NCBI RefSeq assembly: GCF_901000735.1
Contig: NC_081545.1
Span: 29,355,513 to 29,419,512, forward strand
From: Corylus avellana
Taxonomy: Eukaryota; Streptophyta; Magnoliopsida; Fagales; Betulaceae
Length of the DNA: 64,000 nt
Direction of reading: 5' to 3'
A program made the translations under genes and the position numbers. Shown in pieces: positions 1-64,000 of the stretch (the first letter of the stretch is position 1; each line of letters starts with the position of its first letter). The notes beneath the pieces are model-generated. The model was not told where the DNA came from, did not search any database, and worked only from the letters and a program-made list of their open reading frames with translations.

Positions 1-114
1 ATGGGAAGTTTCACTCTGATAATTAATTAAACTTGGGGGCGCTACAATCAATGCCTAATTCATCACTGTTGTTGTCCATTTCTGTGCTATCAAACCTCTC
101 TAAATTAAGTTTAT

Positions 115-652
115 GGGTTAAATACTCTAGACCCCCTGGGGTTTTTCAACTTTATTTTTTTCTCTCTGTGATTTCATTTTTATCACAGGAGATCCCTGTG
201 GTTTTTATAATAGACCAAGTTAGTCTTCCGTCAGTTGACCGTTAGTTTACTTAACGAAATTTCACGTGGTCCAATCACATGTTGACACATGGCACCCACT
301 TAATTTTTTTTTTTTTTTAAAAAAATTAAAAAATATATATTTTCTAAAAAAAAAAAAGATCGAGGGTGGCCGAGCCACCCCCTTGGCCATTTGGGGGTGG
401 CCNNNNNNNNNNNNNNNNNNNNNNNNNNNNNNNNNNNNNNNNNNNNNNNNNNNNNNNNNNNNNNNNNNNNNNNNNNNNNNNNNNNNNNNNNNNNNNNNNN
501 NNGGAATTCCGTTAAGTCAACTAACGGTCAACTGACGGAGAACTAACTTGGTCTATTATCAAAATCACAGGAACCTCCTGTGATAAAAATGAAACCCCAG
601 GGGAGAAAAAATAAAGTTGTGAAACCCTATAGACTAATTTAGTATTTAACCC
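115..652. mobile_element. Foldback MITE, family with GGGTTAAATAC ends, interrupted by gap
   Basis: The left arm (from GGGTTAAATAC) and the right arm (ending TATTTAACCC) are inverted repeats of roughly 200 bp that share the segment around CGTCAGTTGACCGTTAGT. The flanks TAAGTTTAT (106-114) and TAAGTTTAA (653-661) match at 8 of 9 bases, as expected for a Mutator-type target duplication. The loop holds a GGGGTGGCC-rich stretch and an N gap. A second copy lies at 7384-7955. No transposase is encoded, so it is non-autonomous. Confidence 0.75.
403..502. other. Assembly gap (100 N)
   Basis: This run of exactly 100 N is a placeholder for unknown length. It sits in the loop of a foldback element, a structure that often breaks assembly. 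Confidence 0.99.
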
Positions 653-661
653 TAAGTTTAA

Positions 662-2489
662 ATACAAGGTTCCACAATTAATCCAAAACGACAACAACTA
701 CAACAAGAAATATTGCAATTAAGCTGAGCAACAGGTGCAAATTAAAGTCAATTTTACGAGAAATTAATGCCAACCCTAACGTAACCTTATTCAATTTCAG
801 AGCTGTATGCACTTAAAAAATAAGAAAAGAAATATTGGAAGTTATAAAGCTAGAATAAAAAATAAATAAAAAAATAAAGCAAGACCCAAACCAGTTGGGA
901 CTACTCCTGATTCAACGGGCGCCTGTATTACTGCTACTGCTGGTGAAATGAGCTGATCATCATTTCCAGTCGGGGATATTAGCGAAGAAACTGATCGAGA
1001 CGACACAATGAACAAAAAATAAATCAATCACAAAAAGATAAAGAAATTGTATAAACTAGTTGAAAATAAAAATTAGGAAAACTGATTGAAAGACTGCAGG
1101 AAAGCTGGGAGAAAGAGGAATTTGGTAATTAAAAAAAAAAAAAAAAAAAACATACACTTTATATAAAAAGTACACGTAAATAATATACTCATGAAATAAT
1201 AATTAATACGCTTCTAAGTTCTAACAAACATGAATACGAGGGAATGGCTTTTCATTGTTTGGACAAGAAAGAGAGAAATATTTAGAAGATATATAATATG
1301 GTTCTCATCGCATAATACCAACAAAAGTTTGATACTGCTCAGAAGGAGTAACAGTTCCTGCAAAAAGAATATAAAATTATTTAGAAGTCTTTATATTAAG
1401 AGAAGACGTTACTTATTCACAAATCTAATAGTAACGAAGGAATAAATAAATAAATAAATCTGATAATGACAAGAAATAGTTATTGAAAAGCTCATAGAAT
1501 TTTTTTTTTTTTTTTTATAGATATTTTTTTTTGTTGTTTAATGCTTTTTTATTATAGTGTTTTTTTAACAAGGTTTTTATTATAGTTGATCGGTCAAACC
1601 AATTATTACTTCTCTTCTGCTTGAGTTCCATGCTTCTATTTTGTGCCCTTACAACTAAATAGAGGATTGAAATCTTTTCAAATTTTTTAAAATATGAATT
1701 TCGTTACATCTAACTGTCCAAATAAATGTAGAGTTTGTGTGTTACTTAGGCAAATGGGCTTGACATGAAAAAAAAAAAATTAAATTAATTACCACGGTAA
1801 CACATAAATTCGCATTTATTTGAACCCTTAGATCTAATGAATTGCTCAAATTTAAAAATCTGATAATCTCATATTTTATAAAATCTAAGGGGATCCTAAT
1901 CCGCTAAATAGATTTATTTTGTTTGGCATAACCTTTTATCTACTAAAAGCACTTTTAAAACTCTTTAAACACTGAATAGAATCATTTCCATTTCAAATGA
2001 AATAGATAATATATTCAGTTATTGTTTTTTTAGAGAGGTAAAATTGTTAATTTAATTTTTTGGACAATTTTACCCTTCTAAAATACACTAACGAGATATT
2101 ATTAATTTCAAATGAAATAGAGGATATTTTCCCTTTTAACACAATATTTTCAAATAGGCTCTTAATTAGCTAGGAAAGTTACTGTTGTTTTTAATTTATT
2201 AGAGTAATTTTTTATCTGAAAAGAAGTTACTGTTTTTTTAATTTATTAGAGTAATTTTTTCTTATTGAAACAAAGTTATTGTTGTTTTTATCTTTTTGTT
2301 AGCCTTGAGGTGAACACCGTCAATTTTTTGGTAGTTTAGGAAGAATATTGTTGTAATTGAAAGTTTGGGAGAGAAAACATTATTAATTTGATGGTAGTTT
2401 GAGGGAAGTATATATATGTGAATTTATTTCCTAATATTTAATTAATAGCAACGCAATACGCCCACAATTTCGTAAGAAAGACAAACGCA
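662..2489. other. AT-rich intergenic DNA, no gene seen
   Basis: This stretch contains homopolymer runs (A at 1131-1150, T at 1501-1517) and no open frame resembling a known protein. I see no coding, RNA or transposon signal I can support. Confidence 0.6.
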
Positions 2490-2639
2490 TTATATATTCA
2501 GCAACCACAAAAACATAACAAAGCAATAAAAAGAAAAGAAAGGCAGAAAATCAAGACCTGGTTGTGGTGCCTCAGCCAACTGTCGTGATGGCACCGCCAA
2601 CTGCGGTGGTAGCACAGTGAACCGCAATATCCGATGTAG

Positions 2640-2715
2640 GGTTTGGATGTTGGCGCATCGAAAGGGTCTGTTGCAGTTTACATATTGCTCGCTGCCACCA
2701 CAAAAGCATGTTTGT
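2640..2715 (-). pseudogene. Fragment of a WAK/LRK10L-type ectodomain (GUB_WAK_bind)
   Basis: On the minus strand one frame reads SEQYVNCNRPFRCANIQ, which resembles the start of the galacturonan-binding GUB_WAK_bind domain; compare EQYLNCSKTFDCAG in the intact ectodomain near 41.0 kb. The match stops after about 17 residues, and the expected YPFW motif does not follow in any frame I can read. No signal peptide, further ectodomain or kinase is adjacent. I infer a relic of the receptor family that is intact 30 kb away. It is short, so chance similarity is not fully excluded. Confidence 0.45.
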
Positions 2716-2852
2716 GACTGTATGGACATCAACATTAACGATGTGAACATGAACATGTAAGGGGACGATGACCCATGTTTTCAATTAACTTGGAATGAGA
2801 CCAGGAAACCAAAGGAAAATGCCACTACATAACTATGCTATGCATATCACAT

Positions 2853-2858
<6 letters not shown>

Positions 2859-2888
<30 letters not shown>
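2859..2888. repeat. (GA)n microsatellite
   Basis: A run of about 15 GA units ending in GAGGAC, in intergenic DNA. Confidence 0.9.
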
Positions 2889-2892
<4 letters not shown>

Positions 2893-3260
2893 AGAACTCC
2901 AAAATTGTAAAAACGCATTGTGATGAGAGAGTGAATGAAAATCAATCATATATATGAAGACTGTGGAAACACGGTTTGAATAATAAAGAACGTAAGACTT
3001 TTTTGTGTGGAATAGAAAAAAAAGGTAGTCTAAGCGAAAGCACCTTGATCCTTCCTAACCTACACTAATTGTGATTTTGTTCATGTATGAATCGAAAATG
3101 CTGCTTGGAGAAAATCTTGTCTGAGGACCTAGTCAAGTCTTTCCCCATGCAAGACGAGTCAAGCACCTTAATTTGATGCAGAAATTAGTATTAATTAATT
3201 ACATCGTCATTATTCTAACACTCGTGCATGATTAACTACATGGTCGTTAATTAGTTTTTA

Positions 3261-3460
3261 GAGAAAAATATAAAAAAGCCCCCCAAACTACTAGCTGTTT
3301 TCGATTTAACCCCCTGATGTTCCAAAAGTCATAAAGTAGCCCCCTAAACTACCAAACTGTCGCATTTTGGCCACTCCGTGAGTCAAAACCGTCAGTCTTA
3401 ACAGAAACTACAAAACGACGTTGTTTGGTTATGGGTAAGTTACAAAAATGCCCTTCTATG

Positions 3461-3492
<32 letters not shown>

Positions 3493-3930
3493 TTTAATTT
3501 AAGGAGGAGTAAAACGGCGCCGTTTTGCTCCCAAAAGGGTTCACTTACCCTAAGCAAAACGGCGCCGTTTTGCTTAGGTTAATTAAACCCTTTTCCCCAT
3601 TCTCAATCAATCCCACGCAGCACAGCTCCCCCCCTCCCCCTCACGCATAGCCATGACCGATTCTCTTCTCCACACACACAGCTCTGGTGATCCAGCCCAT
3701 CGCGCCGGTGGTCCCCCTCACGCCGATCGTTCGTCGTCCCGTCTTCACGCCGTCGTCCTGCAAAACCCAAAAACTCATAAATCATTCCGTCCAACCCAAA
3801 AATCATTCCGTCAAAACCCACTGGCCGGGTTGTTGATCTGTAACATTCACGTTCTTTGATTTCATGGCTACTGCAGAGAAAAACCAAATTCAATTCCCAT
3901 AGATGGGTTTGGGTGTTGTTTTCTGCCCTG

Positions 3931-3967
<37 letters not shown>

Positions 3968-4827
3968 CGGTTCTCTTAGGATTGTCCAATAGTTAGAGGC
4001 TAAGATTTGAGGGTGTTTTTATGTGGGATTGTAATTTTGTGAAATGCGGTTGTTATCAAGTTGCACTATTCTTCCACAGATTCTGTTCACGGAGCTGAAA
4101 TGAACTCCCGATGGTGTTTGTGTTTATTTGAAATTGAAACTTGGCCTTTCATGAATATTGAACCCAAAAACTGGATTTTAATGCGCCGAAAATGATTATA
4201 ATGGCATCCATTTAAGCGATGTTTATCAGAGAAACTTTATACTCATTGAGCTTCAAACCCACAAAACTTGTTGAGATGCCGCAAGTTTTGCTTAATCTAT
4301 ATTTCTGCAAGCTCAGATATAGTATACCCTCTCGAAGATCCGAAACGAAAGCAAGCTTTGCAACCAGATTTTTCTGATGAGAAGTTGAACCTAAGCGATT
4401 GAGATGGAGATGAAACCATATTTCTCTCCAGAGGAGTTGAACCCAACATCTGAGACAAGATGAAGTCTGAGCCGAGAAGAAGGTTTGTTCAGGCGTGGAG
4501 GGAAAACGCTGAACAAGGGTTTAATTAACCTAAACAAAACGGCGCCGTTTTGCTTAGGGTAAGTGAACCCTTTTGGGAGCAAAACGGCGCCTCCTTAAAA
4601 AAATAAAAAAAAACAAAAAAAAAAAACATAGAAGGGCATTTTTGTAACTTACCCGTAACCAAACGACGTCGTTTTGTAGTTTCCGTCCAGACTGACGGTT
4701 TTGACTAACAGAGTGGCCAAAATGCGATAGTTTGGTAGTTTAGTGGGCTACTTTATGACTTTTGGAACATCAGGGGGCTAAATCGAAAACGGCTGATAGT
4801 TTAGGGGGCTTTTTTTATATTTTTTCC
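3261..4827. mobile_element. Long-TIR Mutator-like element (MULE), possibly a Pack-MULE
   Basis: The ends are inverted repeats of about 310-330 bp (about 3261-3590 and 4516-4827). Both arms share the segment reading CATAGAAGGGCATTTTTGTAAC on the right arm, plus GGCGCC palindromes inside AAAACGGCGCCGTTTTG. The element is bounded by a perfect 9-bp duplication TAGTTTTTA at 3252-3260 and 4828-4836, the size made by the Mutator superfamily. The roughly 0.9 kb interior has no transposase frame. It contains a C-rich stretch (3610-3830) unlike the surrounding AT-rich DNA, which could be captured host sequence; that part is inference. Confidence 0.88.
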
Positions 4828-5034
4828 TAGTTTTTATTCATCCTTTTAATTAGTCATTCAATTAAGTTGACGAGTAGAATACGTACGTTCAGCGTTGAAG
4901 AGTTGGAATTCTGCACAACTGTATATATTTGGATTCCTATTATATTTATATTTTCTTCTTTCTTATCATTAATTATTCAATAAGGGGAGGGATTATATAA
5001 AGTGATGTATTGTAATTTTATTAAAGCTCTAGTT

Positions 5035-5146
5035 TTTTTTTTTTTTTTTACATGTCCACACAAGGGAAGGAGAAGAGGAAATTCGAACTAGTGACCTCCA
5101 CTTCATAAGGCGTGGTTCACAACCGATTGAGCTACTCCTTGAAGAC
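5035..5146 (-). mobile_element. tRNA-derived SINE, copy 1
   Basis: Read on the minus strand it starts AAGGAGTAGCTCAATCGGTT (A-box-like), contains ACTAGTTCGAATTTCC (B-box-like), and ends GGACATGT plus a poly-A tail. A perfect 13-bp duplication TAAAGCTCTAGTT flanks it (5022-5034 and 5147-5159), proving LINE-type retroposition. It is not a functional tRNA gene. Confidence 0.9.
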
Positions 5147-5530
5147 TAAAGCTCTAGTTATTGATATGAGATATATATATATATATATATATTTCTCTTT
5201 TTGAGGTGTGGTCCTTCTTTTCTTCCGTAGTAGACTCTATGAAACTCTATTGCATGTTAGGACCCGGCCATACCGTTCAACATGAAATTTTATCTGTATT
5301 TTCTTTTGTTTTTTTGTTTTTTTTGTGATGCATGCTTTCCCTATGTACCCCCAAATAGAAGAACAAAAGAGATGCCGCCATTTTGTGTTATCTTGTAAAT
5401 ATATGAATATATGGTAAAACAAGTGTACAGCATTTATGTTTTGATCAGAATATATAGGAGGAGAACAAGCGTTAAAGCCACAGTATGAGGTGGCAAGATT
5501 ACAAGAGATACAAATCACACAATGAGAAAT

Positions 5531-5903
5531 GCTATAATGGGATTTGGATCTACTGAAATTCTTAAGAGAATTCCAGTTTCTAAAATTTCAGATCTAAGCC
5601 ATCCATTTTTCATTCAAGGGTCATTGTTCTGCCACGTGTCTCACTACTAATAAAATAATAAATGAAAAATGGACGGTCTAGATCTGAAATTTAAAAAATT
5701 GGAATCTCCTAGGAATTTCAGTAGATCTTGATCCGCTATAGTGCAATAAAAAATACTATTTTTGGCCCATAAAACTCCTTGGTGGCAAGAGGCCACAGAC
5801 TTCCTCCGTAGTTGTTGTAACCCCACCCAATGATGAGGCATGTGGTCTCTTGCTACCTAAAATTTTTATGATCCAAAATTAATTTTTTTTATTACACTAT
5901 AGC
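5531..5903. mobile_element. Compound foldback: two adjacent TIR elements
   Basis: One inverted repeat spans 5531-5740 (left GGATCTACTGAAATTC, right GAATTTCAGTAGATC). A second spans 5735-5903 (left GCTATAGTGCAATAAAAAA, right TTTTTTATTACACTATAGC). They share the GCTATA junction, as if one inserted at the end of the other. No protein is encoded. Confidence 0.65.
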
Positions 5904-6189
5904 ATATCTCTAACAAAAGACTATAAAGCTACACTAGCTAGCTGGCAAGTAGATTTAGTGAAACTAACGTGTTAAGAGTAAGCTGTACGTACATGCATAA
6001 ATTAAGCCTGGAATTAAGGAGGAGAAACTCCAAGTGAACTCCTTGACGGGAGGAAAGAGTCAAGCGGTAATAGACTTTGAAGCTCGGTGTGGATCCTTGG
6101 ATCCAGTGTGGCTTATGACTTTATTGGATTTTGCAGTGTAGTCGTTTATTGTAGGATTGAGATTCCCTAAATTTGATATTTTAAAATTC

Positions 6190-6624
6190 ATTAAGTATTA
6201 TAATCATTAAGAAATCAAAATGAGTAAAACTTTTTATATGTTTTACGTACATATAAAAACCAGTGTATCAAACCCACGATCCGAACCAAAGTTTGCTAAA
6301 TGTGTTTGATTTTGAGAACAGGCGGATTTCAATGGCTTGGATTTGTGTTACCTGCTCTAAACATGTGTTATTTTATTGACCAAGATCCAAGAAATATTCC
6401 ATAGATGTTTTCATGGGGTCAACCGAAAAATCAGGTTTCCAACATGAAAATTCGTGAACTCCAACCTGTTCTCCAATTTATTGTTTCTTTATTTTATTGA
6501 TTAGCAAACTTTGGTACGTTCTGAGACTTGACAGGATCGTGGGTTTGATAGACTGGGATTACTAAGTGTAAAACATATAAAAAGTTTTACTCATTTTGAT
6601 TTCTTAATGAATATAATACTTTGG
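6190..6624. mobile_element. Foldback MITE with roughly 120-bp arms
   Basis: The left arm includes AAATCAAAATGAGTAAAACT and the right arm is its reverse complement AGTTTTACTCATTTTGATTT. Pairing continues with scattered mismatches through the GATCCGAACCAAAGTTTGCTAA region. The interior is non-coding. I could not settle the target duplication. Confidence 0.65.
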
Positions 6625-6989
6625 TATTTCTGTTAATTCTACTTTGTATAAAGCTGCAAGTTGTCTGATTGTGGAAGAACGGTGGGCTTGGGTTCGTCGG
6701 AGATTGTGGGTTGGGTTCGATGGAGATTTGGCCATGAAAGAACAGTGGGTTGGGGTGGAAGCTTTGTCCCCGGAGTGCAGGGTTCGTGGCCGGAGACTAT
6801 TTCGCCTAGAGATGACCTTTGTTGCCGGAGCCTAGGGTTTGGCATTGAAGGATGTATCAGATATTGGCATTGAAGGAACTTGAATGCTTGATGATTTTTG
6901 GTTGATTCTCTTTAGTGGGTTGTGTTTTAATTGAAGGTGTTCAATTTTAATTTTAATATTTAAACAAAAAAAAAAAAAAACCAGTCTTT

Positions 6990-7262
6990 TTACTTTGTTA
7001 AGTGGATTTTTTTTTTTTAATTAGGTGGTAGGGTGCATATCTAGTCATAGTTGATGACTTGGCACTTATGACAAGTGTTGAAAATTAATTAGTCCACATG
7101 TGTGGCTATTTGTTAAGTCTTCTAACAACAGATGGATGGAAGTACTATTTCAGTCTTTATGAAAACCACATGTACGTTTTCTGATAAAAACTAAATCCTA
7201 AGAGAGAAAAAATAAATAGTTTAAACCCTAAAGAGGAATAAGGTATTTAACCCTAAAATTTA
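6990..7262. repeat. Degenerate half of the GGGTTAAATAC MITE family
   Basis: The end GGTATTTAACCCT and the upstream order of segments (ACAACAGATGGATGGA, GATAAAAACTAAATCCTAAG) follow the right arm of the elements at 115-652 and 7384-7955 with many substitutions. No matching left arm was found. The adjacent 6660-6840 is somewhat GC-richer but matches no protein I recognise. Confidence 0.4.
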
Positions 7263-7383
7263 ATCAATATTTTAACATTCATTCACGTGTGAGTTTAAAC
7301 TCCATTTAATAGGTGAGGAGACGCAATACGTAGAATATTTAATACGTGAACTCAATAAATTACTACTTATCTTAAAAAAATAA

Positions 7384-7955
7384 GGGTTAAATACTAAATT
7401 AGTCCCTAGGGTTTCACAACTTTATTTTTTTCCTCTAGGGTTTCATTTTTATCACAGGAGGTTCCTGTGGTTTTGATAATAGACCAAGTTAGTCCTTCGT
7501 CAGTTGACCGTTAGTTGACTTAATAGAATTTCACGTGGACCAATCAAATGTTGACATGTGGTACCTACTTAAATTTTTTTAAAAAAAAAAATTAACAAAA
7601 AAATGTATTTTCTAAAAAAAAAAAACACAAAAAAGATTGGGGGTGGCTCCTTGGCCATTTGGGGGTGGCTACATGGCCAAGGGGTGGCCGACCCCAATCT
7701 TTTTTCTTTTTATTTTTTATTTTTTATTTTTTTTAGAAAATACATTTTTTTTAATTAAAATAAATAAATAAATAGGTATCACGTGTCAACATTTGATTGG
7801 TCCACGTGAAATTCCGTTAAGTCAATTAACGGTCAACTGACGGAGGACTAACTTGGTCTATTATCAAAACCACAGGGACCTCCTGTAATAAAAATGAAAC
7901 TCCCGAAGAAAAAAATAAAGTTGTAAAACCTAAAGAAGTCTAAAGTGTTTAACCT
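7384..7955. mobile_element. Foldback MITE, family with GGGTTAAATAC ends, complete copy
   Basis: The two arms are inverted repeats of roughly 200 bp: GGGTTAAATACTAAATTAG on the left, TTTAACCT at the right end. Both contain the CGTCAGTTGACCGTTAGTTG-type segment. The flanks AAAAAATAA (7375-7383) and AAATAATAA (7956-7964) agree at 8 of 9 bases. The loop contains GGGGTGGC motifs. It is non-coding and the same family as 115-652. Confidence 0.8.
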
Positions 7956-7964
7956 AAATAATAA

Positions 7965-9974
7965 TAATAATAATAAATAAATTTAACTATTTAATTAATA
8001 CTTATATTAGGCAACTTTTTTAAAATCCCACTTTAAATCCAGTTACACAAGGCCAACCATCTTTAATAATTCATCCACTGAACCAATTTTCTCTAATAAA
8101 GTTATCAATCAATCCATAGCTTCTGCAGCCATTAGTGCGTGTGAAATTTCAGTGTCGACAAATCCATCAACCACAGGCTATAATTTCACCGCAGGAAAGT
8201 CTGTCATTTTTTTGGGTGTGTGATTAAAGTCTGTCAAATTTTATGAGAGGACAAGTCAGATCCTCAACATCTCGAGACAACTCATTAGCAAAAAAAGAAA
8301 ATGTCAACTTTAATGGTAAGCAAAGATCGAACCACTCAATTTCGTATAACAAACGCACCAGTTATTTGCCTTCAGAGAGCTCCCTTGCCTCTCTCTTGTC
8401 ACATTCAGAAAATATTAAAAAATAAATAAAAATAAAATAGAGAGGTCACTTCCCTCACCTTTTTTCGTCTCTATTATAGATCGATCAGAGTGCGTGTGTC
8501 AATGGTACTCGAGGTGCATTCTAGTGACTTGTGGCTTGCCGACGGTAGAGAGGGAAACACGTGAGGGTATGCTGGGTTTTTATTATTGTAATTTCATTGT
8601 TTTCAAATAAGAATGTATTCTCTCTAAATTTGCTTTCAGTAACGATCTATGGGGTGAAGTTTTATTCATTTTTTTACGTTTTGTCTTCACAAATCCTTAA
8701 GAATAGCGGAACTGGTTTCCAGTCAGTCTTTTGTTTCTTATGGTTCATTTTCTAGGAGCAAACCATACACTGATAATGGAGAAGTTATTATCCATAAAGA
8801 ATAATTGTCACTATGGTAGAGGCAACGAAGAAGATTGCGATTGATAAAGTGCTAGTAGCAGATGAAAAAAAAAAAAAAAAAAAGTGTCAGTGAATCAATG
8901 ACCTGACAATGGATAGAGACGTGATTGTAGATCTGAAACTAATTGAGACAGTGACTTTTCGTAGATATTGTCCTACAGTAACTCGAGAGTCATAGATAAT
9001 ATTTGAGTTGTGAAGATTTCAAATTGTATCTTTGGCATTATACGAAGCATTTTGCCACATTTGATTGTTATATCAATGAAGAGATAATTCGTTAAAATAT
9101 ATATATTAAGAGTTTTAAATATTGGAGTACTGCTATGCGGTTGTCAAAAGGCAGCTAGCATAGGATATATATTAAATAATAATAAATAAATAAATAATTT
9201 GTCATTTTTTTTTGTTAATTAAATTTCTATGAGTTAATATTTAATTTTTAATGCTTTAAAACTTGTTTTTTAATTCAAAACTAAAATCTAAGTGTGGAAG
9301 GTTAACTCTTTAGAGATTGTATCACCCAAAAGGAATTCGATCATCCTAAATTTTGTGCTAATGCTTCAAATTTGGTGCTAATACCTCAAATTTAGTGCTA
9401 ATACTTCAAATTTAAATTTTCCTTTAATATCTCTTTTCTTCAATTTAAAAAAAAAAAATGGTCACGTCAGACTTTGGCCGACGCGGGGATGATCCTAGGC
9501 TGCCAAAAATCTCAACGGTAAATATTGATGGTGTAACATTTTTCTTGGAAAGTGTGTCTCCGTTACTAAATTCGTGCATCTTTGTGTCTAATTCCATAAA
9601 AATCTATCTTTTTCTATGGAATTTATATATAATTATAGTTATATCATTGTTAAAAAAATAAATATAATAATCAAAGGGTGGCTTGGCCACTCCCAAACAT
9701 GAGGTGGAGCCATCCCCAACTGTAGCCAACCCCTCGAACAGAGGGGGCGGAGCCGCTGTTGTTAGTCACTCTCCTTTGCCTTCTATAACTGAACACAAAA
9801 TTGAAATCTCCTCTTCATATTCTGTGCGATTTGTCTCAATATAGAAGTGTATATATACAACATTATGTAAGCAAGCAAAACACAGCAATGAGATCATCTA
9901 TTCTTCTTTCAATTTTAGGTACAATTGCACCCATTTTAATTGTTGGATTTTTATATGACTATGAAGTCATGGAA
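7965..9974. other. Intergenic stretch with a repeat shared with 10.98 kb
   Basis: No gene is seen. About 100 bp at 8021-8122 recurs in the same orientation at 10979-11082; both contain AACCAATTTTCTCT and AAAGTTATCAATCAATCCAT. The later copy adjoins the kinase pseudogene, so the earlier one may be a stray piece of the same receptor family. The rest is AT-rich with poly-A runs. Confidence 0.5.
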
Positions 9975-10979
9975 TTAAGAATCTGGAAGCGACCTTGTAG
10001 GGGAATCTAAGAAAGGCTTTGGTGGAAATCATAAGGATCACAGGCTCCTTCTAACATATCTATCACCTTATCAATTGATGGTCTATCTAAAAGATTGGTC
10101 TGAATACACCAAACACTAACCATTATCATCTTTTTTGTTGTCTCTTCTTCTTCCTCCTCTTCTGTTATTTCCCCAAAAGTAACAGTATTTCTGTCATGTT
10201 CAAGCTTCTTATAAATCAAATGTGGAAAATATATCTCGCTAGAATGAGAGAGTCCACCATCAAATTTTTTTTTCTTCCTCCAACCATTTCAAGAACCAAC
10301 ATTTTGTAGCTGTAAATGTCAGACTTGTGAGAGACTCCACCAAAGTTCCGACAAAATATTTCTGGTGCAATGTAACCAATAGTTCCTCTCATGCCCACTA
10401 TTGATACAACACAATCTTTTGTTTTGCATAGTTTAGCAAGGCCAAAATCAGAGATTTTTGAGCACAAATCTTCGTCCAAAAGTATATTATGGGGTTTTAT
10501 GTTGAAATGTAGGATCCTTATGTTATAACCACCATGTATGTATTTTAGTACTCGAGCAATGCCAACCGCAATTTAGAACATAGTCTTGCTATCCAAGTGA
10601 CAATTTGTAAATAGAGATCCTTTATCATACATGAACTTATCAAGAGATCAATTAAGCATGAATTCATAAATTAAAGCTCTTTTAGTCCTCTTATAGCAAA
10701 AACTTAGAAGAATGACTATATTAACATGCGATATTCTACTGATGCTAACCACTTGGTTGATAAATTGTTCTCACTTCCACCATACACCCATCAGGTAGCT
10801 TCCCTTTGTATACAACACCATATCCTCCTTGTCCTACTTTATCTTTGAATGAGCTGGTAAATTTCTTCACATCTGAATAAGTATATCGCTTTGTGGCTAT
10901 ACATTCGTACTTCTTTTAAGATTTCCTCCTCATCGATTGGATAATTCTTTTCATCACTTTTCCAGCAAACCATTGCATT
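9975..10979 (-). pseudogene. Broken Lr10/LRK10L2-type receptor kinase
   Basis: Minus-strand frames retain, in order, YSDVKKFTSSFKDKVGQGGYG (glycine loop), VVYKGKLPDG, then [65 protein letters not shown], and a C-terminal part ending FPPKPFLDSPTRSLPDS. This motif order, with [12 protein letters not shown], is typical of the LRK10L2/PR5K kinase class. It is broken: a TAA stop precedes IAVG near 10575, the region between the glycine loop and that stop is shredded by stops, and a frameshift falls before the FPPKP tail (about 10020). The catalytic Asp of HFDIKP is Asn. No ectodomain is attached. It lies on the same strand as the LRK10L1-type cluster but belongs to a different subclass. Confidence 0.85.
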
Positions 10980-11082
10980 AAAATCCAGGCCACTTTAAAT
11001 TCAGTTGCACGAGGTCAACGATCTTTATTTCATCCATTGAACCAATTTTCTCTGATAAAGTTATCAATCAATCCATATGCTT

Positions 11083-12492
11083 CGATCTGCATGTTGCCTT
11101 CGTTTTGTTTTTTGTGTTTTCTTGTTTTTCTCTATTCGTTAAGATTTGAGTGGGCAGTAATAATTAAAACAATAACTGGATAATACAATTGTAATCATCC
11201 CATTTGAACTATGGGTTTAGTGTTCTATTTATAAAATAATTACAAATAAACCAAAATATATGGCTTGTTACACAAGAATAATAATAATAATTATTATTAT
11301 TATTATTTTTTTTTTTTTTCCTAATCAAATGCGGGAAAATGTTACAAGGGAATACAATATTGTATTATTGATTTGCTTAGATGTTATCTAAAACTTGAAT
11401 AACAAACATTTGAATTTGAATCTTCAGATATCTTATCTTCAAGAGATTTAAATTTGAATTCTGAATTGAGTTGTTGTGAAGCTTCGTTATTTATAATTGG
11501 TTTTCTCAACCTACCATTTTTGCTTAGAAAAAAAAAAAAAAAAAAAAAAAGTGCGCCAATTATTTGCTTCTAGTCTTGTACCTCTCCAAAAATTTGTTCT
11601 ATGAGATTTTTTTTTTTTTTTTAGCTTCCTTTTCTCTTCCCTTTTCTTTTTCCTTTTCCTTTTTCTTTTCTCATTTTTCCTCTCTTCTCTTCATCTTGAG
11701 AGTCAAATTTGCAGTGCACCCAATCCCTCTGCCCTCAACACTCCACCTCACCTTCTTCCCTGTCCCTCTCATCATTTTTGGCTACCTAATCTATGGCTCC
11801 TATGTTCTCTTTTGCCTGAATTTTCATAGTTGGTACTCCTCTTTTGTCTATGACGCATCTCCCTTTCGGCCCCAGTTCTCTCTCTCCTATTGCGATCTCC
11901 AAGCTTGCTTGGTTGGTGCTGCAATAGGGGTTGCTACATGCAGCTCCTGCACCACCACACCACCATTTAATGAAGCTCTTTTCTTGCGCGATGAGTCAAG
12001 AATCAACTGGACCGGATCATTAATTTGATCAATTCTCAAAGTATCATTTGAATTGTGTTGGTTGTATTGGGGTCTTTCTTCTCTTTATTTTCTGATTTTC
12101 AAGAATAATAAAATAGTTAAAACACTAAAGACACAGATTCATGACACCAGTAGATTTCCAGTTCCCTCAACCTAATAAGATGCCACATACAATAAGAATA
12201 TCAACTTAAGAGACTAAAAGAAAATATCTGAAGCTGCATTATTTTTTTTGTTCAAATGAGGCTGTTGATTTTACAAGAGTTGAAAAGAAATACCAAGGCA
12301 AGATACATCTCAATCTTTTGAGCATACATACAGATTTTTTTTTTTTAAAAAAAAAAAAAACACTAAGAATACACTCATCTTGATATATTCCATCTAGAAT
12401 TGACATCATTACATAATCAGGAGTGAAAATAGATTACCTTCTCATGTAGATATTAGCAGATAACTTATTTAATTGCTGTGCGTGTAAATTAA
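11083..12492. other. Gene-poor AT-rich DNA with simple repeats
   Basis: Contains an (ATA/TAT) palindrome near 11275-11306, poly-A at 11529-11550 and a pyrimidine-rich tract (11600-11700) that creates a spurious Phe/Ser-rich frame. The right end may include the 3' UTR of the ABHD17-like gene. No gene is seen. Confidence 0.5.
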
Positions 12493-15400
12493 TCACCAGA
12501 CTAGGCCCTTTCTTCTCCTAAACCTGTCAACACGGTCAGTGCTCATGCGAGACTTTTCAGGCTTGTTTGGCTTTCTAGACTTCTCGAGTCGGCTATCTAA
12601 ACTGTTTCTGGAAACTTCTGGAAGGTCCGGACCCAATTCAAATTTATCCGAAGGTCCAGTTTCGGATGGTTTGCTCTGATTATCAGATTCTACCGTAGGT
12701 TTTTTAGAACCATGTGTGGCTGCTTTTGATTTGCCGATGGCATGTACAAATTTCTTTAGATGTTTGATGAATTCTGGGTAAAGCTCAAGGTTGCAATGCC
12801 CACCTCCACTTAACCACAAGGGTTCGAACTTTTCCTTGGAAAGTTCCCAAAGCTGCTTCCCATGGGAACAATGCACAACTTCATCAGAAGTCCCCTGAAT
12901 ATGGAACATAAGATGTTCATTGTTAATTTCAGTATGAAATTTCTGGGAAAAAAAAAAGTAGGATTTTGGTTTGTTTCTCGTGGAAAGGGAAAGAACCAGA
13001 ATGCAATGTGATCGCTTGGGGAAACAAGACCACATTAAAACAGCTACCCTGACCCAACATTAAAGTGATAACAGATGCAAGCACAAATACAAATCAAAAC
13101 CCTTCATGCTTCATATATAATAGAATACACCCCATATAATAAAGGGAAATCAGGTCATAACCCACTCTCTTTTTTGTTATTTTGACTTTAAGATCCAGTT
13201 TTTAATTTGATATACATCCCAGACCAGGGTTTAGGCCTATTCTAAACTCAAGACCTCTGTTAGCTTTTCCATCAAACAGGTAATGCAAATGAATGTGAAA
13301 ATATAACTATACACCTCTTATAAAAAAATTTAACAAATAGCTAAAAAACCTGTCTAACAAATCCCTCACAAGGGTGGCTGTGCACCACCCCTAACTCAGT
13401 GGGTGATTTGCTGCCACCACTTCAAAGGGGTGGTTGTGCTGATTTGGCTTACTCACACGCATGGCCACCTCCTTACTAAGGAGTGGCTCACGGCCACGCC
13501 CTAACTTAGGTGGTGGCCATCAGCCCACCCTCCATTAGACGCAATTCTTTATATATATATATGATTCAATCTTATTAGAAAGGGCAAGCAAGAAGTATAC
13601 CAGAGAGACCTGATTAGGAAGAACACAAATCCCAAAATTCTAAAAAACTAGAAATGCGAGAATTGTTGTAAGCAGTCATCCAAAATTAAAGAGATTTGAA
13701 CATAATAAGTTCTAATTCTATCACCATTCACTCATAATCTTCTAAGTTCAAGCATTGTGTTCTCCCCAAATACACCACATTAAGCACAAAAGAACCATCC
13801 TCCAAACTTCTATATTACAGTGGCTTCCAAACTGACTTCTCCGACTAGCTAATAGCTTTGCCACCCAAATGCTTTTCCAAGGAAAGGGAGAACAAGGGGG
13901 ACTAAACACATGACAAAAAGATCACACCTCAAATGTCCACCTTTTGGGGAAGCCAAAAAAATTTTATCCACGCCACCTTGTCTTAACCTAAGAGGGTACA
14001 AAATATTAAAGAACAAAATAACTGACTTTACCTCCCAATCATGTACTTATTTGATAAAAGTGAAATTCCAATGTAAAGTCTTGTTAAAAAAATCGCACAT
14101 GATCTGCCACAAAAGCTTCCTTACAGTGAGAATACTAAACTCCAAGAAAGCTGCCTTCAAGGTCTAGTCCCCCACTCCATACATCATTCCAAAACCTAAC
14201 AAATCTAACAAATCTAGAGAAATCCCTGACCCCCCTCCTGTTTTTCCACACCCAAAACCCCGAACGACCCAAGAACCACATTGGAACACCACACTTCCCC
14301 ATTGCTATCATATTTAACTTCCACCATTGATCTTCATAAAGCCTCCCTCTTTGCAGTAAAACACCGTAGCCACTTCCCCAAGAGAAGTCGATTGAACTTT
14401 TGTTTCTAACCCACAAAACGAATGAGAAAACAGAAGTACAAATCTTAGATCAATTGACTAGATGGAATTTAAACTCATCACCGACTCTGTCCCACAAGAA
14501 ATCTCACTAAAGTTTTTCAATTTAGTTAGTAACACCGACAGGGATGGGACAAGGGGGCAAATAATAAGTAATTGAAAAGAGTACTTTTAATCAAAGTGAT
14601 TCTACCACCAACTAAAAATCCAGCTAATTCATCCCAAAGCACTCCTCTGCCATTGTCGATATTAGGACCATAAACACCCGCAGAGGACTACAAAAAGTTG
14701 TCATCAACATTTCTAAGGGAGCAAGCAACATAAAATGCCCCCACGCACTCAATTTTTCTACCAACTTCCTAACCCACATTAACAAGATCCTTCCAAAAGC
14801 TCCTCTCGACCCCAAATAACACAAATAATACACATGTTGATAGCCCCATAAACTGCGCACAACCACCCTAGACACAAGCTCCAATTTAGTTTCTTGTAAA
14901 TTAACAATGCCAACCTTCCATTCTCTAAGAAGATTCCAGACCTTCAACAATTTATCCCTCTCGTTGAACCCTCTTATATTCCAAGAAAATATCATAAAGA
15001 ACAAGTTGGACCCCTCTCCTTTCCTTTGCATCTACTAGAATGACCTCCCTTAAGGCCATAATTGATAGAACAACCTAACCTCTCTAATTCACGGTGCCCT
15101 CTATTCACTGACATAGAAAGAGAACTAGGGAAACTAGCCAGACCATTCTAGTTTCAACTCACTTCAATGGCAGTGAAGAAAGCCATTGACTCATCCTCAA
15201 ACCCCTCATAGGACAACCTCACAAAGTGACGAAAACTCTTACCCATTCTGAAGAAAATGATGCAGGCAAAACTGGCTCTTCAATTGCTTTTTTTGTATTT
15301 TTAAATTTTTTTTATTAGAGAGATATAATTGTATCTTCACATCTATTTTTGTTACCCATTTTGACAGAAAGGCTGACGAAGGTCTCAAATTTAGAATGAG

Positions 15401-18400
15401 GCTAAACTCGGGTCTCGAATCTGAAATTGAAAGTTGGGATCTTAAGGTGAAAATGACTAAATGCACAGGGAGATCCTAACCTGATTTCCCTATAATAAAA
15501 GCATAATCAAGGATTCATTTATTAGCGCAACACATCTACAAAAAGTTTTGGCAGAACCAGTTAAATTTATAAATTGCTATCATTGTGGGAAAAAAGATTG
15601 AGACCTTATAAGGTTCATTTGTGATTCAGGAGGAAAGTTTTCCATCCTATGTCAAATTTCTCCTAATTGATGGTGACAGTTCTTTGTACTCTATCCCTTG
15701 AAACATAATGCAGAAGAAAATTTTGCCATTCTATCTCTAAATTCCATACAGAGAATTTGATGAAGGTAGTTATGATAAACAGTCCGAAGAGATTGAAAAT
15801 GGAAACAAAGTAAATATTACTTACATGTATCACAAGAACAGGACAGTCCACCATACCAATTTTGTCAATATTCTGAAAGGACAAAAAAATATATCAGTGT
15901 CTATCAATCAAATGAAACAGGCATGTGCAGTAGAATCAACAGTATGAAACTACCTTATAAATATCAAACCAGTATGTCCGTTTGACTGGGTATAACACTC
16001 TCAGCCCAGACAAAATCGGGCTATGCAAAACCACTCCTCTCAAGCTTGGTATTCTTGAAGCAAGATCAAGGGTGGGGCCACTACCAACAGACTGACCATA
16101 TAATATTAATTGTTCATCTTTGACACCATACTGCTCCTTGAGGCATTTATATGCTGCATCAATGTCGGCATATGTATTACATTCAGATGGCTGTTTCAAT
16201 ACAAACAAAAAAAAAAAAAAAAGGGACTGTTATTTTATGAAGATTTTAGGTAAGGAAAGTAATCTGAAAAATGATTGGACGTCATTCAAGCACAGTAATC
16301 TGCCAACAAATAAATGTTGATAATCATATATGCTAAAGATAATTCAGTTCTGGCTCCCAACTTGAGATCCCATGGAATAATGAATGTCTTTATACATATC
16401 AAACTAGAGTTGACCTTTTGCCTCAACAACAAAAAGTTCAAGATATTGCTTAGGTGCTGACCCTAGTTTAGTGCTGAACAGAAAATATTTATCAGAAACT
16501 GAAGTACCAATCGCAATAACAAAAAAGCTAGTATGATCATTTGATTCAACAGGCTAAAAACGATCTCAAGTTATTATGTTCATGACGTTGGCATGCCATT
16601 GTGTGTTTTTTATTCTGAAATAACAATAGTCAATGGATATAAGGAAGAATGTGATGCAGGATATAAGGGTAATTTTGTAATTTAAAAAATTCTACAGGTA
16701 TATAAGGGACATTTCACACCTTTACTGTCTTATTTAACCCTAGACTTAACGGTATGGGTGACATTGCAAACTTTTAAACTTGGATACAAAAAATTGAGAG
16801 TTTTTAAAGTTTAAGGGAGTGATTGGCAAAGCGATAAAATTTCAAAGGAGTAAGTGAAGTTTCCAAAAAACAAAATCAGGATATCTAAGTACTCTAAAGA
16901 ATTGACACCTAGTTTTTTTTTGTAAGTAATTTTTTGTCCCCAATGAAAAGAGAAGGGAAAATTCGAACTAGTGACCACCGCTTTATAAGGCATGGTCCTC
17001 AGTCAATTGAGCTACCCTTTAGGGACAAGAATTGACAACTAGATTTTTCTCCCATTCCTATAAATTGGCATCTAGATGAATATATAGAATTGCTAGAGTT
17101 GATACAAGCAAGTAATAAACTTTTCTCCCATTTCTATAAATTAGGATTAGAGAAGCTAGGCGTCCTACCTTTCCAGTTGATTGTCCATAGCCAGAGTAAT
17201 CATACCTGCAGAGGCCATAGAAGCAAGGGTCATTAAATTAACCCAAATGATTATTTATATATCAGAGTTTGAGAAAGAAATAGTTGTGTCAAAAAATAGT
17301 TTACTTCTGTTTCTATCTTCAACATTTTTAATTAATAAAAGAGATCTTTTACCTTTATCTTCATACTTATGTAGCTCTAATAACCTGAATAGAAATTTTG
17401 ATCAAAGCATTTGAAGGAATTCCAGAAACATCTATTGCAACTGTTAAATCATACAGACACTCATAATACCAGATAGAACAGTGATGCAGGCAGCAGGAAG
17501 CTTACAAAAGAGCAAAATTACGAAATTCGTCAAAAATATGGTCTTATCTTTGATGTGGGGCTTAGTGGGTGTCCTCCTTAGCCTACATTAGCTACTATCA
17601 AGCCTTATCATTATGTTTCTTTGCATATTAGGAAGTTTCTGTTTTAGTTTAATTCCAGTTTTAATTAATTTAAAGAGTTGGGTATTTTCATAATATCTAA
17701 AATTTCTAGCTATTGGCTCTAACACGGATTATGGATTTTCCTATGTCCCTAGGTTTTATTTTGTGGGTTTTAATAACTTGGGCTTGGCAGTCAAAGGTCA
17801 CGTTGTCCAAGTCTGATTAGTGTTAAGTTTAGTTTTTTATACTTTTAGAATAACGCTTTCAATTAAATAGATAACATTTTTATGAAAATTTGCAGCACTT
17901 GCATTCTTAAAGTCTATGTGATGTGGCCAATTACATATAAAAAAATAAATAAATAAAACACAAAAAAGTCTATGCGATGCTACCATTCTCCAAGGTATGG
18001 CGCCTGGGAAAACTACATGTGATTTCTAGATCTATCTTCATTTTCTTTAAATTTTCCAGCAATTTCAATCTGATTCCATCAAACTGATACCTGAATTGTA
18101 TTCAAATATTTCCCTAAGAATCCAAATCTTAAAACCTGCAAACCATCCATCCATCAGATAACAACCAAACAACCCAAAATACCATATTCTTGGCTTACTG
18201 ATCAGAAACCAGATCAGCAACACAGAAAATTGAGTTTTTTCCTTTGTTTTTGCCTTGAAACCAAATCAATTTCCGTACCCTAATTGAAACTTTCAGGCAC
18301 CTGCTGTCCTACAGTAGCTTGGTTTCGTAAAACTTTTGTCCTGTGTCCCAAATTTTGATAGAATGTGAAGAGTTGAATCATCATGATAGGGTTCTAGACT

Positions 18401-21400
18401 TTGATAATTTGGAAGAGATGAAGTTGATACTTCTCTTCTCTATGCCCTTAGGAGTATACTTGCCACACCTAAACAAGGGGAATGAGATTGTAGGCATAAC
18501 TCTATATTTCAAGCAAAAAAGCTTATTATTAAGGATGACACTTGTTTTGAACTTCATGCCAGCATAAAGATTGAACACCTCAAAATTTCAACCAAATCAC
18601 ATCTGCAACTATTCAAGGCGGCTTGAATAGATGGTAGTTCTATACCAGTCACTAGTGTGATGTGATTCCTATGACCTCCACAGACATCTTAATTGGCCAG
18701 CGCTATACAAACGTGATGTGCAACTTTGTGGGAGAGAAAATAAATATAATTTCTCATTCAACAACGAAGAAATTGTTTTGAAGCCCGTAAGTGCAGAGAA
18801 GACAGAAGAAATATCAACCGCCACCAAAGTCTCCACAGAAAAGGAGGAAAAGGCCAAAGTCCATTGCTGAAAAGCTAAATCCGCAAGAACAAGAGCAAAA
18901 ACATAAACAGAGGGCTGAAGTACCAAAACAGCAAGATGAAAGTCCATGAGAGCCTGTTTATGATGAAAACAGAAACCTAGACTTGCTTGGCAAAGAGAAA
19001 GGAGCAAAGAATTAGAGGTTAAACATGTTTTTCTCACCCATGAATTTGATAAAGCAGCAACTGATCAACCTCCTCTAGTACATAAAGAGGTCTAGATGCC
19101 TAATGCAATAGTGCTTCCTATGAATCGACCAAAGGCTATATTGCCTGTTGAAAATTTCTATTATTGATCTTGTCATTCCTGAAAATTTAATGCTATGTTT
19201 GACAAGGAAGACACATAGTTAACATGATTTGCTCTTAAAAAAAGGGAAATAAGTTCAGACTTTTGATCTATTGTCAAGGATGCAGTTCAAGAATCCAAGA
19301 ATTACTTCACTTCAAAACTTGAGGATGAGTTTTATCTAACCATGGAAGAATGACACAGGCAGCAAGAAGCTCTTGAAAGAGCAAAATGAAAGATTAAAAT
19401 TCTTCAAAATATGGTCTGGTCTCAATGTGGAGCCTAGTGGGCACCCTCCGTATGCTACACTTGATACTATTGAGTCTTATTTTTAAGTTTCTTTGCATTA
19501 AAACTATTGAGTAGGGGTGTTTTCACAATTTCAAAATTTCTAGATATAGGCTAGGCTTGTCACCCATAGGTTACGGGTTTTCATATGCTATTAGGTTTTA
19601 TTTCTGGATTTTAATAACATAATTCAATAGTCAAACCCCATGGAGTCCAAAGCCTACTGGGATTATGTTTAGTTTTCAATAAATATTAGCATAAAGTTTT
19701 CAATTGATAGATAATAATTTAATAAAAATGCTGCATCAATTATGCTCTTGAAGTCTGCGTGGTGCACTCCTTTGTGGCGTGATGCTGAGAAAACTCATTG
19801 TTGATGCTTAGAAAAACTAGATGTGATGCCTAGGTTATCTTCTTCTTCTTCTTCTTCTTCTTCTCCTCCTTGATTTTCAGCCATCTTACCTTCCTTCAAA
19901 CTAAGATCCCTAAAATAAAAACCCCAAATCACCCATCCATCAACAAGCCTCCAAATTTCCTCAAAAGTCCACATTATGAATCCCCCAAGTAATTGTTCCT
20001 AGCCCAAGAACAGACACCCAAAACCCAAGTTTCTTCTTTCTTTTCTTTTTTTAAGATCTCCAAGTGCTACCCTCTTTTCTCACCAAAAACCCTAACCTAA
20101 ACAATCAAAATTCCTTTCAAATACCTGTTGTCCTACATTAGCTTGGTATCAAAAGCTTTTGGCCTATGTCAAGAAACTTGATATGAGCACAAGTGTACTA
20201 AGACAGAAGAAAGGACAACCAAATGAACATATTTTTCACAAAATGAAACTATTGTGAAACATATGTACATAACCCCAGCCAAAAGAGAGGACTAATAAAA
20301 CCAGTAACAGCCCATCAAACTATCACCAATAGCACTTTAATGAACAAAAATAATTTCAATTATTATCAATATCAATCCTTTGAAAATGATGTCACATCAG
20401 GGACTAGCAGTATGTCCTTGAAAGTCACCGATCATTGACAAGAATCTGACTTTTCTCTCTATTTTCTTTTTTGCTTTTCTTTTTTTTCAGTTGTGGCTAG
20501 GAAACCAGTGACACCAAGAAAACAGACATGCACAGTGACCTTATCCCCTTTAATCATTATACTACTTTCATCCATAATGAAGTTAATAACTGTGTATAAC
20601 GTATGTCTAAAATAATAATAATACAAGGCAGTGTGCGTTGTGCTCGTGTGCACATACACACATACGCATACACACACAAGAAATGATGTAAAGTTCATTT
20701 ACAGTTATCATCTTTTTAGCAGCCACAAAATGTCTTCTATAAGGCCCAAAATTTCCTCGCTAAACTGAAATGAAACATATTTAATAATGAAATTCTTTGA
20801 ATTGCCGTGTTTGCTAATTGTCTAAACTAGGCAGCTAGGAAAGCAACTACATTGGACTACATGGAAACAGAAGCAACATACTACGCGGGAATGGAAAATG
20901 TCCCACAAAGAAACAGGACAGGCCAAAAAAAATGCAGGATGGTCCAAAATCTGCAACTGTTGATAACTAATAAAGAACAGTAGTGGAACATGGTTTTTGT
21001 GAACGTTAGTAACATTCACAAAGTCCAAAACCTTACGCTTGTCCAAGATAGATATGTCAATTCTAACCAGTACCAGACAAGTTCAACTTTGAGAAAAGCG
21101 CACATGCACACTACCCAAGACGCTGGAATTTCAGGACAATCAAAATGTGGAAAAAAAAAAAAATGGGAGATAAGATTTTCTCCAGGGAAGTTTAAAAAAA
21201 ATCAATAGGATGTATTTAGTTATAATTGAGTTCTTCTCTTGATGCAGTTTTTATAGAAAACCAAAACAGAAACAACAGAACTTAATTCTACCTACAATCG
21301 AGAAAATGAGAAACATAAGGAACATCGCCTATTTTTTCAAGTCTTATTTTCAAAATATGCAATCCATAAGTGCATACATTTATCTTTCTTTGTCCAACTG

Positions 21401-22446
21401 TTAGTAATGATCCTTAAAGCATTTACTAAAGCATCTCTTCAGGTTGGGCATCTCTATTCTCAATGTTAACAGCTATTGTTGTTTACTTAATTTTTGGCAA
21501 ACCAAAAACTAGTCAGAAGAGACATCAAGTGATATGGGAAGAGCATTCAATGGTCTCGACAATTGGCAGTATGCCTAGACAGCCTCAACTCTGATTCTTA
21601 AATACCTACCCTGCCAAGCTAGAGTCCACCATACCCTATCCTTGAACTAAAGCTGCCACAAAAATCACTTTACTGTTCTAAATCGGTACCCTTCAAATTT
21701 TGCATTTGTTTGTGACATTCATTTATCTACAAATTTCAAGAACCTTCCTTAAAAAAATTCTATCAAAGAAGAACCATCAGAGAAAGTTTACACATAAAAG
21801 ACCATACGCTGCTATCAAAATAATCGAGGCAAAGATTAATCGTTTTCAACGTATAAATTAGTAGTCTCTTCAACGTCCCAACAAACATCATATCCACAAC
21901 CACTAGCACTCCAAAAACTTAAAAAAAGAGACAAAGCCCATTTGAGCTTCGATGACAAATTCACCAAACTAAGCAACACACATCAAATTTTAGACTCTCA
22001 ATCAACACAACATCTGTAAACTAGAGATCAACCAAAATACATCGCTTAAAAAACCCAGAAACCCACATACAGAAACTAAAGCTCAAAAACCCAAATCTCA
22101 GTTCAGAAACAAAAAGCGGACAAAACAAAAATTACCCCATGAGATTGACACGAAGCCGAATGCTGAGCTCGACGAAGAGCTCGAACATCTGACCCAAATC
22201 AGCGGCATTTCCGTGGGAGTAGAGCAGAGTGGCGGAGGCCTTGTGATGCTTGACGTGGACGGCCACGATGTCGTTGCCTCTGCGGTTGCGGAGCTTGAGC
22301 ACGTCCACGTTGACGTTCTCCCTCCTCGGAACCTCGGGGATATAGAGCCGTCCGGCGCGCGTGTCGTCCACCATCAAGGTGTACGACGGAGGGGTCGGCG
22401 GGAAGAAGGCGAACTTGGCCGCGATCGACGACGTGACTCCCCCCAT
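12493..22446 (-). CDS. ABHD17-like alpha/beta hydrolase, five exons, 344 aa
   Basis: Exons on the minus strand are 22136-22446, 17169-17205, 15954-16190, 15825-15872 and 12493-12894. All introns are GT-AG and the phases agree, giving 1035 nt including the stop. The start at 22446 opens [17 protein letters not shown], the standard N-terminus of the plant family. The fold is a serine hydrolase: nucleophile Ser in GQSVGSGP (exon 3), acidic residue in VIHGTSDEVV (spanning exons 4-5) and catalytic His in GGGHCNLE. A basic, Ser/Lys-rich tail follows. Animal ABHD17 proteins depalmitoylate membrane proteins; the plant substrate is unknown to me, and depalmitoylation is inference from family. Two introns are inflated by transposons: intron 1 (about 4.9 kb) holds an LTR element and intron 4 (about 2.9 kb) a LINE. 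No coding damage is seen. Confidence 0.93.
13780..15060 (-). mobile_element. Internally deleted, degenerate L1-type LINE in intron 4 of the hydrolase gene
   Basis: At 14624-15031 the minus strand encodes the start of an apurinic endonuclease domain ([15 protein letters not shown], then VNLQETKLE). Directly after it come pieces from the far end of a reverse transcriptase ([13 protein letters not shown] near 14600; [10 protein letters not shown] at 14135-14416) and a possible zinc-finger-RT region ([19 protein letters not shown] near 13950). The catalytic middle of the polymerase is absent, so the element is dead. It lies in the same orientation as the host gene. Ends and target duplication were not resolved. 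Confidence 0.8.
16650..16865. repeat. Degenerate half of a foldback family also seen at 60.4-60.9 kb
   Basis: The segment containing AAATTGAGAGTTTTTAAAGTTT and GGAGTAAGTGAAGTTT parallels AAATTGAGAGATTTTAAACTTT and GGAAGTAAGTGAAATTT near 60.8 kb. No inverted partner is evident here. It lies in intron 2 of the hydrolase gene (between 16190 and 17169). Confidence 0.4.
16913..17026 (-). mobile_element. tRNA-derived SINE, copy 2
   Basis: On the minus strand it carries AAAGGGTAGCTCAATTGACT and ACTAGTTCGAATTTTCCC boxes and a poly-A tail. Near-perfect 16-bp duplications AAGAATTGACACCTAG (16897-16912) and AAGAATTGACAACTAG (17027-17042) flank it. It sits in intron 2 of the hydrolase gene, about 130 bp from the 37-nt exon 2. 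Confidence 0.88.
17482..20137 (+). mobile_element. Degenerate Ty3-type LTR retrotransposon in intron 1 of the hydrolase gene
   Basis: Two long direct repeats, 17482-18313 (TGATGCAGGCAGC to CCTACA) and 19351-20137 (TGACACAGGCAGC to CCTACA), begin TG, end CA and align throughout with many differences. A primer-site-like GTAGCTTGGTTTCG follows the first, and a purine stretch GGAAGAA precedes the second. The roughly 1.0 kb interior keeps a protease-region fragment, [14 protein letters not shown] (near 18655), typical of Ty3/gypsy polyproteins; reverse transcriptase and integrase are gone. The element is antisense to the host gene. A primer-site-like TTAGCTTGGTATCAAAAGC also follows the second repeat, so a tandem element may once have been present. 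Confidence 0.82.
20138..22135. other. Remainder of hydrolase intron 1
   Basis: No exon or intact element was recognised. The first roughly 50 bp resemble the sequence after the left LTR. A (CA)n-like patch lies at 20640-20680. Small open frames here match nothing I know. Confidence 0.5.
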
Positions 22447-23183
22447 TCTGATATCATGGACGGCCACAGACTCATAAAGCCCCCAAACCCCTCAGATCAC
22501 ACGCGATAGAAGAGACAGCGCGAGAGAGATGAAGCGGAAAAGATAGGAAAGGAAAGGAAGAGAAAGCGGGAGAGAGGAGAAAAGGCGGGAGGCTAATGGG
22601 AGCGGTGGCGCGTGAATTTTTATGGGAAGCTGCGTGTCAAACTTTGCCGAGGAATCCCATATTGTAAAGTGTAAAACGTTAAAGTGCGTTTGGATATGCG
22701 CGATATGGATAGAGGGAGGGAGTCGAGGGACTGTTTGGTGGGTATTGTCGCCTGTCGCCTGTCGCCTGACGCCGACTTTATATGATTGTTGTTTATTGGG
22801 CAAAGTGCGTACCAAAAACAGAAAATAAGATTCTAAAATGTGTTTTTTTAAAAACGTTTTTCTTATTTTTCAATTTTTAGTATGATCAAAAATCTTTGTT
22901 AAATTGGAAATATTTTCAGTTCATCATAATTTTTTGTAAAATGACTTTTTTTTAAAAAAAATTATAAACCATTTTTTAAATTTAAGCTTTTCCTTCTTAA
23001 ATCGTTAAATTTGTTTAGAGCCTTTTTTTTTTATATATATTTTTGTACTATAATGAAAAATCCTGTTATTTTTATAACCGAACAAAAAAAAACATTTTAA
23101 CATCGCCGCTCAATAACTATTATAAATAAAACATCATAGTACGTGTTTTTTTTTCTTTTAAGACGTAAATGGTGTTTTTGTAT

Positions 23184-23342
23184 AAGTAATTTTAAGTGGC
23201 TTACTTATGTCTCACTAAGAATAATGTAGCTATTAAAATCATCTTTGATCAAAATTTAATAATGATCAATCATAAGCTCAATAGTGATTTTAATAGTCAC
23301 ATCATTCTTAGTATGACACAAGTAGGCCACTTAAAATTACTC
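23184..23342. mobile_element. Short TIR MITE (159 bp)
   Basis: The arms AGTAATTTTAAGTGGCTTACTT and its imperfect reverse complement AGTAGGCCACTTAAAATTACT form a near-complete palindrome. Flanks GTTTTTGTAT (23174-23183) and GTTTTTGCAT (23343-23352) match at 9 of 10 bases. A related, more degenerate palindrome seems to lie at about 23515-23670. Confidence 0.75.
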
Positions 23343-24211
23343 GTTTTTGCATATCATTGGTCATGCGGATCATACATATGGAGGGGTTGGGCGATAAATA
23401 CATAGGTCATGGAGAAAAAAAAAATTAAATTAAATTAAATTAAAAATAATAATATTTAAATAAAATAAAAAATCTATTGAAATACATATAAAAATAATAA
23501 TAGCTAAATTAAAAGTTGAGTAATGCTAAAAGTTATTCTTATGTCATTCTAATAATAATGTACAATTTAAAATTATCATGAAAATGGTGATTAATTATTA
23601 TTAAATTTATAATTTTAAAAGTCATTTTATTCTTAAAATGACGTGAGAGTGGGTTATAAAATTAGTATTAAAAATAATACGTTTTAATAACTATTTAGTG
23701 TTGAAAATGCTATAAAAGAGAGATCTACCTGATCCGGACATAGGCATATAGAGTGGAAATGTGGGGGCAAAAGCACGTTGTTGATTGGAAGGTGGTGTTG
23801 GGTTTCTTCGATTGCAATCCCAGGTGCTACAGTAACGCGGTTGGTCGACGCGCCTACTTGACTGGAGGACTGCTCGTTAGAGGATCCCACGTAAGATTCC
23901 ATCTGAGTAGAGCGTAGGCCCCATCCAAAAGTAGATATACTATATATATCCTTTCCAATTTCCATCATTGAGAGAACTATTTACTGTGCCCTTTAGAGTT
24001 TGTTAAAAAGAAAAATGTCAATATGATTGAAAACGAAACAACCTTATAATTATATCATTATATATCTTCACTTTTTTTTTTATTAATATTTCTTCTGAAA
24101 TAATTATAAATATAAATATTTCATTATATTCCCTCATTTAATCAACTGATTTATTCCTTTTTCATTTTCCCTATTATTCTATATACACTTTCCAATTATA
24201 TAAACAATTTA

Positions 24212-24635
24212 AAAAAAATTACAGTTTACCTCTCCAAAGTTGACATTTTTTTTTTCAATTCGAACATCAAAGTTTTAATTTTTGCAATTCACCTCCACAA
24301 AGTTTCAATTTTTTTCAATTCGACTAATATTATCTCAAAATTCTCATATTGCCCATAATTTTTTTTTTTTTTTTATGAAAGAAAAAACGCAAATTTGGGG
24401 GTGCAAAAATGGCCAAATGGGCAAAGGGTGGCTACGACCGCCCCGAATTTTTTTTAAAAAAAATTTTGATGAAAAAATAAAAAAATAAAAATTAGGGGCA
24501 ATATGGAAAGTTTTGGATATAATTGGTCAAATTTCAAACTTTGGAACTTTGGGAGGGTAGATTGCAAAAATTGAAACTTTAGTGTTCGAATTGAAAAACA
24601 CTATCAATTTTAAGGGGGTAAACTGTAATTTTTCC
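24212..24635. mobile_element. Mutator-type foldback MITE (424 bp)
   Basis: The left arm carries ATTACAGTTTACC and AAAGTTTCAATTTTTTTCAA; the right arm carries the reverse complements, ending GGTAAACTGTAATTTTTCC. A perfect 9-bp duplication AACAATTTA flanks it (24203-24211 and 24636-24644). The loop has GGGGGTGC and GGGTGGCTACGACCGCCCC. Non-coding. Confidence 0.85.
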
Positions 24636-24644
24636 AACAATTTA

Positions 24645-25910
24645 ATATAACTTCAACGTCGTTAATTAATTGGTCATACTTACCCCAATTCTTTTCATCC
24701 TTCAGTAATGCTCGCATCACTTGGAGAACACTTTCTAATTCCACCTTTCGAAACTCCAACTCCGTCATTAATTAATTTGAGAATAATTAACTAGACTATA
24801 ATAGCTTCCAAGAGTCATGAATCCCAAATTTTATATATTAGTCTTCAAGTTCCTTAATAATTCGTCATACCTTGGGGAAGCTTATGAGGAATCTAGCTTA
24901 AAGAATCAATAGTTTTGTATCTCAGTGGCTCTTCCCTCCAAAGAATGATGATTAAATCCCAAAAGTATAATAAAAAGTTTCTCAATACCTAATCCAAATG
25001 TAGTTTAAATATTGAATACTCCTCCACTTCCTAAAATATAAGAATTGATTCTATAATTCAAAGCACTTTGGCAATCGGGTTGGTCCACCAAAGGTGTAGA
25101 AAGTGGGCTTATTATAATATATTTGTCAATTTATTGTCTCTATATGTGTCTTCTAATTTCGATGGGCAAAGTTAAAAGCATGTTTTGACTAATGCTCTTT
25201 AATTTGTAAAAAGAAGCTTTCTCACTTTTGCTTCTCATCACAGAATTGCTAGCTCTTTCTTCCTCCTTTTGCACTACTTTTCTCTTCCAGAACCAACTCC
25301 CACCAGATTAATAAGACAAGTTACACACGACAAATTATGCTTCTTTTGAAGTATAGTACTATATATACATGAATTAATCATGTAAATTATGCTCCTTTTA
25401 CACCGTGACAACACTTACAAAGGGGAGACCACCACGTACAGCCTCATCTCATAAACAGATTGTGAGATCGAAGTGGTTGCCTCCTACCAAAAGGGGGCCC
25501 CACCTCTCTATAAGGAGAGGCTGTCCTTTTTGTGGAGAGGGGCAACCACTCTTCTATGAGGGGTGTCCCCTCCCTCACAAGGGAGGGGCTGCCACCCATC
25601 TGGTGAGGGGCCCCAACTAGTTAGGGCTCCTTTATCATGGTTGGAAAGTCATTTTTTATTCTCTAATTAAGTTTTGATTTAGGCTATATTTGTAAATTTA
25701 AAATAATTGTATCACACGACGTGTCAAATGAGATTCACATGATATTAATTAATTGGCTTGACATAATTTACTATTAATTAATTAAATAATAGCTAGGTTA
25801 ATGAAGGACCTATTTAATATCATATTACTTGTCGAAATTGGAAAATCAGTAATCAAGCTACACTGAATTTATTTTTTCTCAAAATTTTATTTATATACGT
25901 TAGTTGCCAA
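24645..25910. other. Intergenic DNA with a GC-rich hairpin-prone patch
   Basis: No gene is seen. Positions 25420-25620 are unusually GC-rich, with repeated GGGG and CCCC blocks (GGGGGCCCC, GGGGCCCC) that could fold into hairpins. The open frame there has no recognisable domain and I do not call it. Confidence 0.45.
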
Positions 25911-26018
25911 TTTTTTTTTTTTACATGTCCGCACAAGGAGGAAGGGTGATAGGAATTTGAATTAATAACCCTTACTTCATGAGACGTGATTCTCGGCAAA
26001 TTAAGTTATTCTTTAAAT
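25911..26018 (-). mobile_element. tRNA-derived SINE, copy 3 (degenerate)
   Basis: The poly-T / ACATGTCCGCACAAGG end and the relic of the TTCGAAT and AGCTCAAT boxes (here GGAATTTGAATTAATAACC and AAATTAAGTTATTC) place it in the same family with more substitutions. Confidence 0.7.
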
Positions 26019-26213
26019 ACTTTTTTAATGGATACTTACCTAACATTCTGTGCACCTGATTCCTCGTGTAAAGTGTTGTTGTCAAATATCTCTCATATTG
26101 TTTGCCTTTTTGTGTGAAGCACAGTTTCAATTGGCAATTCTGCTTTCTAGCTAATTGATAGCTTATTCTTCCAAATGGCTAATAATGTTTCAATATTAGA
26201 AGGGCCTTTGGTC

Positions 26214-26324
26214 TCAAGGGGTAGCTCAATCAACTGTGAATCACGCTTAATGAAGCGAATTAAAGGTCACTAGTTCAAATTCTCCTCCTACTTCTCTTAC
26301 GTGAACATGTCAAAAAAAAAAAAA
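26214..26324 (+). mobile_element. tRNA-derived SINE, copy 4
   Basis: CAAGGGGTAGCTCAATCAACT (A-box side) is followed by GGTCACTAGTTCAAATTCTCC (B-box side) and GTGAACATGTC with a poly-A tail. It is close to copy 3 but in the opposite orientation. Confidence 0.85.
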
Positions 26325-27273
26325 TGGCCCTTTAGGGTTTTAGGGGAGATGGGCTTGCGCCTGGAAAAGGTCTTCTTCATTCCAAATGAAACAAACTAAG
26401 AGCCAAATTTGCTCAAATAATGTGTTAATTTGTGGAAAAATCATGCATATTAGTCTGAAACTGAAATAGAAATCGAGCCATTCTCTTCTCTATTCCCTTT
26501 TTGTCATAATCATATCCTTGTGGGTGGGTTCCGTCGGTATATATATATATATATATGAATGATAAGGAGTTGGACCTCTTCGACCCCTTTCACACCATTG
26601 ATGTAGAAAACAAGGCAGCATTTGCTTAATTTCTCAGATTTTTCTCACTTATTTTTAACTTCCTTTAATTTTCTCTAATATATAATTAGAATTTGATTCT
26701 TCTTATCCTGCAATTCCACTAAAATTTAACATATTAATGGACCATTTTTTTTATTTTAACCTTGCAGAAAGAAATTAAAGAATGTACGTAAAATATAAAT
26801 TAACCTTAAGAGGGTCCCGATGTTGCAGCAGACAAATTTCGAAGACCAGAATTAGACAACTCAACGATGATAAAAGGAAATTGAAAAATGTCCAAACATG
26901 TATAACGTTCATACCTTGGTCTTTTTTCTTCTAATCAAAAAACACGTATATTCAAAAAAACAGCTTGACTTTGCATCGATCCTATCTGGTTTCAGGTTTC
27001 TGCGAAAACCACTGGCTTAATTCATTAATGTATATATATTTTGAGGTGACCCAGCAAATACCGAGATAAATCACGACAGAATGCTTAGTTTGAAAAACAT
27101 GTACAAATTGCTTCCTCAAATTTCTGACTTTCCCATGATCTCTGAGACCACAACAAAAGACACCATTCCGCCAGAGTTTCTCACCGAAGCAGTGTTTGCT
27201 GGAGGTCCAATTCTCTTGCTCTCTCTTATACATTGATGTGTACGTGAGTTTATTGTAATATTGTGATTGATAC

Positions 27274-28723
27274 ATGGGATTTGCAGCAGGTAGCTTCTGG
27301 AGCCTAGAAGCTGCGTTTGGGCGTATAGAAGGAGTTGTGAAAACTGCTACTGGGTATTATGGAGGAACCCTGAAAAAGCCTTCATATAGAGAGGTGAAAG
27401 AAAAAAGATGATCATCTCGATATATATATATATATAACTCATGTTGTTTTTGTTACAGAAATTGAACGTTTTTTTTCCAATATGCATGCACTCATAGGTC
27501 TGTGAAGGATTAACAGGGCACACTGAAGCAGTGAAAGTTATATACGATAAAAGGAGAATCCCATACAAATTTCTGTGTGACATTTTCTGGGAAAGCCATG
27601 ATCCCACCAATAAAGACTACCTAGTAATTATTTCGATCTTTTTATTATAAATTCATCATTGTCGTTATGTTGGTCTAATCCGAGAGGATAATAATGTGGC
27701 AGAGCTTTGGAGTAAGTACGCACCAAAGATCTGCAATCTTTTACAGCAACGAGAAGGAGAGGAAGGAAGCACAGGAGTCAAAGATCAGGCGGCAGATGAA
27801 GCTGAACAAGAGGATTGTGACCAAAATCACACCCTCTGATGCAGATTTCTTCGTGGCAGAAAACCAACATCAGAAGCATTATCTGCAGAAGAAGTACAGG
27901 GTGTGTGAAAGTCTGGGGCTACGAAGCACTGAGCAATTTGTGGAGTCAAACATAGCTTGCAAACTCAACGGGTAAGAATTAATTTTCTGCACCATTATAC
28001 TGCAGCTGCAATAATCAAAAAAGAAAAATTGCAGCTGCAATTATTGAACAATGAAGTGGGAACGTGGAACCTAATCCACTGTACAAATCTGCTTTGGATC
28101 GGAGCTTTGTCCGGTTCAAGGAAAGTCCACAAAGTCATTAATTGGCCACTCCCTAATTCCCTCTCCAACCCTACATATACGCCTTAGATGTTTTTTTTTC
28201 CTGTTTTCATATCATTATCGTAAGACTCCGAGTGAGTCAAAAGGGCACTTGGAAACTGACCCACTGTGAGGTGGGAAATGGGAAAATAGTCAATTTCCTA
28301 TTATTCTACAAATCTCCTTTTGGATTTCAAGAGGAGATTTTATTAAAAAGATTAATATTCAATTTATCGGAGTAATTTTATTCATCACCTCATTCCTCTT
28401 TCATTTCCTAATCTTACGTGGGGTGATCTTTACGACCAAAAAATCAATTTTCATATAACAAATACTGTGAGAACCACGTCACATAAGATTTGAAGATGAG
28501 AGAGGTAAAGTATAACATCACTTAATGTGACGATATTCATCTATTATTGCATCAATTATTGTAAAAAAAAAACAAAAATCAAGAACTAATAAGAGTACTG
28601 TTACATTAAACCAATAAAATAAAAATAAAATAAAGATATAATATGTAACATTACTCTTAATAAAAATATTAAGAGAACACTTTCACTAAAAATGAATTTT
28701 ATCAAATAAATAACAACAACAAC

Positions 28724-28754
<31 letters not shown>

Positions 28755-29061
28755 CGCCTTTTGAAAATTGGTCATCTATACATATTTTCAACTTTTGATG
28801 GCCGACACCTAAAAATCACTTTTGGAGCAGTGAGACAGCTGAGACATAACTAGCCGACTTCTTATGCTGTGGGTTGTGGCATCTTTTTTAGCTGGTTCGT
28901 CCCCAGTTTAGTGACATATATATATACGTTAATTATTTGTAATGTTGTCTTTAACACAAAGGAGGTGCAAAACTTTGGCTGGAGTAAAAGTCCAGCAACC
29001 AACATGCCAGCACTTTTTCTTTTTTTTTTTTTTTTTTTACTTTTTTACCTTGAATTTCAAG

Positions 29062-29100
<39 letters not shown>

Positions 29101-29364
29101 GACCATTTTACCGTGAGAAAGAAAAAAAAAAAAAAAAAATTCTGGTGTGAAATATGTTAACACTTGCCATGACTTAGCTTCCGGATGTGTTGCAGGATTC
29201 TAGCCATGGAAGCACACCTGATTATTGATGAGCTGAGGATATTTTTGCAAACCCAAGAGATGCCAATGCAGACAAAGTTAGCATGCGAAGAAATGATTGA
29301 AGAACTAAGCAAAATTAAAGTTGAAAAAACCCCAAATTCTCTGAGCATCATGTCTTGGAATTAA
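27274..29364 (+). CDS. MsrA-family protein lacking the catalytic Cys, four exons, 227 aa
   Basis: Exons are 27274-27393, 27498-27623, 27703-27971 and 29196-29364; all introns are GT-AG and phases agree (684 nt with stop). The protein shows the peptide-methionine-sulfoxide-reductase A fold: AAGSFWSLEAAFGRIEGV, GYYGGTLKKPSYREVCEG, GHTEAVKVIYD, FWESHDPT, RIVTKITP and HQKHYL. Canonical MsrA has GCFWG, whose Cys attacks the sulfoxide; here it is GSFWS. The Tyr of the usual QYRSAIY is replaced (THQRSAIF), and the YHQQYL-type site reads QHQKHYL. The acidic residues in HTEAV and HDPT remain. A C-terminal extension (about 56 aa) is rich in Leu and Glu. The ATG is preceded in frame by a stop two codons upstream; an unseen upstream exon with a targeting peptide remains possible. 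I infer a non-catalytic or altered enzyme. Confidence 0.85.
28868..29147. repeat. Simple-repeat cluster in intron 3 of the MsrA-like gene
   Basis: Poly-T (about 29020-29040), a long (AT)n run (29066-29097) and poly-A (29122-29139) lie in the 1.2-kb intron 3. An (ATA)n run at about 28722-28752 is just upstream. They produce spurious frames of repeated Tyr-Ile and Lys. Confidence 0.9.
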
Positions 29365-31013
29365 TTAATTAATTTTAGGGTTCCCAAGACAAGATTCATA
29401 AATTTGGGCTCACGAAAATTTCCTAATGCTGTGGTGGAAAGGCTTCCATGTCATGCATGGTTGCAAACTGCACCAAGGAACATGGAGCATGTTTCACTGA
29501 AAAAAATAATACTATTAAAAAATAAAAATAAAAAGGCCTGGAGTCTGGACCACGTGAGCCGACATTAGACATCGAGGTCATCTAGGTGAATTTTTTTTTT
29601 AAAATTTTTTTTGGGGCCTGAGTCTCTCTTTTTAGTTGTGTAATTAAGTGAGTTAACCCAGTGATCAACTTGAGTTAATTCCATATTGTGGGGTTACTAT
29701 TACAATATTTTCTTAATTGTACTTTCCTTGATTGTGAGATTTTGGTTTGCTAAAGTGGATGCGGGATATATAACATATGATGATATATATTTTTTCCAAG
29801 CAATGAGGAAAAGGATTAAAGGGGGATTTTTCCTACTCTTGATCCAAATAGGAGAGAGAACGAGAAATCAAGGTTGGAAGCAGCCCATCAAACTAAACAA
29901 TGTGCACGGTAATTTGCACTCTTATATAAGCCTTCTTCCAGCTATACAAAGATAGCAAATTAACATTATGGAGAAGAAACGTGGTACCAACAGTAGAGAG
30001 ATGATATAACATATGATGATATATAAATGTTGATCCAAATGAATTGGGATCCCCAGCAATAGCTGGTAATAACCTTAATTAGATATGGTAAGCCGCATGT
30101 AGATCTATATATAACCTTAAATTAGAGTTAAGAATTTGTGTGGATATACATGCACAGGCACACTCGCACATGCACACCATGTGCAATATTTGGTTTGCAT
30201 CCCTTTTCATGATCATGATCGTTAACTTTTACTTAATTATTTATTAAATATTGGTTAATTAAAAATTTAATTTTAACCTCGGCCTTAATTAATTAGTCAT
30301 CCAAGACATGTTTTCCCTTTTATACATGGCGAAGCCTAGCCCGAAGCGAAACGCCGTACAATGGGATGAAGCTTTTTCGCTTCAATTCATGCATATCTGA
30401 AACGACATGAACTGAAGAAGAAGAAGAAGAAGAAGAAGAAGAAGCTTTTAATTATCATAAATCACAAAAGTGAATCATGAGAAACCTTTCTGTCATTATG
30501 AGTTCATCTTTTCATCCCAGAAAAAAGAAAGATATATAGATAGTTGTTGGATCTTTTTCACTTGTAAAACAAAATTGATAGGGGGCCGGGGGTCCAAATG
30601 GCCAAATCTGATGCCGATGGGAATTTCTTGGTGTGGTCAAATAAAATGGATGCATTACAGCTCAAAAGAAAAGCACATGCATTCGTTGGGTCCTTTTGCT
30701 TTTACAGTTGATTGGAGGAGAAGGAAAAACAGATTCCTCTTACCCTTGTTGAGTTGCTATTGTTTGATAGAATTTGAGGCCGGCCACCTTTCTTTCCATA
30801 GAAATGTACGATGTATTGGTCTATTGTTTGGCCTGTTATGTGGGAAGGAATAACAAGGAGTATCTTTCTGATTCTTAGACAGTACTGCAATTATATACGC
30901 ATGTATATATATATGTCGCATCCGGGAAATTTATTCTATTTGTAACTTTGAAGTACTCAATACACTGGGTTTCTTACATGACTTTTTACATGCGTTAGAG
31001 TCTTCAAAGGGTA
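29365..31013. other. Intergenic, no gene recognised
   Basis: Holds a (GAA)n run (30415-30444) and AT-rich DNA. A 127-codon frame at 30470-30853 shows no domain, no compositional signal and no splice context, and I do not call it. Confidence 0.5.
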
Positions 31014-31082
31014 ACTCAATTGACAGCGAACCACCCCTCAAAAAGCGAAGGTCATTAGGTCGAATCCCCCTTCCCTTGTGTG

Positions 31083-31117
<35 letters not shown>
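31014..31117 (+). mobile_element. tRNA-derived SINE, copy 5, with (AT)n tail at the block boundary
   Basis: CAAAGGGTAACTCAATTGAC and GGTCGAATCCCCCTTCCC give the A- and B-box sides, followed by TGTGAACAT and an (AT)n run instead of poly-A. The 12-kb duplicated block begins at the base after this tail. Confidence 0.8.
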
Positions 31118-31123
<6 letters not shown>

Positions 31124-32863
31124 AAAAATAAAAAGAACTTAGAATGAGTCAATAAGCTTGTCCAATAACAATGACGGGAATTTCATTTTCTATCATCACA
31201 TTCTCAAAATTTAAAATCTTTTAATGTTGGGTATTCAAGTTTAAAAAGTTTACAATGTTACTTATGTTAATATTAGAGTTTGAGGATAAATCTGACAGTA
31301 AATAAGTAAAATGTTCTTTATACATCAGTAAAATTTTAAAATTCACAAAATTACTATAATTAAATAAGTTAAAAAAATGTCCATCAGCTGGAGCATATGT
31401 TAATTTTTTTTTTAAAAAAAAAAAAATTATATTTTGAAAAAATTCACGTCTTTTGTGTTGAATCCTAAAGAAAAAGTGAGATTACACGTTTATTAAATTT
31501 TGAGAGTGATTATAAAAACGATGAAACAATAGGGTAAATAACGTTTCCCTTAGTAATAATAACAAAAACAGTCCTAATAAACGGCGTATACTCTTTTAGA
31601 CTCATGCAGACCACTTTGTACATGTGCTAGATCTTAGTTAAATGATCTTAGAGCATTCTTAGCAAATTTTCTCTTTAATTTAAATAAAAAATAATATATT
31701 TTTATTTTAGCTATTTATTTTTTCAAAACACATACCTCCCCTTCTCTATTTTATCTCACCTTTATTATTATATTTAAATATTATTTCTCAAGGACTTCTT
31801 TATTTTTTTGTTATTGAGATGAGAAAAAATGTTGGAGATTAAAAAAAAAAATATATTTTTTAATTTTTTATTCTTTTACAGTTGGTGACTAAACATTTAA
31901 CAAAGAGATTCCAAAAAGATGAATGCAACCCAATCCAATATGACACATTGGCACGTACGCACATGTGACATGGTTCCACCACATCCACAGCAGCGAGTTT
32001 TGCGGTCCAACCCTTATCCTCCTCATGGCCTGCCCAAGATGGAGCGCGAAAGAGTTTGACTCCTCCATCCATCCATCCACTTGAAGACATTTTCATACTG
32101 TAAAACCAAATTATACTTGGCATGCCTGCCCAAATCTGAAACCCATGATCAAAATATTGTAGCATTGTGATGACTGATGATTAAAACCCCCGAAAATGCA
32201 TGCGAGTGGAAAGGACCAAATGCACATATTCATAGCATAAAATTAAATTTACATTTGGGTCCGACATGTATGAGTAATGAATGAGAGGGGTTGATACAAA
32301 AAGTAGTACACCCCACTTGGATTCGTGAACCGTTAATTGTTAACGGTACTCTAAAGGGCTAAAAACAAAAAACATGTATACTTATTGCGGAAACATCTCG
32401 GAGGAACATCAACACATGGAAGCTGTAATAGAGACAGACACAGCTTTTATTAAAAATTACATATCATTGTCTTAGCCTTGTCCTCACGGGCCATGCCACT
32501 CTCTCTCACCCCCCAACAACACCTAAAAGAAAAATGCTCTTTTCAGGGCCATCATCATTTACAACTTTTTTTTAATTAATTAAAAAAAAAAAAGAAAAGA
32601 AAATTCCACTGCTAAAATGCGTCCGAATAAGTTGAACCCCGCGTTCTCTGGCCCCACTTTTCTCGCAGAGGCCGTTAACGTCTTCTTCAATAATCAGACG
32701 CGCAAGTTAGCACCGCCTCGGCGCACTTTAGCAACCCAAAATTTACATTATCTCTCAGAAAATACCACAGAGAAGTTTTAATAGTATTTTCGAAAAATAA
32801 ATAAAAATAAAAATAAATAAAAATTTACGAAGATTCCGAATTATCCGTACTTTTGTTTTGCTT

Positions 32864-33367
32864 CTACTCTGGGATGGTGACGAGCACTGGTCGCCAAGCT
32901 CTTCTGAGCAATCTATACCGAAACGACGCCGTTACGGGCCTGAAAGAACCGGCTCTTTCGGCTGCGCCTCGCCGCAACGCCGATATGCCACCACCGACGC
33001 TCCCGGTTGCCGGTAACAACCCGACCTCGTCTTCTTCCAATCTCTTATCCGAAACCCTATCATCAGGCGGCGGCGATGACACGAAGAGGTCCTTCAGCTT
33101 GTGCCGGACCCTGATCTCCCCGCTCTTCTCTTTCTTCTTAGCCTTGTCTGGAGGCGCGCGATTGGGATCGGAGTCCATGCCGCGGAGCTCCGAGGAGTCG
33201 TCCCGGCAGGCGAACCGGCCTCGACGGTCGGTGCGGTTGAGGAGCATGCGGAGAGTCTTGCGGCGGCGGAGGTGGATGACGGGGCTCGCCGACGGGCTCC
33301 TCGTCGGACTTGCGGCCACCACGGCGCACTGCGTCGCTAGAACCTTGAATTTCTGCAAGGTAGGCAT
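32864..33367 (-). CDS. Conserved plant protein of unknown function, 167 aa (copy 1)
   Basis: Single-exon frame opening MPTLQKFKVLATQCAVVAAS with a Ser/Pro stretch (PTRSPSASPVIHL) and a strongly basic RRRKTLRMLL motif. A Lys/Glu-rich middle (DKAKKKEKSGEIRVRHKLKD) and an Arg-rich tail follow. I recognise the N-terminal pattern as recurring in uncharacterised plant proteins but know no function. I chose this strand over the overlapping plus-strand 188-codon frame because of that N-terminus and because purine-rich GA repeats lie immediately upstream, as in plant 5' UTRs. There is no signal peptide or membrane segment. The translation is identical in copy 2. Confidence 0.65.
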   Translation of the reverse strand: MPTLQKFKVLATQCAVVAASPTRSPSASPVIHLRRRKTLRMLLNRTDRRGRFACRDDSSELRGMDSDPNRAPPDKAKKKEKSGEIRVRHKLKDLFVSSPPPDDRVSDKRLEEDEVGLLPATGSVGGGISALRRGAAERAGSFRPVTASFRYRLLRRAWRPVLVTIPE

Positions 33368-34127
33368 TCTTTTTATACACACAAAAAAACACTTTCCCTC
33401 TTTCTCTCTCTCTCTCTGAATTCCTTTGTTTGGCTGTGTGTGTGTGGAATTGGGCGTTGCTTGTTAGGGGGAGAAAGTGAGATCTGTGAGCATTATGATT
33501 GGGTTTGGATTTGGATTCGATTTCTTTGTGCTTTACTCCTTGGACTCAGAGTATTTAGCTGTGAATTGCATTTTCTAGAGCGAGAGAGAGAGAGAGAGAA
33601 GAAATGTGGCGGGGTTAAAAAAAACTAGAAAAAGCGATAAAATGGACGGGTGTTTTTGGGGGAATATGGGAAGAGGGTCCTGTGTCTCTTCGGGTCAATT
33701 ACGCTAACCGAAAGCTAAAATGGTTACACGTGGCAGATTCTAGCGATTTTCTCGAGCGATTTTTCAAAACTCATGTGTGAGGCTGGTTGAGTCAGTTTGA
33801 CCCATTTTGTTGGTCACAAATTAAGATTTATAAATGGAAAAATCGGTCTTTGTTTTAAGGTTTGGTTTAGTGAATTGATGTTTCATTTAATTAGGGTGTC
33901 AATACGTGCCGATTGTTTGGTTGTGGCGTGGAAATTTAAGGAGCCTATTGATGGCAGAATTAAAATAGTTAGAGCATCAATTGCTAATGGGACCAAAATA
34001 ATTCCGTAGGCTGACAATTGCTATAAATGACTTATTGTAGTACGTGGATGAATTAAAATTTGTGTGTAAGAGAGGCCAAGAGCTTCAAATATCTTAAGGG
34101 CTTAGGAGACTCTACATTTGATCAAGA

Positions 34128-34408
34128 CCCTCAGCAATTCTTAAGAATTGCCATCTAATTTTTTTTATAAATCTCAGCCATTGAATATATCTAAGGGCAT
34201 AAAATAAGACACCCACTATTTAGTGGATGGCATATTCCTGAGACTATTTGAATATCAAAGTTCAAATCTAAGCAAATACATATTCTCGAGGCTATTAAGC
34301 ATATTCTCGAGGCTATCTTAATAGTGGGTGTTTTATTCCAAGCCATTGAATACATTTAATGGCAGAGATTTGTAAAAAAATTGGCTGACAATTTTTAAGG
34401 TATTGTTG
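34128..34408. mobile_element. Foldback MITE (about 280 bp), copy 1
   Basis: The left arm (TTTATAAATCTCAGCCATTGAA, AAAATAAGACACCCACTATT) is reverse-complemented on the right (AATAGTGGGTGTTTTATTCC, GCCATTGAA-related). In copy 2 the same element is cut by the N gap at 47031. Confidence 0.65.
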
Positions 34409-34910
34409 GAGATGTTAATCCCTGTAAATCGGCACATTCGGCCAAATTTAAGAGTCGAAGGACTTTAGTATTCTTTAATAATAATGAAATTGTATGTCAG
34501 AAGAGTGTTCACCATTATTGGTTTTAAGAGTGTGACATAAATTGCAGGCATCTCAACCATAATAGAATTTAATAACTTGTATGTGCTCTTTTTGGTCTTT
34601 AAATGGTTAGAACATTTACGATGAACTCTCAATTTTTAATTTTTAATTTTAACAAAATTCACAAAATACACCATTTAACAAACTTTTTACTCAATGCTAA
34701 ATTTAACTCGTGATAATAATGCTCTCTAAATGTAAATAGCTCAAAAGTGAAAGTTATTTAAATTTTTTAATGTTCTTTTTCTTTTATACTTCTTCTTTAT
34801 AATTGAAGTAGATTTTTAATGCAAAGAGTCCAAAAATTGGTTTAGTCAATAAAAATAGAATATTTAGAAAGATTGATGTTTAGTTGTTTTGAAAAGTGAC
34901 TAAAAGTTCC

Positions 34911-35030
34911 CAAGGGGTAGCTCAATCAGCAGTGGATAATGCCTCATGAAGCAAAGGTCACTAGTTCGAATCCCCCTTCCTCCTTCCTCCTTCCCTTGTG
35001 TGGACATGTCAAAAAAAAAAAAAAAAAAAA
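34911..35030 (+). mobile_element. tRNA-derived SINE, copy 6
   Basis: CAAGGGGTAGCTCAATCAGC, then GGTCACTAGTTCGAATCCCC, then TGTGTGGACATGTC and about 20 A. This is the least degraded copy. It falls in the part of the block that is missing behind the gap in copy 2. Confidence 0.9.
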
Positions 35031-35966
35031 GAACAAGAGCCTGTTTGGGATTGTGTTTGAGAAATAGAGTTTGTACGTTAACAAAAAGCTTTTGGGTAAA
35101 ACTTCATTTTTAAGCTTTTGTCAAAAGTGCGTTTTGATAATTTTTAGGCTTTTTGAACCCTTAAAAATGCTTTTAATTTTTTTACCAAATGAATACTTTT
35201 TCTTCAAACGGACTTTTTAAGTGTTAATTAGGTCCCTAAAACGCAATCATAAATAAGCCATAACTAAATCAACTAAAGTAGACTTTTAGTGTTGAGAGTT
35301 ATTGTGAATGCTCTTAAGAGTTATTTTAATAACTATATTTTAAATGGTTAGAGTTCACGAGAAGTGTCAGAAATTATCTTGTGTTGGATTCAAGGCATGT
35401 ATATTATGCGGAGGAAAATTAATCCATCATGTTAAACAACAGCTCAATACTCTCAATCCAGTTTTCATCTTTTGTTTGGTTGCTTGGATTTTGGGAAAAG
35501 CAGCCAATGATGTAGCTCCAATGGAGAAAACAAAGAAGGAAAAAAATAAAAAAATCTGCTGCTCTGTCATGAAAAATACAGAAGAAAAAAAAAAACAAGA
35601 GAGGAAAATTTAGCAGTTGTCATTATATTTTAGTCATCGTTTGATTCACAACATTTTCTCATTGATGAAAACAATCTAATTCAAAATCTTTACGATTGAA
35701 GTATGTAAGCCAAGCATCAGAGCATGTGCATGATGAATAGTGAATACATCCCAATACTAATAAGTTCACTTTCGACAGCTGTATTTACTATGTACATTGC
35801 CCAACAAGCATCCATGGATCTCTATCATCCATCCATCTTCTATCAAGACAAAATAGAACCAATCGACATCAAGATAATGAAATGTTAACCCACTTATTGA
35901 CTTCTTATGGGCGGCATACAATACCAAATTTACCATCTACTGTAGAGTTGGAGGAAATCTCAAGCG

Positions 35967-38673
35967 CTAGAAGGAATTGGGTGTAGTAGAGCTGCTAGCC
36001 CATTTCACAGATGAATCTGGTGAAAGTGGGGGAGGAATGTTCTTCAAAAGCCCGACATCATCTGCACTAATATCCACCACTTCTGCTTTCTGTACTCCAA
36101 TCTCTTCGTTCTTGATTCCTCTCAAAACTTCCACCACTTCATCCATGCTAGGCCTCATGTCCCTCTCCTGCTGCAAACACCGAAAAGCCAGTTCCGCCAC
36201 CGACGTCGTCATCCTCCTTACATCATAATCCTTTTCGAACCCAAGAGACGGATCGACCAACTCGTGCAATGCATGATTCTGAATCTTGTTGATTGCCATG
36301 TTGGCCAGGTTTATATCGTGCCGGTGTCTATTGGTGTCCACAGCCGGCAACGACGATATAAGCTCGACCAACACCACTCCAAAGCTATAAACGTCGCTTT
36401 TGTCAGTGAGCTGGTAGCACTGGTAATACTCTGGATCAACATACCCAGGTGTTCCTTGTGGAGCAGTTGACACATGCGTGACATCCGTTGGGAACAACCG
36501 TGACAAACCAAAATCAGACACTTTCACACGGAACTTATCATCCAGGAGAATGTTGGTGGTTTTAACATCGCGGTGGATAACATCCGATTCATGGAGGTAG
36601 GCCAGTGCCTCGGCTGACTCTATGGCTATGCTCAACCGAACTGGCCAAGTCATTAAAGCGGAACTAGACCGGTTTCCGTTGAGATGATCAGAGACAGTTC
36701 CGTTAGAAATGTATTCGTAAACAAGGAGAAGTTCTTGGCTACGTTTTGAGGTGCAGCCGTGGAGCAGCACAAGATTTGGGTGCCGTAAGCGAGTTAGGAT
36801 CTCGACTTCAGTCATGAACTGCTCAACGCGTTTGAAATTGTTTTCGTATAGGCGCTTCACTGCAACTACACGCCCATCACGCAGCTCGCCTGCAAATGAT
36901 TAAAATGATTTAAGAGGACAATCCTTCAGTGAAAAACTATAAAAAAGTATACATATAACGTAAGTTATAATCCTACCATAGTAAACAGTGCCAAAGCCTC
37001 CATCTCCAAGTTGTCTAGAAGGGTCAAAACGGTTAGTGGCTTCTTCCAGTTCTTCATAGCTGAAGATATGAGCTCCGAAGTACGTGCTTCCCCTTTCAAG
37101 ATCCAACTTCGGGGAGGGATAAGATGGGGTGCTTCGAGAGAAATTAGTTGAAGAAACTGGAAAGCCTTTGCTTGAAGGAGGTGTGGGCAGGTCTTTGCTT
37201 TTAGATTCATTGACAGGTTTTTTCCTCCGCTGTCTGATGGCAAAGACCAAACAACCTAGAAATACGGCAACAATGCCAGCAGCTCCTACGGCAACGCCTG
37301 AAGACACGAAACAAGAATTGGATAAATTTTCTTCTCTATAATACATTAATACCCAACTCAACGAAAAGATGCACAATGGTTGTAAGTTTGTAACGCCACA
37401 AAACATTACCTATGACAAGGCCTGCATTATTAGAACCTTTACTGTCTGCAATAGTCGAAAGATACAGAAGTGTCAGTCCAATGAGCACGAAAAGATATTT
37501 TATAGAGGAAGATCTTTAATCAGCTAGCATCACCATACACAAATAGTCAAGGTCTAATTTAAGACCAACATTTAATCCAATGTACTGCTTTTTGAAACCG
37601 ATATTTTCCCTCGATTTGAAGCCATTGAGGCCAGGGAACAAACAGGTGTCAATGGGGGAAGAAAGCAGGTGACAAATCGAGTGTAAAGACTTTTAAAGGC
37701 TATCGGACAAACCAAACGTGACAAAGACATTTTTGTTCCAAAAGACTTTTTACCATTTCTACCGTTTCCATCACAAAAGCAACGTCCTAATTAGCCTACC
37801 AAAATTACCGATTTTCAGAATTTCATTTCCTGTTCTCCACCATCATTCTCAAACAAAACCGCAATTTTTGTCGAGAAAAAAAGGTAGAATACCTGGCACC
37901 GAACACGTCCGATTGCCACAAAGGCAAATGGGTTTGCCCGACTTCGAATCAAACCCACATTGCGCACCAAAAACCAGACACTTGGCACACGTATCACCGT
38001 ACACATCGCTATAATTCACCTTGAAACCCTCCATCAAAACCTCCTCAAGCGTCGACCGATTAGTTGTGAGCTCCAACGCCGCCGTTTTGAGGATTTTCAG
38101 GCTGACACCGACGTTGCATTCAATAACTCCCAGAATCGGATCGGTAGGAACCGGACCGGTCAGGTAATAAGCGTCGGTCCGGTTCGTATTCCCAAGGAAG
38201 CTACAATAAAACAGATTAGGAGGCTTCGCGGGAAGACGGAGACCACTAGAGGAGCAACCGTAGAAGATGGTGAGGTCCTCATTGTCGGTAGCGTACGTGA
38301 ACCCAGAGGGCTCCAGAGTGGAATTGGTGTATTGCTGTGGGCACGTGGTGTTCCAGAGGTCGGAGCGGGCGAGGGTCATGGTTCTGGCGGCCTGGTCGAG
38401 CTGGAGGACTCGGTAACTCAGCGACGCGATGGTCAACTTGGGCGAGTCGTCGTCGCAGGAGAGTCGGAACTCGGGCGTACCGCAGTTCTCCGGGTGGGTC
38501 GTATCGGTGAATGGGTAGGATAGGTTCTTGAAAGGCCCACAGTCGAAGGCCTGGGCGCATTTGAAAGAGAGGGTGGAGGTGTCATCGGAAGGTAACGACG
38601 TCGTTGTGACGGCGACGGAGAAGAAGAGGAGGACGGAGACGAAGATCGCCGGAGGGAAGGCGATTGGGGGCAT
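35967..38673 (-). CDS. LRK10L-1.2: LRK10L1.2-type receptor-like kinase, ectodomain A + kinase (copy 1), 686 aa
   Basis: Exons 37893-38673, 37410-37445, 36977-37297 and 35967-36889 join in phase (2061 nt with stop). Exon 1 encodes a signal peptide (MPPIAFPPAIFVSVLLFF), a GUB_WAK_bind domain (CAQAFDCGPFKNLSYPF, CGTPEFRLSC) and a Cys-rich WAK_assoc end (CAKCLVFGAQCGFDSKSG). The 36-nt exon leads into a transmembrane helix (VAVGAAGIVAVFLGCLVFA) and basic stop-transfer RQRRKK. The kinase has glycine loop GDGGFGTVYYG, lysine in VVAVKRLY, HRDVKTTNILLDD, SDFGLSRLF and GTPGYVDPEYY, so it looks active (RD type). Family knowledge: such receptors sit at the plasma membrane and are linked to cell-wall sensing, rust resistance and ABA responses. 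The internal start MPP was preferred to MFK 37 codons upstream because the signal peptide follows it. Two more ectodomain exons lie upstream with compatible splice phase. Confidence 0.92.
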
Positions 38674-39131
38674 CAGAGAGTAGTGGAAGTGAGGGGTTAG
38701 AGGAGTGAGATGGCATGGATGAGGTAATAGGGTGGCTGGTCGCTGGAGTGGGTAAGGACTGCCTCCGGAGACGGCTTTGAACAAAGCTGCCTTTGGTTGA
38801 CTTGGACCCTACGTGTATGTGAACCAGCTTTTGAAATTGGAGGCCGTCTAGAATTCTGACTATTCTTGTGGATTTTTTATTTCCTCTTTCTTTCTTTTAT
38901 TATTATTTTTTTCTTTCTAAATCAACGTTTCTCAATTCTATAAAATAATAAGGAATATTGAACAAAAGAAATCTCAATTATTTGACCTGAAAATAATATT
39001 TAATATCTATTTTAAAAATATTTTTATAAAATATCATATCATAATTAAGGTGCATGAAAGCCTCTCCAATAGCCTTTGATTTGGACAAGCCGGAAGACCT
39101 AAATTGACCAATGAATATTAGACAAAAATGG

Positions 39132-39250
39132 TTGTTTTTTTTTTTTTTTAATTTTATTTTTTATATGTCCGCACAAGAGAGAAGAATTCGACCTAGTGAC
39201 ATCTGCTTCATTAAATATAATTCCAACCGATTAAGTTACCTCTTGAAAAT
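39132..39250 (-). mobile_element. tRNA-derived SINE, copy 7
   Basis: Poly-T / ATATGTCCGCACAAGAG end with GAATTCGACCTAGTGAC and CGATTAAGTTACCTCTTG boxes in minus orientation. Flanked by a perfect duplication ACAAAAATGG (39122-39131 and 39251-39260). It lies between ectodomain exons A and B. Confidence 0.85.
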
Positions 39251-40367
39251 ACAAAAATGGGTTTCTATGTGCACATCTTTTATATACTTTTTCTTTATAC
39301 TGTTGATTTTAGATTAACATTACGTGTTGATGAGATAGATGATAGACATACATATGTGGTATGCATAAAAAAATATGTGAATAATGTTCTTTAAAAAATG
39401 TGATTCTGTCTCTCTCTCTATTTAAAGAATATTTATTTTTCTAAGTACATATATACTAAACTAAATATTTCACTAACCGAATTTGGCCAATGTTATGTAA
39501 TCAATCAAGTCAAAAATTAACAAAAAAAAAATTGAAAAGGAAAATAAAAAATAGACTTAAATTAATTGTTTACAAATTTAGTATAATTATCTTGTTTTCT
39601 CACTATTCTAGTCTTCCCCTGTTTTTAACAAACCATAAATATATAATTGTCTTAAGCCGGTCCCATTGGGCCCTGCAGCCCACGCTGGTAACCACCCCTA
39701 CGATCATTGGTTGCCGGTGTGAATTCAATCTACCTACTACGAATTAACTTAAAAAGTATGCCGTGCATGATACACGCCATGCAAGAAATTCGATCGCCTT
39801 TTCTTTTTTCTTTTTTCTTTTTCTACTCCAATACCTCTTCTTGCCTGTAGGGCATTCAGCTTCTTTTTTTCTAACAAATGATAAGAGGAATCAACTCTGG
39901 CTTGGTTCCATAGCCTTTGATCCCACCTAACTCCTAACTAATTGGATCGAAATCCTTAATCGTCCATAAATTTCATATTGAAAATCCAAGAATCGGTCCA
40001 TCGTTGACCAGCCTAAATTTTTCTGATGCCAAGCCTCATGGACTTGTAAAGTTATGCCTCCTATTGATCCTCCCTCAAAACAATTACTAATCAACGAAAA
40101 ATTACCCCAATATCTGCATGTTTCTAATATAATATTTATCATGTTCATGTATAGGATGGATGACGCATATATGCCCGAAAGCAAGTTGGGAGTTTTTCCT
40201 AAATGATTTATCCTAAACCAGAGTCAAAGAAAAGTATGTTAGCTGCAGATCGAGGAGCCTTTTTTTCTCCATGCTTAAGCAAAAGGAGATACCGATCTGC
40301 ATGCTAGCAACCGAGCACCTAAACAAACATGCAAGAAATGAAGCAAGAAAAACAGCAAAAGACTTAC

Positions 40368-41157
40368 CTGTTGCTGTTAATGCACAAGTGGATGGGAAAG
40401 TTCCATTTGCACAATGGCAAGCGAATTCGCTCGTACTTGTGTTGTACCCACACTGTCCACCGGTCGCTTTACATCCATCACACAAACTGTTATTTGCGTT
40501 CCACCCCAATATGAAGCCGCCATCGATAGCTTCTTCCAGTGCACTTAAATTGCCGCTCCCAGGTTGAGATTGTAGAACTGGAACTTTAACGTTGTAGGCG
40601 CATGACCCAAATGAGCTACCAATCAAGTTCGCAATGGTATTGTTAGAATAGTAGTTGTTAGCATCGCTTCCGTTTATGGAGCAATCAAACTGAGTAGTAT
40701 CGGCCGGCGGAATTGTAAGAGGAGAAGTAGGAATACTAGGGCAATCATAGTAGAGCGTCAGGTTCACCGTAGCTGAAGCGTAACCAAAGACGGTGGAATT
40801 GATGGTCGTATTAACGATCGTAGCAGGACAAAGGGTGTTCCAATAATCCTCTCTAGCAACCTGGAGAGTCTGCGACACGTTATCGACATGAAGGACTCGG
40901 TAATTCATGAAGGTGATTTTGATGAGTGGGACACCATCGCTGCAGTTTAACTCAAAAGCAGGGTGGCCACAATAGCTTGGCCTAATATTGGATTCCCAAA
41001 AAGGATAACTGAGGTCCACAATGCCCGCACAATCAAATGTTTTGCTGCAGTTTAGGTATTGCTCAGCATCTGCGTATGAAGACGATGGGAAGTGGATCAA
41101 GCACAAGACTGTTATCACCAACGACAGAGCGATGGTTGGGAAGAGATTGGGATGCAT
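40368..41157 (-). CDS. LRK10L/WAK-type ectodomain exon B (copy 1), no kinase of its own
   Basis: The exon opens MHPNLFPTIALSLVITVLCL (signal peptide), followed by EQYLNCSKTFDCAGIVDLSY, PFWE, YCGHPAFELNC (GUB_WAK_bind), several Asn-X-Ser/Thr sites and a WAK_assoc end (CDGCKATGGQCGYNTSTSEF, ACHCANGTF). It ends at a strong donor ACAG/GTAAGTC in phase 1 (790 nt), the same phase as exon A. Reading through the donor adds about 50 unrelated residues before a stop at 40213. No transmembrane or kinase exon lies between here and gene A. It could splice into gene A's 36-nt exon about 2.9 kb downstream, make a secreted ectodomain by read-through, or be a decayed gene. The intact frame and splice site argue against simple decay. 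Confidence 0.8.
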
Positions 41158-42654
41158 CTCGATGGAAGAACGAGAGAGAAAGTGATTGCAAGTTATGAGA
41201 TTATAAAAGGGAGAAGGGGAAGATGATATGCTTTTCAATAAGTCTTATGAATTGCATCATAATGGAGCTGGTGGGCTTTGACGAAGTTGGGGTTTGGGGG
41301 GTGAAATTTGTCAAATAGATGCTTCTATTTGGAACTTTACCGGCGACGGTCAATTCAGAATTAGGTGACAAAGTCCAACAAAACGACAGTGCTTAATATT
41401 TCTAACGATTCCCTAACGCGGCATCTAGATGTTCTTGCCATGTTCTAGAACTCATATCTTAGGAAGGTCTGAAATCAGTTTTAAACTATTGCTCAGTCAA
41501 ACATATGGAGCCGCCCTGCAAAGAAAAAAAACTCACCTAAACTGCAATTTTTTTTTACTTCTAAGCCTCTAATACATCACAATCCACGTCATCTTAAACA
41601 TATATTAAATAAATAAATAAATAAAGATCAAACTCAACCAACAACAAGGTAAGACTCAAAAGATCACTCCCGTGTTACTCATGTTCCTTTTAAGTCCTCC
41701 TAAGTGGGTGGTTAATATTTCAGTGGAAATCTGGTTTGGCTCTACTTCTAAGAGGGAAAAATATGCCCAAAAATTTTGGAGTATGCTATAGGGGTAATCT
41801 TAATTAAGGGGAAGCAGAAAAAGGAAAAAACTATTGAGCTTAGGGAGATATTATATATAAGGAACTACGAAGGACTTCAAAAATAATCACCAATACATGA
41901 AAATTAATTACAAGGATGCTAGTTGAAGTATGAACAGAAGCCAAAAGTTCTCTCAACTGTCTGGTTCATGGCTCAATCGAATCTCAATTCAGCTGAAACT
42001 CGTACGTGGGCTTTTTTAATTGCCTGCATTTTTCTATACCTGTGAAGTCCAACATCACTGCTGTATATGCCCATGTGCCCCCATGATCCCCCTTTTTTTT
42101 TGGGTTTGGGAGTCAAATATGCTAATTCTGTCACAAATTTAAGGAGTCAATCTTGAGACAAATTAATTAAAGGCCTACAATATATATATATTGGAAGCAT
42201 CTTGGTAACCTCAAAATTTGCATTTTACCATCTAACCCCCCAAACTGAGAAGAAATTAACCAAAGACAAGACATGATGACAATCAGACACCAAATGTAAG
42301 ATCATGGATCAATCCACAACCAGAAAGCCCTTCAGACAAAATTTTAATCTTGAAAGAAGGACGACGTTGTCTTGCCTCTTCAGACACGAGAGAGTCGTTA
42401 ACATGTAGTATCTGTTTTCAATGGGCAAGTCGTCTAATCGAGTACTGGAGGTGGAAGATTCAAATATATACTCGAATCAGAAAGAAGGGCATGGCCTAAA
42501 ATATGCTAGTGGACCTAATTTATCGAATACATCTCACTTATCGTTACCCGCAGAGCTCCTATAGTCCTATAGAGTGAAAGATAAAATAAAATAAATATCG
42601 GGTCTCGGTCAATAGTCAAAAAATCTCATGAACTCAGCTCAGGAATGCCATCAC
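41158..42654. other. Intergenic between ectodomain exons B and C
   Basis: No exon is seen. Short AT runs and an (ATAA)n tract near 41607-41625 occur; this tract is 4 bp shorter in copy 2. No kinase-like frame is present on either strand. Confidence 0.6.
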
Positions 42655-42758
42655 CTACTGTAATGCTATTGCATAAAACCGGCTAGAAAACAACTTGAAA
42701 TTACAACTACTGCTCGGCGCTGGCTGGGGTAAAAGTAGAAAATAAGGGACATACATAC

Positions 42759-43512
42759 CTGATTTACTAGAAGGCACTTGGGTGTCTCCGGCAGCACATA
42801 TTTTTAACCCGTTTGATGATTGATTTGGGCAGTAGCAAGTTGTTTGATTTGTATTCTGGTCGTATCCACAAACCCCCTTAGACACGGTGCAGGCAATACA
42901 AACTGGATCCTCCTTCCACTTCACATCGAATCCTCCTTTGATGATGTCTTCAATTCTTGACCAATTACCTATATCTTGCTTAAGAGTTGCAAGAACAGGA
43001 ACAACCACACTTTTTGCACAAACCCCAGGGACGGTAGGGTCTTGTATGTAAACGCCTTTATTAGCGGTCCCATCAACGGAGCAAAAGGATATTGGTGGAT
43101 AAAAATTGGGAAAAGAAGGGCAACCATAGAGTAACGTAATGCTAAAGTGGCTAGGGCCATATTCAAAAAGCTCTGTATCCAGGGTGGTATTCACCCACAC
43201 TGGTGAACAAATTCCATCCAAGAAGTCGTCCCTCACAATTTTGAGGGTTTTGGAGCCAGGATCGGCACTCAAAACGCGGTATTCCAGGTTCATAATTTCG
43301 ATGCTAGTGATATTTTTCGTACAAATGAGCTTTGAATCCGGATTGCCGCAGCCATCGGGCCGGCCATCACCCCAGAATGGATAACCCAAGCCAGTGATGT
43401 CCCCGCAGTCAAACCGACTGCTACACCTTGTATACCAATCATAGGAGCATAAACACACCGGAACCTCGACGAAAACCAACAACATAATGAAGAAGGAAAG
43501 CCAGGAATCCAT
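42759..43512 (-). CDS. LRK10L/WAK-type ectodomain exon C (copy 1), no kinase of its own
   Basis: The exon opens MDSWLSFFIMLLVFVEVPVC (signal peptide), then CSSRFDCGDITGLGYPFWGD, CGNPDSKLIC (GUB_WAK_bind), and a WAK_assoc end (CIACTVSKGVCGYDQNTNQT, CYCPNQ). It ends SKSG at donor ATCAG/GTATGT in phase 1 (754 nt). Read-through adds a short unrelated tail ending at 42655. A TATAATTA-like box lies about 85 bp upstream of the ATG near 43596, hinting at its own promoter. The nearest acceptor I recognise in frame is the 36-nt exon of gene A, 5.3 kb away. Its product is either a secreted ectodomain or, by splicing, an alternative receptor. Confidence 0.8.
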
Positions 43513-43808
43513 TTCTGGGAAAGAGATCAAAGTGATGGATGAAATGAAGAATAGGTGAGGTATTTGAGATTGTCTCAAGGAAACAACGGCAAATATAATT
43601 ATGTGACATCACTCGATGGGAAAACAATATTAAGGCCAGTGATTAAAGAAGAAGACTTCAGACTTTGGAATGTATTGACTTGAAAGCCAAATGGTGAATC
43701 GCATTTCTGTGTATGGAGGACGATTTTCTTAAATGAGATAAGCTATTGTTTGACTAAACACACGAATCTTTTCACTTCAAGTATGGACAGACTGCCTTTC
43801 CATTTCTC

Positions 43809-43908
43809 NNNNNNNNNNNNNNNNNNNNNNNNNNNNNNNNNNNNNNNNNNNNNNNNNNNNNNNNNNNNNNNNNNNNNNNNNNNNNNNNNNNNNNNNNNNN
43901 NNNNNNNN
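43809..43908. other. Assembly gap (100 N) at the junction of the two block copies
   Basis: Exactly 100 N separate the last base of copy 1 from the first base of copy 2. Both sides are block edges, which is the geometry expected when two overlapping contigs are not merged. Confidence 0.99.
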
Positions 43909-45616
43909 AAAATAAAAAATAAAAAGAACTTAGAATGAGTCAATAAGCTTGTCCAATAACAATGACGGGAATTTCATTTTCTATCATCACATTCTCAAAA
44001 TTTAAAATCTTTTATTAATGTTGGGTATTCAAGTTTAAAAAGTTTACAATGTTACTTATGTCAATATTGGAGTTTGAGGATAAATCCGACAGTAAATAAG
44101 TAAAATGTTCTTTATACATCAGTAAAATTTTAAAAATTACAAAATTACTATAATTAAATAATTAAAAAAAAATGTCCATCAGCTGGAGCATATGCTAATT
44201 TTTTTTATTTTTTTTTAAATAATATTTTGAAAAATTTCACGTCTTTTGTGTTGAATCCTAAAGAAGAAGTGAGATTGCAAAATTTTTAAATTTTGATAGT
44301 GATTGTAAAAGTGATGAAACATCATATGGTAAGTAGAGTTTCCCCTAATGAACGGCGTGTACTCATCTAGACTCGTGCGAACAACTTTGTATATGTGCTA
44401 GATCTTAGTTAAATGATCTTGGAGCATTCTTAGCAAATTTTCTCTTTAATTTAAATAAAAAATAATATATTTTTATTTTAGCTATTTATTTTTTCAAAAC
44501 ACATATCCCCCTTTTCTATTTTACCTATCAATTTTTACTATTATATTTAAATATTATTTCTCAAGGACTTCTTTATTCTTTTGTTATTGAGATGATAAAA
44601 AATGTTATATATATATATATATATTCTTTTACAGTTGGTGACTAAACATTTAACAAAGAGATTCTAAAAAGATGAATGCAACCCAATCCAATATGACACA
44701 ATGGCACGTACGCACATGTGACATGGTTCCACCACATCCACAGCAGCGAGTTTTGCGGTCCAACCCTTATCCTCCTCATGGCCTGCCCAAGATGGAGCGC
44801 GAAAGAGTTTGACTCCTCCATCCATCCATCCACTTGAAGACATTTTCATACTGTAAAACCAAATTATACTTGGCATGCCTGCCCAAATCTGAAACCCATG
44901 ATCAAAATATTGTAGCATTGTGATGACTGATGATTAAAACCCCCGAAAATGCATGCGAGTGGAAAGGACCAAATGCACATATTCATAGCATAAAATTAAA
45001 TTTACATTTGGGTCCGACATGTATGAGTAATGAATGAGAGGGGTTGATACAAAAAGTAGTACACCCCACTTGGATTCGTGAACCGTTAATTGCTAACGGT
45101 ACTCTAAAGGGCTAAAAACAAAAAACATGTATACTTATTGCGGAAACATCTCGGAGGAACATCAACACATGGAAGCTGTAATAGAGAGAGACACAGCTTT
45201 TATTAAAAATTACATATCATTGTCTTAGCCTTGTCCTCACGGGCCATGCCACTCTCTCTCACCCCCCAACAACACCTAAAAGAAAAATGCTCTTTTCAGG
45301 GCCATCATCATTTACAACTTTTTTTTAATTAATTAAAAAAAAAAAAGAAAAGAAAATTCCACTGCTAAAATGCGTCCGAATAAGTTGAACCCCGCGTTCT
45401 CTGGCCCCACTTTTCTCGCAGAGGCCGTTAACGTCTTCTTCAATAATCAGACGCGCAAGTTAGCACCGCCTCGGCGCACTTTAGCAACCCAAAATTTACA
45501 TTATCTCTCAGAAAATACCACAGAGAAGTTTTAATAGTATTTTCGAAAAATAAATAAAAATAAAAATAAATAAAAATTTACGAAGATTCCGAATTATCCG
45601 TACTTTTGTTTTGCTT

Positions 45617-46120
45617 CTACTCTGGGATGGTGACGAGCACTGGTCGCCAAGCTCTTCTGAGCAATCTATACCGAAACGACGCCGTTACGGGCCTGAAAGA
45701 ACCGGCTCTTTCGGCTGCGCCTCGCCGCAACGCCGATATGCCACCACCGACGCTCCCGGTTGCCGGTAACAACCCGACCTCGTCTTCTTCCAATCTCTTA
45801 TCCGAAACCCTATCATCAGGCGGCGGCGATGACACGAAGAGGTCCTTCAGCTTGTGCCGGACCCTGATCTCCCCGCTCTTCTCTTTCTTCTTAGCCTTGT
45901 CTGGAGGCGCGCGATTGGGATCGGAGTCCATGCCGCGGAGCTCCGAGGAGTCGTCCCGGCAGGCGAACCGGCCTCGACGGTCGGTGCGGTTGAGGAGCAT
46001 GCGGAGAGTCTTGCGGCGGCGGAGGTGGATGACGGGGCTCGCCGACGGGCTCCTCGTCGGACTTGCGGCCACCACGGCGCACTGCGTCGCTAGAACCTTG
46101 AATTTCTGCAAGGTAGGCAT
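45617..46120 (-). CDS. Conserved plant protein of unknown function, 167 aa (copy 2)
   Basis: Second copy of the frame at 32864-33367, with identical translation including MPTLQKFKVLATQC and RRRKTLRMLL. The flanking GA-rich leader and the 3' region are also conserved. The same caveat on strand choice applies; if the block is a haplotype artefact this is the other allele, not a second gene. Confidence 0.65.
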   Translation of the reverse strand: MPTLQKFKVLATQCAVVAASPTRSPSASPVIHLRRRKTLRMLLNRTDRRGRFACRDDSSELRGMDSDPNRAPPDKAKKKEKSGEIRVRHKLKDLFVSSPPPDDRVSDKRLEEDEVGLLPATGSVGGGISALRRGAAERAGSFRPVTASFRYRLLRRAWRPVLVTIPE

Positions 46121-47030
46121 TCTTTTTATACACACAAAAAAACACTTTCCCTCTTTCTCTCTCTCTCTCTGAATTCCTTTGTTTGGCTGTGTGTGTGTGG
46201 AATTGGGCGTTGCTTGTTAGGGGGAGAAAGTGAGATCTGTGAGCATTATGATTGGGTTTGGATTTGGATTCGATTTCTTTGTGCTTTACTCCTTGGACTC
46301 AGAGTATTTAGCTGTGAATTGCATTTTCTAGAGCGAGAGAGAGAGAGAGAGAAGAAATGTGGCGGGGTTAAAAAAAACTAGAAAAAGCGATAAAATGGAC
46401 GGGTGTTTTTGGGGGAATATGGGAAGAGGGTCCTGTGTCTCTTCGGGTCAATTACGCTAACCGAAAGCTAAAATGGTTACACGTGGCAGATTCTAGCGAT
46501 TTTCTCGAGCGATTTTTCAAAACTCATGTGTGAGGCTGGTTGAGTCAGTTTGACCCATTTTGTTGGTCACAAATTAAGATTTATAAATGGAAAAATCGGT
46601 CTTTGTTTTAAGGTTTGGTTTAGTGAATTGATGTTTCATTTAATTAGGGTGTCAATACGTGCCGATTGTTTGGTTGTGGCGTGGAAATTTAAGGAGCCTA
46701 TTGATGGCAGAATTAAAATAGTTAGAGCATCAATTGCTAATGGGACCAAAATAATTCCGTAGGCTGACAATTGCTATAAATGACTTATTGTAGTACGTGG
46801 ATGAATTAAAATTTGTGTGTAAGAGAGGCCAAGAGCTTCAAATATCTTAAGGGCTTAGGAGACTCTACATTTGATCAAGACCCTCAGCAATTCTTAAGAA
46901 TTGCCATCTAATTTTTTTTATAAATCTCAGCCATTGAATATATCTAAGGGCATAAAATAAGACACCCACTATTTAGTGGATGGCATATTCCTGAGACTAT
47001 TTGAATATCAAAGTTCAAATCTAAGCAAAT

Positions 47031-47130
47031 NNNNNNNNNNNNNNNNNNNNNNNNNNNNNNNNNNNNNNNNNNNNNNNNNNNNNNNNNNNNNNNNNNNNNN
47101 NNNNNNNNNNNNNNNNNNNNNNNNNNNNNN
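47031..47130. other. Assembly gap (100 N) inside block copy 2
   Basis: Replaces sequence equivalent to 34278-35104 of copy 1, which holds most of a foldback MITE and a SINE with a long poly-A tail. Confidence 0.99.
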
Positions 47131-47993
47131 CATTTTTAAGCTTTTGTCAAAAATGCGTTTTGATAATTTTTAGGCTTTTTGAATCCTTAAAAATGCTTTT
47201 AATTTTTTTACCAAATGAATACTTTTTTCTTCAAACGGACTTTTTAAGTGTTAATTAGGTCCCTAAAACGCAATCATAAATAAGCCATAACTAAATCAAC
47301 TAAAGTAGACTTTTAGTGTTGAGAGTTATTGTGAATGCTCTTAAGAGTTATTTTAATAACTATATTTTAAATGGTTAGAGTTCACGAGAAGTGTCAGAAA
47401 TTATCTTGTGTTGGATTCAAGGCATGTATATTATGCGGAGGAAAATTAATCCATCATGTTAAACAACAGCTCAATACTCTCAATCCAGTTTTCATCTTTT
47501 GTTTGGTTGCTTGGATTTTGGGAAAAGCAGCCAATGATGTAGCTCCAATGGAGAAAACAAAGAAGGAAAAAAATAAAGAAATCTGCTGCTCTGTCATGAA
47601 AAATACAGAAGAAAAAAAAAAACAAGAGAGGAAAATTTAGCAGTTGTCATTATATTTTAGTCATCGTTTGATTCACAACATTTTCTCATTGATGAAAACA
47701 ATCTAATTCAAAATCTTTACGATTGAAGTATGTAAGCCAAGCATCAGAGCATGTGCATGATGAATAGTGAATACATCCCAATACTAATAAGTTCACTTTC
47801 GACAGCTGTATTTACTATGTACATTGCCCAACAAGCATCCATGGATCTCTATCATCCATCCATCTTCTATCAAGACAAAATAGAACCAATCGACATCAAG
47901 ATAATGAAATGTTAACCCACTTATTGACTTCTTATGGGCGGCATACAATACCAAATTTACCATCTACTGTAGAGTTGGAGGAAATCTCAAGCG

Positions 47994-50700
47994 CTAGAAG
48001 GAATTGGGTGTAGTAGAGCTGCTAGCCCATTTCACAGATGAATCTGGTGAAAGTGGGGGAGGAATGTTCTTCAAAAGCCCGACATCATCTGCACTAATAT
48101 CCACCACTTCTGCTTTCTGTACTCCAATCTCTTCGTTCTTGATTCCTCTCAAAACTTCCACCACTTCATCCATGCTAGGCCTCATGTCCCTCTCCTGCTG
48201 CAAACACCGAAAAGCCAGTTCCGCCACCGACGTCGTCATCCTCCTTACATCATAATCCTTTTCGAACCCAAGAGACGGATCGACCAACTCGTGCAATGCA
48301 TGATTCTGAATCTTGTTGATTGCCATGTTGGCCAGGTTTATATCGTGCCGGTGTCTATTGGTGTCCACAGCCGGCAACGACGATATAAGCTCGACCAACA
48401 CCACTCCAAAGCTATAAACGTCGCTTTTGTCAGTGAGCTGGTAGCACTGGTAATACTCTGGATCAACATACCCAGGTGTTCCTTGTGGAGCAGTTGACAC
48501 ATGCGTGACATCCGTTGGGAACAACCGTGACAAACCAAAATCAGACACTTTCACACGGAACTTATCATCCAGGAGAATGTTGGTGGTTTTGACATCACGG
48601 TGGATAACATCCGATTCATGGAGGTAGGCCAGTGCCTCGGCTGACTCTATGGCTATGCTCAACCGAACCGGCCAAGTCATTAAAGCAGAACTCGACCGGT
48701 TTCCATTGAGATGATCAGAGACAGTTCCATTAGAAATGTATTCGTAAACAAGGAGAAGTTCTTGGCTACGTTTTGAGGTGCAGCCGTGGAGCAGCACAAG
48801 ATTTGGGTGCCGTAAGCGAGTTAGGATCTCGACTTCAGTCATGAACTGCTCAACGCGTTTGAAATTGTTTTCGTATAGGCGCTTCACAGCAACTACACGC
48901 CCATCATGCAGCTCGCCTGCAAATGATTAAAATGATTTAAGAGGACAATCCTTCAGTGAAAAACTATAAAAAAGTATACATATAACGTAAGTTATAATCC
49001 TACCATAGTAAACAGTGCCAAAGCCTCCATCTCCAAGTTGTCTAGAAGGGTCAAAACGGTTAGTGGCTTCTTCCAGTTCTTCATAGCTGAAGATATGAGC
49101 GCCGAAGTACGTGCTTCCCCTTTCAAGATCCAACTTCGGGGAGGGATAAGATGGGGTGCTTCGAGAGAAATTAGTTGAAGAAACTGGAAAGCCTTTGCTT
49201 GAAGGAGGTGTGGGCAGGTCTTTGCTTTTAGATTCATTGACAGGTTTTTTCCTCCGCTGTCTGATGGCAAAGACCAAACAACCTAGAAATACGGCAACAA
49301 TGCCAGCAGCTCCTACGGCAACGCCTGAAGACACGAAACAAGAGTTGGATAAATTTTCTTCTCTATAATACATTAATACCCAACTCAACGAAAAGATGCA
49401 CAATGGTTGTAAGTTTGTAACGCCACAAAACATTACCTATGACAATGCCTGCATTATTAGAACCTTTACTGCCTGCAATAGTCGAAAGATACAGAAGTGT
49501 CAGTCCAACGAGCACGAAAAGATATTTTATAGAGGAACATCTTTAATCAGCTAGCATCACCATACACAAATAGTCAAGGTCTAATTTAAGACCAACATTT
49601 AATCCAATTTACTGCTTTTTGAAACCGATATTTTCCCTCGATTAGAAGCCATTGAGGCCAGGGAACAAACAGGTGTCAATGGGGGAAGAAAGCAGGAGAC
49701 AAATCGAGTGTAAAGACTTTTAAAGGCTATCGGACAAACCAAACGTGACAAAGATATTTTTCTTCCAAAAGACTTTTTACCATTTCTACCGTTTCCATCA
49801 CAAAAGCAACGTCCTAATTAGCCTACCAAAATTACCGATTTTCAGAATTTCATTTCCTGTTCTCCACCATCATTCTCAAACAAAACCGCAATTTTTGTCG
49901 AGAAAAAAAGGTCGAATACCTGGCACCGAACACGTCCGATTGCCACAAAGGCAAATGGGTTTGCCCGACTTCGAATCAAACCCACATTGCGCACCAAAAA
50001 CCAGACACTTGGCACACGTATCACCGTACACATCGCTATAATTCACCTTGAAACCCTCCATCAAAACCTCCTCAAGCGTCGACCGATTAGTTGTGAGCTC
50101 CAACGCCGCCGTTTTGAGGATTTTCAGGCTGACACCGACGTTGCATTCAATAACTCCCAGAATCGGATCGGTAGGAACCGGACCGGTCAGGTAATAAGCG
50201 TCGGTCCGGTTCGTATTCCCAAGGAAGCTACAATAAAACAGATTAGGAGGCTTCGCGGGAAGACGGAGACCACTAGAGGAGCAACCGTAGAAGATGGTGA
50301 GGTCCTCATTGTCGGTAGCGTACGTGAACCCAGAGGGCTCCAGAGTGGAATTGGTGTATTGCTGTGGGCACGTGGTGTTCCAGAGGTCGGAGCGGGCGAG
50401 GGTCATGGTTCTGGCGGCCTGGTCGAGCTGGAGGACTCGGTAACTCAGCGACGCGATGGTCAACTTGGGCGAGTCGTCGTCGCAGGAGAGTCGGAACTCG
50501 GGCGTACCGCAGTTCTCCGGGTGGGTCGTATCGGTGAATGGGTAGGATAGGTTCTTGAAAGGCCCACAGTCGAAGGCCTGGGCGCATTTGAAAGAGAGGG
50601 TGGAGGTGTCATCGGAAGGTAACGACGTCGTTGTGACGGCGACGGAGAAGAAGAGGAGGACGGAGACGAAGATCGCCGGAGGGAAGGCGATTGGGGGCAT
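47994..50700 (-). CDS. LRK10L-1.2: LRK10L1.2-type receptor-like kinase, ectodomain A + kinase (copy 2), 686 aa
   Basis: Exons 49920-50700, 49437-49472, 49004-49324 and 47994-48916 repeat the structure of the gene at 35967-38673 exactly, with the same splice sites. Signal peptide, GUB_WAK_bind, WAK_assoc, transmembrane helix and kinase motifs (GDGGFGTVYYG, HRDVKTTNILLDD, SDFGLSRLF) are intact. The protein differs from copy 1 at two residues, both in the juxtamembrane 36-nt exon: GSKGSNNAGIVIG here against DSKGSNNAGLVIG. Several third-position changes also occur. It is either a recent tandem paralogue or the second allele placed in series by the assembler; the N gap at 43809 favours the latter. 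Confidence 0.9.
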
Positions 50701-51158
50701 CAGAGAGTAGTGGAAGTGAGGGGTTAGAGGAGTGAGATGGCATGGATGAGGTAATAGGGTGGCTGGTCGCTGGAGTGGGTAAGGACTGCCTCCGGAGACG
50801 GCTTTGAACAAAGCTGCCTTTGGTTGACTTGGACCCTACGTGTATGTGAACCAGCTTTTGAAATTGGAGGCCGTCTAGAATTCTGACTATTCTTGTGGAT
50901 TTTTTATTTCCTCTTTCTTTCTTTTATTATTATTTTTTTCTTTCTAAATCAACGTTTCTCAATTCTATAAAATAATAAGGAATATTGAACAAAAGAAATC
51001 TCAATTATTTGACCTGAAAATAATATTTAATATCTATTTTAAAAATATTTTTATAAAATATCATATCATAATTAAGGTGCATGAAAGCCTCTCCAATAGC
51101 CTTTGATTTGGACAAGCCGGAAGACCTAAATTGACCAATGAATATTAGACAAAAATGG

Positions 51159-51277
51159 TTGTTTTTTTTTTTTTTTAATTTTATTTTTTATATGTCCGCA
51201 CAAGAGAGAAGAATTCGACCTAGTGACATCTGCTTCATTAAATATAATTCCAACCGATTAAGTTACCTCTTGAAAAT
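51159..51277 (-). mobile_element. tRNA-derived SINE, copy 7 as repeated in block copy 2
   Basis: Identical placement and target duplication to the SINE at 39132-39250; it was carried by the block and is not a separate insertion. Confidence 0.85.
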
Positions 51278-52394
51278 ACAAAAATGGGTTTCTATGTGCA
51301 CATCTTTTATATACTTTTTCTTTATACTGTTGATTTTAGATTAACATTACGTGTTGATGAGATAGATGATAGACATACATATGTGGTATGCATAAAAAAA
51401 TATGTGAATAATGTTCTTTAAAAAATGTGATTCTGTCTCTCTCTCTATTTAAAGAATATTTATTTTTCTAAGTACATATATACTAAACTAAATATTTCAC
51501 TAACCGAATTTGGCCAATGTTATGTAATCAATCAAGTCAAAAATTAACAAAAAAAAAATTGAAAAGGAAAATAAAAAATAGACTTAAATTAATTGTTTAC
51601 AAATTTAGTATAATTATCTTGTTTTCTCACTATTCTAGTCTTCCCCTGTTTTTAACAAACCATAAATATATAATTGTCTTAAGCCGGTCCCATTGGGCCC
51701 TGCAGCCCACGCTGGTAACCACCCCTACGATCATTGGTTGCCGGTGTGAATTCAATCTACCTACTACGAATTAACTTAAAAAGTATGCCGTGCATGATAC
51801 ACGCCATGCAAGAAATTCGATCGCCTTTTCTTTTTTCTTTTTTCTTTTTCTACTCCAATACCTCTTCTTGCCTGTAGGGCATTCAGCTTCTTTTTTTCTA
51901 ACAAATGATAAGAGGAATCAACTCTGGCTTGGTTCCATAGCCTTTGATCCCACCTAACTCCTAACTAATTGGATCGAAATCCTTAATCGTCCATAAATTT
52001 CATATTGAAAATCCAAGAATCGGTCCATCGTTGACCAGCCTAAATTTTTCTGATGCCAAGCCTCATGGACTTGTAAAGTTATGCCTCCTATTGATCCTCC
52101 CTCAAAACAATTACTAATCAACGAAAAATTACCCCAATATCTGCATGTTTCTAATATAATATTTATCATGTTCATGTATAGGATGGATGACGCATATATG
52201 CCCGAAAGCAAGTTGGGAGTTTTTCCTAAATGATTTATCCTAAACCAGAGTCAAAGAAAAGTATGTTAGCTGCAGATCGAGGAGCCTTTTTTTCTCCATG
52301 CTTAAGCAAAAGGAGATACCGATCTGCATGCTAGCAACCGAGCACCTAAACAAACATGCAAGAAATGAAGCAAGAAAAACAGCAAAAGACTTAC

Positions 52395-53184
52395 CTGTTG
52401 CTGTTAATGCACAAGTGGATGGGAAAGTTCCATTTGCACAATGGCAAGCGAATTCGCTCGTACTTGTGTTGTACCCACACTGTCCACCGGTCGCTTTACA
52501 TCCATCACACAAACTGTTATTTGCGTTCCACCCCAATATGAAGCCGCCATCGATAGCTTCTTCCAGTGCACTTAAATTGCCGCTCCCAGGTTGAGATTGT
52601 AGAACTGGAACTTTAACGTTGTAGGCGCATGACCCAAATGAGCTACCAATCAAGTTCGCAATGGTATTGTTAGAATAGTAGTTGTTAGCATCGCTTCCGT
52701 TTATGGAGCAATCAAACTGAGTAGTATCGGCCGGCGGAATTGTAAGAGGAGAAGTAGGAATACTAGGGCAATCATAGTAGAGCGTCAGGTTCACCGTAGC
52801 TGAAGCGTAACCAAAGACGGTGGAATTGATGGTCGTATTAACGATCGTAGCAGGACAAAGGGTGTTCCAATAATCCTCTCTAGCAACCTGGAGAGTCTGC
52901 GACACGTTATCGACATGAAGGACTCGGTAATTCATGAAGGTGATTTTGATGAGTGGCACACCATCGCTGCAGTTTAACTCAAAAGCAGGGTGGCCACAAT
53001 AGCTTGGCCTAATATTGGATTCCCAAAAAGGATAACTGAGGTCCACAATGCCCGCACAATCAAATGTTTTGCTGCAGTTTAGGTATTGCTCAGCATCTGC
53101 GTATGAAGACGATGGGAAGTGGATCAAGCACAAGACTGTTATCACCAACGACAGAGCGATGGTTGGGAAGAGATTGGGATGCAT
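52395..53184 (-). CDS. LRK10L/WAK-type ectodomain exon B (copy 2)
   Basis: Repeat of 40368-41157 with an unchanged protein (signal peptide MHPNLFPTIALSL, YCGHPAFELNC, CDGCKATGGQCGYN) and the same phase-1 donor GTAAGTC. One silent change (GGGACACC to GGCACACC on the plus strand) is visible near 52957. Its nearest compatible acceptor is the 36-nt exon at 49437-49472 in the same block. Function options are as for copy 1. Confidence 0.8.
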
Positions 53185-54781
53185 CTCGATGGAAGAACGA
53201 GAGAGAAAGTGATTGCAAGTTATGAGATTATAAAAGGGAGAAGGGGAAGATGATATGCTTTTCAATAAGTCTTATGAATTGCATCATAATGGAGCTGGTG
53301 GGCTTTGACGAAGTTGGGGTTTGGGGGGTGAAATTTGTCAAATAGATGCTTCTATTTGGAACTTTACCGGGGACGGTCAATTCACAATTAGGTGACAAAG
53401 TCCAACAAAACGACAGTGCTTAATATTTCTAACGATTCCCTAACGCGGCATCTAGATGTTCTTGCCATGTTCTAGAACTCATATCTTAGGAAGGTCTGAA
53501 ATCAGTTTTAAACTATTGCTCAGTCAAACATACGGAGCCGCCCTGCAAAGAAAAAAACTCACCTAAACTGCAATTATTTTTTTACTTCTAAGCCTCTAAT
53601 ACATCACAATCCACGTCATCTTAAACATATATTAAATAAATAAATAAAGATCAAACTCAACCAACAACAAGGTAAGACTCAAAAGATCACTCCCGTGTTA
53701 CTCATGTTCCTTTTAAGTCCTCCTAAGTGGGTGGTTAATATTTCAGTGGAAATCTGGTTTGGCTCTACTTCTAAGAGGGAAAAATATGCCCAAAAATTTT
53801 GGAGTATGCTATAGGGGTAATCTTAATTAAGGGGAAGCAGAAAAAGGAAAAAACTATTGAGCTTAGGGAGATATTATATATAAGGAACTACGAAGGACTT
53901 CAAAAATAATCACCAATACATGAAAATTAATTACAAGGATGCTAGTTGAAGTATGAACAGAAGCCAAAAGTTCTCTCAACTGTCTGGTTCATGGCTCAAT
54001 CGAATCTCAATTCAGCTGAAACTCGTACGTGGGCTTTTTTAATTGCCTGCATTTTTCTATACCTGTGAAGTCCAACATCACTGCTGTATATGCCCATGTG
54101 CCCCCATGATCCCCCTTTTTTTTTGGGTTTGGGAGTCAAATATGCTAATTCTGTCACAAATTTAAGGAGTCAATCTTGAGACAAATTAATTAAAGGCCTA
54201 CAATATATATATATTGGAAGCATCTTGGTAACCTCAAAATTTGCATTTTACCATCTAACCCCCCAAACTGAGAAGAAATTAACCAAAGACAAGACATGAT
54301 GACAATCAGACACCAAATGTAAGATCATGGATCAATCCACAACCAGAAAGCCCTTCAGACAAAATTTTAATCTTGAAAGAAGGACGACGTTGTCTTGCCT
54401 CTTCAGACACGAGAGAGTCGTTAACATGTAGTATCTGTTTTCAATGGGCAAGTCGTCTAATCGAGTACTGGAGGTGGAAGATTCAAATATATACTCGAAT
54501 CAGAAAGAAGGGCATGGCCTAAAATATGCTAGTGGACCTAATTTATCGAATACATCTCACTTATCGTTACCCGCAGAGCTCCTATAGTCCTATAGAGTGA
54601 AAGATAAAATAAAATAAATATCGGGTCTCGGTCAATAGTCAAAAAATCTCATGAACTCAGCTCAGGAATGCCATCACCTACTGTAATGCTATTGCATAAA
54701 ACCGGCTAGAAAACAACTTGAAATTACAACTACTGCTCGGCGCTGGCTGGGGTAAAAGTAGAAAATAAGGGACATACATAC

Positions 54782-55535
54782 CTGATTTACTAGAAGGCAC
54801 TTGGGTGTCTCCGGCAGCACATATTTTTAACCCGTTTGATGATTGATTTGGGCAGTAGCAAGTTGTTTGATTTGTATTCTGGTCGTATCCACAAACCCCC
54901 TTAGACACGGTGCAGGCAATACAAACTGGATCCTCCTTCCACTTCACATCGAATCCTCCTTTGATGATGTCTTCAATTCTTGACCAATTACCTATATCTT
55001 GCTTAAGAGTTGCAAGAACAGGAACAACCACACTTTTTGCACAAACCCCAGGGACGGTAGGGTCTTGTATGTAAACGCCTTTATTAGCGGTCCCATCAAC
55101 GGAGCAAAAGGATATTGGTGGATAAAAATTGGGAAAAGAAGGGCAACCATAGAGTAACGTAATGCTAAAGTGGCTAGGGCCATATTCAAAAAGCTCTGTA
55201 TCCAGGGTGGTATTCACCCACACTGGTGAACAAATTCCATCCAAGAAGTCGTCCCTCACAATTTTGAGGGTTTTGGAGCCAGGATCGGCACTCAAAACGC
55301 GGTATTCCAGGTTCATAATTTCGATGCTAGTGATATTTTTCGTACAAATGAGCTTTGAATCCGGATTGCCGCAGCCATCGGGCCGGCCATCACCCCAGAA
55401 TGGATAACCCAAGCCAGTGATGTCCCCGCAGTCAAACCGACTGCTACACCTTGTATACCAATCATAGGAGCATAAACACACCGGAACCTCGACGAAAACC
55501 AACAACATAATGAAGAAGGAAAGCCAGGAATCCAT
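54782..55535 (-). CDS. LRK10L/WAK-type ectodomain exon C (copy 2)
   Basis: Repeat of 42759-43512 with an unchanged protein (MDSWLSFFIMLLVF, CGNPDSKLIC, VCGYDQNTNQT) and the same phase-1 donor ATCAG/GTATGT. It is the ectodomain exon nearest to the diverged exon D upstream, with which it shares the opening MDSWL and the terminal SKSG, so C and D are probably sister duplicates. Confidence 0.8.
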
Positions 55536-55831
55536 TTCTGGGAAAGAGATCAAAGTGATGGATGAAATGAAGAATAGGTGAGGTATTTGAGATTGTCTCA
55601 AGGAAACAACGGCAAATATAATTATGTGACATCACTCGATGGGAAAACAATATTAAGGCCAGTGATTAAAGAAGAAGACTTCAGACTTTGGAATGTATTG
55701 ACTTGAAAGCCAAATGGTGAATCGCATTTCTGTGTATGGAGGACGATTTTCTTAAATGAGATAAGCTATTGTTTGACTAAACACACGAATCTTTTCACTT
55801 CAAGTATGGACAGACTGCCTTTCCATTTCTC

Positions 55832-58322
55832 TAACTTCAATCGGTTCTTCATCCAACTCCACCAATTAAATTGCTCAGCTAAAATAATCTTCCATTGAAA
55901 AAATAGACTAGGCGTATCACACAAGACATTTACTAGAAAATGCCTTCTTCGGTCCGATTAACCTGCTCATTCTCAACAAACCACCAAGCCAGCCCACTGT
56001 TAGCTGGCCTAACCCAACCTAACCTGGGCTGCTCAGCTGGTCGAACCCAATTTGATCTAGCCTGGTCGGACCCAGGTGCAATTACATGACGTGGCATCCA
56101 TCTTCCATTTAATCCGTCAATCCAATTAATTCCACCTACCTAATCACAGGGCCCGGACTGCATTTTAATTTCATTTAAGCCTCACCTACCGAACGAAAGT
56201 AATATAATGATGTGACCTCTCATCGTGCTTTGAAATCTGTAAACCTATTCAATGTGATCATGTACCTAATACGCAAATATATATATATACGGAGTAATTA
56301 ATCATAGAAATTAGAGAATAATTAATGACTTTAGCCTTATTTCAAAATTACTTAAAATTTTCATCATACCCCTTGAAAGTCTCCGAGCACTGACATCCTT
56401 TTTGTGAAACACGGAAGGACCAAATTTTCTCCTGACTCCCATCATCATCTTCATCATATAAAATTATGCGAACGAAGGAATTATTGCCAATTTCGCTAAG
56501 GCGTGGTGAGAGCTCTATTTCGATTTGGAAATCTTATGTTTGAAGTACCATTTCATTCAACATCTTTGAATTGTGATTTTCCAATGAATTGGAAAATTGA
56601 GAGATTCTTTTGACCGCTATTTAAAGGAGAGAAATGATTCATTTTTTTTTTCGGTTCTTCTCTCATCCTCTCAACTTTTAAAATTATCGTTGAATCTTTT
56701 AAAAAACGTGCAACAAAAATGATAAAGAGAAAAAACACTTTTGGACTGGAAACAAATACCCCGTAGCTTCTTAGAAACTTACCACTCTTGAAAAAGTCCA
56801 CCAAAAAGATGCCTTAAAACATCACCTTTTATTTACTCAAGTTTTCCTTTATCCTATTGAGCCTCCTAAGTTTTGACTAATTATTCCTAACAAATGACAG
56901 ATGAAGGCCTGACAAAAATTATTCTCTAGACATGACCTCCTGCAGGCCTCTCCCGCATAGGCGCATATTCTCCTATAGACAAAATACTTCTGCTTATTAG
57001 CGATTATGTCAGGAAGAACACTGTGAATATAATCTAATTCCCTATTAACTATATTTTTCTAATAAATTTTTATCAGCTGATTTATACAGAGAGTTTCGTT
57101 TGCTTTAGATTGGAAACTAATGATGATTGACTGGCTACAAAGATTTTGGATTTGCTCATGCTGCTTAAATTATATTCGGTCTTGTTATCACTTCTTGGAT
57201 TATTTTAGATACAATTTTTAAATATTGAATCTTTATATCTGCTTTTCTTGTAATGATTTATCATTCAATGAATAACTGAAAAATGATCGGTAATGAAATT
57301 ATAATGGTTAAGAGAGCCCCTATCATGCGGCCGGACCTTAAAAGTGGTGTTTTGCAATATCTAACCACCTTGTGACACTTCATCTATTCAAGAAAAATGC
57401 AAAAAATAAAACTGAGAACAAAAGCACCGAATCAAAATGAAAAAAGAAAAAAGAAAAAATCCAAGCTGCCCGACGACCCACAACCATACCCATGAGAACC
57501 CGCCAAAAAACCCATAAAACCTAGCCTGAGAAACCCATTTCTAATGCCAAGAATTCGTTTTTAATACCTCAAAACTCGTTTTTATTCAAATATCAAACCT
57601 AGAGGTAGAAAGTTAACTCTTAGAAAATTTTATCACCCTAATGCCGGAGAAGATGTCCGTTAAATTGAAGGTTCACTCTTTCTCTGTTAAATGAGAAGAA
57701 GAAGGAAGAAGAAGAAATGGAAAAAGTTGTCGACAGGACTGAAGAAATGGGAAAGAAGAAGAAATGGAAGGAAGAAGAAGAAATAAGAAAAAATTTAGTG
57801 TTTTAGGCTGTAGGATAATTTTGTGCATTTTACTTATGTGACAGTTGTTGATTGGGGCTACAAAAGTTGGGTTTTAAGGCCCATCCACATTGAAGTTAAA
57901 TCCAATGGTTAATTACTACTTTGTGCATAAGTAAAATATTCAGGATTGTACTCATCCTTTCTACTCATACAATGAAATTTCTCGTATATTCTATTAATAT
58001 TTTTTAGTAAATAGTAGCTAGAAACATATATGGAAAGTGGAAGCCACGTATTAGATTAGATTAGAGGCCTACATAATTTTGTTGTCTATTTTTGGTCCCA
58101 CTTGGAACCAATAAGTCAAAAAGCTAAAGGAACGCTAATTAATTAATTATTCTCCCCTAATTAAAAAGGTCAGTACTCAGTAGTGGCTACTTATTTCTTA
58201 GCTTAACTGGTTTGTTTTACCAAAAGTTAACAACAGTTTCAGGTCACTCACTGGGTTTAACAACATTTGCGTTTTTTTTTAATCAATTTAAACTTTCAAA
58301 ATAAGTATGATCTAACACGTAC
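55832..58322. other. Intergenic between the block and ectodomain exon D
   Basis: Unique sequence starts here. I see pyrimidine/purine-rich patches, a GAAGAA-rich stretch (57690-57790) and no gene. The 83-codon frame at 56553-56804 has no recognisable feature. Confidence 0.5.
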
Positions 58323-59004
58323 CTGATTTTGATGGTGAGGAAATATTGCATGTTGGACACGCGAACGCTGCAGCATCCACCTTCCATTCCACATCGAATC
58401 CTTCTCTAATGGCTTCCTCCAATTCCGACAAAATGAATGAATCTAGACGGAGACGAACTGGGACAACCACGCTTCCATTACATTCCTTAGGCCCATGAGC
58501 TCCCAGCTCCACGTGCACTTCCCCACTTGTGGGGCAAGTGAAGTGTCCAGGGTGTGGGAAAGGTAACCAAGAAGAGGGACAACCGTAGGCTAATGTAATA
58601 TTCTGGTAACCGGGGTGAAAATCAAACAGGTTGGGGTCGAGAGTGGTATTCAATAATTCCGGCGAACAAATTCCAGTCGAGAAATCCTCTCGTGAAATTT
58701 TGAGTATTTGGGTTTTGAGATCGACCTCTAGCACGCGGTATGTCACGTTCATAATCTCTATGGTAGTAACACTTCCCTCGCAGTGAAGCTTCAATCCAGG
58801 AGACCCACAATTACTGGGTCGGGTATCTTCCCAGAAAGGAAACCCGACGTTATTGATCCCTCCGCAGTTGAACAGTTTGCTACAGTTTGGTAGGTCCACA
58901 TCATCATCATCGCATAGAGATCCTGGAATCCCGACGAAAGTTACAAAGAATAAGAAATAGAAAGAAATAAGAAAAGGAGACGGCGAGAGAAGCCAGGAAT
59001 CCAT
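58323..59004 (-). CDS. LRK10L/WAK-type ectodomain exon D, shortened C-terminal Cys module
   Basis: Opens MDSWLLSPSPFLISFYFLFF (signal peptide), then DLPNCSKLFNCGGINNVGFP, FWED, NCGSPGLKLHC (GUB_WAK_bind), TIEIMNVTYRVLEVD, and EEAIREGFDVEWKVDAA. It ends ACPTCNISSPSKSG at donor ATCAG/GTACGT in phase 1 (682 nt), after which an in-frame stop follows within three codons. Compared with exon C, the WAK_assoc segment containing G-CGY and C-C-N is missing, so about 20 residues and three or four Cys are gone while the terminal SKSG and donor persist; this looks like an internal deletion. A TATACAAA-like sequence lies about 45 bp upstream of the ATG. No kinase lies between D and exon C of copy 2. Confidence 0.78.
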
Positions 59005-60401
59005 TTCCTGAGAGGAATAATTAAGGTTGGGTAGGATAATTATCTTTTGTATAAAGGAAAATACAGGAAACAGATATGAGTGATTATCGAGCTCGCAGTA
59101 CTAGTGGGGAAGATGAGAATTGGCAAAGTGGAAGACTTCGGAAGTCTTGTTGACTTAATCTATACGTAATTGCATAGAACGCCCAACTACTTCATTTGTG
59201 GTATGAGTAATTCCTACGAGACTATTAATCAGATATTTTTCATTTTATTTGAACTGGATAATATTTAATTAATTATAAAAAATGAGTATTTTTTCACTCA
59301 AAAAATAAAAAAATACAAATACCCTTTCACTTTAACTAACTGGATATTCTTCGAAATAAAGATGATTATGTTTCCCAGCAAACGCTATTAAAGAGACAAG
59401 ATTTTCACTGCAAGCTAAAACAAAATATGTTTAATTATGAAATTAAGTAGCTATCAAATATATATATAGAATATAAATTAAATGTTGATCATGCTATATA
59501 TCGAATAAATTTAGTTGATTAAGTATTGTAAATTAAACAGAAAAACAGGAAATAAAAACGGAATCATGACGGATGTGATTCTTTTAATAGAATAGCATAT
59601 ATTTAATGAATATTTAATGGTTTGGAGTATGAAAGTGAAGGAGAATCTGCTCATTTAACGTAAAACACCTAAAACCAGCGGGGACAGCCCAAAAGACCAA
59701 AGAGTGCTGAAAATTAGCTTCACCTAACTATCAAGTTTGCATTCATTACCCTGCGTTGTAAATTATACGGCAAAGTTAGGTAACTTTGAACGTGTAGTTG
59801 CTCGCAAAATAGAGTTGGGTATTTTTCGTTTCATATTCTCGTCCAGACAAAGTTTTTCTCTGAACTGGGTCGGAAGAATTTCTTTTAACCTAGTCTATTA
59901 AAGTGACATATGTCCCTTGAACATGTGAGATGCACATGTTTTTTTAATAGTAGAGACAGTTTGAATAAATTTTATTAAAAACTAATGTGCAAGTCAAATG
60001 TTATTAAAAAAGAGACACATATCACTTTTGTAGACTAGATTGAAGAAAACTCCTTTAACCTAATTTGGAGGACAACTTTGTCCACATCAGACCTATTTCC
60101 TTTGCAACCTCAGTTGGACCCAATCCGTCTTTAGATCCCACAAGCAATTCAAGCCCACAGCCCAACTGGTTTGCACGCGAAATCAGCCTGACAAATTTCA
60201 CAATTATACAACCCCTCCATTCCGATTTAATCTGAATAGGAAAGATCATCCGTTTAAAAAAAAAAAAAAAAGGGTTAAATAATCTGAAGTACTAAGTTAG
60301 TCTTTTTTCGTAAGTCGGATACCATTTATGTAGGATTTGAACCATAGGTGGGAAAAAATAAAAATCTGCAAACCAAGGTACTTAACCAAAAAAAAAAAAA
60401 A
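59005..60401. other. Intergenic upstream of exon D
   Basis: AT-rich, with poly-A runs at 60257-60272 and 60389-60407. No gene or resolved transposon. Confidence 0.5.
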
Positions 60402-60877
60402 AAAAAACTTAATCTTCTGAATTATCACAACTTTTGTAATGTCTCTCTTAAAGTCTAATTTTTCTCAATTTAGTGTGTGAATCTTTCAATTATTTTCAAT
60501 GTCACCCTTCCGTTAGGATTTTCTGTTAACTCCTAACTCGGGTGTTAAAATTCTCAAAATACCTGCATTTGTTTTAGTGAAAAAAATAATAATAATTGCA
60601 AATATTAAGGCGTTAGTTCGAATTTAATAGTCTTTGCAAAATACTCATGCCTCAATAATACTCATGCCTCAATAAAATTTTCAAGATATCCCTTTTTTTT
60701 AAAAAAAGAAAAAAAAAGAAAAGGGATATCTTGAAAATTTTATTGGGCTTTAATGGAAAATCTTAAGGAAGCGGGAACATTGAAAAAAATTAAAAGTTCG
60801 ATATACTAAATTGAGAGATTTTAAACTTTAAAAAAACATTACAAAATGGATGATAACTCAGGAAGTAAGTGAAATTT
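60402..60877. mobile_element. Foldback element with perfect internal 26-bp hairpin
   Basis: Outer arms (TTTTGTAATGTCTCTCTTAAAG on the left; CTTTAAAAAAACATTACAAAA on the right) are inverted. Inside, AATAAAATTTTCAAGATATC plus CCTTTT at 60671-60696 is perfectly inverted at 60719-60744. A 17-bp direct repeat AATACTCATGCCTCAAT occurs twice at about 60638-60672. No protein. A degraded relative lies at about 16.65-16.87 kb. Confidence 0.65.
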
Positions 60878-61387
60878 CTCAAAAACAACTTTTTGTCATA
60901 AGTACAATCCCCTTAGCAAAATTGTTTTTGTTTTTTAATTTTATTTTTAAAAAAAGAATTAATTAATTTTTTAATCAGATTTGATATAATTAAGTGTGTT
61001 TGTGTATGTTTTTTTGTTTTGATACAAGTGGACACATGGGCATCCACTGAAACCTTGGATGCAACTGACGCTTAGGATAAAAAATATGAGAAACTCATAT
61101 TTTCTCATAATATGAGGGGATCCGGATCCTTACATTATAAATGTTTGGGCTACTAAATAAATCTTCAGCAGCCTTTACATAAGGTTGAGAACTTATGCTA
61201 TGGATTTTAGCTCTCAATTCATGGAGGAAAGGGGAAAAAAACAAACATATTTTTCTCTTATATAGAAAGAAACGAGAGGCAAGTACAAGTCCATAGGTAC
61301 ACCAATAATATTCATATGATTCCCAAAAAGAGTGGATCACCCTTTTAACATGGAAAGACACCCAAAAAGCAGGGGAAAGGGAAAAGG

Positions 61388-62788
61388 TCAAGAAGCAAGG
61401 TCATTGACGATGCCATTTAGCTTTCTTTCCAACACTTCTGAACATATCTGCCCCATCATGTGGTAGAAAGACATCATATCAGACAACTGTTCTACCGACA
61501 TTTTCCCCATCACACTCCTTGCCAGCTTTTCTTTCTCCCCATTCAACTTCAATCTCTCTATGTAGGAGCCTGCATTCCTCACTGTTGCACCCATCTGCTT
61601 CAACCTATTCTCTTGTTGCAAACTCATTGCTGTGTTTGACTGCAACTCGGATCGAAACAAATTAAAAGCAATTAAACCCCCAAAAAGAAGTTTGAAAAAA
61701 AAAAGAACAGAAAATATCAAACACTTCGATCTTTTTCTCTGTAAATTAATACCTCAAGAAATTCTGCTCCAGCTTCGAGTTCAGATTCTTTCCAGGGAGC
61801 CATCTCACGGCCAGTTGTGTATATATTCCTTGCAATTGAGAAACTACGAATGATACTTTTCCTTTTCTTCTCCAATATTTCTTGATCGAGCTTTTGGTGC
61901 TTTGGCACTGATGTTGTGATGTTAACCTTTTTCTGGTAAGCAATAACCGCCTTCACAAATTCCTGCACAATTTCCATGGTTATTCCAACAACAAAAAGAA
62001 AAAAGAAAAGAAAGAACAATCTAAAGATTGTTCATATAAATGAAATCACAATGAAACCTGGTAAGCAGATGGGCATCCTGGATAATCAAATTGGTCAGAA
62101 TCCGACCACCTCATTCTCTCAGGATGAAACTGGAGTCCCATAATAAATTTACCCTCTTCAGGATTATAAGAATCCGGATCATAAAACCCTTCAATTAGAC
62201 CATCATGCGCAAATGCCATTGGTACAAAGCGCTGGGCCAATCTCTTAATCCCTTGGTGATGATAACTATTAACTGAAATCTCCATTTTCCCTTCCTCCAA
62301 AGAATCCTTGAACCAATGGTTCAAGGGGGTGTTCTCCACCACCTTAACCACAAGCCTATGCCCATCATAATTATCATAATCAATGTGCTTCACTCTCTGC
62401 CCTTCGGGGCAATTCTTTGATACTTCTTTCTCTATGTCTTGGAAAAGGGTACCCCCACATGCAACATTTAGTACCTGGGAACCCCTGCAGATTCCCAAGT
62501 AGGGGATGTTCCTTTCTTGGCAAAGCTTTGCAAGCCTCAACTCGATCGTATCCTTTTCTTTATCAATAGCAGTATCGCTGGAATGAAGCCTCCTGATTTC
62601 TTCCAGCTCTTCTGGGGGAAGAGCAGAGGATTCCTCCTCATAGAGAGACGGATCAATGTCCTCTCCATCACAGAGAAGAACGCCATGGATGGGCTCAAAG
62701 CTATCTAATAACATATGAACCCCATTAACCCGGGGAACAATCACCGGTACTGCACCATAGCCTACTATAAGATCAAGATGGTATTCAC
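61388..62788 (-). CDS. GAT1_2.1: Class I glutamine amidotransferase-like protein (GAT1_2.1 type), first exon missing
   Basis: Exons 62058-62788, 61753-61962 and 61388-61639 join in phase by GT-AG introns. The first visible exon starts after an acceptor CAG/GTGAATACC and encodes [20 protein letters not shown]; family members have about 30 residues before it, supplied by another exon that is not found. The class I amidotransferase (peptidase C26) core is intact: nucleophile Cys in [12 protein letters not shown], His-Glu in [12 protein letters not shown], with HHQGIKRLA between. The C-terminal exons are helical ([32 protein letters not shown]). The Arabidopsis relative GAT1_2.1 is linked to nitrogen responses and shoot branching; the reaction here is inferred. 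Only about 105 bp upstream of this exon the sequence becomes receptor-kinase copy 3 on the same strand, so exon 1 has been displaced or lost. Confidence 0.88.
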
Positions 62789-62935
62789 CTGAGATTTACA
62801 TGCATACACACAGCTTTTAGTAATTACCCAATCAAACAATAAGAAGTAGAAAGAATTAATATGGCTGTGAAAGTTCAATTATTGGAAGAGATCTAAATTT
62901 ACCATCTACTGTAGAGTTGGGGGAAATCTCAAGCG

Positions 62936-64000
62936 CTAGAAGGAATTGGGTGTAGTAGAGCTGCTAGCCCGTTTCACAGATGAATCTGGTGAAAGCGGGG
63001 GAGGAATGTTCTTCAAAAGCCCGACATCATCTGCACTAATATCCACCACTTCTGCTTTCTGTACTCCAATCTCTTCGTTCTTGATTCCTCTCAAAACTTC
63101 CACCACTTCATCCATGCTAGGCCTCATTTCCCTCTCCCGCTGCAAACACCGAAAAGCCAGTTCTGCCACTGACGTCGTCATCATCCTTACATCGTAATCC
63201 TTTTCGAACCCAAGAGACGGATCGACCAACTCGTGCAATGCGTGATTCTGAATCTTGTTGATTGCCATGTTGGCCAGGTTTATATCGTGCCGGTGTCTAT
63301 TGGTGTCCACAGCCGGCAACGACGATATAAGCTCGACCAACACCACTCCAAAGCTATAAACGTCGCTTTTGTCAGTGAGCTGGTAGCACTGGTAATACTC
63401 TGGATCAACATACCCAGGTGTTCCTTGTGGAGCAGTTGACACATGCGTGACATCCGTTGGGAACAACCGTGACAAACCAAAATCAGACACTTTCACACGG
63501 AACTTATCATCCAGGAGAATATTGGTGGTTTTGACATCGCGATGGATAACATCCGATTCATGGAGGTAGGCCAGTGCCTCGGCTGACTCTATGGCTATGC
63601 TCAACCGAACTGGCCAAGTCATTAAAGCGGAACTCGACCGGTTTCCGTTGAGATGATCAGAGACAGTTCCATTAGAAATGTATTCGTAAACAAGGAGAAG
63701 TTCTTGGCTACGTTTTGAGGTGCAGCCGTGGAGCAGCACAAGATTTGGGTGCCGTAAGCGAGTTAGGATCTCGACTTCAGTCATGAACTGCTCAACGCGT
63801 TTGAAATTGTTTTCGTATAGGCGCTTCACTGCAACTACACGCCCATCATGCAGCTCGCCTGCAAATGATTAAAATGATTAAGAGGACAATCCTTCTGGAA
63901 AAAACTACAAAAAAGTATACATATAACGTAAGTTATAATCCTACCATAGTAAACAGTGCCAAAGCCTCCATCTCCAAGTTGTCTAGAAGGGTCAAAACGG
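62936..64000 (-). CDS. LRK10L-1.2: LRK10L1.2-type receptor kinase, third copy, partial (5' part outside window)
   Basis: The kinase exon is 62936-63858, and the preceding transmembrane/glycine-loop exon runs from 63945 beyond the window end. Splice sites match copies 1 and 2. Kinase motifs HRDVKTTNILLDD, SDFGLSRLF and GTPGYVDPEYY are intact. Relative to copies 1 and 2 the exon protein differs at four residues (DVRMMTT for DVRRMTT, QREREM for QQERDM, KRASS for KWASS), more than copies 1 and 2 differ from each other. Homology with the other copies stops at about 62894, about 42 bp past the stop codon, so the 3' UTR and all downstream DNA are different. It is therefore a genuine paralogue, not another allele. 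Confidence 0.92.

Follow-up and report, generated by a model that had tools for sequence, protein, structure and literature searches.

In plant receptor kinases, each kinase is normally taken to have a single ectodomain, and the locus on chromosome C5 of Corylus avellana considered here, within a window of 64,000 nucleotides, raises the question whether one kinase could be served by several extracellular sensors encoded by alternative first exons. A preliminary description had placed three such exons, C, B and A, in a row on one strand, and their coordinates, order and lengths (754, 790 and 781 nt) were confirmed (Table 1): each is 3n+1, ends in phase 1 at a GT donor and lies ahead of a single set of 36-nt, transmembrane (TM) and kinase exons. 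The 36-nt exon (37410-37445) is preceded by ..TATTGCAG, and for the kinase exon the GT-AG boundary (35967-36889) was adopted among four adjacent choices giving the same protein. The first exons are indeed not separated by kinases, since tblastn with three kinase queries (E<=1e-4) returned neither a kinase nor a TM module from 37891 to 43512; lost kinases between the first exons were rejected on the same ground. A fourth first exon, D, absent from the preliminary list, is spliced across 8850 nt to the second kinase copy, K2, in the public protein P0019. All four exons end in phase 1 at the donor and are open through the shared exons to the kinase stop, which gives a multiple-variable-first-exon layout, i.e., tandem homologous first exons on one strand and in one phase, followed by common downstream exons. 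The locus very probably represents one LRK10L-type receptor-kinase gene whose four alternative first exons form an array, D being the most 5' and followed by C, B and A.

Table 1. Features of the receptor-kinase locus and its surroundings (positions in the window).
Feature	Position	Strand	Remarks
Shared kinase exon (exon 4), copy 1 (K1)	35967..36889	-	Splicing gives P0001 and P0014 exactly; Pkinase
Shared transmembrane/juxtamembrane exon (exon 3), copy 1	36977..37297	-	Acceptor CTTCAG, donor GTAGGA
Shared 36-nt exon (exon 2), copy 1	37410..37445	-	Common acceptor for first exons
Alternative first exon A (GUB_WAK_bind + WAK_assoc)	37893..38673	-	781 nt, 3n+1, donor GTATTC; identical to A2, found in P0016
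Alternative first exon B (GUB_WAK_bind + WAK_assoc)	40368..41157	-	790 nt, 3n+1, donor GTAAGT; in P0001 'isoform X1'
Alternative first exon C (GUB_WAK_bind + WAK_assoc)	42759..43512	-	754 nt, 3n+1, donor GTATGT; in P0014 'isoform X3'
100-N assembly gap	43809..43908	.	Flush end of 99.6% repeat
Small contig between two gaps, probable alternative haplotype piece	43909..47030	.	96.3% identity to 31118-34277 over its whole length
100-N assembly gap	47031..47130	.	Flush start of 99.6% repeat
Second copy of kinase exon (K2), probably the other allele	47994..48916	-	99.0% to K1
TM exon, copy 2	49004..49324	-	Recovered by splicing
36-nt exon, copy 2	49437..49472	-	Recovered by splicing
First exon A, copy 2 (A2)	49920..50700	-	100% to A; in P0016 'isoform X2'
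First exon B, copy 2	52395..53184	-	99.9% to B; open when joined to K2; no B2-K2 protein among those found
First exon C, copy 2	54782..55535	-	100% to C; in P0015 'isoform X3'
Fourth alternative first exon D (GUB_WAK_bind; WAK_assoc under cut-off)	58323..59004	-	682 nt, 3n+1, donor GTACGT; in P0019 'isoform X4'
ORF of neighbouring gene, taken to be class I glutamine-amidotransferase-like	62046..62795	-	Part of duplicated unit
Kinase exon of paralogous cassette (K3)	62936..63858	-	98.4% to K1; P0002 (B3-K3) and P0020 (D3-K3) reproduced exactly

Public Corylus protein models contain both junctions by which C and B had been proposed to reach the kinase, 42759 to 37445 in P0014 and 40368 to 37445 in P0001, and these isoform models support the earlier suggestion that alternative first exons give one kinase several sensors. 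P0014 ('isoform X3', C1-K1) is reproduced exactly by splicing the window DNA, as is P0001 ('isoform X1', B-K), which was 100% identical over the 300 residues scored and proved identical over all 689. In fact, all seven Corylus proteins among the matches, representing the joins B1-K1, C1-K1, A2-K2, C2-K2, D-K2, B3-K3 and D3-K3, are reproduced letter for letter from the DNA; as evidence for the joins, they have the standing of public gene models. They are labelled isoform X1 to X4 under the base name 1.4, but 1.3 for both D forms, and the A-K ('isoform X2') and D-K ('isoform X4') models sit on a second copy of the locus. Such isoforms are generally called by NCBI only given transcript support. 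Forms of one copy have exact common C-terminal stretches of 426-429 aa, beginning at or just before the junction. The A1-K1 protein itself was not among the proteins found, and the reading frame of this join is open.

The domain content claimed for A, B and C, a GUB_WAK_bind domain followed by a Cys-rich end (WAK_assoc), is borne out by Pfam, both domains scoring above the curated cut-offs. GUB_WAK_bind (47.6-56.8 bits, cut-off 29.4) and Pkinase (163.5-164.6 bits) were found in six of six proteins scanned; WAK_assoc exceeded its 27-bit cut-off in A, B, C and B3 and stayed under it in D and D3 (20.6 and 21.1 bits). The short Cys-rich end of D counts against a four-exon model. The leaders of the first exons are hydrophobic as judged by eye, and the TM segment ahead of the kinase was read from the sequence.

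The common phase of the first exons, advanced earlier in support of the joins, is correct as an observation; as independent proof of splicing it was rejected, because paralogous exons inherit intron phase by descent. B, C and D could thus be duplication relics that keep their phase regardless, with only A working as a first exon and the isoform models being pipeline joins. Decay does occur in the array: of ten joins of a first exon to a kinase that were read, the one that fails to reach the kinase stop involves A3 of a paralogous cassette, which is frameshifted and stops after 273 codons of spliced reading, and in C', a copy of C elsewhere on C5, the donor GT has become GC. Moreover, no purifying selection on C and D was demonstrated by the comparisons C/C' (dN/dS 1.05, p=0.90) and D/D3 (1.49, p=0.26). 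Values for the other ectodomains were 0.56 for B/B3 (p=0.047), 0.45 for B and its copy B' (p=0.028), 0.63 for B3/B' (p=0.08) and 0.67 for A/A3 in the stretch before the frameshift (p=0.27). K1 and the paralogous cassette gave a dN/dS of 0.15, and nonsynonymous divergence of the ectodomains is about ninefold that of the kinase. The ectodomain values are weak evidence of selection and count against the four-exon model; positive selection was rejected, the D/D3 value not being significant.

However, the reading frames of B, C and D are open throughout and end at donors, nine of the ten joins reach the kinase stop, and in the paralogous cassette the broken first exon is A3, B3 and D3 being open into an intact K3 kinase. 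The same exon types also recur on one kinase in Carya illinoinensis, where, as in hazel, types B, C and A (P0006, P0023 and P0035) share one identical 411-aa TM-kinase C-terminus, the A and C forms both being named I3843_03G059900; unlike in hazel, the D type was not seen on this kinase end in what is a comparison between proteins. In Malus models, two of these types, C and A, are found on a common 389-aa end beginning past the TM part. The Carya and Malus proteins were drawn from several assemblies and annotation sources, which counts against the four-exon model. Ectodomain types cluster across genera in a tree built from 41 of the 72 proteins. For the Arabidopsis relative LRK10L3, peptides for both isoforms are described in the accessible part of the source (PMC13136898). 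A locus in which A alone works is consequently quite improbable in our view, and the four-exon array is retained. B and C have also been copied elsewhere on C5 together with about 230 nt (B) and about 140 nt (C) of upstream DNA and without a kinase exon, a pattern that would be expected of exon-plus-promoter modules, and upstream blocks are alike between copies.

Two further fates of the first exons were considered, both of them very unlikely. B, C and D could mainly serve as sources of secreted ectodomain decoys, translation running through the donor to a stop that lies within 11 nt in D (58312), about 100 nt in C (42655) and about 155 nt in B (40213); yet kinase-joined forms are present in databases, and the strong donor of B (GTAAGT), for one, would then serve nothing. 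The protein search spanned lengths up to 1.75x the query, with short ectodomain-only proteins below its range. Alternatively, first exons could sometimes be spliced in series to yield two-ectodomain receptors, as the Malus model P0027 ('isoform X2', 823 aa) would suggest, which by eye comprises a C-type ectodomain, a partial second one and a kinase. Such a form is seen in none of the seven Corylus proteins, although proteins longer than the query were within the search range.

The preliminary description did not include the second copy of the locus (47131-55831, 99.6% identical). Its start directly adjoins an N gap, and it most probably represents the alternative allele, retained in the assembly. 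A genuine duplicate of recent tandem origin, leaving two near-identical multi-sensor genes in addition to the paralogous cassette, is unlikely, even though the order of the three pieces suits a tandem array, the kinase exons differ at nine sites (eight synonymous, one nonsynonymous) and the public models keep the copies separate, with two C-K proteins (P0014 and P0015). Tandem duplication was ranked second to unmerged alleles because every homology end coincides with a contig end (43808, 43909, 47030 and 47131); furthermore, another gap in the region has a flush overlap across both sides (4958 bp, 99.88%), and hazel is described, in the available text of PMC11152071, as highly heterozygous, with earlier pseudo-chromosome assemblies collapsed. 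With the copy taken as the other allele, D is assigned to the same gene as A, B and C of copy 1, and the locus is probably one gene of the order D-C-B-A-kinase. Heterozygous plant assemblies may show such loci doubled.

A true paralogous cassette, likewise absent from the preliminary description, begins at 62895 (about 62.9 kb); the parts of it across or beyond the window end are the TM exon (63945-64268) and the first exons A3, B3 and D3. Gene conversion of K2 by K3 was rejected, as no signal emerged among 26 substitutions between copies 1 and 2 (6 kb compared): the cassette agrees with copy 2 at 8 sites and with copy 1 at 14, and at the other 4 it matches neither (2 of them gapped in the cassette). 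The duplicated unit extends to the neighbouring gene listed in Table 1, the block 59375-62896 having a 91% copy at 71072-74584. A Trapa model matched by the exon A query (P0057), in which amidotransferase domains (PF07722 and PF00117) are fused to the receptor, hints at an old linkage of both genes.

The kinase of this locus is presumably LRK10L-2-like (class 2) and nearby kinases LRK10L-1-like (class 1), subfamily names that we apply on the strength of a VKRLYENN-like motif marking class 2 (our label 'kin2'). The phase-1 ectodomain exons could form a pool spliced, or evolutionarily re-wired, to both classes, an option we regard as unlikely. In Carya models, C-type ectodomains one residue apart sit on class 2 (P0025) and class 1 (P0026) in different assemblies, and a class-1 kinase end of 393 identical aa bears C-type (P0026) and B-type (P0021) ectodomains. 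In Corylus, a 90%-identical B exon lies in frame ahead of a class-1 kinase about 166 kb away, and this B'-kinase-1 join is open for 641 aa; the expected protein was absent from the search matches, and no Corylus protein among them joined one exon to both classes. Movement of ectodomain exons by exon duplication is supported. Class-1 kinase modules without a recognisable ectodomain occur downstream of the array. As extra partners they were rejected in favour of the simpler reading, decay of ordinary genes, because two of them are preceded by short pieces resembling ectodomain starts (C5 29325256-29325549 and 29358005-29358292, by eye). Alnus P0024, in which a class-1 kinase carries a C-type ectodomain, is probably related to separate plus-strand genes, its kinase part being 86.7% and 84.6% identical to plus-strand Corylus kinases versus 58-80% to intact minus-strand ones.

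With regard to the mechanism, each first exon would provide an apparent leader (by eye) and a GUB_WAK_bind ectodomain, A to C adding a full Cys-rich WAK_assoc end, and would be driven by its own promoter. A transcript begun at one first exon would join this exon directly to the 36-nt exon, its donor being paired with the shared acceptor, and leave out any first exon lying between them, so that promoter choice could select the sensor for a single signalling output. Cell-wall pectin fragments as ligands are a guess from the domain name. If this holds true, counting genes, knocking them out or mapping resistance at loci of this kind would mislead, and a single kinase mutation would remove four receptors. 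As a test case the array is convenient: in the models of both hazel and pecan one kinase bears types A, B and C, and the paralogous cassette is a natural case of a broken A.

The novelty of these findings is limited by the Arabidopsis genes LRK10L3 and AtLRK10L1, the latter of which we take to be AT1G18390, which are already in print; hazel adds a larger array. An LRK10L array with three or four ectodomains was not found described in the literature searched, most subscription journals being outside it. LRK10L3, according to the accessible part of PMC13136898, has alternative first exons leading to distinct extracellular domains with identical TM and kinase parts and is, by description, like the hazel locus; two isoforms are described there, whereas hazel has four first exons, with types A, B and C recurring on one kinase in Carya. 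For AtLRK10L1, one gene with two promoters and two isoforms is reported (PMC10573068, available text), in line with the alternative promoters mentioned in the preliminary description, as are alternative start sites for AT1G18390 (PMC10337256, available text); by description, this again resembles hazel as one gene with several starts, two there versus four in hazel. Among vertebrates, tandem homologous first exons before common exons are likewise described for the UGT1, GCNT2 and protocadherin clusters (PMC1885805, accessible part), and the comparison with protocadherins drawn earlier stands for the layout and is limited to it, the hazel array belonging to a plant receptor kinase of unrelated descent.

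Splicing the DNA in silico and comparing the products with every Corylus protein among the matches of three database searches reproduced all seven of these proteins exactly, namely B1-K1 (first exon B joined to the kinase exon of copy 1; P0001, isoform label X1), C1-K1 (P0014, X3), A2-K2 (P0016, X2), C2-K2 (P0015, X3), D-K2 (P0019, X4) and, from a further cassette 3, B3-K3 (P0002, X1) and D3-K3 (P0020, X2). Thus, the joins of B and C to a shared kinase part, as proposed in the preliminary description, are already public gene models (P0001, P0014). The first 300 residues of a B-plus-kinase protein built from the DNA, used as a database query, matched P0001 (“isoform X1”) at 100%. As a rule, NCBI alternative isoforms are made only from transcript evidence. 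Both D forms carry the base name “1.3” and the other five proteins “1.4”, and we read the X numbers as running within one gene; in the database clusters, P0001 represents three sequences and P0016 six.

The exon order on the minus strand is C, B, A, 36-nt, TM and kinase (5' to 3'), and the layout described before, with three 3n+1 first exons with GT donors preceding the shared exons, was borne out by lengths, donors and Pfam: each of A, B and C passes the cut-off for both GUB_WAK_bind and WAK_assoc, with a protein kinase downstream. Searching the DNA between the first exons revealed no kinase module, in agreement with the earlier description. The phase match by itself is weak proof, because the first exons are paralogues. 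A fourth first exon, D, had been missed; the intron of its model (D-K2) spans 8850 nt, skipping C2, B2 and A2, and the short Cys-rich end of D scores 20.6 bits for WAK_assoc, below the cut-off of 27.

Exons of the receptor-kinase array and distant exon copies (window positions unless marked C5, the contig)
Feature	Position	Strand	Remarks
First exon D	58323-59004	minus	682 nt, 3n+1, donor GTACGT
First exon C	42759-43512	minus	754 nt, 3n+1, donor GTATGT
First exon B	40368-41157	minus	790 nt, 3n+1, donor GTAAGT
First exon A	37893-38673	minus	781 nt, 3n+1, donor GTATTC
36-nt exon	37410-37445	minus	shared, 3' of C, B, A
TM exon	36977-37297	minus	shared
Kinase exon	35967-36889	minus	shared
B' (copy of B)	C5:29230263-29231045	plus	90% DNA identity, ~166 kb away
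C' (copy of C)		plus	81% identity, ~179 kb away

The stretch 35105-43808 recurs at 47131-55831 with 99.6% identity; a 100-N gap directly follows the first block, and another directly precedes the second. From end to end, the contig lying between these gaps (43909-47030) is 96.3% identical to 31118-34277. Eight N runs occur across 279 kb of C5: three lie in long flush overlaps (the two window gaps and 29250295-29250394, outside the window, where the flanks 29245337-29250294 and 29250395-29255352 overlap flush by 4958 bp at 99.88%), the run at 29204982 has short overlaps of 72–333 bp at or near contig ends, and no overlap of flanks was seen at the other four. Judging from the 4958-bp overlap, the assembly seems to retain unmerged contig ends. 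Hazel is highly heterozygous and earlier pseudo-chromosome assemblies were collapsed, according to PMC11152071. Copies 1 and 2 most probably represent two alleles, and therefore one gene, D-C-B-A-kinase, would be present once. In the 6 kb compared, 21 of 26 substitutions between the copies are concentrated in a 1.3-kb stretch around the shared exons (36564-37886 vs. 48591-49913); the next 3 kb upstream, including exon A, has none.

Cassette 3, from 62895 onward, aligns at 93% and is a true paralogue, comprising an amidotransferase-like gene, D3, B3, A3 and the 36-nt, TM and kinase exons; it lacks a C exon. B3 and D3 are open through the kinase; A3, spliced at the usual donor, is out of frame and stops after 273 codons. 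Between cassettes, with exon A compared only up to its frameshift, nonsynonymous differences number 103/1633 sites in A+B+D vs. 5/699 in the kinase (p = 2e-11), and synonymous ones 39/527 vs. 10/219 (p = 0.19). The kinase (dN/dS 0.15) is constrained, and the sensors change. Taken singly, A has a ratio of 0.67, D one of 1.49 and the TM exon one of 1.74, none of them significant, and B reaches 0.56 (p = 0.047). With D non-significant and C/C' at 1.05, these values therefore do not demonstrate purifying selection on C and D.

The main homology blocks of B' (exon, ~230 nt upstream and 424 nt past the donor) and C' (exon, ~140 nt upstream and 45 nt past the donor) leave the kinase exon outside; besides these, a few pieces of 79–198 bp match elsewhere. 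B' is in frame with a kinase of a different class (LRK10L-1-like, from C5 29234371, plus strand; 641 aa open), and C' has GC in place of the donor GT. Six LRK10L-1-like kinase modules, two with broken frames, follow one another on the minus strand (window 9993-10915 and C5:29319706-29354481), and no ectodomain match was found between them and exon A at E<=1e-4. By eye, papain-type cysteine protease-like gene pieces lie between two kinase modules (C5:29350661-29352507, left of the window), and an ORF at window 14624-15031 resembles a LINE-type retroelement endonuclease. Elsewhere, on contigs C1, C2, C3 and C4, a hand count among 150 listed genome-wide GUB_WAK_bind matches gave at least 26 head-to-head pairs on opposite strands, 0.6–1.3 kb apart: divergent receptor gene pairs that perhaps share promoters.

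In a tree of 41 ectodomains chosen by us from 72 database proteins, a sample set by the reach of three hazel queries, A-type ectodomains group across rosids and asterids, B-types are mostly from Fagales plus a long-branched Fragaria row, and C/D-types come from Fagales, Malus, Ulmus, Quillaja and Vitis. Carya models have an identical 411-aa C-terminus common to B, C and A ectodomains, and Malus models with C and A ectodomains share 389 aa, starting past the TM part. Because several ectodomain types are joined to a shared C-terminus in both genera, this layout probably predates hazel. In addition, Carya P0021 and P0026, with ectodomain types B and C, have an identical 393-aa LRK10L-1-like kinase end.

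Transcription would start at one first exon, whose donor would join the acceptor of the 36-nt exon, passing over the other first exons, so that sensor choice would be promoter choice. Public models contain the joins themselves; that the first exons have separate promoters and distinct ligands is what we infer. For Arabidopsis, peptides of both first-exon isoforms of LRK10L3 are reported (PMC13136898), as are distinct promoters for AtLRK10L1 (PMC10573068) and two start sites for AT1G18390 (PMC10337256). This kind of gene is already known, and the additions are the four-exon array and its paralogue with a broken A.
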